Shown one piece after another: positions 1 through 64,000 of a stretch of 64,000 nucleotides of DNA (position 1 is the stretch's first letter; the number at the start of each line of letters is the position of its first letter). The DNA comes from Rhodamnia argentea (Eukaryota; Streptophyta; Magnoliopsida; Myrtales; Myrtaceae), in assembly GCF_020921035.1 (NCBI RefSeq), contig NC_063151.1, positions 7,316,001 through 7,380,000 on the forward strand, written 5' to 3'. Below the pieces are notes generated by a model. The model was not told where the DNA came from, did no database searches, and was given only the letters and a program-made list of their open reading frames with translations. The translations under genes and the position numbers were made by a program.

Positions 1-1433
1 ATTGAGAGCATATGTTGACAGCGGTGCTGAGTTCACACAGATTGCTATCCTTGATAGTTCAGATGGTTGTACTTGACCCTCGAGAATGTCATCTAGTATC
101 TGGAAGAGATTCTCCAATCATCAAGATAACTTTCACAGTCAAACTGGAGATTCCGCGCTGAGGTACACGGAGGCTGTCGAGTTTTGTTGGAGATAAAACA
201 GTGAAGAGACCGCATTGTACCATATGTAATTTGACCATGGGGCTTGTATTTGCACTTACAGTTGGGTGGGACAATATTGCTGGTGACTACGTTCCCATGA
301 TATTATACTGGCATCAGTATCATTGCAACTGAGATTAACAACGATTACTCTACCTAGGAAAGCCAGCTTAGCAGGAACTCTGAAATCTTAAATCTAAGAT
401 GGGCACAACCAAGTTAGGGACTTAAGCATTACTAATTGTGCCGGACAATACATCAAACAATCTCCCTTTATAGCAGATTAGCACATACTATCATATTGAC
501 ACAAAAGGTGGCACAAGATGATGAGTTGGTGCAACTAAAGTAGAAGTTTTCCCTCAATTACAGAAGATGGAACAGTCAATTGGTCTAAGAATTCCTCCTT
601 TCAGACAAACAAATATGAAGTCTTACTTGCTCGAAATTATCAACGGTTGCTGCACAGAGGTAGCCAGTGCTCCTCGTTGCATCATACTGATCACCAAATT
701 CTTCAACCTACAGAAGAGCAGCATCGTAGCTTGTCATGCTTTCATTTTCTTGTCATACAAAATCAAAAACGATGTGAGCAAATCAAAGAAACCGATACCT
801 CAGCAACTTGGGTAGGATCGGAGTTCACGCCGAGAAGTGGAATCGAGTCATCTACGAAATGACTGGCGTGCAACAGAGTGCCATCACCGCCAACGGTGAC
901 GACCATGTCCACATTCCGTATCGGCTGGGACACGTTATCACGTAAAATGGGCTCCCAGTCAACGAATTTCTGCCGCAACACATTCTGGCAGTATCGTATG
1001 GCTTCACGGTGCACCTTACTCCTGCTCTCCAAATGGTGTACAACCTGGCAAATTTTATTGGAGAAACCGCATCATATAAAAAGCTGAAACAGACATTGGA
1101 CGAAGATTGCCCACAACGTTCTTGATGGCCCAACGTCGAAGAGCATCACATATACACAAAAATCCACGTCGATGTTAACCTAAGAAAAAATCAGTCAACG
1201 TCGGCCCAAGCCAGAATTATGCTTGCTCGTACAAAGCGAAGTTCACAAGCACGAAGAAACCCGATTAATCGATTCCGCATTTCGATGGGAGATTCATCAA
1301 ACAGTTGGAAAGCAAGAAAGCCGAGAGAACAGAGAACCTGAGGGTTGGTGATGCGAGAGAGACCGTGAGACTGGGCGGCGACGGCGTAATCATCCAAGGG
1401 CTTCAACAGCAACAACAGCTTCCTACTCGCCAT
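1..1433 (-). CDS. NADK3: NADH kinase (NADK3-type), 5' portion, cut by window edge; third exon appears frame-broken
   Basis: Phosphorylates NADH to NADPH; the plant NADK3 class is peroxisomal/cytosolic. Exon 1 (1433-1338) encodes MASRKLLLLLKP... and ends at NPQ. Exon 2 (1044-799) begins VVHHLESRSKVH, carries the kinase signature GGDGTLLHASH and LGVNSDPTQ, and ends at a GTATCG donor. Further left, minus-strand sequence reading LFQILDDILEG...SRIAICVNS (about 100-1) is again clearly NADK. Between about 200 and 100 the family stretch (expected FDA-STG-L-AATV) is recognisable only in pieces in different frames, with about 22 nt too many, so this copy may be a pseudogene; a sequencing error or an unrecognised intron are alternatives. 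The C-terminal half lies outside the window. Family assignment is secure; functionality is not. Confidence 0.72.
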
Positions 1434-1435
1434 CT

Positions 1436-1480
1436 TCTTCTTCTTCTCCTTCTTCTTCTTCTTCTTCTCTCGATCTCTCT
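1436..1480. repeat. CTT/GAA microsatellite abutting the NADK3 start codon
   Basis: An imperfect (CTT)n tract, read as (GAA)n on the gene strand, ends two bases before the ATG of the NADK3-type gene and therefore lies in its 5' UTR. Such tracts are length-variable and would alter the leader directly. Confidence 0.8.
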
Positions 1481-1589
1481 CGACTCGGTCGTGAGCATTT
1501 GCTTTCGATTCGTTTCCCTCTCTGTCTTCACTTCTCCTTCGGCTTCCCCGAAATGCTCTGTCATTCCTCCGGTTTACTCCCCGAACCCA

Positions 1590-1602
1590 GGCCCAATGGG
1601 CC
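1590..1602. promoter_or_regulatory. Palindromic site II (TGGGCC-type) promoter element
   Basis: GGCCCAATGGGCC lies about 155 bp upstream of the NADK3 ATG. It holds two inverted GGCCCA/TGGGCC motifs, the TCP-bound site II element common in promoters of plant housekeeping genes. Role inferred from motif and position only. Confidence 0.45.
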
Positions 1603-2027
1603 AGCCATTCTTTACCCGCAAAACAGTAAACGAGAAACCGAGGCGCCCCTCGATTTCAAATTTCGTTTATTATGCAACGTTATCTTGAACTTTGATCAAA
1701 TCTATAATATCGTCCTCGGATTTTTAGTTTGTCCGGTATGGTCCCTACTATCGATAAATGTACAATGTAATTCTTAGATTACATGAAAATATTTAACAAT
1801 TCATGAATCATACGTGCCTATTTGTTCCCTCTTTTAATTGTGGGTCACATGAGTGAACGTGCTTATATGACTTATTACATTTATTTAACGAAAAAAAATT
1901 TTAACTTTCAAAATACTAATCGTGCCTATCACGAAAATGGTTATTGCTTAAGAAATTGCGATATTGCTTTTTCATTACTTTTCTTCTATCGCAGCCTTTT
2001 TTATATTATTGATTTTTTTATTTTATA

Positions 2028-2226
2028 ATAAAAAAAAGGGGTTGGTTCAAAAAAAAAATTTTTCCCCATTTTTTTAAAAAATTTTAAAAATTTTTTTAAA
2101 AAAAATATTAATAAAAAAAAAAAAAAATTTTTTTTTTTTTTTTTTTAATAAAAAATTTTTTTTTTTTTTTTAAAAAAAAATTTAAAAAAAAATATTATTT
2201 ATTATTTTAATTTTCAAATTTTTTTA

Positions 2227-2258
<32 letters not shown>

Positions 2259-2372
2259 TTTTTTTTAAAAAAAAAAACTTATTTTTTTTTTTTTTTTTCC
2301 TTATAAAAAAAAAAAAAAAAAAAAAATAAAAAATAAAAAAAAAAAAAAAAAAAATTAAAAAATTAAAAATTT

Positions 2373-2417
<45 letters not shown>

Positions 2418-2507
2418 TAAATAAATAAAATTAAATAAAATTAAAAATAAAATTTTTAATTTTAAAAAAAAAAAAAAATTATATAAAAAAATTATTTATT
2501 AAAAAAA

Positions 2508-2562
<55 letters not shown>
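2028..2562. repeat. Low-complexity A/T homopolymer block
   Basis: About 535 bp made almost only of alternating A-runs and T-runs, with a few isolated G or C bases, ending in a T-run of more than 40. There is no repeating unit and no gene. Either an unusual AT tract or a poorly resolved assembly region. Confidence 0.85.
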
Positions 2563-2563
<1 letters not shown>

Positions 2564-3169
2564 TCAAATTATCCTTTTGTATTACTTAACAAGTGAGACA
2601 ATGGCTGTTTTGGCGATAGAAGACCAATTCATCGGGCATGGATGCGGTTTCTGATCAAAACTACAAGGAATTGAGCTAAGCCAAAGCCGGACCAAATGGT
2701 TGACATCGCATGTGAAGCAATGCATCGGGTTGTAAAGCCGTGATTGAAAAATTCAGTCCATGTTCATCCTGCCTGGGCTTGATTTAATTTGGGTGTGAAA
2801 TGTGAAAGTCGATTTTTTCACTTGCTCATTCGCTCTCTCTAAATTCTTTGAAAAAGGAGTGAGGAGAAAATCTTTGATTTGAAAGTCGAACCGCACTCCT
2901 TGAACGATCGGGTCATGTGCATTATGTTGATGCAAAAATCGAGTTAATGGAAAATCGGACGAAAAAGTTATTGCCCGAGTAAAGTACTTAGCATAATGAA
3001 ATTGCAAGAATGGGAACAAGGATTCTTCTTAACATGGTAGCAAATGATAATGAATTACGTCAAATGATAATGAACCACGTCAAAACTCTCTGGGCTTGAG
3101 AGCTCATTAAATGCAGGTCACTACTACAAGCAATAATTATTATTTTACGTGTAATGTTGTTCCTGGATG
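2563..3169. other. Intergenic stretch without recognisable gene
   Basis: Unique-looking AT-rich DNA. The small open frames have no recognisable domain and no splice context. Nothing else seen. Confidence 0.5.
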
Positions 3170-3590
3170 GAAAAATCACACGAATGGTCCATGAACTTTG
3201 GCCCAATATGTAATGTGATTCTTGAACTTTTAATTTGATCAACATGATCCACGAACTTTAACCGAATGTACAATGTGGTACTTGAACTTTCAACTTGTTC
3301 AATGCCGTTTCCGAACTTTTGGAACATGTTCAACTTAATCCCTTAACTAATAAAAAATGTTCAAAGTCGTATATGAATTTAAATTAATGGAAGGATTACA
3401 ATAAACATCTTCTATAATTCATAGACCAAGTTGAGCATATTTCAAAAGTTCGCGGACCATATTATTCAAATTAAAAATTTATGGATCACATTGCACATTG
3501 AGCGAGTTTATGGATCATATTGATCAAATTAAAAATTCGTGGACCATATCGTTTGTTGGATCAGAGTTCATGTCATTGTCCCTTTCTGGA
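3170..3590. mobile_element. Inverted-repeat element built of ~55-bp units (MULE-like, non-autonomous)
   Basis: The left arm carries repeated phrases such as TTTAATTTGATCAACATGAT and GATCCACGAACTTT. From about 3430 the same phrases return in reverse complement (ATCATATTGATCAAATTAAA, TTCGTGGACCATAT). The arms are about 200 bp each and separated by a short centre with no coding capacity. This architecture, long arms made of subrepeats, resembles the element at 56426-57248, although the sequence family differs. No clean target duplication was found, so borders are approximate. Confidence 0.5.
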
Positions 3591-3882
3591 TTGTTCGTTT
3601 GCGGGATTCTTCTGTCTTGTGGCGAATGTCGTTTTGTATTTTTGGCATAGTAACATGTAGCGGTTTGTAATATGCCGTGATGTTGCCTGATCGATCAATG
3701 TTGCATGAGTGCACAGGTTTTTAACGTATTCCTTTCCAACCTCACAGCCTCTCTTCCGCCTGATTCCTCCTCCCTCCGCTCGTCGGTCACTTCGACCTTC
3801 CCCTCGTGGGATTTCGCCAGTTTAATTTCGGCTTCCTTTTTTTTTTTCCCCGTTCTTGTGAATTACTGAAATTGCGTGTGGA

Positions 3883-5950
3883 GAGGTAGGAGCTGATGTG
3901 GTTCGGGTGAAGCGCTCGTCATCCGGAGAGAGCCAGCAATGGATTCAATGTCCAATTATGAAACCTTTGAAAAAAAAAAAAAGAATCAAATGAAATATGA
4001 CTGCTACACTCGAAATTGGAGGCAAATGACTTTATCACTTCGGCACAGGGTTTGGGGTTTTCACTGACCGGCTAACTCATGGCCTTATTTGAAATTGACT
4101 TGGACACTTCAAGCCTTATTTGAAATAAGGTCAATTCTAAATCAATGCACAAGCGATTTCCCAATCTCTCCTTGGTCTAAAGAATTTTGATTAATCTATA
4201 AACGTACAAGTAAAAATTATTAACATAGCAAGGCTTCATTCATTTCTCAAAAACTGGCTTCCAAAAAAATATTTTCTGGATTTCTCGGTGCTCGTTTCAT
4301 GGAAAATAGAAGATTCAAGCAACATATTTTTCACGAATGGAAAAAATGCCTCCAAAAGTGGTGAAAATAGTTTCCTCTTTTTGATAAGAGGAAGTTATTT
4401 TCTCTCATCTTTCATCCCTCCAATTCTTCACCTTCATTTCTTTTTAAAATATTTTAAAAATCATTTTTTAAATATTTTTTTATCTTGTATTGATATTAAC
4501 TATTTATTTTTTCCTTTTATTTTTATTTTTTTATTTTTTCTTCTTCCTTAGTCGGCTTCGGCGAGCTCGAGGCTTGCCAAATCCCGATGGGCTCGCTAGC
4601 TAGCCACAAGCCGGCGAGCTCGCTTGAGGACAGTAACCGGTTTTCACCGTGGCCGGCAATCAACCGAAAAAGAAGGGAAAATAAAAAATTAGAAAAATGA
4701 TTAAAAAATAAAAAAATTTAAAAATAAAAAGAAAACATAAAAATAAAATAAAAATGAAAATGAAAAATAAAAAAAAAATATTAGAAAAATTACATGAAAG
4801 AAAATCAAATTCGATTTTCTACAACGAAAAATATTTTTCGGTTCATTTTTAGGTTTCATCCGAACACCAAAAAATATTGTCATTTTTTTGAAAAATAATT
4901 GTTTGAATAATATTTTTCGGAAACTACTTATTTTTCGCGAAACGAATGGAGTCTATGTAAAATTTCTCATTTTTATGATAAGCGACTAGTTAAAAATTCC
5001 ATTGACCAAGATGTTCAATTTGTTTTTTAGAAGTTACTAATCAGACAAAAGATCTACTAAACTCACACAAAGAACTGCATTTGCACATGCATTAATCCAA
5101 TTTCCGTTTTATCTCTATACGTATAATAACCTAAGTACATAATCTGCCAGCACATTTTCAATAGGACTCAAGGTCCAGCAATCCACCATCTGACCCGAAC
5201 TTCGGGCGGGTAGGATTTGACCAAACTTCCGACCCAGCAGGGTTCGGATACGGGTCGATCTACCATTTTTTTTCCCCGTTTTCTCCGGATCATATAAAAC
5301 CGAGATCCCGTTTTCGTTTGACCCGCCGAATACCAACCAATCCCCATCTCGTCATCGTCCGACTCGGATCTTACCCAACCCAACCCATCGTCCGAAGGAG
5401 AGTCCATTTCCCGACCCCCTAACCCTAATCTGTCGGATCCTCCGATCGGACTCTGGACCAGCGCGAGCAACTTCCGTTTCGGTTTTCGCCGGTAAGACCT
5501 TGCCTCTCCTCCATTTTCGATCCCGCCGATGATGCATTTCACGTCCTACGTTCCGATTACGCGTGTTTGGTTGTGTTCTCGCCCCCCTTTTCCCCCACTC
5601 TGTCTCCCGGACTCTGTCTTGACCGACCCGGTTTGTTACCCTACCTCGAAGAAGAGCCTGTTGAAATGTTGATTGAGGTCGAGAATTGCGTTGTGGGTGA
5701 TTGAGGGCTTCGTGCAGTGACTGATGTAGTGGAAGATTGGAACGAATCATTTGCTGGGGCCTTGCTTTTACCTGGATTTTTGTACCCGTGTGCTGAATTC
5801 TGGTCATTTTAGGACATGGAGTTGAAACAGATGGCGTAGTTTAGCTGTGTATGTTTCTCAACGAATCTGATAATTGGGGTCGCGCAATGCCTCAGGATGA
5901 TTAGCGGCAGAGATGATTCCGGCGTGTTTTCTTGATCGAATAGAGGAATT
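3883..5950. repeat. Segmental duplication copy A, left block
   Basis: Homologous in order and orientation to 51859-54270, starting at GAGGTAGGAGCTGATGTGG in both copies and ending at GAGGAATT. Identity is high through AT-rich DNA and through the promoter and first exon of the BED gene. Around 4130 copy A lacks about 360 bp that copy B has at roughly 52100-52460. Confidence 0.9.
5293..5300 (+). promoter_or_regulatory. TATA box of the BED/hAT-derived gene
   Basis: TATAAAAC is followed by a GC-richer CT-containing leader. A good splice donor (CCG|GTAAGA, intron from 5492) pairs with the acceptor TTTGCAG at 6354-6360, just upstream of the coding ATG at 6387. This gives a 5' UTR intron of about 870 bp. 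The box is retained in copy B at 53613-53620. Confidence 0.55.
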
Positions 5951-6386
5951 TCCGCCGTCTCTCTCTCTCGAGTAACTTCGGACACATACAATCGGATTTC
6001 GTTCCCAGTCTGGAGTGCTTTCTGCATTGGTGTTGGATTTAGCCTTTAAGGTCTTTGAGACTTTGACTATCGGTGTCTCTCTTTTTCCATTTGTTCAATG
6101 GCCTTCTACTCCGCTATGTATGCGCAGCACATGTGCTATTACAAGAGTTCTTGCATCATTTTTATAAAGGAATTGTAGTGTCCCATGGAAAAGTTGCATT
6201 AGTGTGTTTAGAGAATTGCATGTTGTACTTTTTGGGTTGATTTTGATGTTAGGTTTGTCCAGAAGGTGATGAAAACCTGTGGATAGGAATCATAGGAGAG
6301 AGATTTTTCTTGCTGCAAAAAGGATCTAATGCTTCACTCCTATGGTTTGATGCTTTGCAGCTTTTGGCTCATCTTGACCTGATGCG

Positions 6387-8504
6387 ATGGAAATGTCAAA
6401 CGATTCCACCATTAAGAAACCAAAAAGGTTGACATCCGTTGTTTGGAATCATTTTGAACGTATCCGAAAGTCTGATATATGTCATGCTGTTTGTCTACAC
6501 TGTAACAAGAAACTCAGCGGATCAAGCAATAGTGGAACAACACATTTGAGGAATCACTTGATGCGATGCTTGAAACGATCTAACTACGACGTGTCTCAAC
6601 TGCTTTCCGTAAAAAGAAGGAAAAAGGAAAGCACGCTTGCCCTTGCTGGCGTTAGCTACGATGAGGGACAGAGAAAAGAAGATCATGCTAAGCCATTGGC
6701 TATAAAGTATGATCCCGAGGTGAAGCGTGATGAAATCATTAGTCTTGGAAGCAGTAAGTTCGACCAAGATCGCAGTAGGCTTGATCTTGCCCGTATGATC
6801 ATTTTGCATGGTTACCCTTTGGCCATGGTTGACCATGTTGGATTTAAAGTATTTGTCAAGAACCTTCAGCCACTATTTGATGTATCATCTGATGGCGCAG
6901 TCGAGAATTCATGCATGGAAATCTATGGAAAAGAGAAGGAGAAAGTGCGTTTAGCATTAAATATTCTGCAAGGCAGGATCAATGTCAATATTGAAAAGTG
7001 GTTCTCAATAGAAAATGCTGAATATTTGTGTCTGACAGCAAATTTCATTGATGAGGATTGGAGACTGAAGAGGAGGATTCTTAATTTTGTCACACTTGAT
7101 TCTTCTCACACAGAAGATATGCTTTCAGAAGTAATTATCAATTGCCTAATGGAATGGAATGTTGACTGTAAGTTGTTTGCTGTGACATTTGATGATTGTT
7201 CCACCGACGAGGGTATTGTCATGAAAATTAAGGAGCAGATCGCTCAAAACAAGCCTCACTTGAGTGCTGGTCAACTGTTGGATGTTCGATCAGCTGCGCA
7301 TGTTCTGACTGACATCGTCCAAGATGCTACTGAAGCACTTCGAGAGGTGACACATAAGATTCGTGGAAGCGTGAGATATATTAAGAGTTCAAAGGTAAAT
7401 CAAGAGAAGCTCAATGATTTTGCTCAACAAGTTGGAATCAATAGCCCAAAGAGCTTGGCACTTGATTGCCCAGTTCGATGGAATACGACATATCTCATGG
7501 TTGAAGCAGCATTAGGGTATAGGGGTGCATTTTCTCTCTTGAAAGAGCATGACCCCTTGTACACATCTGCTTTGAGTGATACAGAATGGGAATGGGCAAA
7601 GACTGTTTGTGGATATTTAAAAAATTTGTATGAAATTGCGAATGTCCTTTCAAGCAACAAATGTCAAACTGCAAATGTCTACTTCCCAGAGATTTGCCAT
7701 GTACACATGCAGTTGATTGAATGGTGCAAGAATCCTGATGATTTCATTAGTAACATGGTGCAGAAGATGAAAACTAAGTTTGACAAATACTGGAACAGAT
7801 GTAGTTTGTCTTTGGCTGCTGCAGTCATTTTAGATCCGCGATTCAAGATGAAGTTAGTCGAGTATTACTACTCTCAAATATATGGCAGTACAGCTCTGGA
7901 TAGAATAAAGGAGATATCTGATGGGATTAAACAATTGTTCAACGCATATTCTATCTGCTCCTCATTGGTTGATCAAGGTTCAGCTTTACCTGGCAACAGC
8001 TTGCCCAGTACGTGCGGCGACTCTAGAGATAGACTAAAGGGCTTTGACAAGTTCCTTCATGAGACGTCTCAGAGTCAAAGTGCAGTTTCTGACTTGGACA
8101 AGTACTTAGAAGAACCAGTCTTTCCTCGAAATTGTGATTTTAACATCTTAAATTGGTGGAAGGTTCACACTCCTCGCTACCCTATATTGTCCATGATGGC
8201 ACGAGATGTTTTAGGCACCCCAATGTCAACTGTCGATCCAGAATCAACATTTACTAGTGGGGCCAGAATGCTTGATCAAGTTCAAAGTTCACTCGACCCA
8301 GATATCCTTCAAGCATTGATTTGCACGAGAGATTGGTTGCAGATGGAATCAGAAGGTTTACTCATTGCTAACATGTTTTCGCACCTGCGCAAGTTCTTTG
8401 TTTCTCATTTATGCATGCCCATTTCAATGTTTTGCATTTTCTTAATGTCAGAGCTCAAGTCATCCACGAGCCAGGCCATAGCCCTTTATGTTGAAGCAAG
8501 TTAG
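6387..8504 (+). CDS. BED zinc-finger, hAT transposase-derived protein (DAYSLEEPER/RICESLEEPER-like)
   Basis: A single open frame of 705 residues. Near residues 14-62 lies a BED finger (VVWNHFERI...CLHCNKKL...TTHLRNHLMRC). A transposase-like RNase H-fold body follows, and near residues 570-650 the hATC dimerisation region (NWWKVHTPRYPILS, STVDPESTF, ALICTRDWL). No terminal inverted repeats flank it, the frame is intact over 2.1 kb, and it has a TATA box plus UTR introns in the 5' leader and apparently the 3' UTR (donor near 8515, acceptor TTTTGCAG near 8618). These point to a domesticated host gene rather than a mobile copy. Family members are nuclear DNA-binding proteins important for development. 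The last ~50 residues after the hATC region look unlike the family and may be replaced by splicing (candidate intron near 8390-8450). Confidence 0.85.
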   Translation: MEMSNDSTIKKPKRLTSVVWNHFERIRKSDICHAVCLHCNKKLSGSSNSGTTHLRNHLMRCLKRSNYDVSQLLSVKRRKKESTLALAGVSYDEGQRKEDHAKPLAIKYDPEVKRDEIISLGSSKFDQDRSRLDLARMIILHGYPLAMVDHVGFKVFVKNLQPLFDVSSDGAVENSCMEIYGKEKEKVRLALNILQGRINVNIEKWFSIENAEYLCLTANFIDEDWRLKRRILNFVTLDSSHTEDMLSEVIINCLMEWNVDCKLFAVTFDDCSTDEGIVMKIKEQIAQNKPHLSAGQLLDVRSAAHVLTDIVQDATEALREVTHKIRGSVRYIKSSKVNQEKLNDFAQQVGINSPKSLALDCPVRWNTTYLMVEAALGYRGAFSLLKEHDPLYTSALSDTEWEWAKTVCGYLKNLYEIANVLSSNKCQTANVYFPEICHVHMQLIEWCKNPDDFISNMVQKMKTKFDKYWNRCSLSLAAAVILDPRFKMKLVEYYYSQIYGSTALDRIKEISDGIKQLFNAYSICSSLVDQGSALPGNSLPSTCGDSRDRLKGFDKFLHETSQSQSAVSDLDKYLEEPVFPRNCDFNILNWWKVHTPRYPILSMMARDVLGTPMSTVDPESTFTSGARMLDQVQSSLDPDILQALICTRDWLQMESEGLLIANMFSHLRKFFVSHLCMPISMFCIFLMSELKSSTSQAIALYVEAS

Positions 8505-9852
8505 TTTGTTAAAGGTATGCCCATGTAACTTGCATTTTTTACCCGTCCTTTGGTGCTTGTGTTCTCTTATGATTTGCATATTGATTGACCTGTGTGATAT
8601 GTCTGACTTGTTTTGCAGTCTCGATGGATCTCATCACCTCATCTGATTTGTTTGTCCTGACCTGCTGGGTGTAACCAGTGCTGTCAAGTCCGAAAAAACC
8701 TTAATCTCTTCTGCATGTCCATAGCATATAGTAAAAGCCTTGAGTTTTTTGTTAGCAGTTCCTTGTCCATATAGTCAAGTGTATATTTTGACTTACACTC
8801 ATTACTACGCAGTTTCTAGGAATCCTTGGAGAATATTTGATTCATGAAAGAGAACGCCTTCTAGATCCTTAGAAGTTTAGCTATGCTAAGATCTAGCAGT
8901 TCGATGTTTAGATTCTAACAAGATGTCTGAAGCTTTTGATCACCTTCATTTGGAGACTTTCTTTGGATGATCCCATGGTAGAAGGATGAGAAGTTGGTCA
9001 ATTTACATGAAAGGATGAGATATTCACTGCCTTCTGTCATCTCTGTGAATAAGAAAATTCCCTTTCATCTTCATTTTATGGAGTTCCAACAACTATAATA
9101 TGAGCTACAAAAGGCTTTTTCGTTCATCTACAACGTACTCCCAGGAACTTGACATCGAGTTGCCAAGTTTCATTTTACAGGTCAATGCCCTTCTTCTTTT
9201 AAATGATGTAGTGGGTGAACCCTACATTGCATTGGGGCAGTCAATCTGATCATGGATGCGCAACGAGGCGAGATATGATGGATTCTTCAGCATCTCATAC
9301 CATTTTCATCTTATCTCTCTCAAGGGAACAGAAAAACAGTTCTACTCAGTTATTTAGTGGTTGAATAAAAGCTTTGAGGGATACATGGAACTGAAGATGG
9401 AGCTTCTTTCTGTCTGCATTTTTAATAGTTGACCGCCACCATTTACTTTCCCTACTCAAGATTGCTGTCTGGAGACTGTTTGGAGAATATGATATAAATT
9501 GTTCATTAAGACAACAAGTGTCCCTCCCATTCATTGTATTACCCTAAGTACATAAAGTGACTGTTTCTAATTCCTTGACGCGTAGGATGAACACGCAAAA
9601 AATGGTTAAATCTTATTAATGTAATGGCATCTCCATGGTCAGCTTCTACCACCACCACAAGGGGTGAGCTAGAATTAAATAAACAGAGAAAGAAGTCCCT
9701 AACAGATACAACTTCGATTTCTCTGACAGGAGGAGGACCTGATGCTGATAATTACGAACAAGGATAACGCTAAAGGAAGCTAAAGAGGTGTAAGAGGCCA
9801 TCTCAGCGAAATTTAAGCGGGAACCAATCCGGATACCTACCCTGAAAGCCAG
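8505..9852. other. 3' UTRs and intergenic DNA between BED gene and RHM
   Basis: The left part holds the probable spliced 3' UTR of the BED gene and the right part the 3' UTR of the convergent RHM gene. No domain-bearing frame, RNA gene or transposon terminus is seen. Confidence 0.5.
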
Positions 9853-11937
9853 TTAGTTTGTGAAGTTTTTCTTGTTTGGCTCGAATACATACTTGATGAG
9901 CGACTCCTTAATTGATAGCAAGTCAGGGAACTCGTTCTTCAATTTGGTCGCATCCATCTCGTTGTTGCTCCGCGGGGCGACGATCACCTGAGCTTGCTCT
10001 TCCAAAGTAAAATTAGCCCACTGGAATTTGGGGTCAATGTAGCTCTTGTACATCTCCAGGATCTCATTGTGGCTCACGACTCCGGGGTTTGTGAAGTTCC
10101 ATATGCCCCTCAGGTTCCGCTTCACCATTTCTATGGAGATTGGCAACAGTTCGTCCAAGATGGTCATGCTGTTTGGAATGTTAACCACCTTGTTATAACG
10201 AGATATTTTGGTGATGAAATTGCGCGGGTTGTCTAGGTCCGACGAGATAGGCATACGAACTCTCAGAGTACAAACATTGTCATACTCCTTCAAAAGCTCT
10301 TCGACCTGATAGAAGGAAAAGGCGAAGTAAATTATAAGCTTCCAATAAGCATTTTCCAAATTTGAAAATTGATATTGAATCTGACTTACCATGGCCTTGG
10401 TCTTGGAGTAAAACGAACCAATGAAATTTGGCTTGTCCTCTTCCTTAAAGCCAATGCCAGAGCCCTCCGGATGGGAGTCATTGTACTCAAAGATACAGCC
10501 CGTGGCGAAGTTCATCATTAGGAGTCCATGTTCCCGGCAGACATCGGCTAATGTTAGCATTCCGGCAACGTTTGTGCGGATTGTTTCTGTCTTGTGGGAT
10601 TCACACCAATCAACATTGGGTCTACCAGTCACGCCAGCAGCGTTAAAAACATGTGTCGGTTTAACATTTGCAATGTCGGCCAAGAGCTGTGACCGGTCCT
10701 GGAGACGCCCTCTTCCATACTCAAATGGAATCCCTCTCATCTCGCAGAGCTTTCCGAGCAAGCCCCCAATCCATCCAGTTCTACCATATATCAGGAACTT
10801 GAAGGGTGATTTCTCGCCTGAAGCTGCCATGTTGGTCTGATCAGAATTAGATGGAAGTGGTGATGCTTTGCCTTCTTCAAGCCCATCCTGATGCCTCTCA
10901 GCCCCACCAGCCATCATCAACATTCTTGGATGGGGAAGCAGAGCGCCGGAGACATCTCCCCACCAGTCAGGATTCTTGACGTACCATTCCATTGTCCTCT
11001 TCAGCCCTTCTTCCCAACTAGTCCGTTCGGACCAACCCAAATTCTTGAGCTTCTGATCATCCAAGAAGTACCTCTGATCATTGAATGGTCTATTTTCCAC
11101 AAACTGGATGCTTGCCTCTGGGTCCATGGAGAAAAGCTTGCAAATGTCTTTCGCCACGTCAATCACCCTCCTCTCCTTCTTTGTCCCAATGTTGTAAACA
11201 TGACCCACCTCGCCTTTGTGTAGGATTACCTCGAAAGCCTCGGCAACATCTTCGCAGTAGAGGTAACTCCTGACATTACAACCATCTCCATGAATTGGAA
11301 GAGGCTTTCCTCTCATTGCCAAAAGGATGAACTTCGGGATTAACTTTTCAGGAAACTGATTGGGACCGTAGACATTGTTCCCTCGGGTTGTTATCACCGG
11401 TAGCCCATACGACCTGCCATATGCCATGACAAGCATTTCTGCCCCGGCTTTTGTAGCTGAGTAGGGGTTCGTAGGGAGAAGTTGAGAGGCCTCATGGTTT
11501 CCGACGACAGCATCCTCATCTGTCTCTCCATAAACTTCGTCGGTGCTCACGTGGATGAACCTCCTAATCTGGCCAGTGACCTTACATGCTTCTAGAAGGA
11601 CATGAGTGCCATAAATGTTGTTCTTTGTAAACTCAAAGCTGTTACCGAAAGAATTGTCGACATGGGTCTGGGCGGCAAAGTGCATTATCGTATCAATGGA
11701 TTCTGTTATGAGAAGATGATTGACAAGGTCCGCGCTGGCAATGTCTCCCTTCACAAACTTGAAATTGGCACAGGATTCAGATGGGAGGAGGTTTTTCAGG
11801 TTCGAGCAGTAATCGAGCTTGTCGAGCACGACAATCTTGTACTCTGTAAAGTTGCGAGTGAGACGGTTGGCGACATGGCACGCTATGAAACCAGCAGCCC
11901 CAGTAATGAGAATGTTTTTAGGCGTGTAACTCGTCAT
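9853..11937 (-). CDS. RHM1: Trifunctional UDP-L-rhamnose synthase (RHM)
   Basis: Converts UDP-glucose to UDP-L-rhamnose, the donor for pectin (RG-I) and flavonoid glycosides; cytosolic. The N-terminal 4,6-dehydratase domain has GAAGFIACHV (dinucleotide fold; families usually have S for C), HVSTDEVYGE and the catalytic YSATK. The C-terminal 3,5-epimerase/4-reductase domain starts at about residue 385 with GRTGWIGGLLG and carries its own YSKTK. One 84-bp intron (10389-10306, GTAAGT...TATCAG) follows YSKTKAM and rejoins VEELLKEY. It is a multiple of three without a stop, so the open frame reads through as 694 residues; the spliced product is 666 aa, close to the family norm of about 670. A 5' UTR intron probably ends at CCCCTGCAG just upstream of the ATG. 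I cannot separate RHM1 from RHM2/3 with certainty. Confidence 0.95.
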   Translation of the reverse strand: MTSYTPKNILITGAAGFIACHVANRLTRNFTEYKIVVLDKLDYCSNLKNLLPSESCANFKFVKGDIASADLVNHLLITESIDTIMHFAAQTHVDNSFGNSFEFTKNNIYGTHVLLEACKVTGQIRRFIHVSTDEVYGETDEDAVVGNHEASQLLPTNPYSATKAGAEMLVMAYGRSYGLPVITTRGNNVYGPNQFPEKLIPKFILLAMRGKPLPIHGDGCNVRSYLYCEDVAEAFEVILHKGEVGHVYNIGTKKERRVIDVAKDICKLFSMDPEASIQFVENRPFNDQRYFLDDQKLKNLGWSERTSWEEGLKRTMEWYVKNPDWWGDVSGALLPHPRMLMMAGGAERHQDGLEEGKASPLPSNSDQTNMAASGEKSPFKFLIYGRTGWIGGLLGKLCEMRGIPFEYGRGRLQDRSQLLADIANVKPTHVFNAAGVTGRPNVDWCESHKTETIRTNVAGMLTLADVCREHGLLMMNFATGCIFEYNDSHPEGSGIGFKEEDKPNFIGSFYSKTKAMVSQIQYQFSNLENAYWKLIIYFAFSFYQVEELLKEYDNVCTLRVRMPISSDLDNPRNFITKISRYNKVVNIPNSMTILDELLPISIEMVKRNLRGIWNFTNPGVVSHNEILEMYKSYIDPKFQWANFTLEEQAQVIVAPRSNNEMDATKLKNEFPDLLSIKESLIKYVFEPNKKNFTN

Positions 11938-12720
11938 CTCGATGCAGAATCTGCAGGGGAGGGAAAAAAGAAATACAGAACCGGAAGTCCGATCAACAAC
12001 ATAAACAACAACAACAACAACAAAAATGAATCTTTATCTAACTACATTATTCCGCGCCGGGTGCCGGCTGGTAGATTTTTCCAGTTTAACAAGCTATCAG
12101 ACATGCCAAAAGTAGGAACCCAGTACATCATTAACAATTTGCGAAGATCAATACTTCGAGACAAACATATCATGAGTAACACAAGAGAATTTGCAACAGT
12201 TACTGGCCTTCAAGAACAGATATGCCTCAACCAATCTATTACGAACTTAGAAAATTCGAGAGAAAACCGGGAGACGAATGCCAGTATCGAGCGCGTCCTC
12301 TGTCTGAGCAATGTCTGGTGCGCACATTGCAACAGATCCAGGCAAAACAACGAGCGACCATTCCCAGAAACTCAAAAACAAGCAACGGAGCGGCACAGCA
12401 CCAGAAATCTCCACAGATCAAACAAACTACGACGAACCCGCCATTTTTTCTGATCAAACCAAACGAGAAAAGAAGCTCCTTCGATGCATCGGAAACAAAA
12501 AATTAAAACCACAAACAACGTCTGCACGAACCGGGTAAGCAGCAAAGCAGCTTCGTGATTGACTTGCGGAAATCGGGTCTCTGACCGAAAAAGGGTCGAT
12601 GCCTGATCAGGCGCTCAATGCAGAATCGTGGACGACCGCGAGGACTCAGAGTTTCGAAAACGAGGTGAGAATCGTTGAATTCATTCGGAGAGGGAAAATA
12701 GGCGGACTCGGTCTGCGGTA

Positions 12721-12728
12721 TTTATATA
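12721..12728 (-). promoter_or_regulatory. TATA box of the RHM gene
   Basis: On the minus strand the sequence reads CGTATATAAATACC, a strong TATA box. It lies about 790 bp upstream of the RHM ATG, which fits a leader containing a 5' UTR intron. The tandem array starts only about 60 bp further upstream. Confidence 0.6.
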
Positions 12729-13602
12729 CGTCCCCGTTTGGGGCCGTGGCACGAGACATTTACGGGAAGCCGTCGGACGTGAGGAAATGACGGTATTGCC
12801 CTTCAGATTGTCGGGGCAAGCTGGTGTGCGGTAAAAAATCTCGTAGAGAATCGCAGCCAGCAATCTCGAACCGAAAATGTTCGGATCGGAAAAAAATTAT
12901 TGCGGGTCCGCGAACTTCATCGCCACCCTTCACAAGAATCGTCGAATCGGATCCGACCCAACATGACTTAATGGCTCGTGTAAAGTGGACCGACGACTGG
13001 GCCTAATAAAAAAAAGTAAAAGACGGTATTGCCCTTCGGATTGTCGAGCGAGCTGGTGTGCAGTGAAAAATCTTGTAGAGAACGGCGACCAGCAATCTCG
13101 AACTGAAAATGTTCGAGCGGGAAAAAAATTAATTGGGTGTCCACGGACTTCATCATCACCCTTCACATAAATCGTCGAATCGGATCCGACCTAACATGAC
13201 TTAATGGCTCGTGTAAAGTGGACCGACGATTGGGCCTAATAAAAAAAAAAGTAAAAGACGGTATTGCCCTTCGGATTATTGGGCGAGCTGGTGTGCGGTG
13301 AAAAATCTCATAGAGAATTGCGGCCAGCAATCTCGAACTGAAAATGTTCGGGCGGGAAAAAAATTATTGGGTATCCGCGGACTTCATCGTCACCCTTCAC
13401 ATGAATCGTCTAATCGGATCCGACTCAACATGACTTAATGGCTCGTGTAAAGTGGACCGATGAGTGGGCCTAATCAAAAAAGGATAAAGACGGTATTGCC
13501 CATCGGATTATTGGGCGAGCTGGTGTGTAGTGGAAAATCTCGTAGAGAATCGTAGCCAACAATCTCGAATCGAAAATGTTTGATGGGAAAAAAATTAATT
13601 AA

Positions 13603-15001
13603 GGGTCTGTTTGGCGGTGATTCCGTTCCCAAAAAATGATTCTGATCAAAATCACTTTTTTTTGATTTTTTTTCCTGGATGATTTTTTGAGAATCAAAAC
13701 GCGTTTGTAATCTTGTTTAAAATTTTTGTTCCTGGAACAGAAACGTGTTTGGTAGTTGCACAAAATTTCCGTTCCCAATTTTTCATTTAAATCAAATAAT
13801 TATATAATCACATTTGATGGCAAAGAGGGAAAATAATCAAATAGTGATTATGGAGCAAAAAAAAAGTAACAAAATTTCCGTTCCCAATTCGTTTGTCGAT
13901 TTTTCATGAGTATGCGATCGTTTATATTGTTTGAAAAGTAATTCGTATTACATTTACGGAATTTGTCTAAATCATTTGTTTGTTATTATTTATCGTGACT
14001 TTTAGATTAATTACCCAAAAAAAATGAAAGAAAAGCTCCTCATTGTGCAACCGCCTATAATTTTGCACTCTTATAATTACACATCGTAAAAGCTTACAAG
14101 ACCCGCAACTCAACTACATTGATTTTTTCTTCACCCGACTCGACAAAATTTTTGTGCGGCTCGAAAAATGGAGAAAAAATGGAGATTTAGTTGACAACGC
14201 GAAGGGTTGGGTCCAATCTTTAATAAAAAAAAAGATAAAAGTTGAAAAAACATAATAGGAAATAAAAAATAAAACTTAATTAGAATAAAAAATAAAATAG
14301 CTAAAAATTTGAAAAAAATGCGTATTAGAGGTCCCTTAATATAAAAAATAAATTAGATTTAAAATTTTTCTAAAAACTAATTTTTTAAATATAAATATAA
14401 ATTTAAATTGAATTTTAAAATAGGCTTAAAATTTTACAAAAAAAACTAATTTTTTTAAAAAAAAAAAGAGGGGGAGGGAGAGGGGAAGATTCGATGACGA
14501 GAATTTTTTTTCAAAATTTTAGCTATTTTCAATCTAAATTTTTTTAATTATTTTTAAATTATTAAATTAAAAATCTAAATATTTTTTATTTCCCCCATTT
14601 CTTAAATTTTTAAATTTTTTTATTAAATTTTCCTTAAATAAAATTTTTAATTTAAGAAAATTAGTTTTTAGCAATTTTTAAAATTGAATTTTAATTTATT
14701 TTAATTTATGTAAAGTTGAAAATCCACGTGGACTTTTTTTTTTTAAAAATAATACCATTTTATATTAAAATTTTAATTATAAGTATGAGGGATAAGTCAT
14801 AAGTATATTGTGTAAAAAAGTAATCCTCAAAAGTGTTCCAAAACACCAGAATCGTCTTTTTTTTGCTTCTGAAAAGTGGTCCAAAAGTGTTCCCGGGACC
14901 GGAATCAAAATCATTTTTTTTTCCATTACCAAACATGTTTCTGATCCTTTTTTGTTTCTGGGAACAGAAATAGAGAATCGGAATCATTGCCAAACAGACC
15001 C
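13603..15001. mobile_element. Tourist/PIF-Harbinger-like non-autonomous TIR element
   Basis: Starts GGGTCTGTTTGGCGGTGATT and ends with the imperfect inverse (AATCATTGCCAAACAGACCC). It is flanked by TAA on both sides (13600-13602 and 15002-15004), the 3-bp target duplication typical of PIF/Harbinger. The neighbouring repeat units show the uninterrupted target. The interior is AT-rich with no transposase. A relative lies at 49359-49960. Confidence 0.8.
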
Positions 15002-15361
15002 TAAGTGTCCGCGGACTTCATCATCACCCTTCACATGAATCGTCGAATTGGATCCGACCTAATATGACTTAATGGCTCGTGTAAAGTGGACCGACGACTG
15101 AGCCTAATAAAAAAAAAAGTAAAAGACGGTATTGCCCTTTGGATTATTGGGCGAGCTGGTGTGCGGTGAAAAATCTCGTAGAGAATCGTGGCCAGCAATC
15201 TCGAATCGAAAATGTTCGGGCGGAAAAAAATTATTGAGTATCGACAAACTTCATCATCACCCTTCACATGAATCATCGAATCAGATCCGACCCAACATGA
15301 CTTAATGGCTCGTGTAAAGTGGACCGATGACCGGGCCTAATCAAAAAAAGGAAATAACGGT

Positions 15362-16268
15362 CTATATAGCACCGATACGTGGGAGGAGTTGCCGCGTCGG
15401 TGTCGGATACGTGTCGGACACGGACACGCTCCGACACGCGGTCAACGCGTGTCGGAGGTCCGACACTTGGTCAACGAGAGCGATACGCCGGGGACACTCG
15501 TGTTGGTGAGGAAGGAGGGGATGGATGGCATAGATTAGGGGGTAGAGATGCGGGGGGAGAAGGGGAGGACGGAGGACTTGTCTGCCTCTTAGGCTACGAG
15601 AGAGACGAGGGAGAGAGCCGGCAATCCGTAGAGAGCGCCCGAGCAGAGAGCGAAGAGTGCCGGAGGACACCACGGGAGAGCGCTGGAGAAGAGACGAGGC
15701 AGCCAAACCAGGGCAGTCGTCGTTCCCTTCGCGAGACCGAGAGGAGAGAGGAAGAGGTGAGCTCGTCGTTTCCTTCGCGAGATAAAAGAAGAGAGAGAGA
15801 GAGAGAGAGACGAGGCAGAGATTTTTTAAAAAAGTAAAGAGAGAAATGGGGTGGATAAGACATAAGATAAGAGAGGGTTCTGACTTGTGTCTAATTTACT
15901 GTGTAGTGTACACAGCTAGCTAGTGCAAAGCTCAAATTTTTTTCATTTAATAGGAAAGAGAAGAAGGCAGATTTTCGGGCTCATTCAACTAAGCGTGAGA
16001 AATTTTTTCAAAAAAAGTAAAAGAAGAGGGGGGAGCGTGCTTTGTGGGATCCGTCAATTGTTTAGACTTTTTGACCAAAAAGCAAATTGTCTAGGTATTA
16101 TCCATGTTGGAAAATTTATTCTCAATTTTTTTAAAAAATTATAAAAATAATAATTATATATTTAATATATAACGTGTCATCAACGTATCGAAAATTTCTA
16201 TTTTTCAAAAATGACGTGTCGACGTATTGTGTCGTGTCGTGTCGCGTATCGTTGTCGGTGCTACTTAG
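15362..16268. mobile_element. hAT-type non-autonomous TIR element
   Basis: Ends CTATATAGCACCGA and, inverted, CTAAGTAGCACCGA. It is flanked by an exact 8-bp duplication ATAACGGT (15354-15361 and 16269-16276), and the tandem repeat resumes in register after it. The interior has a GC-rich stretch with many CGACACG/GTGTCGG words and a GA microsatellite. Open frames inside have no recognisable domain. Confidence 0.85.
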
Positions 16269-16480
16269 ATAACGGTATTGCCCATCGGATTGTTGGGCGA
16301 GCTGGTGTGCGGTGAAAAATCTCGAAGAGAATCGTAGCCAACAACGGGAAAAAAATTAATTAGGTGTCTGTGGACTTCATCGTCACCCTTCACATGAATC
16401 GTCGAATCTGATCTAACCCAACATGACTTAATGGCTCGTGTAAAGTGGACCGTTCATTGGGCCTAATAAAAAAATATTAT

Positions 16481-16860
16481 TTTTTTTCCTTTTATATTAT
16501 GATAACGTCAAAATGTCCCACCCAACAGACTTTTATCCTCCGTCGATAAAATGAAAAATTGATTTGACGGTTGCATGTCAAGGATCAATTCCGATGCGAA
16601 TGAAATATGGGAACGAAAATCAATCGTTGCATTCTAATTTTGCTCGGGGAAGCAATCCTTTTACCCAATTTGAGTTGCTGAGAAGAATTCCTATTTTAAT
16701 TTGGGTACCTATTGCCTGTGAATGTAAACTTTAAATTAGGTTTTGATATTTATCTGTGATTTTGGTGGTTGTGAATAACACAAAATTCTGTGTTGAAGAT
16801 ATTTTTTTTTTTCAAGTTACTTTATTTTTGTTTCATTGTCTTTAATGAAGAGACAAATGT
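16481..16860. other. Intergenic DNA left of duplication block 2
   Basis: AT-rich sequence between the tandem array and the point where homology with copy B resumes (16861). Nothing recognisable. Confidence 0.5.
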
Positions 16861-18540
16861 TGCATAACCATAATTATACATTTTCAAGGATTGTTTGGTG
16901 ATTAATGTTACCAAAGTTAGAACTAAGTTTATGCTTTTTATTTAAGACCTACTCTCCGAGTCGAATCTCTCTATATAATAAAGTAAACCCAAAAGAAAAT
17001 TGTAATCTCGGATTTTTCCAATAACTTTCGTGTTGAACCAATGAGAAATTACATTGGTACTATATACCGTAGGAGGAAAACAATTGTAATTCAAAACTAA
17101 ATGGAATCTCCCAACATTTCAAATGAGGCGAGCCTAAGTGAGCCATTAAACTACTTCGTCTGAGACCTCGTTCGGATCCCTCAAAGAGGGTATTCTCCGT
17201 CATCAAAGAAGAAAAAAGATATGATTGGCAATTATGGGTGATTTCGTAAATCTCTATTTTTTTTTCCAAAATCAATTTAAGACTACATTATATTTAGTAA
17301 GTAACTTTCTAATTTTCATAAACATCTGAATTTTTCTCCGCCCATAAAGAAAACAAACCTTTAAAAAAAACTTATTTTTTTTGTCTAATATGCTTTTTAG
17401 TTTATTTTTGTCACATAAAGCTCGTGCTCCGTCTTTATTGCAGGCAGTAATTGAATAAAAAATGGCAGGAGCCACGAGTGTCCCATCCGCAAAACAATGC
17501 CTGACGTCACCCACTAGAACTAGATCCATCACTTTTTGTTCTTGTTTGATCATGATTTCCTCATAAATATCGTTGTTTTAGGTAAGCAACTCTAAACGAG
17601 AACGGCCAACTCCTTCCAAGTTTGACTTTTTTCTAATTTAAGTTTGTATGAACTTAAAGGTCAGTTTTTTTTTTTTTCTTTCTTTCTTTTGAACATCAAC
17701 TGATGGCTAGCTTGTTTTGAACTTCTTACTTTATGTAATTCGCGCAATTCGGGGAGTAAAATCTCCAATGCATTAGATCAATTTTGGGAAAATTGCTGGG
17801 AGATATGGATTAGTTGAGTATGCGTAAAAATCGGCTCGGACACTACGTGACCGGTATAACGCCGTTAAAAGTAAATATTGTTGCAAACAATCAAGTAACA
17901 GCCCAAAACAGTATAAAACTTGTTTCGAGTACATAAATGCAGTTGAATAGCATCAGGTAATATTTTTTTTTGGGGTCTTAGTTAATTAGTAATTGAGTCT
18001 TTTCTTACTTTTTTTTGTTCTGTTTAATGATCTTGTTTTTAGGTTGACTATTAGCAAAAGGAAAAATTATAAGAAGAACAGATTCAACTGAAGCACAGAA
18101 ATTGCAAAGCATGATCACTCAGCTACTAGGAAACCGCATGAACCATTTGAAGAAGCCCATGTGCCTTTTAATCTGTTGAAGTAGACATCGTTGTCTTCTG
18201 CTTCTTGCCCTGTCTACTGTGGAAGGACCATTCATGGTGGAGTAAACTGTTGGTGTAGGGTCATTCGACTTGGGAAGAAGAAAAAATCTTAGTATTGATT
18301 ATTGGATTAGATAGTCCGAACAGGGGGTCGCAGGCTTCTTTCTTCGCGAAAAGGACAAGACCATCATCATTTGATGTAACGTTGGAGATGTGAAAACGCC
18401 TCTATTTTTGCTTCCGCCAGTGAACCCACCAAGGCATATTCTTCTGCACAAACAGGCTCTTCACTTTCTTGCAGAAAGGCGCAGACTTGAATGACCCAGA
18501 CCCAGAAAGCTTTGCGCGGTTCGTGGGCGTTGAAGGAGCC

Positions 18541-20503
18541 ATGACTCCCGGGCATTTGTATTTGATCTCCAGAGTTTGCAAAGATGCAGCTGGGGCAGCT
18601 GGTACTTTTCCTTCTCTCTCTCTCTCTCTGTGTCAAATTCCTGAAAATTTCAAGTGTTGTGGTTGATTTCTCTGGGTTCCTTTTCTATTGTCTTTCTTTC
18701 TTTCTTTGAAAAGGTTATCAGTTCTAGATTTTGCAAAAATCTATACGCATATGTAGTTGAACTCGAAACTTGGAAGCTGAATAGAATGCCCTTTTGGCGA
18801 TCTTGGGACTAGGTGATTCCATGAGCTTATTCGTCATCTGAAATCACAGCAGCTTTAAAAAGCTGGTCGTGTACCCAGCACCCAAATAGAAGAAGAACAA
18901 GAAGATGGGTTGGTTAAAGGGGAAAATTGTATATTTGGATTTGAGAAAACGGGGTGGTACTTACGAAGAATGCCAATTGGGACTTTTTGCTCTCACGCGG
19001 AATTGTTTCTTTTAGCGTTGATGCGAGAGTGGAAAACTCAAGACCTTGATTTTAGCCAAAAGCTTGTCTCTGCATGGACTTTCAAAGGCCTGCAACAGAG
19101 AGAGAACTCTTGAGATAGTGTGTTCGTCATCTTTGTGCTGTGAGATCATTAAGAAATGCATGAGGATTTGAAATTTGACTAACAAAGGATTCGCAGTACT
19201 TTCCATTTGTTGAAGTAACTGTCGGCCGATATAGGAATCCAGCAACACCATAAGAGATTGGCATGCAACCCAAGTAAAATCAAGGAGAGATTTCCACCAA
19301 TCTACAAAATTATACACATATATACTTGTCTTCACATTTTACGTGGCAAGGGTTTGATTGACATTTGGTTTCAACAATATGTTACGGTAGAGCCTGACCA
19401 ATGCATTGTTGCAGGAAATATCTTTGCTATTGGCCTGTTCGTGTCACCAATGTAAGATGCAAGATCAAGTACTTCCATTTCACTTATAAGTCACAAGCTT
19501 CTCTATTGAACATGTTCTTTGAATTTCCTAATTTGCAGATCGACTTTCAGAAGAATTGTCAGAAACAAATCAACAGAACATTTCTCTGGCTTGCCATACA
19601 TGTATGCCCTCCTAAATTGCTTGATTTGCATGTGGTATGGGTCGCCCCTTATATCACGTGACAATCTCCTGGTTCTGACGGTCAATTCAGCGGGTGCGGT
19701 GTTTCAGTTTGTATACATAGTACTCTTCATAACATATGCTGACAAAGCAGGCAAGGTTAGCTCATGTTTTTCTAATTCAAAGGCACGTCTTCCTTTCTGC
19801 GCGCACCCGTACTTTTTAGATTTATTGATAGCTCTTGTTGAAAAATCCTTGATATTGTTGTCAGGTGAGGATGACAGGATTTCTCCTGGCAATTATTGGC
19901 GCTTTTGCAGTCGTAGTTGCTGGAAGTTTGCAAATACCTGAACTCGCCCTGCGAAGGATGACTGTGGGGTTATTGAGTGGTGCTTCTCTCATATCAATGT
20001 TTGCTTCTCCGCTCTTTATAATTGTAAGTTCATTTAGTGACTGCTTGTATTTTATTTATTCATCAAAGTGGCACTTTATTTTATCTAATCTGCTATCGAG
20101 GACCTTAAACAATCGGACCTCTATTCCAGAATTTGGTGATCCGGACTAAAAGTGTCGAATTCATGCCATTCTATCTCTCTCTTTCCACATTCCTGATGAG
20201 CACGTCTTTCCTTCTCTATGGATTGTTTAATGATGATATCTTCATTTATGTAAGCTTCTTAAACTCGTTGAACTATTCTTATAGTTATCTGTAATGCTAA
20301 TTTCAATTCACAGTTTCCCTTGTACCATTTACTTTGAAACTGACACTCATTAACCACAAGTGGTCTCACCCTTTTACCCTGCATATTAGGTTCCAAATGG
20401 GATTGGAACTATCTTGGGTATCATACAATTGGTATTGTACTTCTACTTTAAGCGTAGACCTGAAGATAAGTTGAAGGAACCTTTGGTGGCACCAAATGCA
20501 TGA
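18541..20503 (+). CDS. SWEET2: SWEET2-type bidirectional sugar transporter, copy A
   Basis: Six exons: 18541-18601, 19415-19451, 19539-19755, 19865-20023, 20130-20249 and 20390-20503, all with GT/AG borders and matching phases, giving 235 residues. The protein has the two MtN3/saliva triple-helix bundles: VCKDAAGAAGNIFAIGLFVSP, then TFRRIVRNKSTEHFSGLPY and LNCLICMWYG in the first; VRMTGFLLAIIGAF, SLISMFASPL and EFMPFYLSLSTFLMSTSFL in the second. Clade I SWEET2 proteins sit in the tonoplast and move glucose, limiting sugar loss from roots. The start at 18541 is chosen because it gives the usual short N-terminus before CKDAAG. A longer in-frame start at 18469 exists but is not expected. Confidence 0.93.
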
Positions 20504-22351
20504 GCATCAGCGCTTTGAAAAAAGGTGTTGTTCTTTTCTGATTTGTTTGCTTTTTTCTTTCATTGACAAAAGCTGATTCCTACTGTCTGGCAGTATAGTT
20601 TCCCAATTGATCCTCTCCCACAGTGCCCACGTGCTCTTAAGTCGTCCTTAGGATGGTTAATGTAGTTTGGTGTCGTGAGTGTCTTGCTGCTTGTTATGTC
20701 TCTGCTGCCCCAATTTCAGCCAAGAATTATGACTCTGACTATCTTCGTCCTTTATGAAAACTGTTGTCCCTGTAATGTTGCTGCAAATTCTACCTGAGTT
20801 GTATTACCTAAAGTATTCTTTTACTTATTTGGGCAGCTTAGCGTTATTTGGAACTTAAAACTGAGAAAGGTAGTCTGTTTTTATTAATTAGCAGCAAAAA
20901 GAGCTCAAAGGAATCAATTTGATGATGTAATGTCAAGGATTTTTCTTTTTCCTTTTTTGCTCAAACTGCAAGTAGTTACTGTCCCAGCCATTGTTATTAC
21001 TCGATATTGTTCAGGAGTAAAGCATTAGTGCTAGAGATTTTGTGGATGGCACTTTGGCACCTGTAATGAGGATTTAACAACTTGGTCATTCGAGTTAAGT
21101 TAAGAAGCATGTCAACTGTTTGATTTTATTTGTTTCCTCGGTTTGATCAGGACTTGTGCGGAAGGAGGGTAATAAGGTGGGTCTCAGCGCTCACGATAAC
21201 TGGATAATTCACTACTAGTGAATTATGTGAGAGATTGCATTGCTGATTAAGACTGATGCTGTTAAATTGGAAAGCCCTGTGGCACGGCTCAACTATATTA
21301 GAACTGCGTCTGTGTTGGCAATGGATGGATAAATAAGTCGCCAAAGTGACGGGAGAAAACTGACATTGCAATACCGCCTGGAAGAATTCAATGAAGAAAT
21401 ATGGCCCGGCATCATTCGATTCTCTTCCAGTGGTCAGATGAGAACAGGGCTTTTTTGAGAAGACACTGTGTAGCATAGCCTTAGAGCTCAATCAATTTCA
21501 CTTTCTTTTTAGATTAGATGTTCTGGAGCTACATAAGCCAGTGAATGACTCAAAAAGTGCTTCAAGAGAGTTCTCATTCTGATCAATGACTCAAAAAGTG
21601 CTTCAAGAGAGTTCTCATTCTGATCAATACTGTTTCTCTTGAAACGCCTCAAATGAATGAGCTCCAATATCTCCATTCATCTGGTTAGGTCTTTAATGCT
21701 GTGAAAAGAAACCACATCCTAGATACCTCTAAGGACGCCTGACCAGGCAATCTGATCTACTTCTATGTATGAACTTAAGCTGCCAAACATATCTACTGAG
21801 ATGCTGTTCAGTTCATACTAGTTTATGTGGAGACTGTCTGATCGAAAAATGCATTCACATAGAAGAGGTTACAATATCCAGGAGAAACCCCCTTTGCTTA
21901 CAGCTAGAAGAATACTCTTAAATTTGACAAGCAAATCACAGCAAATCCTTCAGAGTTGTTCTCCCACCACTGGTAATTTTCTCCTGCATATAACACAAGA
22001 TAAACCACGTCACGTGCGAGCAAAGTATAGCAGCAATAGTAGACGGAATGGCAGACTCTAAGATGTTTCCATCGGAATTGCTCAGCATCATATTCTTTGG
22101 CTGTCTCATTGGTAGAGCTTTTGCATGAATACTAGATTCCTGTGAGAAGCTGTATTCTATATTCTCATACTCGTCACAGCATACCGAGATAAAATATCCC
22201 TGGGTTTTCCAACTGACAGTTTTTTTTTTTTTTTTGCCAATTATGAACGTTCATCCAATGATATCTGCCAAGCACCCTGAAGAAATGCTCTAGCCTAATT
22301 AATTGCTTGTATTCCAGGACTAGTCAGACACTACAAGTGATTCTATCTCTA
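20504..22351. other. SWEET2-A 3' UTR and intergenic DNA
   Basis: Contains the 3' UTR and an AT-rich region alignable with copy B (61863-63640). An open frame at 21491-21147 (-) also exists in B, but this is explained by the recent duplication and it has no domain. Confidence 0.5.
21545..21626. repeat. Perfect 41-bp tandem duplication, copy A only
   Basis: Two identical adjacent 41-bp units (21545-21585 and 21586-21626) beginning ATGACTCAAAAAGTGC. Copy B near 62900 has a single, partly deleted unit, so the duplication arose in A or was lost in B. Confidence 0.9.
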
Positions 22352-22909
22352 TTATCTGATCAAAAAGGAAAGGAACAAGGGAAAGAAGCAGAGTGTGACG
22401 ACCTGGTTTGTACTGGCATCCTCTGACGAACCACTAAGGGGCCGACCTCGCTCGTCGTACAGAATAAGCCCGCTAAACCTTGGGAGCTCACACTTCTCCC
22501 CCATCAGTATCGGCCTCTGCCACACAGGCGACTCTGAGTTGTGGCTCTGCCACCCCACAACATCACCTTCCAATGCAAGCAGCAGCGGCGGCGGCAGCGG
22601 CCTCTTCCCCCAAGCCCCTACATTCCTCTCCCCCCACTTGCTCCCCCTGCTCCACCTCAGCGAACCCATCAACACCCTCTTGATTGCAACCCGCCCGCAT
22701 CTTGGCTCCGGCCATTCTCCATGGAAAGGGTGACTCACATTAGGTTCTTGGCTCACATTGATGACCTGCACTTGCTTTTTTCTTGCTTTCCTGAGGAATG
22801 CTGCAACAGCTCCGAGCCCCACCACAGCAACAGCAGTGCACCCAAACAGCAAGAAGGCTTCTCGGGTCGACAGTTTCCATCTGTCTTCCAAGTTCCACAA
22901 TGCTTCCAT
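22352..22909 (-). CDS. Small single-pass membrane protein of unknown function, copy A
   Basis: 185 residues as an open frame. A hydrophobic segment (FLLFGCTAVAVVGLGAVAAFL, about residues 20-40) is followed by basic RKARKKQ. A soluble tail contains GEWPEPRCGRVAIKRVLMGS, PVWQRPILMGEKCELPRFSG and LILYDERGRPL, conserved motifs of an uncharacterised land-plant family. The frame runs to 22352, but the last ~15 hydrophobic residues after DASTNQ are atypical; a splice donor may lie at CAG|GTCGTC (about 22405), with a short second exon not identified. It is divergent to the secreted-protein gene at 24188. No function is claimed. Confidence 0.7.
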   Translation of the reverse strand: MEALWNLEDRWKLSTREAFLLFGCTAVAVVGLGAVAAFLRKARKKQVQVINVSQEPNVSHPFHGEWPEPRCGRVAIKRVLMGSLRWSRGSKWGERNVGAWGKRPLPPPLLLALEGDVVGWQSHNSESPVWQRPILMGEKCELPRFSGLILYDERGRPLSGSSEDASTNQVVTLCFFPLFLSFLIR

Positions 22910-24187
22910 CCCCTCGAACTACTCGGTGCACATCTTTCTCTGTCAAGAAGATCTTATACTGGTGATGGATTGGAATGGAATGTCTATGCTATATGAATGA
23001 AAAGAGTGGGGGGTTGATGGGTTCACGTGAAGGTTCACCGCTTTGTCTGGGCTTTTGGGGCCATTTCATGCTCATGATGGTCATAGCCGTTGGTGGAAGT
23101 GTATATATATATACCCACCGATACGTAGTCCAAGATCCCAGTGACACCAATTCACGAGGTGTTCATGGGGCTACTGATGAATTCACTCTTCTTATTTACT
23201 CCGAAACCAACAGGCATGTTACCCTGTTTCATGGTCCTAATCGCTTGCCCCGAACATGGTTTTTAGCTTGTCCAAAGAGGAAAACCTCGGATGTATAATG
23301 ATTCCTTTGCCTGCCACTCACAAGATATTCCGGGAGAACTTCCATTGAACTTCCGTCCCTAAATTACAGAATTCTGCTAAGCACCATCTTTGAACTCAAA
23401 AGCGAAATTCTCTACTAGGTTTCGAAACGTGATTACAACTTAAATCACAAATCCAATCGTTGAACAGCCTACCCACATTGAAAACTTCATAATCACCTCC
23501 AGCAATATTGTTTAAGCCTGTTCATAAATCACTTCCTGCAGATAGCCATCATTTTCAAATTTAAACAATATCTTCTTTCAAATTTATATACTGACCGGAA
23601 GGATCCTGGTATCTATTAAAGATACTTTACTAGATTATCAAGATTGTTTTGCGGATTTCGGCGGTCAAGCCCTGTTATTTAAGCTCTAAATAGGATATAA
23701 TTTAAGACGATGAACCAATGTAACAGCCGATATTACTCTTAAGTTTTGTTGTTCTATTGATTCATATAAAGTAATTGGTACATAACACTTTTATGTTCTT
23801 TTTATTTATTTATATGGGTTCATCATTTTTAATCGTTCTTCGGCTAGTGAACTTAGAGAGCCATATGATCTTATCCATCCTTTACTGCGCAAACTCGCAA
23901 TGCGGGTCCGCACGGAGGTCGTGCTTCTTTTGCTCAATAGATGAAGTTTGAATTGTACATTTTATAGAAGAATAAGATAAATCTGAGCAACTAGAAAACA
24001 AAACTATCATGTTTTGAATCACTCAATCCTGTTGAGATTAAGCCACGGATCTGAAGATTGAGATGAGTACTCATCTGATTCTCGTTTAAGTTATTGCTGA
24101 CTCTACACCAGTTCTGTAAGTACAACCTATAGACATACTACTAAGCTCTGCATTTGACTACATTGGCAACTCGCGTGGAGCATAAGA
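22910..24187. other. Shared divergent promoter region
   Basis: About 1.3 kb between the minus-strand membrane-protein gene and the plus-strand secreted-protein gene. AT-rich, with no coding region or transposon terminus recognised. Confidence 0.5.
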
Positions 24188-26086
24188 ATGGCTAAGTTTA
24201 GATTCCTTTTCTCGTTTTTGCTCTCGCTCTGTCTTCTCCGATCGTGCATGATTGCCACGGAAGAAAATGTTGCGGCAATCCAGTGGCCTGCTTCAAAATA
24301 TGTCTCAGCAGTTGGACAACCCGGCATGAAAAATGACAATCTAAGGGTCGCGATCGAAGCCTGGAACCAGTGCAACGAGGTTGGTGAAGAAGCTCCTAAT
24401 ATGGGAAGTCCTAGAATAGCAGATTGCTTCGACGTTGACTATTCTTCTGCAGCAAGTAAGTTCATTTCTGTTGATAGAAAGAAGAATGAATACCCATCTT
24501 GATTTTATCTTTCAGTAGATCTGGTTTTAGCCGGACACGGTGAAGTGCATTAGTGATTAGCCCACACCTGATGACCAAGCAATGTGTTCCATCCGATTTA
24601 CAGAGAAGTCGAGTCACAAGGTGAACAAAATAGAAAAACGGCTTGGCATATTGAACGCCACGACATACCGAGGAATAAAGGCATCCGTCGTGAACGAGTA
24701 TGCAGCTCAGAAAGAAGTCTACTTAGGCAACAAGTGCGAAGTAGTGGATGTACCGATGCCGTGGCAGTTCTGGATGATCATGCTCAAGAGCGGCAATTTG
24801 GACACCGTGTCCCAAAGGTGCAAGAAGAACGGCAGAGAGGCGCCCATTTTCCCGCCCGAGCCGAGGTTCCCGTGCTTCGGAGACGGATGCATGAACATGC
24901 CCTTGATGTACCACGACTACACCAGCATCCGCGATCATAACAAACTCCGAGGGAGGTATTATGGGACATGGGACTTGGATACCGACGTCAAGAAGGCAAT
25001 TCATGCCGATGAGACCTCGTTTTTCTCGGTGACGTGGGAGAAGGAGATCGGAAAGGGGAGTTGGGTGTTTCATCTTCTGCTGAAGACATCGAAGAAGTAT
25101 CCATGGCTGATGCTCTACTTGAGGTCGGACTCGACGACGGGCTTCTCTGGAGGTTATCACTATGAAACTAGGGGAATGACTAAAATAGTAAGTACTATGC
25201 TTCTCGGTGAAATCTCTAGTATGCATCAATGACAGGACAGTCCTATAGAATTGACACAAATCAAAATGGTAACTTTTCACTGCACACTGTCCATTTTCAG
25301 GTTCCAAAATCACCCGATTTCAAGGTGAAGTTCACACTAGACATAAAGCAAGGAGGAGGACCAAGCAGCCAGTTCTACCTGATGGACATTGGAAGCTGTT
25401 GGAAGAACAACGGGAAGCCGTGCGATGGCAATGTGAAGACAGACGTCACCAGGTACAGCGAGATGATTCTAAATCCTGAGACGGAGGCGTGGTGCCGGTC
25501 GGACAACCTCAAGAACTGCCCGCCGATCCACACCTTCCCGAATGGGACCAGAGTCCACCGCACGGACGAGGCCGACTTCCCTTACGAAGCCTACCATGTG
25601 TACTGCGCTCCTGGGAACGCCAGAGTCCAGGAAGAGCCATACGCCCCGTGCGACGCGTACAGCAATCCCCACGCCCAGGAAATACTGCAAATCCTGCCCC
25701 ATCCAGTGTGGGGAGAGTATGGGTACCCTACAAAGAAGGGTGAGGGCTGGGTTGGCGATCCTAGGACTTGGTATCTTGATGTTGGAAGGCTTTCTCATTC
25801 ACTTTACTTTTACCAGGTAAACATACGCTCCTTCAATTTCCATGATAGCGAAGGGATGCATTTGAGAGGGACGTTCTCAATAGATATTTCGTATGAACGA
25901 TGCAAATATGACATTACCTAAGATATGTCTCTTCAACTTTGGAAATTGCAGGATCCAGGTACTGAACCCGTTGAAAGGCATTGGCCATCAATCGATTTGG
26001 GAACGGAAATATATGTGAGCGATAATCAAGTCGCCGAATGGACCGTAAGCGACTTCGACATAATTGTTCTGTCAGAAGGCATATGA
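24188..26086 (+). CDS. Secreted plant protein of the DUF7705 type
   Basis: Four exons, 24188-24455, 24604-25187, 25301-25816 and 25952-26086, join in phase to a 500-residue protein. The N-terminus (MAKFRFLFSFLLSLCLLRSC) is a clear signal peptide. The body has family-like motifs: NLRVAIEAWNQCNEVG, GSPRIADCFDV, PWQFWMIMLKSGN, RFPCFGDGCMN, QFYLMDIGSCWKNNG and WGEYGYPTKKGEGWVGDPRTW, plus many cysteines suggesting disulfides. I relate it to the uncharacterised secreted family sometimes annotated as calcium-ion-binding in Arabidopsis (At2g04280/At4g12700), from memory and with moderate certainty. Role unknown; apoplast or cell wall is inferred from the signal peptide and lack of membrane segments. 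Confidence 0.8.
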
Positions 26087-27287
26087 ATATATGATATGAC
26101 TATAATGCTTTTATTTATTTATTTATTAATAGTGATAGTACAAAACATCATAGCATGATAGGACCTTCGCTCGACTAGTGAAACCATTGAATATAGCATG
26201 TCACATCTTGTCAAAAATTTCATTTATAGTTCGTGACATTTCTTTTTGTTATAAGAATACAATTAGTGGAAGATTTAGAGGTTTTTTAAAACGTTTCGTA
26301 AGCTTGTTCTGCGTGGACGAAAAAGTTACCACCCGAGACAATTCAATTCTCTAAAAGCTACCAGAACTTACGGAAGGACTAACGTGAAGGACGGTGATAG
26401 ATTTTAGGCACTTTGTGCGTGTAATTGTCCATGCATATATCACTAGTCATATTTGCCAATTAAGAGCTAAACCCCTCAACCTAAATCAACGCACGTTGAA
26501 TGGTACAATCAACCTGTTTGAGTATGTATTATTACGCATCTATATTGGGATATGACCTTTTCTTGTTACAACACGCATAGACATTGACACGCCTTCTAGG
26601 GCAACCGATAGGTAGCTGGTAAATTTAGAAACTGGAGGACACCAGTCTTAGATTTGAAAGTCGCCAATATAGACCCATCAACTCTCTTTTTCTCACTTTA
26701 TATTCGGGAATCTGAAAAGCATGAGGCTACATGAAGCTGCTCGTTAGATTCGGTCCAAGATGCTGTGCTATTTCCGCTATTCTTGTTAGACAATAATTAC
26801 CAAGCCACACGGTCAGGATAGCATCCTGAAAATTCTTCAATATTCAATGGAGCCAATACATTTCGGTAGGTATGTATGTCCATTAAGTATCCTTCTTATC
26901 ATCATCTCTAGTTAAATAATCAAAGAACACAGCTAAAAGCAAGCAAGCTGAATCAAAAGGGCCATTCAACCAAAGATATAACTCACATCCTCATCAAATT
27001 GTAGATTTCTTTTTTCCAAACCAAGATTGAATTTTGAAGATAACAGTCAATTCCTAGCGCGTGTTAAATTTGAATGGACTGGCATACTCGGGGCGAAGAC
27101 TTTCTGGAAGAATGAGGGGGTTATTTCCACTAGTAAATCAATGCCGTACATCTGTAAATCATACGAGACCCTAAATAATGACACAAGGAGTTCACTACAC
27201 TCAAATAAGCCACGAATGGAGTCCCCAAAAAGACCCTTCTCAACCGGCCATGCAGACATCTTCTGGAGGAGACGACTCGTGTGGATA
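26087..27287. other. Intergenic, no gene seen
   Basis: About 1.2 kb of AT-rich DNA between the convergent 3' ends of the secreted-protein gene and the MAP kinase. Open frames here are overlapped or short and show no domain. Confidence 0.5.
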
Positions 27288-27553
27288 CTAGCCATACTGA
27301 ACCGAACCCACATTTCTGTGAGCCGAGATGGCAACAGCAGCAGCACCAACGGCCCCAAACTGAGATTGTGCCTGAAACACTTTAGCTTCTATAGCAATTC
27401 TATCCTTTAACTGCCCTACCCCTACCTCAGCCTGGGTTGGGAAGTACGGATTGGTATGTACATCTATCTTGGCCATGCCAGGGACCGGATTCACTGCCAT
27501 TCTATATTGTGAGCCCCGTGTTGGTTTTTCTTGTAGATGGCTGTTGTCAGTTT

Positions 27554-27985
27554 TGTTAGAGTTATCTTAATGTGTGCTTATATTAATTGAGATTATAATA
27601 ACTGATTTGGTCTAATAAATATTGGATATAAAATTTCTTAATGGGCCTAATATGGGCCTAGCTATTGTGGGCCGAGTTCGGCCCGGCCCGTGATGAGAGG
27701 GCCCGCCAAAAACTCTATAAATAGCGCTCGGTCCCTCCTCTAACTTTTAAGGATTCAGAAATCACTTCACATAAAATTCAGAGAAAAAGTGAAGGGCGTC
27801 TCATCGAGCCAGCCATACGGAGGGTAATAGAGGAGAAGATCTAGAGCGTCGGATCATTGCGATTTCGCTTGAAGCACCATGGATTCCAAATCAGGTGCAC
27901 AAACTATTTATTTTCTCCGTATAGCGTTCTATTTCTAGCTATGGTGGTCTTGGGATAGCCGCAATGAGGTTTATAGCGGCCAACG
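27554..27985 (+). repeat. 5' LTR of the Copia element
   Basis: Matches 34024-34455 end to end. It contains a TATA box (CTCTATAAATAGCGCTC), the probable element promoter. The final base is G instead of the A in LTR2, so the terminal CA is lost. Confidence 0.93.
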
Positions 27986-28089
27986 GTTAGTATAAGAGCA
28001 ATTCCATAGTCTAGATCCGGAACCTTCGGTTTTTGCTTGTTTCCAAAAATTTGGACGGATGAAAATTGAATTTTATTGCATATTCGAAA

Positions 28090-28650
28090 TCAGCTCGTCG
28101 TTCCGAGCATTTTGAGGGGTGGCTGGCCTCCTACGGAGGCCGCACGGCGCCTCACGCGCGCTACGCACCACCGCGGTGACGGATCGGCGCGGGTCACGCG
28201 CGCCCATGCGCAGCGTGCGCGGCACGCCTCGGGCGCGTGCACAGCACGTATGGGTCGAGGCGGCTGCGCGCGCGCGGCGTGACGTGCGTGCGATACGTGT
28301 CTTGACACGTGTCGCTTCCGGGCGAGGACGTGGCCCCACGTGGCTGCTGACGTCATCATGACGTCGGCACGCCACCGCTTTGCGTCCAGGTCGAACCGGA
28401 TCGACCCAACCCGGATCCGGTCACCCGACCCGTTGACCGGTTCAACCCAACCCAACCCATTAACCGGTTCGACCGGTCAATGGCCGGACTGGATTTTGTG
28501 TGGATTGGTCGTTGGACCGGCCGGCACGCACGGCCAGACGTGCCTAGCACGTGGGCGCGTAACCCCCACGCGCCGAGGCTTTAGCCGGTGCGTGTGGGCG
28601 CGTCCAAGTTCCGTTTGGGCGATTTTGGTACCGGCGTGCTCGTATGGAGA
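28090..28650 (+). other. Very GC- and CpG-rich leader of the Copia element
   Basis: Untranslated internal DNA between LTR1 and gag, strikingly rich in CGCGC, CACGTGG/CCACGTGG, TGACGTCA-like and ACCGGTT(C/G) words, in contrast to the AT-rich flanks. Open frames on both strands here are by-products of base composition. Confidence 0.7.
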
Positions 28651-29428
28651 TTCGCTACATTATGGTATATTTATTTTACATATTTAGAGCTTTTAAAGAT
28701 TGAAAAATGCATAAAAACCCTATATATGTGTATTTAGGGGGGTATTTTTGGCATTTTTCTTATATTTCCATATAATTTTGGAAATACTAAGGCTAGCTCA
28801 TACGTGTATAACCATATAGAGAATGTGTAGAGTATTCTAAAGTATTGGCATGTATAAAGGTTAACATGCATCAATAAATGAAGCAATGTCATTGGCATCA
28901 TATGTGATTTTAATGACAACTACCTATGTCTTTAAGTTTAAAATTACATATATATGATGAAGGTGAGACATAAAGATTATATCCTTGGTACGAGTGAGTT
29001 TTAAAGATTCAATTGGGTCATGACCGCCAAAGTGGCACACTTGATTGAGTTTGAGAAATATCGGTCTCATATTGTGGGGATGTCTCCTATTCTAATACAT
29101 GGTTATACTCCCAAATGATGTGATTATGTATTGATTATGGAGGGATACATGTACATCATATGGTTGAGGATTGATTAGGTCTGGTGGTTCATATACCCAA
29201 AGGTGGTGATTCACGAAGATTGGAATATATTCTGATGACAGCTGACATGTGGAGAGTTTACAACCGTACGTTATACAATCTATCCAAAGGTGATTATATG
29301 ATGGTACAAGTAACTCTCTAGTTGTGTACTTATACGGTTTTTTAAGTTACATAATACTCACTTGATGCTGATTAATGCATTGCTTGTTTTTCCAGTCACA
29401 TTATCTGTGAACGGCAACTCCATTACGA

Positions 29429-32400
29429 TTGAAGTTCTTCACGGTTCAAATTTTAAGAAATGGAAGAGAGGATTTTCTGTTTGCTATGGAACTAGTGGAT
29501 GTTCATGTGGCTCTTTATGAAGATAAGCCAGCTAATCTCATTGAGACCAGTACAATAATTGAGATGGCACGTTTTGCCGTTTGGGAAAAGAGCAACATGA
29601 TGCGCTTGTTATCAATGAAGCGATCCATACATGAACATTTAAAGAGTAGTCTGCTAGTTGATCGCCTTGCGAAAGAAATGATGGAAGTTTTAATGGCCAT
29701 AAATCGAGTATCATCTAATGCTGAGGTTGGGACACTCGTCCATGTACTTTTTAACATGAAGTATAATATGGGTGCAGGAGGAGTTAGGGATTATATCCCG
29801 AGAATGCTGGATTTGCAAACAAAACTTAAGATTTCGAGTATTATAATTCATGATGCCATTATGGTACATCAAGCTTTAAACACCCTTCCCCCTGAGTTTG
29901 GTATGATCAAGACCAGTTTCAACACACAAGATAAGACTTGGTCTATTAATGATTTGACAGCTAAGGTGGTGGCGGAAGAAGAAAAGCTGAAAAAGGATGG
30001 GGGGCATTACGCCATGGTTGCCTCCAGTTCCGGCACTAAGAAAGGTAAAGGGTTCAAACTTCGTACTCGTAAAGCAACTCATTTTGCCACTGGTTCAACC
30101 GACAAGACGGGTCATAAGAAAGCGTCCTTTAAAAAGGATAATGACCGCTGCTTCTTCTGTAAGAAAAGAGGTCACAAGAAAAAGGACTGCTTCAAGTATA
30201 AGAATTGGCTATCTAAACGTGAGGATGCAGGTATTGATTCTTTGGCATCTGTTTGTGAATCCAACCTATCCGAAGCCCCATCTAGTTCATGGTGGTTAGA
30301 TAGTGGTGCAACTAATCATGTTACGTTTATCATGCAGGGGTTCATAAACCGAAGGAAGCCAAATCAAGATGAATCAAACCTCAAAGTGGGAGATAACAAT
30401 AAAGTCGACGTTGAGTTCGTGGGAGATATAATTTTGGTTTTAGAATCTGGTTTCAACTTGATGTTAAGGAACACTTTTTATGTACCTTCCCTTAGACGGA
30501 ACTTAGTGTACGTATCATGTTTGGACATGTGTGGTTACTCTTTTGAAATAAAGAACAATGTGATTTTCATGTTTTTTAATTCAAATAAAGTTGGGTACTA
30601 CAATATGTCTAATGGATTGTACATATTGTGTTTAACTCCCAATGAAATATACGTCGTTTATACAGTTGAGAATATTATCTCTAAAAGAACTCTACCTAAG
30701 GAACAGTCTTACGTATTGTGGCATAAACGTCTTGATCACATTTCTAGGAAAAGAGTGGAAAGGCTGATAAAAGTTGACATCCTACCTACTCTTAAAAGTG
30801 ACCTGGAAATTTGCATAGATCGTTGTAGAGGTAAGATGACTAAGATAAAGAAGAAGACAACGATCCATGAGTTCGACCTATTGGAGCTCATTCACACCGA
30901 TATCGGTGGACCTTATACTGCGACCTTGTGTAGAAATTTTTATTTCATCACTTTTATAGATGACTATTCCCGATATGGTTATCTATCCTTGATTAAGGAA
31001 AAGTCTGAGTCTCTTGACAAGTTCAAGATATTTGGATTTGAAGTCGAGAAATAGTTGAGAAAAGTCATAAATGTTGTCGGATCTGACCGAGGTGGCGAAT
31101 ATTATGGTCGACATGGCGATGCTGGACAGCTTAAAGGGCCATTTGCCATATACTTAGAGGATTCTTGGATAATAGCTTAGTTTAATATGCCCGGGAGTCC
31201 TGAGCAGAATGGTGTAGCCGAAAGGCGTAATCGCACCCTTATGGATATGATGAGGAGTATGATTATTAGAACCAACTTGCCACCTTTTCTTTAGGGTGAA
31301 GCTTTGAAAACAGCCCTTTATGTTTTAAATCGGGTTCCCACTAAAGTTGTTCCATTGACTCCTTTTGAGTTATGGACTGGACGTAAACCCAGTTTAAATC
31401 ATCTAACAGTTTGGGGTTGTCCTTTAGAAGCGAAATTATATGATCCAACATTAAGTAAGTTGGACTCTAGAACCACTCGATGCTACTTCGTGTCTTATCT
31501 AGATCATTCGAAGGGATATCGATTTTATAACCCTAATGGAGGTACAAGAATTGTGGAGTCACGGACAGCGAAGTTTTCGGAATTTGATGTAGTCGAAAAG
31601 GGTAGTTGTTCGAAGACTATAGAAGATAACGGTACGATGGAAACTACTATGTCGTTTCCTCTACCAATACAAACCATTGTGGAGCCTCCAATACCATAGA
31701 TCGAGGCTGTTGGGCTTCGGGATCCAATTATTGAAACATTCATCGATAAAGTTACTCAGGCCCCACGGTTGCAGAATCAAGTTGAGGTAGCTCCACTTAG
31801 AGGGTCAATTAGGCAGAGAAGATCAGCTATTCCATCGGACAATATAGTCTATCTAGAAGAGCAAGACTACGATATCGGTTGTGTGGTTGATCCAGTTACT
31901 TATACATATGTTGTTTCTTGTCCTCAATCAGATTTGTGGATGGATGCGATGATAGATGAGATGTAGTCTATGAGACATAATGGTGTCTGGGAACTTGTTG
32001 TATTGCCCGACAATCATAAAGCAATTGGCTGCAAATGGGTGTATAAGACAAAAGAGACTCTAAAGGAAAGATAGAAAAGCTTAAAGCTAGACTGGTAGCC
32101 AAATGTTTCACTCGGAGAGAAGGAGTGGACTATGAAGCAACTTTTTTTCCAGTTTCTTCTAAAGATTCTTTCAGAGTGATCATGGCATTAGTAGCTCATT
32201 TAGATATGGAGTTACATCAGACGGATGTAAAGACCGCTTTTCTGAATGGAGATCTTGATGAGGAAGTTTATATGGTACAACTCGAAGGTTTTGCAGCTGA
32301 TGATTCGGGTAAGCTTGTGTGTAGACCGAGAATGTCTATTTATGGTCTCAAGCAAGCTTCCGGACAATGGTATTTAAAGTTTCATAGTGTTGTGACTTTT

Positions 32401-33453
32401 TTCGATTTTGTGGAAAATAGAGTGGATCGGTGTATATCTTGCAAGGTCGGTGGGAGGAAATTCATTTTTCTCGTTCTTTATGTGGACGACATTCTACTTG
32501 CGAGCGGTGATATTGAATTACCGCATGAAACAAAACAGATATTGTCAGAGAACTTTGATATAAAGGACCTTGGTGATGCGTCTTTTGTCCTTGGCATTGA
32601 GATCCATAAGGATCGTTCTCGCCGGGTATTAGGTTTATCTCGGAGGGCATATATTGATTGTATTCTGGAAAGAATTAATATGCAGCATTGCAAACCAGGA
32701 ATTGTTCCTGTCTATAAAGGTGATAAATTGAGTCTTTCACGGTGTCCTCATTCGGATATTGAGAAAGCTCAGATGAAGGATATACCTTATACTAGAGCAA
32801 TTGGTAGTATCATGTATGCACAAGTTTGCACTAGACCGGATATTGCTTTTGCAACAAGACTTCTAGGTAGATATCGGTCAAATCGAGGACACGATCACTG
32901 GGTTGTTGCCAAGAAGGTCTTGAGGTACTTAAAGAAGACGAAAGACTATATGCTGATTTACAGACACGTTCAAGACCTATAGCTAGTTGGATATTCGGAT
33001 TTAGATTATGCTGGCTGTTAAGATGATAAAAAGTCGACATCGGGATACATTTTTGTATCATGGAAAAGTGAGAAACAAAAAAAGGTATCATCCTCTACCA
33101 TGTAAGTGGAGTTTATAGCATGCTATGTAGTTGCTACTGGGGCTATTTGGCTCCGGAACCTCATTAGGGAGTTGACCGTATTTGATTTTGTTGATAGGCT
33201 CATACGGTTGTACTGTGATAGTAACTCTGCAGTGTTGTTTATTAACAACAACAGAGGTCTTAAGGGATCTAAGCACATGGAGGTCAAGTTTTTGACCATA
33301 AAGGAATCTGTGCAAAATGGCGACGTTGCAATAGAGTATATTTCCACAGATGATATGGTTGCAGACCTATTGACTAAAGGTCTTCGCCCTTATGTATTTG
33401 AACGACATGTCATTAGCATGGGCTTAGTGGCATCGTTGGATGCTGTTGTCTAG
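29429..33453 (+). pseudogene. Copia gag-pol remnant
   Basis: Pieces in order: gag-like region with zinc knuckle CFFCKKRGHKKKDCF (about 30151-30195), protease WWLDSGATNH (near 30292), integrase with LWHKRLDH and ELIHTDIGGPY (30717-31050), RT with the YVDD box (32480-32491) and RNase H with YCDSNSAV and DLLTKG (33210-33380). The polyprotein is not continuous: a frame change lies near the start of gag, a TAG at 31052-31054 interrupts integrase, and further stops follow near 31290, 31697, 31965 and 32981. The element cannot make an intact polyprotein itself. Confidence 0.9.
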
Positions 33454-34023
33454 TGGGAGCCATTTTGTTTTGCTCTAATAAAGATTATATCCGTGTTTGT
33501 TACATATTGTAACATTTTGATATGTATTAAAGTCTGTATACAATATTTGTGATAAATACATACATTTGATGAAAATCTTGAGGTATGTGTAAACCTTGAG
33601 TATTGGCTATGGGTATTTGGTTACTAGCCGTATTAATATGTCTTGTTACACATAAAGTACAGTTAACTATAAAGATAAGACATATGTGAGTTCATCGGAA
33701 CCACATTGACATTCTCCGGTGACACATTAAGTTTTGTGACACATAAAGTGAGAGAATAGCGATTGACAAAGGGAATGACACAAAAGATATCCCTATTTTA
33801 TGAAGTGTCATCCAATTGCCACACTACCATATTAAATCCATATCGGTAGAGTTAAGAGCACTCGTAACCATGGATGGCTCTGTGTACAATTTTATGCATT
33901 CATCGCCATGATTCGATGTTTGATACTCTATGAGATCGGATTGGCCGTTAAGAATAATCCCTATACCAGCATAAAGGTGCGAACTACAATACATTTTCAA
34001 TTAATATAGCTCAAGTGGGAGAA

Positions 34024-34455
34024 TGTTAGAGTTATCCTAATGTGGACTTATATTAATTGGGATTGTAATAACTGACTTGGTCTAATAAAGATTGGATATA
34101 AAGTTTCTTAATGGGCCTAATATGGGCCTAGCTAGTGTGGATCGAGTTCGGCCCGGCCCGTGATGAGAGGGCCCACCAAAAACTCTATAAATAGCGCTCA
34201 GTCCCTCCTCTAACCTTTAAGGATTCAGAAATCACTTCATATAAAGTTCAGAGAAAAAGTGAAAGGCGTCTCATCGAGCCGGTCATACGGAGGGTAACAT
34301 AGGAGAAGATCTAGAGCGTCGGATCATTGCGATTCCGCCTGAAGCACCATGAATTTCAAATCAGGTGCACAAACTATTTATTTTCTCTGTATAGTGTTCT
34401 ATTTCTAGCTATGGTGGTCTTGGGATAGCCGCAATGAGGTTTATAGCGGCCAACA
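34024..34455 (+). repeat. 3' LTR of the Copia element
   Basis: 432 bp, begins TGTTAGAG after the purine tract, ends CCAACA, and is followed by the target duplicate AGTTT. It lies inside the coding exon of the MAP kinase. Confidence 0.94.
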
Positions 34456-35159
34456 AGTTTCTCTCGCCAGCATCTCCTGGTTCGCCGAATGTGGCCTGAT
34501 AAGACATTGTGGAGAGATGGATTGAGAGGGAACTGCAGCACTTCTGTAGAAGGCAGTTCTGTCATCAGAATCAACCTTCATGGTTCTACCATTCTCATAA
34601 GGTAGCACTGGTCCGACAACTCTGCCTGGCCTTGCTGCAAAGCAAATCAGCAGAATGTGCAAGTTAATTAGCATGCAAACTTCAATCATTTTCTTACTTT
34701 AATTTTTCTCCTGCTCTGACTCCCAATTTTTAGGAACTAAAGTACAATAGACTGGTTTGATCTTCAACATGTCTTCTGCTAAGCACAATACCAGGGATCG
34801 AACCAGATTGGATGGATCAATCCGATCCAGTTCTCAAAACACTAATTGCGGAAAAGATAACTTCACAAGCCCCAAACAGACATTTAGAGTGTGGTGAACT
34901 CAAAATGCGCACTCAAATAAAAATTGAAGTAGAGATCCACCCAATAAGCTCCCGACAAAGAGATGAGAATGCTTCCGTAGCCAAGAAATGACATCAAGTT
35001 TTCATACCAATATGACAAGTCATGTTAAAAAACTCCTAGAACTTAGTTGAACATTCATAAAAAATAGCTGCAAACAAGCAAAAAAATGTCAATACCACTT
35101 GGTACCCTTGGAGGTGGCCGTATAGCCTTCGATGGATAGCTGGAAATAGCATCTACTAC

Positions 35160-35227
35160 TCCAAAGTCCTTAGAAGCATCCTCACTAACTTGTTCCAAAG
35201 TCCTTAGAAGCATCCTCACTAACTTGT
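35160..35227. repeat. Perfect 34-bp tandem duplication in MAPK exon 8
   Basis: Two identical units, 35160-35193 and 35194-35227, starting TCCAAAGTCCTTAGAAG. Since 34 is not a multiple of three, it shifts the MAPK frame. Taking one unit away restores the family reading (...ASKDFGVVDAISSYPSKAIRPPPRVP). Confidence 0.95.
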
Positions 35228-37394
35228 TGATTATCTCTTGATGCAATATTAGAATCGCAATTTGGTAAAACTGTACCGGAGTGCACTGTGGACCTGCAAC
35301 ACGATATATAAGCAAATTAAAATACAAAGTTATTGCCACATTCTTTTTTTGGTCGGATGTTATTGCCACATTCATGAGTTCTATAATTGGGAACATTCTG
35401 CTCCCATATGAAATTGTCAAAAGGAATGACTTGATCTTAGTGCGCAGCTCCATGTGCCCTTTGACATTATACACATCAGATGTTAAGACATATTCTGAAG
35501 AAACTAGGCAGAGCAAATTACGTCACTATTTATACTTAAAAGGGAGACTGGGAAATTGTTTTGGCTTGTAACTCTCATATACTCAAAAGAAGCCCACCTT
35601 TCTCTTGATTGGCTACCTCAGCCACAGTGAAAAGATAATGAAATTACAAATAGTTACCCAAAACAAAGTACTCAGAAGAGTAAAGCAGACTCTTCAAAAA
35701 TGAACTACAACAGGAATATCAGTCAATGTCTTCAAAACTAGGACCAAATGGCCACGAAGAAAAAGAGGTCCTACCTTGGGAGAGACGCGTGCTTTCTCTC
35801 CAAAGGTATAACCGGAGCACTTATCCCACCATGTTCCTCAAGATGTGCAAACTGCCTCCTGAATTGACCAATGGCACTGCTTCCGACGTATAAAACCATC
35901 AGAAATCCTTAGAAAGGTGGTAAAGAAGCAGAATAGGAGATAGTGACTGACAAAGGATTTAGAGTAGAACCTAGGATACAGAAAATTGGTGCTTTCAGTT
36001 CCGTTCATGTAGTCCTTGCGTAGCTGTGGATGGTACTCCAATATCTCCCGGTACAAAAGTTCCCTAACATCTTCCTTAGTTAATCTTCTCCTCTCAAACT
36101 CAAACTCCAGCTTTGATATGGGCTGAGAAGAAGGCTCCCTCTCAACCTTGCCTAGACCCTTAAAGTAAGGATCGGCAAGAGCCTGTTTAAATAAAAGAGC
36201 AGACACAATTTTCATCTGAATTCAAAGGAATAATACAAAAGGAATCAACAACCAGGTGCTTCTGACAAGCATATTTTCCACATTACGCCCATAAATACTG
36301 TAAGATTTAAGTTTGGAAGAGACCACAGCAGAGATCAAACAAACCTCCTCAGCAGTTGGCCGATCCTTTGCATCAAAAGCCAACAATCTTTGCAACAGCC
36401 TAAGAGCCTGTGGATCAGCATTTGGAAATTTATGGGTAAAGGACACAGGCTGCTTTCTTCGCATCTCTGTCAAATATTTCCTTGCCTTCTCATTACGAAC
36501 CTGCATTTCAACATTAAAGCAGGGTTAGAGAAAGGAAAGGAAAACCACAATCTACCAAGAAGAACGAACTTGAGAAGACAATGAAGATAAAAGAAAAGAT
36601 ATGATACCCCAGATACGGATTCTGCGGAAGGTGTCCCAAGAAGATCGGTAATCAAATCTAACTGGTGAACAATGGTTTTTCCGGGAAACAATGGTTTTCC
36701 AGTCATCACTTCCGCAAAGATGCAACCGATGCTCCAAACATCAATTGCTGGTGTATACTGCATTCGAGTAGGAAACAGATCAGATAAAAGCATAGCCTAC
36801 GGTGAAATAGAAGCCACAACATTAAATCATTTTTGGAGAACAGCATAACCGGACACTGTTACCTGATTTAAAGATATTTCAACTTCCAGGAGAGTTCACT
36901 AGTCCTCCCTGAACAACAATTATTTAATCTAGCATTACTGCTTACTATAAAGCACCCAGAACACATTCTGCACAGCATGTAACTTATCGCTTGCTTTTTA
37001 TCCAAAATACCAAATATTCACGAAAAGTGAACTTCAAAACAGTTTTATGGTACATATTACACCACTAAATCTCTAATATCTAGACTATTCCGTGCAGAAG
37101 AACTTACAAATATACAGGATGCTGCATGTCTCACCTACATAACATCATTATCACTTAATGCCAAAAACAAATTTACCAAACTTGAGCTGAGAAAACAAAA
37201 ATCCGATTCCAGTATATTTCCCATGGGACCCAAACATGTAGACAAGGGTGGACATGTTAAGCAAGCATACCTTGGAAAAAAAAGATCCACACAGCTCTGG
37301 AGCCCTGTACCATCTTGTAGCGACATAGTCCTGCAAGGTGACAAGTGCACGACCATAATAAGTAATTGGGCTGCCGTGTGCTCTCATCAAACTA

Positions 37395-37619
<225 letters not shown>

Positions 37620-38173
37620 TTAAAAGGCCCAAAAATAAGAAGTCGAAAAGAACTGAGCCAAAAAAGAAGAAGGAAGAAAGCGTAAGTATCTGCACTTAGC
37701 AAGAGCTTTCTGCTAGAGCATCAACATGAGCGAAGAAGCCAGAATTGTCAGAGTAGATGGTAAGCTAATGACAAACCTGTGTGCATGTACTTCAAAGCTC
37801 GTAGCATTTGATAAAGGAAAAATTGGTGGTGTTCTCTAGTCAAATCGTCATTAGCTTTGATCACTTGGTGAAGATCAGACTCCATGAGCTCAAAAACGAC
37901 ATAAATATCTTTGAATTCCCTCTTCGAGGTTGGCAACATGATGCTCTTGATTTCAACAATATCAGGATGTCGCAGAAGCCTGAGCAACTTGACTTCTCGA
38001 AGGATTCGAATAGCATCAGAAATGTGCTCAAAGATACCATGTATTTTCTTTATAGCGACTTTTTCCCCAGTATGCGTGTCGATGGCCGCACAAACAACTC
38101 CATAGCTTCCCTTGCCAATTACCTCCAAGATTTTGTACCTGTTGGCATCTCCATACTCAGTGAAAAACTCCAT

Positions 38174-39055
38174 CTCCTTCAGCAGCAGACGACAAAAATT
38201 AGCCGTTTCAGACTCGAGCCAAAAAAATTTTGTTATGGTAAAGAAAAGAAATTAGAAATGGGAGGCATTTCACAACTAGACACCAGCTGAGAACAAACAA
38301 CTCGCAAGGTACAGCAAAGCACTAAAAGTGAACATTTCCACCACGATCATCCTGGAGGAGTCTTGAACACCATGAAAGTCCAGGAAACATAAAAAGGTTC
38401 AACAGGAAAATCTATCACATTATGCATCGTGTCCTGGACCCATCTCCAAAAAAAAAAAAAAAAAAAAGTTTTCCAAGAACGAGTTATAATCCATCAAGTG
38501 GATAAGCTACACGAGTTCAGTACTGCTACCGCAGATCTTCCACCCAAGATCTAAGGAAAAACTTCACATGAAGAAAGTAAATATATAAACGCTTCGAGTG
38601 GAGAAATTCGAAGAAAGCAAATCAACAAGGCCAGGGCTTACGACCAACATAACTTACTTCTTCAAAAGCAGACTAAAAATCAAAGAGATGCAACATAAAT
38701 TAAAGTTTCTATAGGCGGGGTGAATGTGAGGTGTAATCTATATAACTTTTCAAAATCTGGAAGCTAATTACACAGCAGTGGCCAAAGTTCAAGGGGGCAA
38801 TTCTTGCCAGACGTCATGACGTCAAAATAAACACATATCGTATTACATGATATCCAACACTCATTTGTGCGGTTCTTTAATTTAGATTTAAAAAAAATTC
38901 AAAATAAAAAGAACATGTTGACGGACCACTAACGCGATTAAAATTATTTAGATACCATCTCTGATAATGTTGGGTGAAAAATTTATTTTCATTCGCTGAC
39001 TTTCAGAATAATATTTGGCTTTTTTCCGATTCTGTAGTTATACGGAGCTATAGCA
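38174..39055. other. MAPK 5' region / spacer to the TNL gene
   Basis: Presumed leader and promoter of the MAP kinase, with an A-run of about 16 near 38450. No further LRR coding sequence for the adjacent TNL gene is recognisable here. Confidence 0.5.
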
Positions 39056-42000
39056 TCAAACTGAAATTAGAACAAACCAATTTTCGAACCCATGTACACA
39101 CGCCATCCACTGTATATAGGGAAGAAGATATCGCACCTGGGATGTCTGCAAGTATGTCAGAGAGGGCGGAAGCTTCGTCGATTGCGAATCGCTTCTTGTA
39201 ATGCACGTATTTAATAAGTTTAACCCTATCAATGAGGTTAAATTCCCAAGTGAGCCTGGAAGTTTGCTCAACTTACAACATCCTTGCAATGACAAGTGAC
39301 TGAGCTTCACTAGCGCCCCGACTTCTTCTGGCAAATCCGTAAGGCCCTTGCACCATTCAATATTTAACTCAATCAACGACGGAAGATTTCCAATGAAGCT
39401 TTTGATCCTCCTTAGCTTGTTGCAGTGTGCAACAGTCAACCTCTCTAAACGCACGCATTTAGAGAAGTCAGGAATTGTCGTTATGCCATCGCACTCGGTA
39501 AGAGATATAACTCTCAAATTCTGCCCCATCTGTAAAAATCGATGGCATGTCAAGTGAAAGAACCATTGCATGGCACACACCGGGACTATTAGACTAGAAT
39601 TAAAGCATGTGATTTACCTTCATCAAGTCCCATGCTTTTGAATCATCCGTGAAGCCATTCGCACCAAGTTCAAAAACAACAAGATGATCCAAATGCAAAT
39701 TTTTCGCCCTAAAACGTTGACGAGGACAACGCCAAGAAATCCATCTTAAATTTGAACGACACTTTGCAAAGTCACCAACATATGTTCCATTGCATAACTT
39801 GAGGAATCTTAGGTTCCGTAATCTTTCGAACTCTTGATTTGTAATCTCTATGGAGTCATCCAGTCCATCTATGTCAAGTGCTTTAACCTTGTCCTTCTTC
39901 TGCAAGTGAAATTTTGCAATGATGTGAAGAGTTTTGTCAACTTCCAATCACTATGTTTTACAAGTCGAATGGGCAGGAAAAAGATGGGTAAGACCCTAAA
40001 AAGAAGAAGAATAAAAGAATCCATAAACTTCCATTTGAAAATGAGACTTTTCCTTCTTACCTCTTCGGTTTTTAGGATATCGAGGGCCTCTTCTGCAATC
40101 CACAACCTACTCTGCTTTCCAAGGTCATATTTACTGTCTTCCCGAACAATTTCCCTTCCCAATGCTATTAGTTCATCGTGCATCCAGAATTTATCATCGT
40201 CCAAGATCTTTATCAAGCTCCTCTCTGTAAGGATTTCGACTCCGCTTAGGGGATTCAATTCACAACTAGTCCACATGTAAATTGCATTGGTCTTCTTCTT
40301 ATTATGAAAAAAGCATGCTATGTCAAGAAAAATTTGTTTCTCATTTTCGTCTAGGTCATCATAGCTATATTTCAACTTCTTTAGAATCCTTTTCTTAGGC
40401 ACTTTCTTAATATTGAGCAACGTCTCTTCCCAAACTGGTTTGCCTCTCCTTTTAAGTGACGAACCTATCACTTCAATACTCAAAGGAAGTCCACCCATAC
40501 TTGAGACAATTTCACTTGAAAGCTGATGATAATCATCCAAAGGAGAGTCTCTATCAGAGGCATGCCAACTAAAAAGCTGAAGTGCAACAGGAGCATCCAT
40601 CTCTGGCATCTCATACCGTCGAATTTCACCATTAAATCTCTCGTTTGGTGGAATAGTTTTGTCTCTTGTTGTAATGATTACTCTAGATCCTGAACATAAT
40701 GAATAATTTCCTATTAGACTCTCAATATGCTGTTCTTCAGCAACATCATCTAGAACCACAAGGACCTTCTCAGTGCGGAGTGCTTCTCCAATCTTCTTCA
40801 TTCCTTGTTCACTATTCTCGACTTGTTGTGCAAATCTTGAACCCGCAATGTTGGATAGTAATCTCTTCTGCAGCCGAACTATGCCATCCTCTGTCGACAA
40901 ACTTTCTCGAACTTCCTTAAGGAAGCTACAACGGTTTCCAAAGCAGGAATATAGTTCATTAAAGATGACTTTGGCCATAGTTGTTTTACCGATCCCACCC
41001 ATTCCGTAAATTGCAATGAGCCGCACATCACGTTGGCTGATATCTATTGCCTCTGTCAAGTGTTTTAACTGAGCATCAAGTCTAACAAAATGGCGAGGCA
41101 GTTTTTCTTTTTTTATCTCCAACTTCTTCAATACCTCTTCAACAACAGATTTGATAATCTCTACTTGGCTGCCATGTACAAAAGCGCTTCCATTAGTTGA
41201 CTAGATTAATTTCACACCCACGCATCGTGGAATTGTCACAATTTTAACTAGATTGAAGTCATCATGAACGACATACGAGTTCACTCAATAATCATTATAG
41301 GCTAATTTGGCATAATACAGTCGATGTGCTGCACATTTATGAGTGTAGATGTTTCTGAAGACTAAGTATTGGCTGAAACGATGGAGAAAGTCACGAGGCG
41401 GCTACTATATCGCGCATAAGCAAAATTTCGGTAGTTATAGCTAGGCCTGGACAACAAAATCAGCACTCCTAATAGGAAAATCATGAACCGAGATAGTGTA
41501 GCACAATTGCAACATCATCCATTGAACACCGCAGTATGTGAAGGCAAATGTGTTCCCAAAAGACAAAAACCAAAAAAGCCCAAAACATGTGTCTGCCTTA
41601 ACTTATGCAGTTGAAGTCTTCTATGGATATGATTATGTCAAGCATAATGGCATTTAAAGAGCCGTGTCACATGAAAATTTGTTCAAGATTGAAAATCAGG
41701 AGACCCGACTCACATAGGGTCAACTTGGTAGTAAAGGAATGAAGATATGTTGTAGACAAGGCGCACAACACACGTTCGATTCTCCGTCCCCTCAAGTGGA
41801 CACATTTCTATGTTTGGAGTACCTACCTGGGATTTGGCTCGTACTTTACCTGGTCATAGAGTTAGTAGCGTTGGTCATAGGTACGTAATTTACCTAGCAA
41901 AGGTGAACTTCGTCATCGATATTAAAGCAAAATGCAGAGGCTCACTCGGTTTGCTTTTCGGAGAATCTGTCTTTTGGTTGAATCCAAAACTCTCATGCGG

Positions 42001-43497
42001 CTTGTTGATCACATTGACTACATTACCCAAAAGCATAAGAGACTGCCCGCTCCTAAAACAAAAAAGAAAAATTGTGCAAAAACAGCTTATTCACATTGGA
42101 GAAGTCAATGGCCGCCCACATGCTATAATGACGCATTCTAGGTGTTAATTTGCCTTATGTTACATCCAAATTTATCAATTGCCATATTGTGTGCGCACGC
42201 GGGGCCACACCAATCGGAGGCCTCAGCGCAAGCATCGACGTTAGGTCAGAGGTGGGCGACGGGGTCGCGTCTGACCTGGTCCAGATCGAGGTTGCCCAGC
42301 CTCGATTTGGACCTCCTGCGAGCTCTGGAGAGCTCCCGTCCCCGAGACGACGGCCCGTCATTCTTTACATGTTGTCAGGATGCTATGGCTTCTATTGATT
42401 GTCTGGAATGATTTTTTTTTTTTTTGTGCTGATTTCCTTACGTGGGGTTTCTCGAGGAGCACACAGAGATGTGTAAAGTAGGAATCAATTGCTGATTTCT
42501 TTTCTCCCGTTTCCCCAGTAAATAGATACTGGAAACTGATACTTCTATCACGAGCTATAGAGATTTCTTGGATCGAAATTGGTGAGAATGCAGATCAATA
42601 GTGGTGCCCTTGAATATTTCGTAGCCTACGAGACAGTGAAGAGGAAAAAATGGTCGGAAGGAAAACGTAGGTCCATGTAAAGTCGAACGAGAGCAGCAAT
42701 TGAAGGTAGTTTTCAATTTTTTTCTATTACCAAAAAGAATAAAAAAAAGGGAAATGCTTTCACTTTCAAGGATGGAACAATCTCAACCATAAATACATAC
42801 ACCATTATCACGTGTTTTGCATAAATCACTCGTTAATTAAGAGATCGTGTGGTTAGAAATATTTGACAGTACTATCATATTGTGAAGCTAGCAGTTTCAA
42901 AAAAAAAAATTATATAACAGGACAACCTTCCATCCTCAAAAGAAAATATATACAAAAAGAAAAGAAAAAAGAGAAGATAGGGATCTTAAAAAAGTTTTAC
43001 CTTGATTTCACGGTCCATCCCTTGATTTCGCCAACCTCTGTAAGGGCCGCTCTCCACTCGTTGACTTCGTCTGGAAATTGGTTCTCGTGTTCCATTAAGG
43101 CATTGCTATATATTGAAGTTTTAAGTTTAACATCGCCAGATCCCACGTCGAAAAAAATGGGAAGAATACTTTTTTTACCCTTTGATTCATACATGCTCTT
43201 CACCATCTGCACAAGTTCCCGAAGGCACCATTTACTGGAAGCATAAGTTTGAGAGAAGGTTGGTATATAGATTGTGGAGTTGTTGATAGCACTTCGAAGG
43301 TTCTCATCGATCTTTTCACCGAAGCGGATTTTTTCATTGTCCCTGAATACGCGGATTCCAACATCTACCAAGTCGCGGTAGAGGAAGTCTATAAATCCAT
43401 AACGAGTGTCTGGTCCTCTGAAATTCAAGAACACTTGATACTCTCCTCCCGATGCTCGTGCATCGTCACTTCTCGTTCCGGCCTCTGCATCTGCCAT
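39056..43497 (-). CDS. TIR-NB-LRR immune receptor, short LRR
   Basis: Exons 43497-43001 (TIR), 41168-40061 (NB-ARC), 39899-39618 and 39529-39056 (LRR) join in phase to about 786 residues. TIR motifs: YQVFLNFRGPDTRYGF, IRVFRDNEKI, IPTFSQTYASSKWCLRELV. NB-ARC motifs: P-loop GMGGIGKTT, kinase-2 VLVVLDDV, RNBS-B GSRVIITTRD, GLPL (GGLPLSIEVIGS), CFFHNKK and an MHD motif (FWMHDELIALGREIV). LRR repeats follow (LRVISLTECDGITTIPDFSKC, LIELNIEWCKGLTDLPEEVG, LSHLSLQGCCKLSKLPGSLG). TNLs are intracellular receptors of pathogen effectors acting through NADase-active TIRs. At 786 aa the LRR is short against the usual 1000-1200, so the 3' end may be truncated. MADAEAG (43497) is preferred as start over an upstream in-frame ATG (43623). 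Confidence 0.88.
41169..43000 (-). other. Intron 1 of the TNL gene, with a GC-rich island
   Basis: 1.8-kb intron between the TIR and NB-ARC exons. It is AT-rich except 42190-42370, a GC-rich patch of unknown origin. No nested gene is recognised. Confidence 0.6.
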
Positions 43498-43796
43498 AGC
43501 TAAGAATCTTCTTACGGTCCAGAGATCTCCTCTCACTTTAAGAGAAAAAAAGGTTGGTGCGATGTGGCCAATCTGAGAAATGAGGTGAGGTTTTGGATAT
43601 GAACAAGCGCAAGCGAGTGCCAATGCCTTAAATACTTGGCCGGCTCACCTTAAAGTCAAATTTGATTGTGTATTTCCCACCTAACGTTGTGCACTAGAAG
43701 GATGTGACGGTCCAATGGGAAAGAGAGACAGAGCAGTGCCATCAAGAAGGATGACTTTGAAATTTGAATGAAGTGCCATGAACGAGTTCACTTTTA

Positions 43797-43975
43797 TTTT
43801 TTTTTATAATCGAAGTTTCTCACGTACAATGAACTATTTTTGGAGGTGGTGGGAATATGCCAATACCATTAGGTAAGTCCCCAAGACGTGGTCGTTGGGA
43901 GTCGAACCTGAGACTTTATCAGTTTAATTGTTTAAGGCTCAGGAAACTCAACTAACTCGTCCAACGTCTCATTGG
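43797..43975 (-). mobile_element. Possible tRNA-derived SINE
   Basis: On the minus strand, sequence with an exact tRNA B-box (GGTTCGACTCC, about 43895-43905) runs to an A-rich tail (T-run at about 43797 on +). Size and layout fit a plant SINE. The A-box and target duplication are not convincing, so the left and right borders are approximate. Confidence 0.4.
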
Positions 43976-45945
43976 CCATTTCACATTTTTTTAGACTCCT
44001 TGGGAGACCATAAAGGCAAATGTGTAAATAAATAATGGAACCATCACGCGAGGTTTTTCTAAACAACGTCCAATCCACCGCCGAAAAATCTATCACAAAA
44101 GAAAGTTGTGACGGTCCAAAGGGACTCGAATCATATCGCTCTGGATCCCGCCATGCAACTAATTCCCCCTTTTCTCGCAAAGCTCCACAAAGAAATTTTT
44201 AAATGATTTTTTAGGAATAATACCACCAAAAACTAGAAATTATTTTTGCTGGGTATCAAAATCCAAACTCCTTTTTTTTTTTTTTGTGTGTCATAAAGAA
44301 TCTAAACTTGTACCAGTGTGCTAACACATTGCAATCTCATAAATGAGACAACATATAAAAATACTCCATGAAATGCATGCTGCAAAATGATTTCTTGAGA
44401 TTTGGATTCTCTTCCCACTTTAGTCAAGTTTCATATGACACGATCACAAGGAGAAATGTTTCTACTTTCAGTGAAAAATTAGCACGCAATTTTAATTGAA
44501 CTGTCAATAGATTGACTTCAGCTTTGCCGCACCATGATCCGACAAAACCTAATATGGGCAAAAACTTGGAGGCGAGGCTCCTCAAGCTATCTTTTTGAGC
44601 GACTATCTACTGCATCTAGAGGGAACGAACCGCAGACGGTTTCAAAACAAGTGAATTGAGACTCATCTTTTATTGGTTAGGATTCATAGAGTTGTAAGGG
44701 AAAGAGCGTCACTCTACCACAATTATAGGACTTCCCAGATAAATGTTTTACTAGCTACCATATGGAGGCTTCCTTCCTTCGTATTCTCGCATAATTAATC
44801 TCTTTGTAATGCTAGAGAATTCTTTTGAGCTTTTGTACCTCATTTGATTAATGATACTATTTACACCCAAAAAAGTGATAATTAAGGAACGATTTTCTAA
44901 GTCGTCGTTGTCTTGGACCGCCATCAATGTCCGTCGTCTGCTTTAGAATCTTTTATTGTCCTAAAGGTCCGCCGTGCCAACTAAAATCAACAACTTTTCA
45001 TTTTATTTGAATTCCACGTTTCGCACACCAAAGTGGAGTGTCCCAGTCAGCTAAGACTGATGATTACTTTAAACAAAATGCTCCATACTTTTTAGATGGT
45101 ATGTGTTTTTGAAGTTTCATGTTCTTAAAGTTTGTACGAATAGACGCCTTACCCAAAAAAAAAAAAAATTGTACGAATAGACACCTCTCTTTGAGAAGAA
45201 TAATTTTTATAGACATTTCTTTTTCACATTTATAGAGTTAGCTTAGTGTTGTTTTAAATATAACAAATGCATACACCTCTTCTCAGACAACATGTTCTAA
45301 CAGACACGTTTCTTTGTATTTCCAAAAGCAATTTAGATAACGTTTGTTTTTAAATAGTATGGTTAACATGTGATTTGCACTTCCTCTTTTCTTTAAAATT
45401 GAATACGTCATGTAATCTTATTAAATTTTACTGCACACTAATTCATGTATAGAATTACCTCTCATACACAATAGATTTTTCTTGCTTTAGACAAAGCTTA
45501 TATCTCAAACCTTTTTTAGTTCATGACATTCTTCATTTCCATTAATATTTTTTCTATCTCAATGTTGAATAAGTATCTGCCTAATTTGGTAAGGATTATT
45601 ATTCTATGCAACTCCAATGTAAACCTTCCTAACGGGTTCAACATTGAACATGTGACATGTGTGCTTCGAGATAGCTATGCAATAGAAACCATCAACACGT
45701 TAATTATCCTATGAAGTGTAAATTATATTTTGTACCGACGGTACACCTAATAAAAATTCTGTCAACATACCTTGTTTTAATGTTTGAATTCCTTCTATTA
45801 AATCAACAAATAACCAACAAACTACCTCACATGTATCACTCTACAAATCATCCAACCCTTTATTGATTAGTCGAGTTTAAGATTTATGCGCTTATCTTTT
45901 TGTTTCATTATGTTGACATGTTATCTTTAATTTATTTTGTTATTA
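43976..45945. other. AT-rich intergenic DNA
   Basis: About 2 kb without a supported gene; scattered homopolymer runs and no clear terminal repeats. Confidence 0.45.
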
Positions 45946-46190
45946 TTATCTCTCTCTAATGAGTGTTCCTCTTTTCATGTGGAGAAAAGCCAATGATTTC
46001 AGGAATGATTTAGTAAGAGCATCTTGCCCCACCTTGACTTCATAACGAAATTGCTTATCGTGCTTTAGAAACGCATCCGGGCACAGCCAAATCTTAAGCA
46101 TAGCATCGTCAAAAGTATGGGAAGGATACTTTTGTTCCCTTCTTATTTCGACGTGTTGTCCACCACAACATGTACAAGCTGGCATTATTC
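45946..46190 (-). pseudogene. TIR-domain relic
   Basis: Minus-strand sequence shows, in two frames, KSILPI and AFLKHDKQFRYEVKV-QDALTK. These match the TIR stretch KSILPIFFDV...NALMEHENQFPDEVNEWRAALTE of the neighbouring TNL gene. Only about 80 codons survive with at least one frame change and no start, so it is a decayed TIR fragment from a former tandem TNL. Confidence 0.6.
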
Positions 46191-46324
46191 ACAAAAAGTA
46201 TGGAAGTGGCAACATGTCGTTTAACATGGACAAAAAATCATGTACTTTACCAAAAGCAAAAGACAACCCCAATATTATAAAGGATCTAAATGGATTTGTT
46301 GGGCAGAAGTGACTTGGTGTCGGA

Positions 46325-47270
46325 TGTTAGGATTCAGCGCACACTCATAACGAAGTAAAGTGTAAAAGCAAGAAAGAGAAATCGAAATACGAGATTTTAT
46401 TCTGGTCCACCCTTAAACTAGGGCTACATTCAACAGATGATTCCACTATAACTAGCGTATCGTACCTCTTATTACATCACTCAATTACAAGAGAAAAAGA
46501 ATACGGATAGTACTAGCTATTCAAGAGCCCAAACCCAAATCACTAATAAAAAAATTACGGGCTTAAATCGAAAAAGTCATCTTGTTTTCAAGAGGCGCCG
46601 CCTCTCTGAGATCCCCGTCGGAGCAGCTCCCCCGGACCCTCACTCGCTAAGCATGAAGAGGGATCAACGTGCTTTCCTATCGCGAATAAGTATGAACCAC
46701 ACCCCAATAGGGCCAATACTATTGGTAAAATGTGGTAAAATTGGATGAACAAAGGAATCGGATTCTAAGGCGTGATAGCACTTTCTTTAAGGAATTATTT
46801 GCCCCACAATATTACTAATGGTTACCAGCAAAATCCTCTAGGATACAACAAAGTCTCAAGCGAGAATATTAAATAGCAATTCTAATATTCTTCGAGAACT
46901 CTCTAGGAAACAATTAGAAACGAAAACTGTATTTCTCTTGTTTTGAGAGGACGAAAATTGAAAGTAGAAGTTGTGAACAATGAACATAATAGTTGAATAT
47001 ATAATGAGAAAAGAACATAGATTTTCGCGTTCGAAAAGGTGTTAATTCTCTTATACCTTTTCATTGTTCGAAAATAGTTTTTGTTTGAAAATTGCAACTC
47101 TTCGTGTCCAATAACTGATAGTTCAAACACACCTCTTCATGTTCGAAACTATACATTCAATCGCACATTTTCATATCTGAATTGGTAGTTATTTCAAAAC
47201 AGACATGAACACTTCAAAGGTTATAAGAGTGTTTTAGAAAATGACCGCCAATTGAATAGACACGATCTTT
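46325..47270. repeat. Candidate solo LTR or LTR fragment
   Basis: Begins TGTTAGGATTCAGCGCAC, followed by GAGATTTTATTCTGGTCCACCC, a layout like LTRs of some plant Copia elements. No partner LTR, coding domains or target duplication were found, so the right border is a guess. Confidence 0.3.
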
Positions 47271-47627
47271 CAAAGGATATAGCCAATTGAATAGACACAA
47301 CCTTTCAAAAGTGGTAAAAGTACCTCAGAAAATAACTGTCAAGTGGGATAGGGTACCTCTTCGTTTGTTTTACAAATAAACCACCAACAAATACTAGTGG
47401 TGATCATCATGGCTTCAATAGTGGCTTGGTGTTACTAGAGGGTAGCAACAAGATACCATGCGGCCGAGGAGGAGAGTTTTGTGAATGATGTTTCGTGGGT
47501 GCGCGACAACAGTGACTTTATGGTCCTGAGAACTTTTAATCTCTACCAAATTATATTGTCATTTATATGATATTGTTAGAATATTAGTCACACGCTCTAT
47601 TTATTTGCTTTATCTCTATTCTTCTTA

Positions 47628-48135
47628 GGGTTAATATCACGAAAAACTCTAAATTGGTACATATGTGATAAATTTATCTCAAGTAATTTTTTACCATTAA
47701 AAATCTTAAATTGGTACACCTATCAAATTTACCCCGAACTGTACACCCGTAACAAATTTAACCTCTGTTAGTTTTTGTTAAATCTAACTATCAAATTGTT
47801 GAATTGGATGGCACATGACAGTTTATTTGTGTACTAGTTTGAGATTTTTACACTTTGTTTGCCACTATTTATCAATTTGAAATTTTTCATAGTATTAATT
47901 CAATTTGGCGGATGGTAAATTTGTCACGGGTGTATCCGTTTGGGTTTTTCATGGTCAAGAAACGTAGTTTATGCTAAATTTATCACATATGTACCAATTT
48001 TTTATGGTAAAAAAAATAGTTTGGCGTTAAATCTATCACAAATGCACCAGTTTGAATTTTTTCGTAGTTAAAAAAATAGTTTGGGATAAATTTGTCACAA
48101 ATATACCAGCTTGGGAGTTTTCATGGTAGTAACCT
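47628..48135. mobile_element. Second member of the GGGTTAATA- MULE-like family
   Basis: Starts GGGTTAATATCACGAAAAAC and ends, inverted, GGTTACTACCATGAAAACTC. Arms consist of ~58-bp units (TTGGTACATATGTGATAAAT / ACAAATATACCAGCTTGGGA). It is related to the element at 56426-57248 but older, without an exact target duplication, and lacks the GC-rich core. Confidence 0.6.
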
Positions 48136-48190
48136 TTTTTTCTTATCTATGAATATCTTCCAACATGATAAAAATGTTGCTAGTTGTTAC

Positions 48191-48697
48191 TAGGAATGAT
48201 TGGTTTCCAGTACGGTCTGATCCCACCCAAGAATCGCCAACCGGATCGGTAGGACCAATTCGGACCGATAGGTTCGGTCCTCGGTTCAGTGCGATTCTCG
48301 GGTGGTCCAAGAAAACCAGTAAAATCGCTCCTTCTCCCTCTCTGTAGACGTCATATCATTTGCCATTGCTCATAACTTCATGAACTGTCTACTTTGCAGG
48401 TTTTATGTGGCAGATGCATGTGCTTGGGATCATTTATAAAGACCTCAAACTAGAGGAATTTTTTAATTAGGGAAGATGGGCACATAATGCTTAGTATTAG
48501 GTTTAGGTTTTGGTTTAGCAAATTTATAATAATAAAATAAAAGAACCGATCATATCTGATTGTTCCAATTCCCCTTGGAACTAGGAATCAAACTGATAGC
48601 AACCGGTTTACAATTTTATAGAATTGGGAACGAGACCGAACCGGCCGGTTCGGTCCAATCCTGGCTATTCTGATTCGGTCCGTTATGCTCAACCCTA
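48191..48697. mobile_element. hAT-like MITE
   Basis: Starts TAGGAATGATTGG and ends CATGCTC-like sequence reading, inverted, TAGGGTTGAGCATAAC. Flanked by near-identical 8-bp repeats GTTGTTAC (48183-48190) and ATTGTTAC (48698-48705). The interior holds GGTTCGGTCC-type words and no coding region. Confidence 0.55.
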
Positions 48698-49358
48698 ATT
48701 GTTACGGTGATAAACAAATGTAAAGATGCTAGACTTAGGATGTAAAGAGTAATTTGGGGGGATGTAAAGAGTAACATGGGGGGATGGGATCCATAATTAT
48801 TTTTAAATTAGGGGTGCAAATTTCGAATTCTTTCTATTATATTTTGACTTTCAAATAAAAGATAAGAAAGTTTAAAAAAATATTCAATCCGGTCTGGTCG
48901 GTCCTTTACCCCATGGAATCGAAAACTAGACCAAAGCAGCAAGTTTGACGGTCTGGGGGGGTTTCCGATTTGGTCGGTCCGGCTTGCGGACACCTATGCC
49001 ATGTTGATAATAATAACAACATGAAAACAAGAGGATCACATCTTTGCGTTGCTCTCTTGAGTCTCGTAGAAGTTGTTTTCTTGAAAGAGCAATCCTCCCA
49101 ATCGTGGTTCTCTCATTCAAATATGGAGCCCATTTACTGCCTTAGCGCGTGAACACGCCATGTCCTTTGGTTGTTCTAAAGTGAAAGGCTCCTACGATTC
49201 TCCTTTATTATAGTTTTTGACTGATATAAACGATCATGTGTATCAATTGAAAAAGGAAAAGAAAAAAAAGGAGTGTCCCGTGCTACTGTAGTCCTTAATT
49301 TTGGGGACAGTTTTTAATTTGGCCATTGCCATTGTGAGACTCGGAATGAACTATGAAT

Positions 49359-49960
49359 GGTCTGTTTGATAACGATTTTGATTTTTTTATTCTATTTTTT
49401 GGAACAAAAAAAAAAGAGAGAGATAAGAAACATGTTTGTTATCGTAAATAATTCTGATTCTGATTCTGTTCTCGGAAACAGTTTTGAAACAAAAACAAAA
49501 ATCACTAAAAAGTTGAATTTGAAAAAAAAAAAGAATCACTTTTAATAATCACAAAAATGACTAAAGTCTCGCTTCTTTTAAAAAGATTAAGCCGACATGG
49601 ACTTCCAAACTTTTAAAAAAAATGAAAAATAGATTTGAAAATTTACTAACAACTAATTTTTTAAATTCATTTTTCTTCAAATTAAATTTAAAAAGGGGGA
49701 GTTAAAAATTTAAAAATAAACGATGGGGGGAACTTAAAAAATAAAAGACTTCAAAATGTTAAAATTTTAAAAAAATTAAAAATTTAAGAGAAAGATCAAA
49801 AATTTTAAAAAAAGAATTCTCGCCATCGTTCCCAGAAATAAAAATTTTGTATAGTTACCAAAGGCGCTCCGATTCTCTCAAAATCATCCACGGAATAGAA
49901 TTAGAAAATATGATTCTAATAAAAATTACTTTTTTGGATCAAAATTGTTACCAAACAGGC
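49359..49960. mobile_element. Harbinger-like non-autonomous element, relative of 13603-15001
   Basis: Starts GGTCTGTTTGATAACGATTT and ends, inverted, GCCTGTTTGGTAACAATTTT. The interior shares phrases with the larger element (GATGATTTTGAGAGAATC, TTTCTGGGAACGATGGCGAG). The target duplication is not preserved. Confidence 0.55.
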
Positions 49961-50216
49961 TCGAAATTGCTACAAAGACAGGAATTAGTTTAGTTGGGTG
50001 ATAATTTTACCGGCAATGAAGGCGTCGACACTTCTTTTGCAAACGTGAATGATTTCCTTGAATTACAAGAAAAGGAAATTCGTCTGAGGGACCATGTTTG
50101 AGTTCATCCAATCACCAAAAAAAAATCCCAAAAAAATGCCCGAGGAAACAGAAAAAATCTACTACAGATAATGATTATTGATTAGTCACCAATTCTTCTA
50201 GAGCAGAGAAAGAGGG

Positions 50217-51236
50217 GAAAACACAAAGGCCAATATGAATGCACATGGTCCTAAATTTAAACTCTTCCATTATTAATTCTTATGTATTTTTTTACGTGTA
50301 GTTCAAGACAATGCCAAGCAAGACAAGTTCTTTTCTACAATTGCGAGGACATGAAAAGAGTACATCAACAGAATCGCTGCTGCAAAATGGTATTTGTATA
50401 TATGGTTCTTGCAGCTGGACATGGTGGAGAAAGAGGACTCAATTTCTGAAAAGATTGGACTTCGGACATCTGGGATGAAGAGAATGCACAGCTGGATTTT
50501 CCCTTTTAATTAATTGATCTTCCTAATGATGAGACAAAATGCCAGCAAGTTTCTACAGAATTTCGGATTCTCAAGTGGTTTTATTTTCTTAATTTTTGGG
50601 CATGAACAGAAATTTCTGCAAAATTTCATAATCTCTTTGTGCCCTGATCTTGATAGAAGATCGTCAACTGCATTCCTGGTTCCTCAAAGACTAGTAGATT
50701 CGCAGAGTGCCTCTACACTGAGACATAGCCCAAGTTTGTGTAAACTTCGATAACAAATTCTCTAGTGTATTCTTTTAATTCTGTTTTTTTATTATTGTAG
50801 TCTGCCGTGTAGATTGTTTGCTTGAGTTATTTTCCTAGAATTGGCGTGCAATGCCTAACATCAAGGAAAATAAAAAACACAAAGGCCAATATGAATGCAC
50901 ATGCTCCTAAATTTAAGCTCTTTCATTATTTATTCCCATCTACTTTTGACGTGTAGATTAAGGCAATGCCTAGCAAAGTTGGACTTGGCTTGCATCTTTT
51001 CTACAATTGCTAGAACACGAAGAGAATAAATAAACATGAGGTGCAGTAAAAGGGATTTGTTTATACGGTTCTTGCAGCTCAACATGGTGGAGAAGATGAA
51101 CCAGATCCGGAAAAGATTGGACTTTGGCGAAGTGCACCTGGGATGACGAGAAAACATAGCTGGATTTTACCTGTTAGTTAATTGATCTCCGTCTAATCAG
51201 ACCAAATGCCAGCAAGTTTATGCAGGATTTCCTTTA
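50217..51236. repeat. Pair of ~355-bp direct repeats
   Basis: 50217-50575 and 50878-51236 share many blocks (CACAAAGGCCAATATGAATG, GGTTCTTGCAGCT, AAAAGATTGGACTT, AATGCCAGCAAGTTT), clearly diverged copies in the same orientation with about 300 bp between. No coding sequence recognised. Confidence 0.8.
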
Positions 51237-51858
51237 TTTCGTGAAAAATAAATAATTTAAAAAAGATGTTTTTAAAATAATCTTTTATTTCACTTAACAT
51301 AGGCAACAGATGAAAAATGTTTTCACGTCGAGAAAAATTCATGTGTAAACAATTTTTATGGGCATCAAAATATCATTTGCTCTCTTATTTTTGCAAGCCA
51401 TATAAGCGATTAGTTTAAGAAAATATTTTTTAAGTACTTTATTTTCAGCGAAACAATTAGAGCCTAAGTTTGAAATAGAAATTTTCCTTTCTCTACCTTC
51501 ACATTTTTTAGTATTCTTCTAAAACTCGGTCATTCATTTCGTATCATTACTATTGTTTATTAAGCGATCAACCATTTTTCATAATTAAAGCTAGACATTT
51601 TAATTATGAAGTGTGAAATAATAAAAGATGCATTTATTGTCCAAATATCCTTTATATATTTGTATGGTATTCTTCTCTTCAAGGTAGGCAATCATTTATT
51701 CTAGCATAGAGTGCATATTTGCACCTACGGACGTTTCTCTTCAGGACAGTACATTAAAAAACACATACATCTCCTCTTTTTACTTGTAGTATTTTGCCTT
51801 ATTTAAGTAGGCTGGTTGCCATGATGATCGTGGCTTTGAAAATGGGTTGGCATCACCA

Positions 51859-54270
51859 GAGGTAGGAGCTGATGTGGCTCGGGGTGAAGCGCTCGTCATC
51901 CGGAGAGAGCTATCAATGGATTCAATGTCCAATTATGAAACCTTTGAAAAAAAAAAGAATAAAATGAAATATAACTGCTACACTCGAAATCGGAGGCAAA
52001 TGACTTCATCACTTCAGCACAGGGTTTGGGGTTTTCACCGACTGGCTAACTCATGCTCTTATTTGAAATTAACTTGGACACTTCAAGTCTTATTTGAAAT
52101 AAATCTATTTTGAGAAAATGAGGGTGACTAGGGCCTTATTTAGATTTTTTTTTTCTTTCAAAAAGGTATTGTAGGCCATATTGCAAATCATTTGAATTTT
52201 CTGAAAGCTTTGAAGAACTTATTTGAATCAACGTAATCAAAGAGTTTTCAAGTTTCAACCAAGCTGGAATGTCATGTCTTCGCGAGTCCATTTCGTCCCG
52301 CTATTGAATAAATCAATAAAATCAAGTATGATGTGCTTGAATACTAAAAGATTCTTGCCACTCACACATGAGAGAATTTTTAACGAAGAAAATATCATAT
52401 CATAGCTGTTCATTTGGTTCAGTCCTTGAAAATTTGAGATGCCAATACCTTTTTGTTTAAATCGATGCACAAGCGATTTCCCGATCTCTCCTTGGTCTAA
52501 AGAATTTTGATTAATCTATAAACTTACAAGTCAAAATTATTAACATAGCAAGGCTTCGTTCATTTCTCGAAAACTGGCTTCCAAAAAAATATTTTCTGGA
52601 TTTCTCAGTGCTCGTTTCACGGAAAATAGAAGATTCAAGCAACATATTTTTCACGAATGGAAAAAATACCTCCAAAAGTGGTGAAAATAATTTCCTTTTT
52701 TGATAAGAGGAAATCATTTTCTCTCATCTTTCATCCCTCCAATTCTTCACATTCATTTTTTTAAATATTTAAAAAATTCAAATTTTAAATTTTTTTATCT
52801 TATATTGATATTAAATATTTATTTTTTCCTTTTATTTTTATTTTTATTTATTTCTTCTTCTTCCTCAATCGGCTTCGGTGAGCTCGAGGCTCGCCGGATC
52901 TTGACGGGCTCGCCGGCTAGCCACAAGCCAGCAAGCTCGCTTGAGGACGGTAACCGGTTTTCACCGTGGCCGACAATCGACCAAAAAAGAAGTGAAAATA
53001 AAAAATGAGAAAAAACAAAAATTCGAAAATTTAAAAATAAAAAGAAAACATAAAAATAAAATAAAATGAAAAAAATGAAAAATAAAAAAAATTATTAGAA
53101 AGATTGCATGGAAGAAAATTAAATTCGATTTTCCATACAATGAAAAATATTTTTCAGTTCATTTTTAGGTTTCATCCGAACATAAAAAAATATTGTCATT
53201 TTCTTGAAAAATGATTGCTTGAATAATATTTTTCGAAAACGACTTATTTTTCGCGAAACGAACGGAACCTACGTAAAATTTCTCATTTTTATGATAAGCG
53301 GCTAGTTAAAAATTCCATTGACCAAGATGTTCGATTTGTTTTTTAGAAGTTACTAATCAGACAAAAGACCTACCAAACTCCCACAAAGAACTGCATTTGC
53401 ACATGCATTAATCCAATTTCCTTTTTATCTCTATACGTATAATAACCTAAGTACATAATCTGCCAGCACATTTTCAATAGGACTCAAGGTCCAGCAATCC
53501 ACCATCTGACCCGAACTTCGGGCGGGTAGGATTTGACCAAACTTCCAACCCAGCCGAGTTCGGATACGGGTCGATCTACCATTTTTTTTTTTTCCCCGTT
53601 TTCTCCGGATCCTATAAAACCGAGAGCCCGTTTTCGGTTGACCCGCCGAATACCAACCAATCCCCATCTCGTCATCGTCCGACTCGGATCTTACCCAACC
53701 CAACCCATCGTCCGAAGGAGAGTCCATTTCCCGACCCCCTAACCCTAATCTGTCGGATCCTCCGATCGGACTCTGGACCAGCGCGACCAACTTCCGTTTC
53801 GGTTTTCGCCGGTAAGACCTTGCCTCTCCTCCATTTTCGATCCCGCCGATGATGCATTTCACGTCCTACGTTCCGATTACGCGCGTTTGGTTGTGTTCTC
53901 GCCCCCTTTTCCCCCCACTCTGTCTCCCGGACTCTGTCTTGACCGACCCGGTTTGTTACCCTACCTCGAAGAAGAACCTGTTGAAATGTTAATTGAGGCC
54001 GAGAATTGCGTTGTGGGTGATTAAGCGCTTCGTGCAGTGACTGATGTAGTGGAAGATTGGAACGAATCATTTGCTGGGGCCTTGCTTTTACCTGGATTTT
54101 TGTACCCGTGTGCTGAATTCTGGTCATTTTGGGACATGGAGTTGAAACAGATGGTGTAGTTTAGCTGTGTATGTTTCGCAACGAGTCTGATAATTGGGGT
54201 CGCGCAATGCGTCAGGATGATTAGCGACAGAGATGAGTCCGGCGTGTTTTCTTGATCGAATCGAGGAATT
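51859..54270. repeat. Segmental duplication copy B, left block
   Basis: Copy of 3883-5950 in the same orientation, including the TATA box, leader and first splice donor of the BED gene. It stops at GAGGAATT, inside the first intron of that gene, and the BED coding exon is absent. Confidence 0.92.
53613..53620 (+). promoter_or_regulatory. Orphan BED-gene promoter (TATA box) in copy B
   Basis: TATAAAAC with the downstream leader and the donor CCG|GTAAGA (about 53811) kept, but the gene it served has been deleted. If still active, transcripts would run toward the hAT element and SWEET2-B. Confidence 0.5.
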
Positions 54271-54279
54271 GTTTAGCTG
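54271..54279. other. Deletion junction with templated filler
   Basis: Between the left-block end GAGGAATT and the right-block start TGCATAACC lies GTTTAGCTG. With the next bases it matches GTTTAGCTGTG at 54159-54169 just upstream. The junction removes the equivalent of 5951-16860 of copy A. Confidence 0.75.
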
Positions 54280-54973
54280 TGCATAACCATAATGATACAT
54301 TTTCAAGGATTGTTTGGCGACTAATGTTACCAAAGTTAGAACTAAGTTTATGCTTTTGATTTAAGAGCTACTCTCCTAGTCGAATCTCTCTATATATAAT
54401 AAAGTAAACCCAAAAAAAAATTGCAATCTCGAATTTTTCCAATAACTTCATGTTGAACCAATGACAAATTACAATGGTACTATATACCGTAGGAGGAAAA
54501 CAATTGTAATTCAAAACTAAACGGAATCTCCAACATTTCAAATAAGGCAGACCTAAGTAGAGGGGGCCATTTGGGCCCGTGGGCCCGGAACCGGCCCGTT
54601 GACCGGGCCCACGGTTCCGGAATCGTGGGAACCGGCGGTTCCGGGCCGGTTCGGAACCGTCAAAATAATAATAAAAAAAAAAAAGGGGCCCGGGGGCAGA
54701 GAGCCGTTAGGCTCTCGCCCCGGCCCGCCGCTAACCCCCCTCCCCCCTCTCCCCCCTCCTTTGGGCCGTTGCTTTATAAAATAATAATAAAAAAAAGAAT
54801 TAAAAATAATTCTTGCCTATAAATACATATGCTTCCCCTTTCATTTTTGTCACAAATTCTCCGAACAATCTCTCGAATTCTCTCCGAAATCCTCTCAAAT
54901 CGCTCAAATTCTCTCAATTCTCTCAATCCCGACTCAATTCTCTCATTCGGATTTCCGATCAATTCTCTCAAAA

Positions 54974-57970
54974 ATGGCAAGTGGAAGCAGAAATGCTAAC
55001 AAGGGCAAGATGACTATGGGAGATTCCGAGTATCCCATTCCTGAATATGATCCTCGTGAGTATGCAAGTTGGGAAGACGACGACGATAATATCAACTATG
55101 TCCCGATTCCGAACGTCGAGCACATCCCAACACAAGAAAGTCTTCATCCTCCCACTGGTGTCGAAGAAACGTCAACGGCAAATGAGCCGGAACGGAAGGG
55201 CCGAAATAATACATCGGACTTGTGGCTACACTTCGACAAGGTACGTGATGAAGTCGAAGGTAAGTATAATATAAAATGTAAATATTGTTCGCAAACATAT
55301 AAATTTACGAAAGGAGACGGCTACGGAACATTCCGTCGGCATTTGACGAAAAAACATCCAACGCAAGCGGGGATCGACAATACGCAATAACAAATTTCTG
55401 GGTACGCCACTTCTAATCATCATCCTTTATTTCGTTTCATTGAAGCACTTTATAAACAAACATTAGGTGAATATGTTGCCCTTGATCATGCTCCGTTTAA
55501 TACTGGTGAAAATTTTAATATGAAATATTTGATAAATACTGCGTTGGTTCTGCAAGCGCCAACTATTTCAAAAAATACTCTTAAACACGAAGTTTTTCAT
55601 CTTTATAAAAAAGGAAAAAAATCTTTCGCAAAATTTTTTGCGGAATTCAATGGACGTGTGCATATAGGTAGCGATATTTGGAGTGATCCTTGGCAAATTC
55701 ATTCTTATATGGGTGTCACGTGTCATTGGATAGATGACAATTGGATGATTCAAAAAAGACTTATTGCATTCCGAGTTTTTTATGAAAGCCATTCGGCTCA
55801 TAATATTTATAGAATAATTAGGCAGGTTTTAGAAGAATATAATTTAATAAATAAAGTATTTTCAATTGGTTTTGATAATGCCGCCGCAAATACCGCTTCT
55901 ATTCCCGAATTAGAAAATATTTACAAACCCACTTTTGGCGGACAATTTTTTCACATTAGATGTGCTTGTCATGTTTTAAATTTATGTGTACAAGATGGTT
56001 TACGAACTCTTGACACTTCTCTCGCCCCAATAAAAAGTGCAATTAAATTTTTATGAAGTCGTCCCCAATGTATGAAATCATGGGGAAAATTTTGTAAACA
56101 AAATGGGAGAAGGGCAAGAAGATTTCCAAAAGATATTCCGACTAGTTGGAATTCTACGTACGAGTTGCTTCGGCAAACTTTTGAATATAAAGATTTATTA
56201 TGTATGTTTATTTCACAAAATATTCCCAAATTACTTTACTTCTTCAACATTGGGACGTTTGCAAGAAAATTTTAGATATTTTGAAAATTTTTAATGATGC
56301 TACTAAGACTTTATCTAGTATTTATTATCATACAACGCATTTATTTTTAATAAAGTGTGTTAATATTGGTAGTGTTTTTAGTGAATATGAAAATGATACC
56401 GAATTAGGTCGAACTATTTTAATAAGGGTTAATACCATGAAAAACCCTAAACTGGTACACCTGTGACAAATTTACCCCAAACTATTTTTTTGACCACGAA
56501 AAACCCCAAACCGGTACATATGTGACAAATTTACCCCAAACTATTTTTTTTACCACCAAAAACCCTAAACTGGTATATTTGTGACAAATTTACCCTAAAC
56601 TAATTATTTTGACCACGAAATACCCTAAACTGGTACACATGTGACAAATTCACCCCCCGTTAAATCGTCACTTTGTTTTGGCTTTTGGTCCGCTACGGTA
56701 TGGGAGGACACAACCCTTGGTGCTCCACCCATCCGTGCGCTATGGATGGTGTCATCGTATAAGAAGAGACTACTGAAGGAAGGAGGTTCACGATTTGACA
56801 TAAATAGGTAAGCCTTAGGGGCAACCAGCGGCGAAGATCCCGACCATGGAGACCATGGGGATAACCCGGTAACAATGATACGGAAAGCAAGTCTTCGATC
56901 TTACAAAGAAAGGCGATGGCTCGAAGACCTCGTCTCTAATGCTTTTGCCTTCCACGAGACCGTACCTGTCGGATCCGAAGATCGCCTATCTCAAATTGAT
57001 AAACCTGTAACAAATAGAGGGTTAAAACCCCATATTGGTATACCCGTCAACTATCACATGTCACTAAATCAACAATTTGATAGTTAAATTTAATGAAAAT
57101 TAACGGAGGGTAAATTTGTCACATATGTACCGGTTTAGGGTAAATTTGTCACGGGTGTACCGGTTTAGGGTTTTTTGTGGTTAAAAAAATAATTTGGGGT
57201 AAATTTATCACAAGTGTACCAGTTTGGGGTTTTCCATGGTATTAACCCTTTTAATAATGCGAGAAAAATGGTTGCATTATTATTTGCAAATTCCTCTTGT
57301 CTATTTAGTTGGTATTATTTTTTATTCACGTGTTAAATTAGACGGTTTACAAGATTATTTGAATGTGTATTATCATGATTGTTTACATTTGGAAGATTCA
57401 ATAGATATTTCAAATATATTAGGACATGTTAAAGAATCTATAGTAGCATTATATGGAGAATTTTGTAGTAGATATGGTTTAAGTGATTCTGGATCTTTAC
57501 AATCTACCGCCTCACGTAGCGAAGGTGGTAGTTCACTTAGTAGATGGTATAATATGCTTAAGAGTAGGCAAAAAAAAAAAAAAGGGGCAACAGGTAGTAT
57601 TTATGAATTAGAAAAATAGTTAACCACTCAATTTGAGTTTTGTGATGCAGAACATAGTACTGATTTCGAAATCCTGAAGTGGTGGAAGAGTCACCAAATC
57701 GAGTATCCAGTTCTCGCCCTCATCGCTCGTCAAATATTAGCAATCCCTTCTTCAACGGTTGCGGTTGAACAAGCATTTAGTTACGGAGGATTAATTTTGG
57801 ACTCTCGCCGTTCAAGATTAAGCCCGGACTCTGTGGAAGCTCAAGCTTGTGTCGGCTATTGGATGAGGGCGAAATATCGACACCAAGAGTTAGATCGTGA
57901 ACACGAATTTTTTAGCAATGATGTTGGAGATACCACCGCCACGGGTACCATAACGGGTAGCGACGATTGA
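54974..57970 (+). pseudogene. hAT transposase pseudogene
   Basis: Starts MASGSRNANKGKM. A BED finger (LWLHFDKVRDEV...CKYCSQTYKF...FRRHLTKKH) lies at about 55215-55365. The catalytic body (SDIWSDPWQIHSYMGVTCHW, SIGFDNAAANT, FFHIRCACHVLNLCVQDGL) lies at 55520-56056. The hATC region (WWKSHQIEYPVLALIARQIL, STVAVEQAFSYGG, EAQACVGYWMR) ends near 57970. Disabling changes: TAA at 55388-55390, TGA at 56054-56056, a frame change near 56240, and an 823-bp insertion at 56426. Confidence 0.9.
56426..57248. mobile_element. MULE-like element nested in the hAT transposase
   Basis: Exact 9-bp target duplication TTTTAATAA (56417-56425 and 57249-57257). Terminal inverted repeats start GGGTTAATACCATG and run about 65 bp. 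The arms are tandem ~58-bp units (GGTACACCTGTGACAAATTT type), four on the left and three inverted on the right. Removing the element and one duplicate leaves the transposase frame open (ELGRTILI to MREKWLHYY). The core 56680-57000 is GC-richer and unlike the arms, possibly captured DNA. Confidence 0.9.
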
Positions 57971-59674
57971 CGATGAGGTAAGTTGGGGTTCTCAATTGTA
58001 AAAAAACTACATGGACTTTGATTCTTCTATCCCCAAGAAGATATGTAGGCGCTTAATGATAATTCATTAAGTTCAAGCCCATTCCTTTTTTTTTTTTTTG
58101 CCCATATTTTATTACAATGTACAATTTAATCGTATTTTATAATTTATAATTTATTATATTTATTTTATTATTTATTATTTTAAAAATTATTATTAAAAAG
58201 GAATCGGAATGAACCGGAACCGGCCCGGAACCGGAACCGGAATTATACACGGCCGGTTCTCGAACCGGAACCGGCGGTTTCACCGAACCGGCCGTGTCCG
58301 GACCTAAGTAAGTCCTTAAACTACTTCGTCTGAGACCTTGTCCGGATCCCTCAAAGAGAGTATTCTCCGCCATTAGGAAAGAAAAATATATGATTGGCAA
58401 TTGTGGGTGGTTTCGTAAATCTCTATTTTTTTTTTCCAAAATCAATTTAAAACTACATTATATTTAGTAAGTAATCTTTCTAATTTTCATAAACATCTGA
58501 ATTTTTCTCCGCCCAGAAAGAAAACAAACCTTAAAAAAAAACTTAATTTTTTTTTTTTGTCTAATATGCTTTTTAGTTTATTTTTGTCACATAAAGCGGG
58601 TGCTCCATCTTTATTGCAGGTAGTAATTGAATAAAAAAAGGCAGGAGCCACGAGTGTCCCATCCGCAAAACAATGCCTGACGTCACCCACTAGATCCATC
58701 ACTTTTTGTTCTCGTTTGATCATAATTTCCTCGTAAATATCCTAGTTTTAGGTAAGCACTCCTTCCAAGTTTGACTTTTTTCTAATTTAAGTTTGTATGA
58801 ACTTAAAGGTCAGTTTTCTTTCTTTCTTTCTTTCTTTTGAACATCAACTGATGGCTAGTTTGTTTTGAACTTCTTACTTTATGTAATTCGTGCAATTCGA
58901 GAGTAAAATCTCGAATGCATCGGATCAATTTTGGGAAAATCGCCGGAAGATATGAATTAGTTGAGTATGCGTAAAAATCGGCTAGGACACTACGTGACCG
59001 GTATAACGCTGTTAAAAGTAAATATTGCTGCAAACAATCAAGTAATAGCCCAAAACGGTATAACGCTCGTTTCGAGTACATAAATGCAGTTGAATAGCCT
59101 CAGATAATTTTTTTTTTTGGGTCTTAGTTAATTAGTAATTGAGTCTTTTCTTACTTTTTTTTGTTCTGTTTAATGATCTTGTTTTTGGGTTGACTATTAG
59201 CAAAAGGAAAAATTATAAGGACAGATTCAACCAAAGCACAGAAATTACAAAGCATGATCACTCAGCTACTACGAAACTGCATGAACCATTTGAAGAAGCC
59301 CATGTGCCTTTTGTCTGTTGAAGCAGACATCGTTGTCTTCTGCTTCTTGTCCTGTCTACTGTGGAAGGACCATTCATGGTGGAGTAAACTGTTGGTGTAG
59401 GGTCATTCGACTTGGGAAAAAGAAAAAATCTTAGTATTGATTTTTGGATTAGATAGTCCGAACAGGGGGTCGCAGGCTTCTTTCTTCTCGAAAAGGACAA
59501 GATCATCATCATTTGATGTAATGTCGGAGATGTGAAAACGCCTCTATTTTTGCTTCCGCCAGTGAACCCACCAAGGCATATTCTTCTGCACAAACAGGCT
59601 CTTCACTTTCTCGCAGAAAGGCGCAGACTTGAATGACCCAGACCCAGAAAGCTTTGCGCGGCGTTGAAGGAGCC

Positions 59675-61862
59675 ATGACTCCCGGGCATTTGTATTTGAT
59701 CTCCAGAGTTTGCAAAGATGCAGCTGGGGCAGCTGGTACTTTTCCTTCTCTCTCTCTCTCATATTCCCGAAAATTTCAAGTGTTGTGGTTGATTTCTCTG
59801 GGTTCCTTTTCTATTGTCTTTCTTTCTTTCTTTGAAAAGGTTTTTTTTTTTTTTTTGGGTAACCGAGCTGTCCGCGCAGCCGGCGAGCTATGGCTTACAC
59901 CAGCGGTGGAGCACAACTATTCCTCGAGGGGCTAGCGCAACATCCCACCGCCACGACCGTCCGCTTAAATGACCGACCGACGCCTACGAGTTTCGAACAC
60001 ATGACCTCTCATAAAAGGAATTGGGCTCAAACTATCGCGGCCACTCCACTGATAAATGGGTTCTTTGAAAAGGTTATCAGTTCTAGATTTTGCAAAAATC
60101 TATGCGCATATGTAGTTGAACTCGAAACTTGGAAGCTGAATAGAATGCCCTTTTGGCGATCTTGGGACTAGGTGATTCCATGAGCTTATTCGTCATCTGA
60201 AATCACAGCAGCTTTAAAAAGCTAGTCGTGTACCCAGCACCCAAATAGAAGAAGAACAAGAAGATGGGTTGGTTAAAGGGGAAAATTGTATATTTGAATT
60301 TAAGAAAACGGGGTGGTACTTACGAAGAATGCCAATTGGGACTTTTTGCTCTCACGCAGAATTGTTTCTTTTAGCGTTGATGCGAGATTGGAAAACTTGA
60401 GACCTTGATGTTAGCCAAAAGCTCGTCTCTGCGTTTACTTTCAAAGGCCTGCAACAGAGAGAGAGCTCTTGAGATAGTGTGTTCTTCATCTTTGTGCTGT
60501 GAGATCATTAAGAAATGCATAAGGATTTGAAATTTGACTAACAAAGGATTTGCAGTACTTTCCATTTGTTGAAGTAACTGTCGGCCGATATAGGAATCCA
60601 GCAACACCATAAGAGATTCGCATGCAACCCAAGTAAAAGCAAAGGAGAGATTTCCACCAATCTATGAAATTATACACATATATACTTGTCTTCACATTTT
60701 ACATGGCAAGGGTTTGATTGACATTTGGTTTCAACGATATGTTACAGTAGAGCCTGACCAATGCAGTGTTGCAGGAAATATCTTTGCTATTGGCCTGTTC
60801 GTGTCACCAATGTAAGATGCAAGATCAAGTACTTCCATTTCACTTCTAAGTTACAAGCTTCTCTATTGAACATGTTCTTGAATTTCCTAATTTGCAGATC
60901 GACATTCAGAAGAATTGTCAGAAACAAATCAACAGAACATTTCTCTGGCTTGCCATACATATATGCCCTCCTAAATTGCTTGATTTGCATGTGGTATGGG
61001 TCGCCCCTTATATCATGTGACAATCTCCTGGTTATGACGGTCAATTCAGCGGGTGCGGTGTTTCAGTTTGTATACATAGTACTCTTCATAACATATGCTG
61101 ACAAAGCAGGCAAGGTTAGCTCATGTTTTTTTAATTCAAAGGCACGTCTTCCTTTCTGCGCGCACCCGTATTTTCTAGATTTATTGATAGCTCGTGTTGA
61201 AAAATCCTTGATATTGTTGTCAGGTGAGGATGACAGGATTTCTCCTGGCAATTATTGGCGCTTTTGCAGTCATAGTTGCTGGAAGTTTGCAAATACCTGA
61301 ACTCGCCCTGCGAAGGATAACTGTGGGGTTATTGAGTGGTGCTTCTCTCTTATCAATGTTTGCTTCTCCGCTTTTTATAATTGTACATTCATTTAGTGAC
61401 TGCTTGTATTTTATTTATTCATCAAAGTGGCACTTTATTTTATCTAACCTGCTATCGAGGACCTTAAACAATGGGACCTCTATTCCAGAATTTGGTGATC
61501 CGGACTAAAAGTGTCGAATTCATGCCATTCTATCTCTCTCTTTCCACATTCCTGATGAGCACGTCTTTCCTTCTCTATGGATTGTTTAATGATGATATCT
61601 TCATTTACGTAAGCTTCTTAAACTCGTTGAACTATTCTTATAGTTATCTGTAATGCTAATTTCAATTCACAGTTTTCCCTATACCATTTACTTTGAAACT
61701 GACACTCATTAACCAAAAGTGGTCTTGCCCTTTTACCCTGCATATTAGGTTCCAAATGGGATTGGAACTGTCTTGGGTATCATACAATTGGTATTGTACT
61801 TCTACTTTAAGCGTAGACCTGAAGATAAGTTGAAGGAACCTTTGGTGGCACCAAATGCATGA
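59675..61862 (+). CDS. SWEET2: SWEET2-type bidirectional sugar transporter, copy B
   Basis: Exons 59675-59735, 60775-60811, 60898-61114, 61224-61382, 61489-61608 and 61749-61862 correspond one to one to copy A and give 235 residues with no frame break. About seven substitutions are seen by eye (for example ISRDN to ISCDN, LLVLTV to LLVMTV, AVVVAG to AVIVAG, RRMTV to RRITV, SLISM to SLLSM, TILGI to TVLGI), mostly conservative. Intron 1 carries a SINE, and the intron 4 donor is GTACAT instead of GTAAGT. Protein-level constraint seems kept, but splicing may be impaired. Confidence 0.9.
59841..60060 (-). mobile_element. tRNA-type SINE in intron 1 of SWEET2-B
   Basis: 220 bp including the T-run on the + strand (poly-A tail on the element strand). 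A B-box-like GTTCGAAAC lies at 59990-59998. It is flanked by the exact 13-bp duplication TTCTTTGAAAAGG (59828-59840 and 60061-60073). Copy A (near 18710) holds a single uninterrupted target, so insertion followed the duplication. Confidence 0.88.
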
Positions 61863-63638
61863 GCATCAGCGCTTCGAAAAAAGGTGTTGTTCGTTTCCGA
61901 TTTGTTTGCTTTTTTCTTTCATTGACAAAAGCTGATTCCTACTGTCTGGCAGTATAGTTTCCCAATTGATCCTCTCCCATAGTGCCCACGTGCTCTGAGT
62001 CGTCCTTAGGATGGTTAACGTAGTTTGGTGTCGTGAGTGTCTTGCTGCTTGTTATATCTCTGCTGCCCCAATTTCAGCCAAGAATTATGACTCTATCTTC
62101 GTCCTGTTATGAAAACTGTTGTCCCTGTAATGTTGGTGCAAATTCTACCTGAGTTGTATTACCTAAAGTATTCTTTTACTTATGTGGGCAGCTTAGCGTT
62201 TTTTGGAACTTAAAACTGAGAAAGGTAGTCTGTTTTTATTAATTAGCAGCAAAAAGAGCTCAAAGAAATCAATTTGATGATGTAGTGTCAAGGATTTTTC
62301 TTTTTCCTTTTTTGCTCAAACTGCAAGTAGTTACTGTCCCAGCCATTGTTATTACTCAATATTGTTCAGGAGTAAAGCATTAGTGCTAGAGATTTTGTGG
62401 ATGGCACTTTGGCACCTGTAATGAGGATTTAACAGCTTGGTCATTCGAGTTAAGTTAAGAAGCATGTCAACTGTTTGATTTTATTTGTTTCCTCGGTTTG
62501 ATCAGGACTTGCGCGGAAGTAGGGTAACAAGGTGGGTGTCAGCGCTCATGATAACTGTCTAATTCACTACTGGTGAATTATGTCAGAGATTGCATTGCTG
62601 ATTAAGACTGATGCTGTTAAATTGGAAAGCCCTGTGGCACGGCTCAACTATATTAGAACTGCGTCTGTATTGGCAATGGATGGATAAATAAGTTGCCAAG
62701 GTGACGGGAGAAAACTGACATTGCAATACCGCCTGGAAGAATTCAATGAAGAAAGATAGCCTGGCATCATTCGATTCTCTTCCAGTGGTCAGATAAGAAC
62801 AGGACTTTTTCGAGAAGACACTGTGTAGCATATCCTTAGAGGTCAATCAATTTCACTTTCTTTTTAGATTAGATATTCTGGAGCTACATAAGCCAGTGAA
62901 TGGCTCATCTCCAAGAGAGTTCTCATTCTGATCGAAACTGTTTCTCTTGAAATGCCTCAAATGAATGAGCTCCAAGATCTCCATTCATCTGGTTAGGTCT
63001 TTAATGCTGCGAAAAGAAACCAAATCCTGGATACCTCTAGGACACCTGACCAGGCAATCTGATCTACTTTCTGTGTATGAACTTAAGCTGCCAAACATAT
63101 CTACTGATATGCTGTTCAGTTCATACTAGTTTATGTGAAGATTGTCTGATCGAAAAATTCGTTCACATAGGAGAGGTTACAATATCCAGGAGAAACCCCC
63201 TTTGCTTACAGCTAGAAGAATAGTCGTAAATTTGACAAGCAAATCACAGCAATTCCTTCGGAGTTGTTCTCCCACCACCGGTTATTTTCTCCTGCATGTA
63301 ACACAAGTTAAACCATGTCACATGCGAGCAAAGTATATCAGCAATAGTAGACGGAATGCCAGACTCTTAAGATGTTCCCATAGGAATTGCTCGACATCAT
63401 ATTCGTTGGCTCTGTCTCAATGGTAGAGTTTTTGCATGAATACTAGATTCCTGTGTTAAGCTGTATTCTACATTCTCATACACTTCACAGCATACCGAGA
63501 TAAAATATCCCTGGGTTTTCCAACTGAACAGTTTTATTTTGGCCAATTATGAACGTTCATCCAATGATATCTGCCATGCACCCTGAAGAAATGGTCTAGC
63601 CTAATTAATTGCTTGTATTCCAGGACTAGTCGGACGCT

Positions 63639-64000
63639 TCAAGTGATTCTATCTCTAATATCTGATAAAAAAGGAAAGGAACAAGAAAAGAAGCAGAGGA
63701 TGACGACCTGGTTTGTACTAGCATCCTCTGACGAACCACTAAGGGGCTGACCTCGCTCATTGGACAGAATAAGCCCGCTAAACCTCGGGAGCTCACACTT
63801 CTTCCTCATCAGTATCGGCCTGTGCCACACGGGCGACTCCGAGTTGTGGCTCTGCCACCCCACAACATCACCTTCCAATGCAAGCAGCATCAGCGGCGGC
63901 AGCAGCCTCTCCCCCCAAGCCCCTACATTCCTCTCCCCCCACTTGCTCCCTCTGCTCCACCTCAGCAAACCCATCAACACCCTCTTGATTGCAAGCCACC
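63639..64000 (-). CDS. Small membrane protein, copy B, cut by window edge
   Basis: C-terminal ~115 residues of the paralogue of the 22352-22909 gene; its membrane segment lies beyond the window. The frame is open, but several changes hit the otherwise conserved core: PILMGEKCEL to PILMRKKCEL, LILYDERGRPL to LILSNERGQPL, and VWQRP to VWHRP. This suggests relaxed constraint; it may be decaying. Confidence 0.6.
   Translation of the reverse strand, partial: WLAIKRVLMGLLRWSRGSKWGERNVGAWGERLLPPLMLLALEGDVVGWQSHNSESPVWHRPILMRKKCELPRFSGLILSNERGQPLSGSSEDASTNQVVILCFFSCSFPFLSDIRDRIT

Follow-up and report, generated by a model that had tools for sequence, protein, structure and literature searches.

The window, a stretch of 64,000 nucleotides from Rhodamnia argentea (C2:7316001-7380000), contains two directly repeated copies of a gene block, A and B, separated by a spacer. 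Its TIR-NBS-LRR, SWEET, RHM-like and copia sequences are those of a plant chromosome. The duplication was traced in the window extended by 60 kb upstream and 80 kb downstream (204 kb in total), and positions beyond the window are given as window equivalents; the assembly searched comprises 346,658,060 bases in 74 contigs. The two copies and their genes are the following.

3882..38670, forward: copy A, with the BED gene, the RHM-like gene, SWEET, a small membrane-protein frame, the DUF7705 gene and MAPK, and a private copia element
5951..16860, no strand: part present in A and absent from B, 10,910 bp, with the BED/hAT-derived gene, the RHM-like gene and a 232-bp array
6384..8504, forward: BED zinc finger/hAT-derived protein, SLEEPER-like, 706-aa open frame, A only
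9853..12033, reverse: RHM-like gene, epimerase and RmlD domains, 726-aa open frame, A only
12785-13597, forward: 232-bp tandem array, with partial copies at 15005-15361 and 16269-16474
19407..20291, forward: exons of the SWEET (MtN3) gene of copy A; B counterpart at about 60758-61650
24158..25921, forward: DUF7705 gene of copy A; B counterpart at 65469-67226 (window equivalent, outside the window)
35838..38251, reverse: MAP kinase gene of copy A; B counterpart at 70145-72552 (window equivalent)
51858..64000, forward: copy B, which runs on to window-equivalent 72966, about 9 kb past the window

The names RHM and SLEEPER were given from domain make-up. The open frame of the RHM-like gene is probably read through a short intron. 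The protein encoded at 6384-8504 combines zf-BED, hAT-like RNase-H and dimerisation domains, as in the SLEEPER family, and its next match in the genome, out of 74 listed after scoring 63 of 1656 candidates, is only 54% identical. Such a lack of a close copy is expected for a domesticated gene, and from its sequence the BED gene appears to be one rather than a live transposon. It resembles the domesticated hAT genes SLEEPER/DAYSLEEPER, as portrayed in excerpts of PMC3499209 and PMC4029315, in its BED, hAT RNase-H-like and dimerisation domains and, among the matches listed, in having no close second copy; the likening is by domains. Of the genes shared by both copies, SWEET and MAPK have the compared frames open in B, and those of SWEET are open in both copies. 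The frame of the DUF7705 gene in B changes in at least two places relative to A, and this copy looks degenerate from its sequence. The small membrane-protein frame has no Pfam match and was named by eye.

Extent and divergence of the two copies

An earlier note on this DNA had described two blocks of A, 3883-5950 and 16861-22740, as reappearing in the same order and orientation in B. Self-BLAST of the window bears this out with five blocks, all direct repeats that start within one base of the positions given there; their weakest E-value is 4e-100, which excludes chance. These blocks pair A 3882-4128 with B 51858-52102 (92.7% identity), A 4138-5950 with B 52458-54270 (93.7%), A 16861-17139 with B 54280-54558 (92.5%), A 17133-18716 with B 58303-59842 (92.0%), and A 18702-22695 with B 60061-64000 (94.3%), the last match being cut by the window end. 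The position of A that faces the window end is thus 22695 and not 22740. The B blocks do adjoin at 54270/54280 as noted, and B additionally holds hAT and SINE-like inserts at 54559-58302 and about 59843-60061. The duplication is also longer than had been noted: in the 204 kb, A 18702-27553 matches B 60061-68799 with 95.0% identity, and A 34456-38670 matches B 68795-72966 with 97.6% identity. Homology starts at A 3882/B 51858 and stops at A 38670/B 72966, abruptly at both ends, and the right flank of B has no counterpart in A. Long copies of high identity with abrupt ends identify the locus as a segmental duplication, and the leader at 5000-5950 matches two places of the 346.7-Mb assembly, namely A and B. 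A simple adjacent tandem repeat is ruled out by the 13.2-kb spacer between the copies. B has 355 bp at 52103-52457 against about 10 bp at the corresponding place of A, a difference that is likely, though unproven, to be a deletion in A. A frame to the right of B, MsrB-like by eye, offers no informative paralog for judging flank synteny, since its two other matches span 31 aa.

Each copy carries insertions of its own.

27554..34455, forward: Ty1/copia element, A only, with an LTR pair, a 5-bp target-site duplication (TSD) AGTTT and an empty site in B
54559..58302, forward: hAT transposon, B only, with an 8-bp TSD GACCTAAG inside a 9-bp direct repeat and an empty site in A
59843..60061, reverse: SINE-like insertion, B only, about 220 bp, with a poly-A end and the direct repeat TTCTTTGAAAAGG; class assigned by eye

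The copia element is recognized by its LTR pair (431 bp aligned, 93.7% identity), RVT_2, and the 5-bp TSD, with the TSD and the last base set by eye; the TSD and the clean empty site in B place its insertion after the duplication. The hAT transposon has BED and hAT dimerisation domains, an 8-bp TSD (by eye) and multiple copies: a search with the first 640 bases plus flank, for which 40 of 1254 candidates were scored, listed 51 matches, among them the element's own location as well as fragments. Comparison of its ends by eye revealed no clear inverted terminal pair. The stretch at about 56425-57249 is missing from all seven of the seven relatives fetched, and thus is a nested insertion.

Divergence between A and B, with gaps excluded, falls along the block from 197 of 3850 sites (5.1%) in the 5' part to 300 of 8707 (3.4%) in the middle and 57 of 4170 (1.4%) in the MAPK part. 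Between the two copia LTRs, 27 of 431 sites differ, 23 of them by transitions, which makes the LTRs more diverged than the DNA alongside, though the element inserted after the duplication. In Fisher tests, which treat sites as independent, LTR divergence exceeds that of the adjoining MAPK part (p = 4e-9) and of the middle (p = 0.005), and is not significantly above that of the 5' part (p = 0.3). The high LTR divergence beside low A/B divergence suggests that the 3' halves of the two copies have undergone gene conversion with each other; the contrast may also owe something to more rapid mutation of methylated LTR DNA and to constraint on exons.

The part missing from B

The absence from B of the BED gene body, the RHM-like gene and the tandem array, also reported in the earlier note, corresponds exactly to A 5951-16860, or 10,910 bp. 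All three matches of the 232-bp array in the assembly fall within A. That the missing part survives at some other place in the genome seems unlikely: among the scored candidates the best other match of the BED gene is 54%, the RHM matches are 84-90%, and the array occurs in A alone.

Older paralogs of these genes lie in two other places of the genome. On C2, an RHM relative at 27636754(+) (84%, with a second segment at 90%) and a SWEET relative at 27623850(-) (70%) are found within 27.62-27.64 Mb, where the 20 kb read show the order of A in reverse and the same relative orientation as in A. Between them, a 146-bp stretch matches A 13625-13769, inside the part that B lacks, with 75% identity. 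On C7, a BED relative at 7020757(+) (54%) and an RHM relative at 7049590(-) (83%) are about 26 kb apart in an A-like relative orientation. Each of these older places holds just one gene pair, as no SWEET match was found near C7:7.0, no BED match near C2:27.6 among the scored candidates, and MAPK matches near neither. There are two stops in the matched frame of the C2 RHM relative and one in that of the C7 BED relative; both relatives may be decayed, or the frames may have been read through introns. In Arabidopsis, according to source excerpts, the locus numbers of MPK19 (At3g14720), SWEET2 (At3g14770) and RHM3 (At3g14790) are close together, and RHM2 (At1g53500) adjoins MPK18 (At1g53510). The genes of the window would be orthologous to these Arabidopsis genes. 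The comparison was made within this genome, and the ancestral state is therefore deduced from the older paralogs and the locus numbers.

The junction in B carries a scar. It reads GAGGAATT + GTTTAGCTG + TGCATAACC, with the following filler.

54271..54279, forward: 9-nt filler at the B deletion junction; the filler and the next 2 nt form an 11-nt copy of 54159-54169

The filler plus TG matches these 11 nt, which lie 112 bp upstream. Of 3000 random 9-nt fillers, 5 had a match as long within 200 bp to the left or right, both strands considered. Thus, a filler copied from nearby sequence stands at the deletion junction, as in a templated insertion. The linkage of RHM to SWEET and of BED to RHM elsewhere, together with the templated filler in B, supports the view that the deletion took place in B, for which the earlier note had pointed to a putative cut inside the first intron of the BED leader.

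Very probably, the locus first underwent segmental duplication and B then lost 10.9 kb. Only two copies of it were found, so that the A/B comparison by itself gives no polarity, and the older places hold gene pairs only; both facts leave room for the opposite reading, in which B retains the original state and A gained 10.9 kb by insertion. Nevertheless, this is very improbable, given the 9-nt templated filler in B, the linkage of RHM with SWEET and of BED with RHM at other places of the genome, the proximity of RHM and SWEET in the Arabidopsis locus numbers, and the absence, by eye, of a target-site duplication or inverted termini at 5950/16861. A transposon insertion as the source of the 10.9-kb difference was rejected on the same inspection, which found neither TSD nor TIR at these positions. 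Equally improbable is an assembly artefact in which the second haplotype of A was set next to it as B. The direct orientation on the same contig and the mere 1.4% divergence of one part of the block would fit such an error, but homology is abrupt at both ends with unrelated flanks, the 5' part is 5.1% diverged, both copies hold private insertions, and the 204 kb contain no N. Moreover, among the printed matches (E 1e-20; at least 250 bases or 250 bits) there is none from flank to flank, and the sole one from spacer to flank, 47628-48132 to 77161-77661 at 71.8%, is repeat-like.

Under the preferred reading of duplication and loss, some 28 kb of DNA (A minus the later copia element, and including the 10.9-kb part) was duplicated in direct orientation on C2, the original left flank presumably being kept by A and the original right flank by B. 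A later break in B probably underwent resection and repair by polymerase-theta-like, microhomology-type end joining, which would have removed the 10,910 bp with the BED gene body, the RHM-like gene and the array, and left a 9-nt filler from DNA 112 bp away. Since A keeps open frames of both genes, their loss from B was probably tolerated as ordinary fractionation of a duplicate. Templated insertions are known at plant breaks, and many come from within 100 bp, according to excerpts of PMC5217109; the template found here is slightly outside that distance. The scar resembles the Arabidopsis templated-insertion end joining by polymerase theta (Tebichi) presented in those excerpts in that a deletion is accompanied by a short filler copied from nearby. 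It differs in being a natural 10.9-kb deletion with a template at 112 bp, for which the pathway is deduced.

The spacer and its relation to a resistance-gene cluster

The DNA between the copies and its junctions comprise four features.

38668..51851, no strand: spacer between A and B, 13.2 kb, mostly homologous to the TIR-NBS-LRR (TNL) cluster at C4:11.509-11.558 Mb
39056-43644, reverse: TNL frames, with TIR, NB-ARC and LRR domains in order, as separate open frames
38668..38670, forward: 3-bp microhomology GCA at the junction of A and the C4-related segment
51852..51857, forward: 6-nt filler ATCACC at the junction of the C4-related segment and B

Identity to C4 is 92-98% over most of the spacer. 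From the A breakpoint on, its start (38668-39600) matches C4:11524333-11525268 with 95% identity; a match to a second C4 place, 11658910-11659817 (92%), begins at the same base. The segments 39717-42439, 42489-43574, 43859-46575 and 50035-50950 match C4:11.510-11.558 Mb with 92-96% identity, and the end of the spacer (50901-51851) matches C4:11509248-11510443 on the opposite strand with 94-98%. The C4 pieces thus occur in two orientations, plus for 38668-46575 and minus for 50035-51851, which means that the source was not one simple stretch of present C4. A search with the middle of the spacer, for which 39 of 6190 candidates were scored, the window's own place not among them, so that closer places may exist, gave 51 listed rows, 37 on C4 and 14 elsewhere. 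The C4 rows, 5 at 92-96% and 32 at 71-79%, lie between 8.3 and 12.2 Mb, and the other 14 all belong to a single repeat around 46.7-47.4 kb. As the cluster sits on C4, transfer was likely from C4 to C2. Neither this kinship of the spacer nor the second BED/hAT sequence, the transposon in B, had appeared in the earlier note.

Tentatively, the duplication and the C4-related segment could have arisen together in one repair event. A broken end just past the MAPK gene would have copied or captured 13.2 kb of the C4 resistance-gene cluster, and then, by way of short homology, jumped back to where its own block begins and copied that block anew. The C4 homology of the spacer and the microhomology and filler at its ends fit such an event. 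An origin in two steps has roughly the same probability, with a plain tandem duplication and a later insertion of the C4-related TNL segment at the junction or spanning it. Resistance genes are known to move ectopically, as described in excerpts of PMC6102362, and the spacer is composite in appearance, in agreement with separate steps. On the other hand, the second event would have to hit the junction, and the identity of the spacer to C4 (92-98%) overlaps the 92-94% that BLAST gives for A against B in the 5' part, so that no age difference is visible between them. The ectopic segmental duplication of NBS-LRR genes in common bean, to the extent that it is covered in the same excerpts, is alike in that resistance-gene DNA was copied elsewhere, whereas here the segment sits between two copies of an unrelated gene block.

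Segmental and tandem duplications with later fractionation are known in plants, and the locus shares with them direct copies, gene loss in one copy and private transposons; it differs in that a 13.2-kb spacer related to another chromosome parts the copies. A full-text literature search for Myrtaceae, tandem duplication and microhomology found nothing, which says little. Every process here is of a known kind, and no general principle is changed. If the single-event origin were true, one repair would have both put a resistance gene on a new chromosome and duplicated six neighbouring genes. The divergence between A and B can by itself mislead as a clock, because one of the private insertions has a greater apparent age than the DNA surrounding it. 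In any case, the locus provides a junction-resolved example of how resistance-gene DNA can reach a new chromosome beside the duplication of a gene block, and of how one of the duplicates is then eroded by an end-joining deletion.

The spacer and its repeats

The two direct copies of the duplicated gene block, A and B, are separated by a spacer of 13.2 kb (38668-51851) that is related to the TIR-NBS-LRR resistance-gene cluster on chromosome C4. The C4-related pieces lie in two orientations, 38668-46575 on the plus strand and 50035-51851 on the minus strand, and repeats lie in the interval between them. Repeats at 47616-48140 resemble those of an element of approximately 820 bp (56425-57249), which has inverted, partly tandem ends, is nested in the hAT transposon of copy B, and is missing from all seven fetched relatives of this transposon.

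Other tandem and direct repeats

Near the RHM-like gene, a tandem array with a 232-bp unit and two partial outliers lie at 12785-16474; the array and these outliers account for all three matches in the assembly. Upstream of the window, a direct repeat of 639 bp was observed at -39386 to -38109 (window numbering carried outward), with 97.7% identity between neighbouring copies.

Divergence between the copies

Approximately 10 bp in copy A (4129-4137) face 355 bp in copy B (52103-52457); A has probably undergone a short deletion that left filler sequence at the junction. The DUF7705 gene has open frames in A and frame changes in B (window-equivalent 65469-67226, or 1469-3226 of L009, the DNA fetched to the right of the window). 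Between A 18717-38670 and B 60076-72966, divergence drops along the block to 1.4%, compared with 5.1% in the 5' part, and falls below the LTR divergence of the copia element in A, itself younger than the duplication, which suggests gene conversion between the copies.
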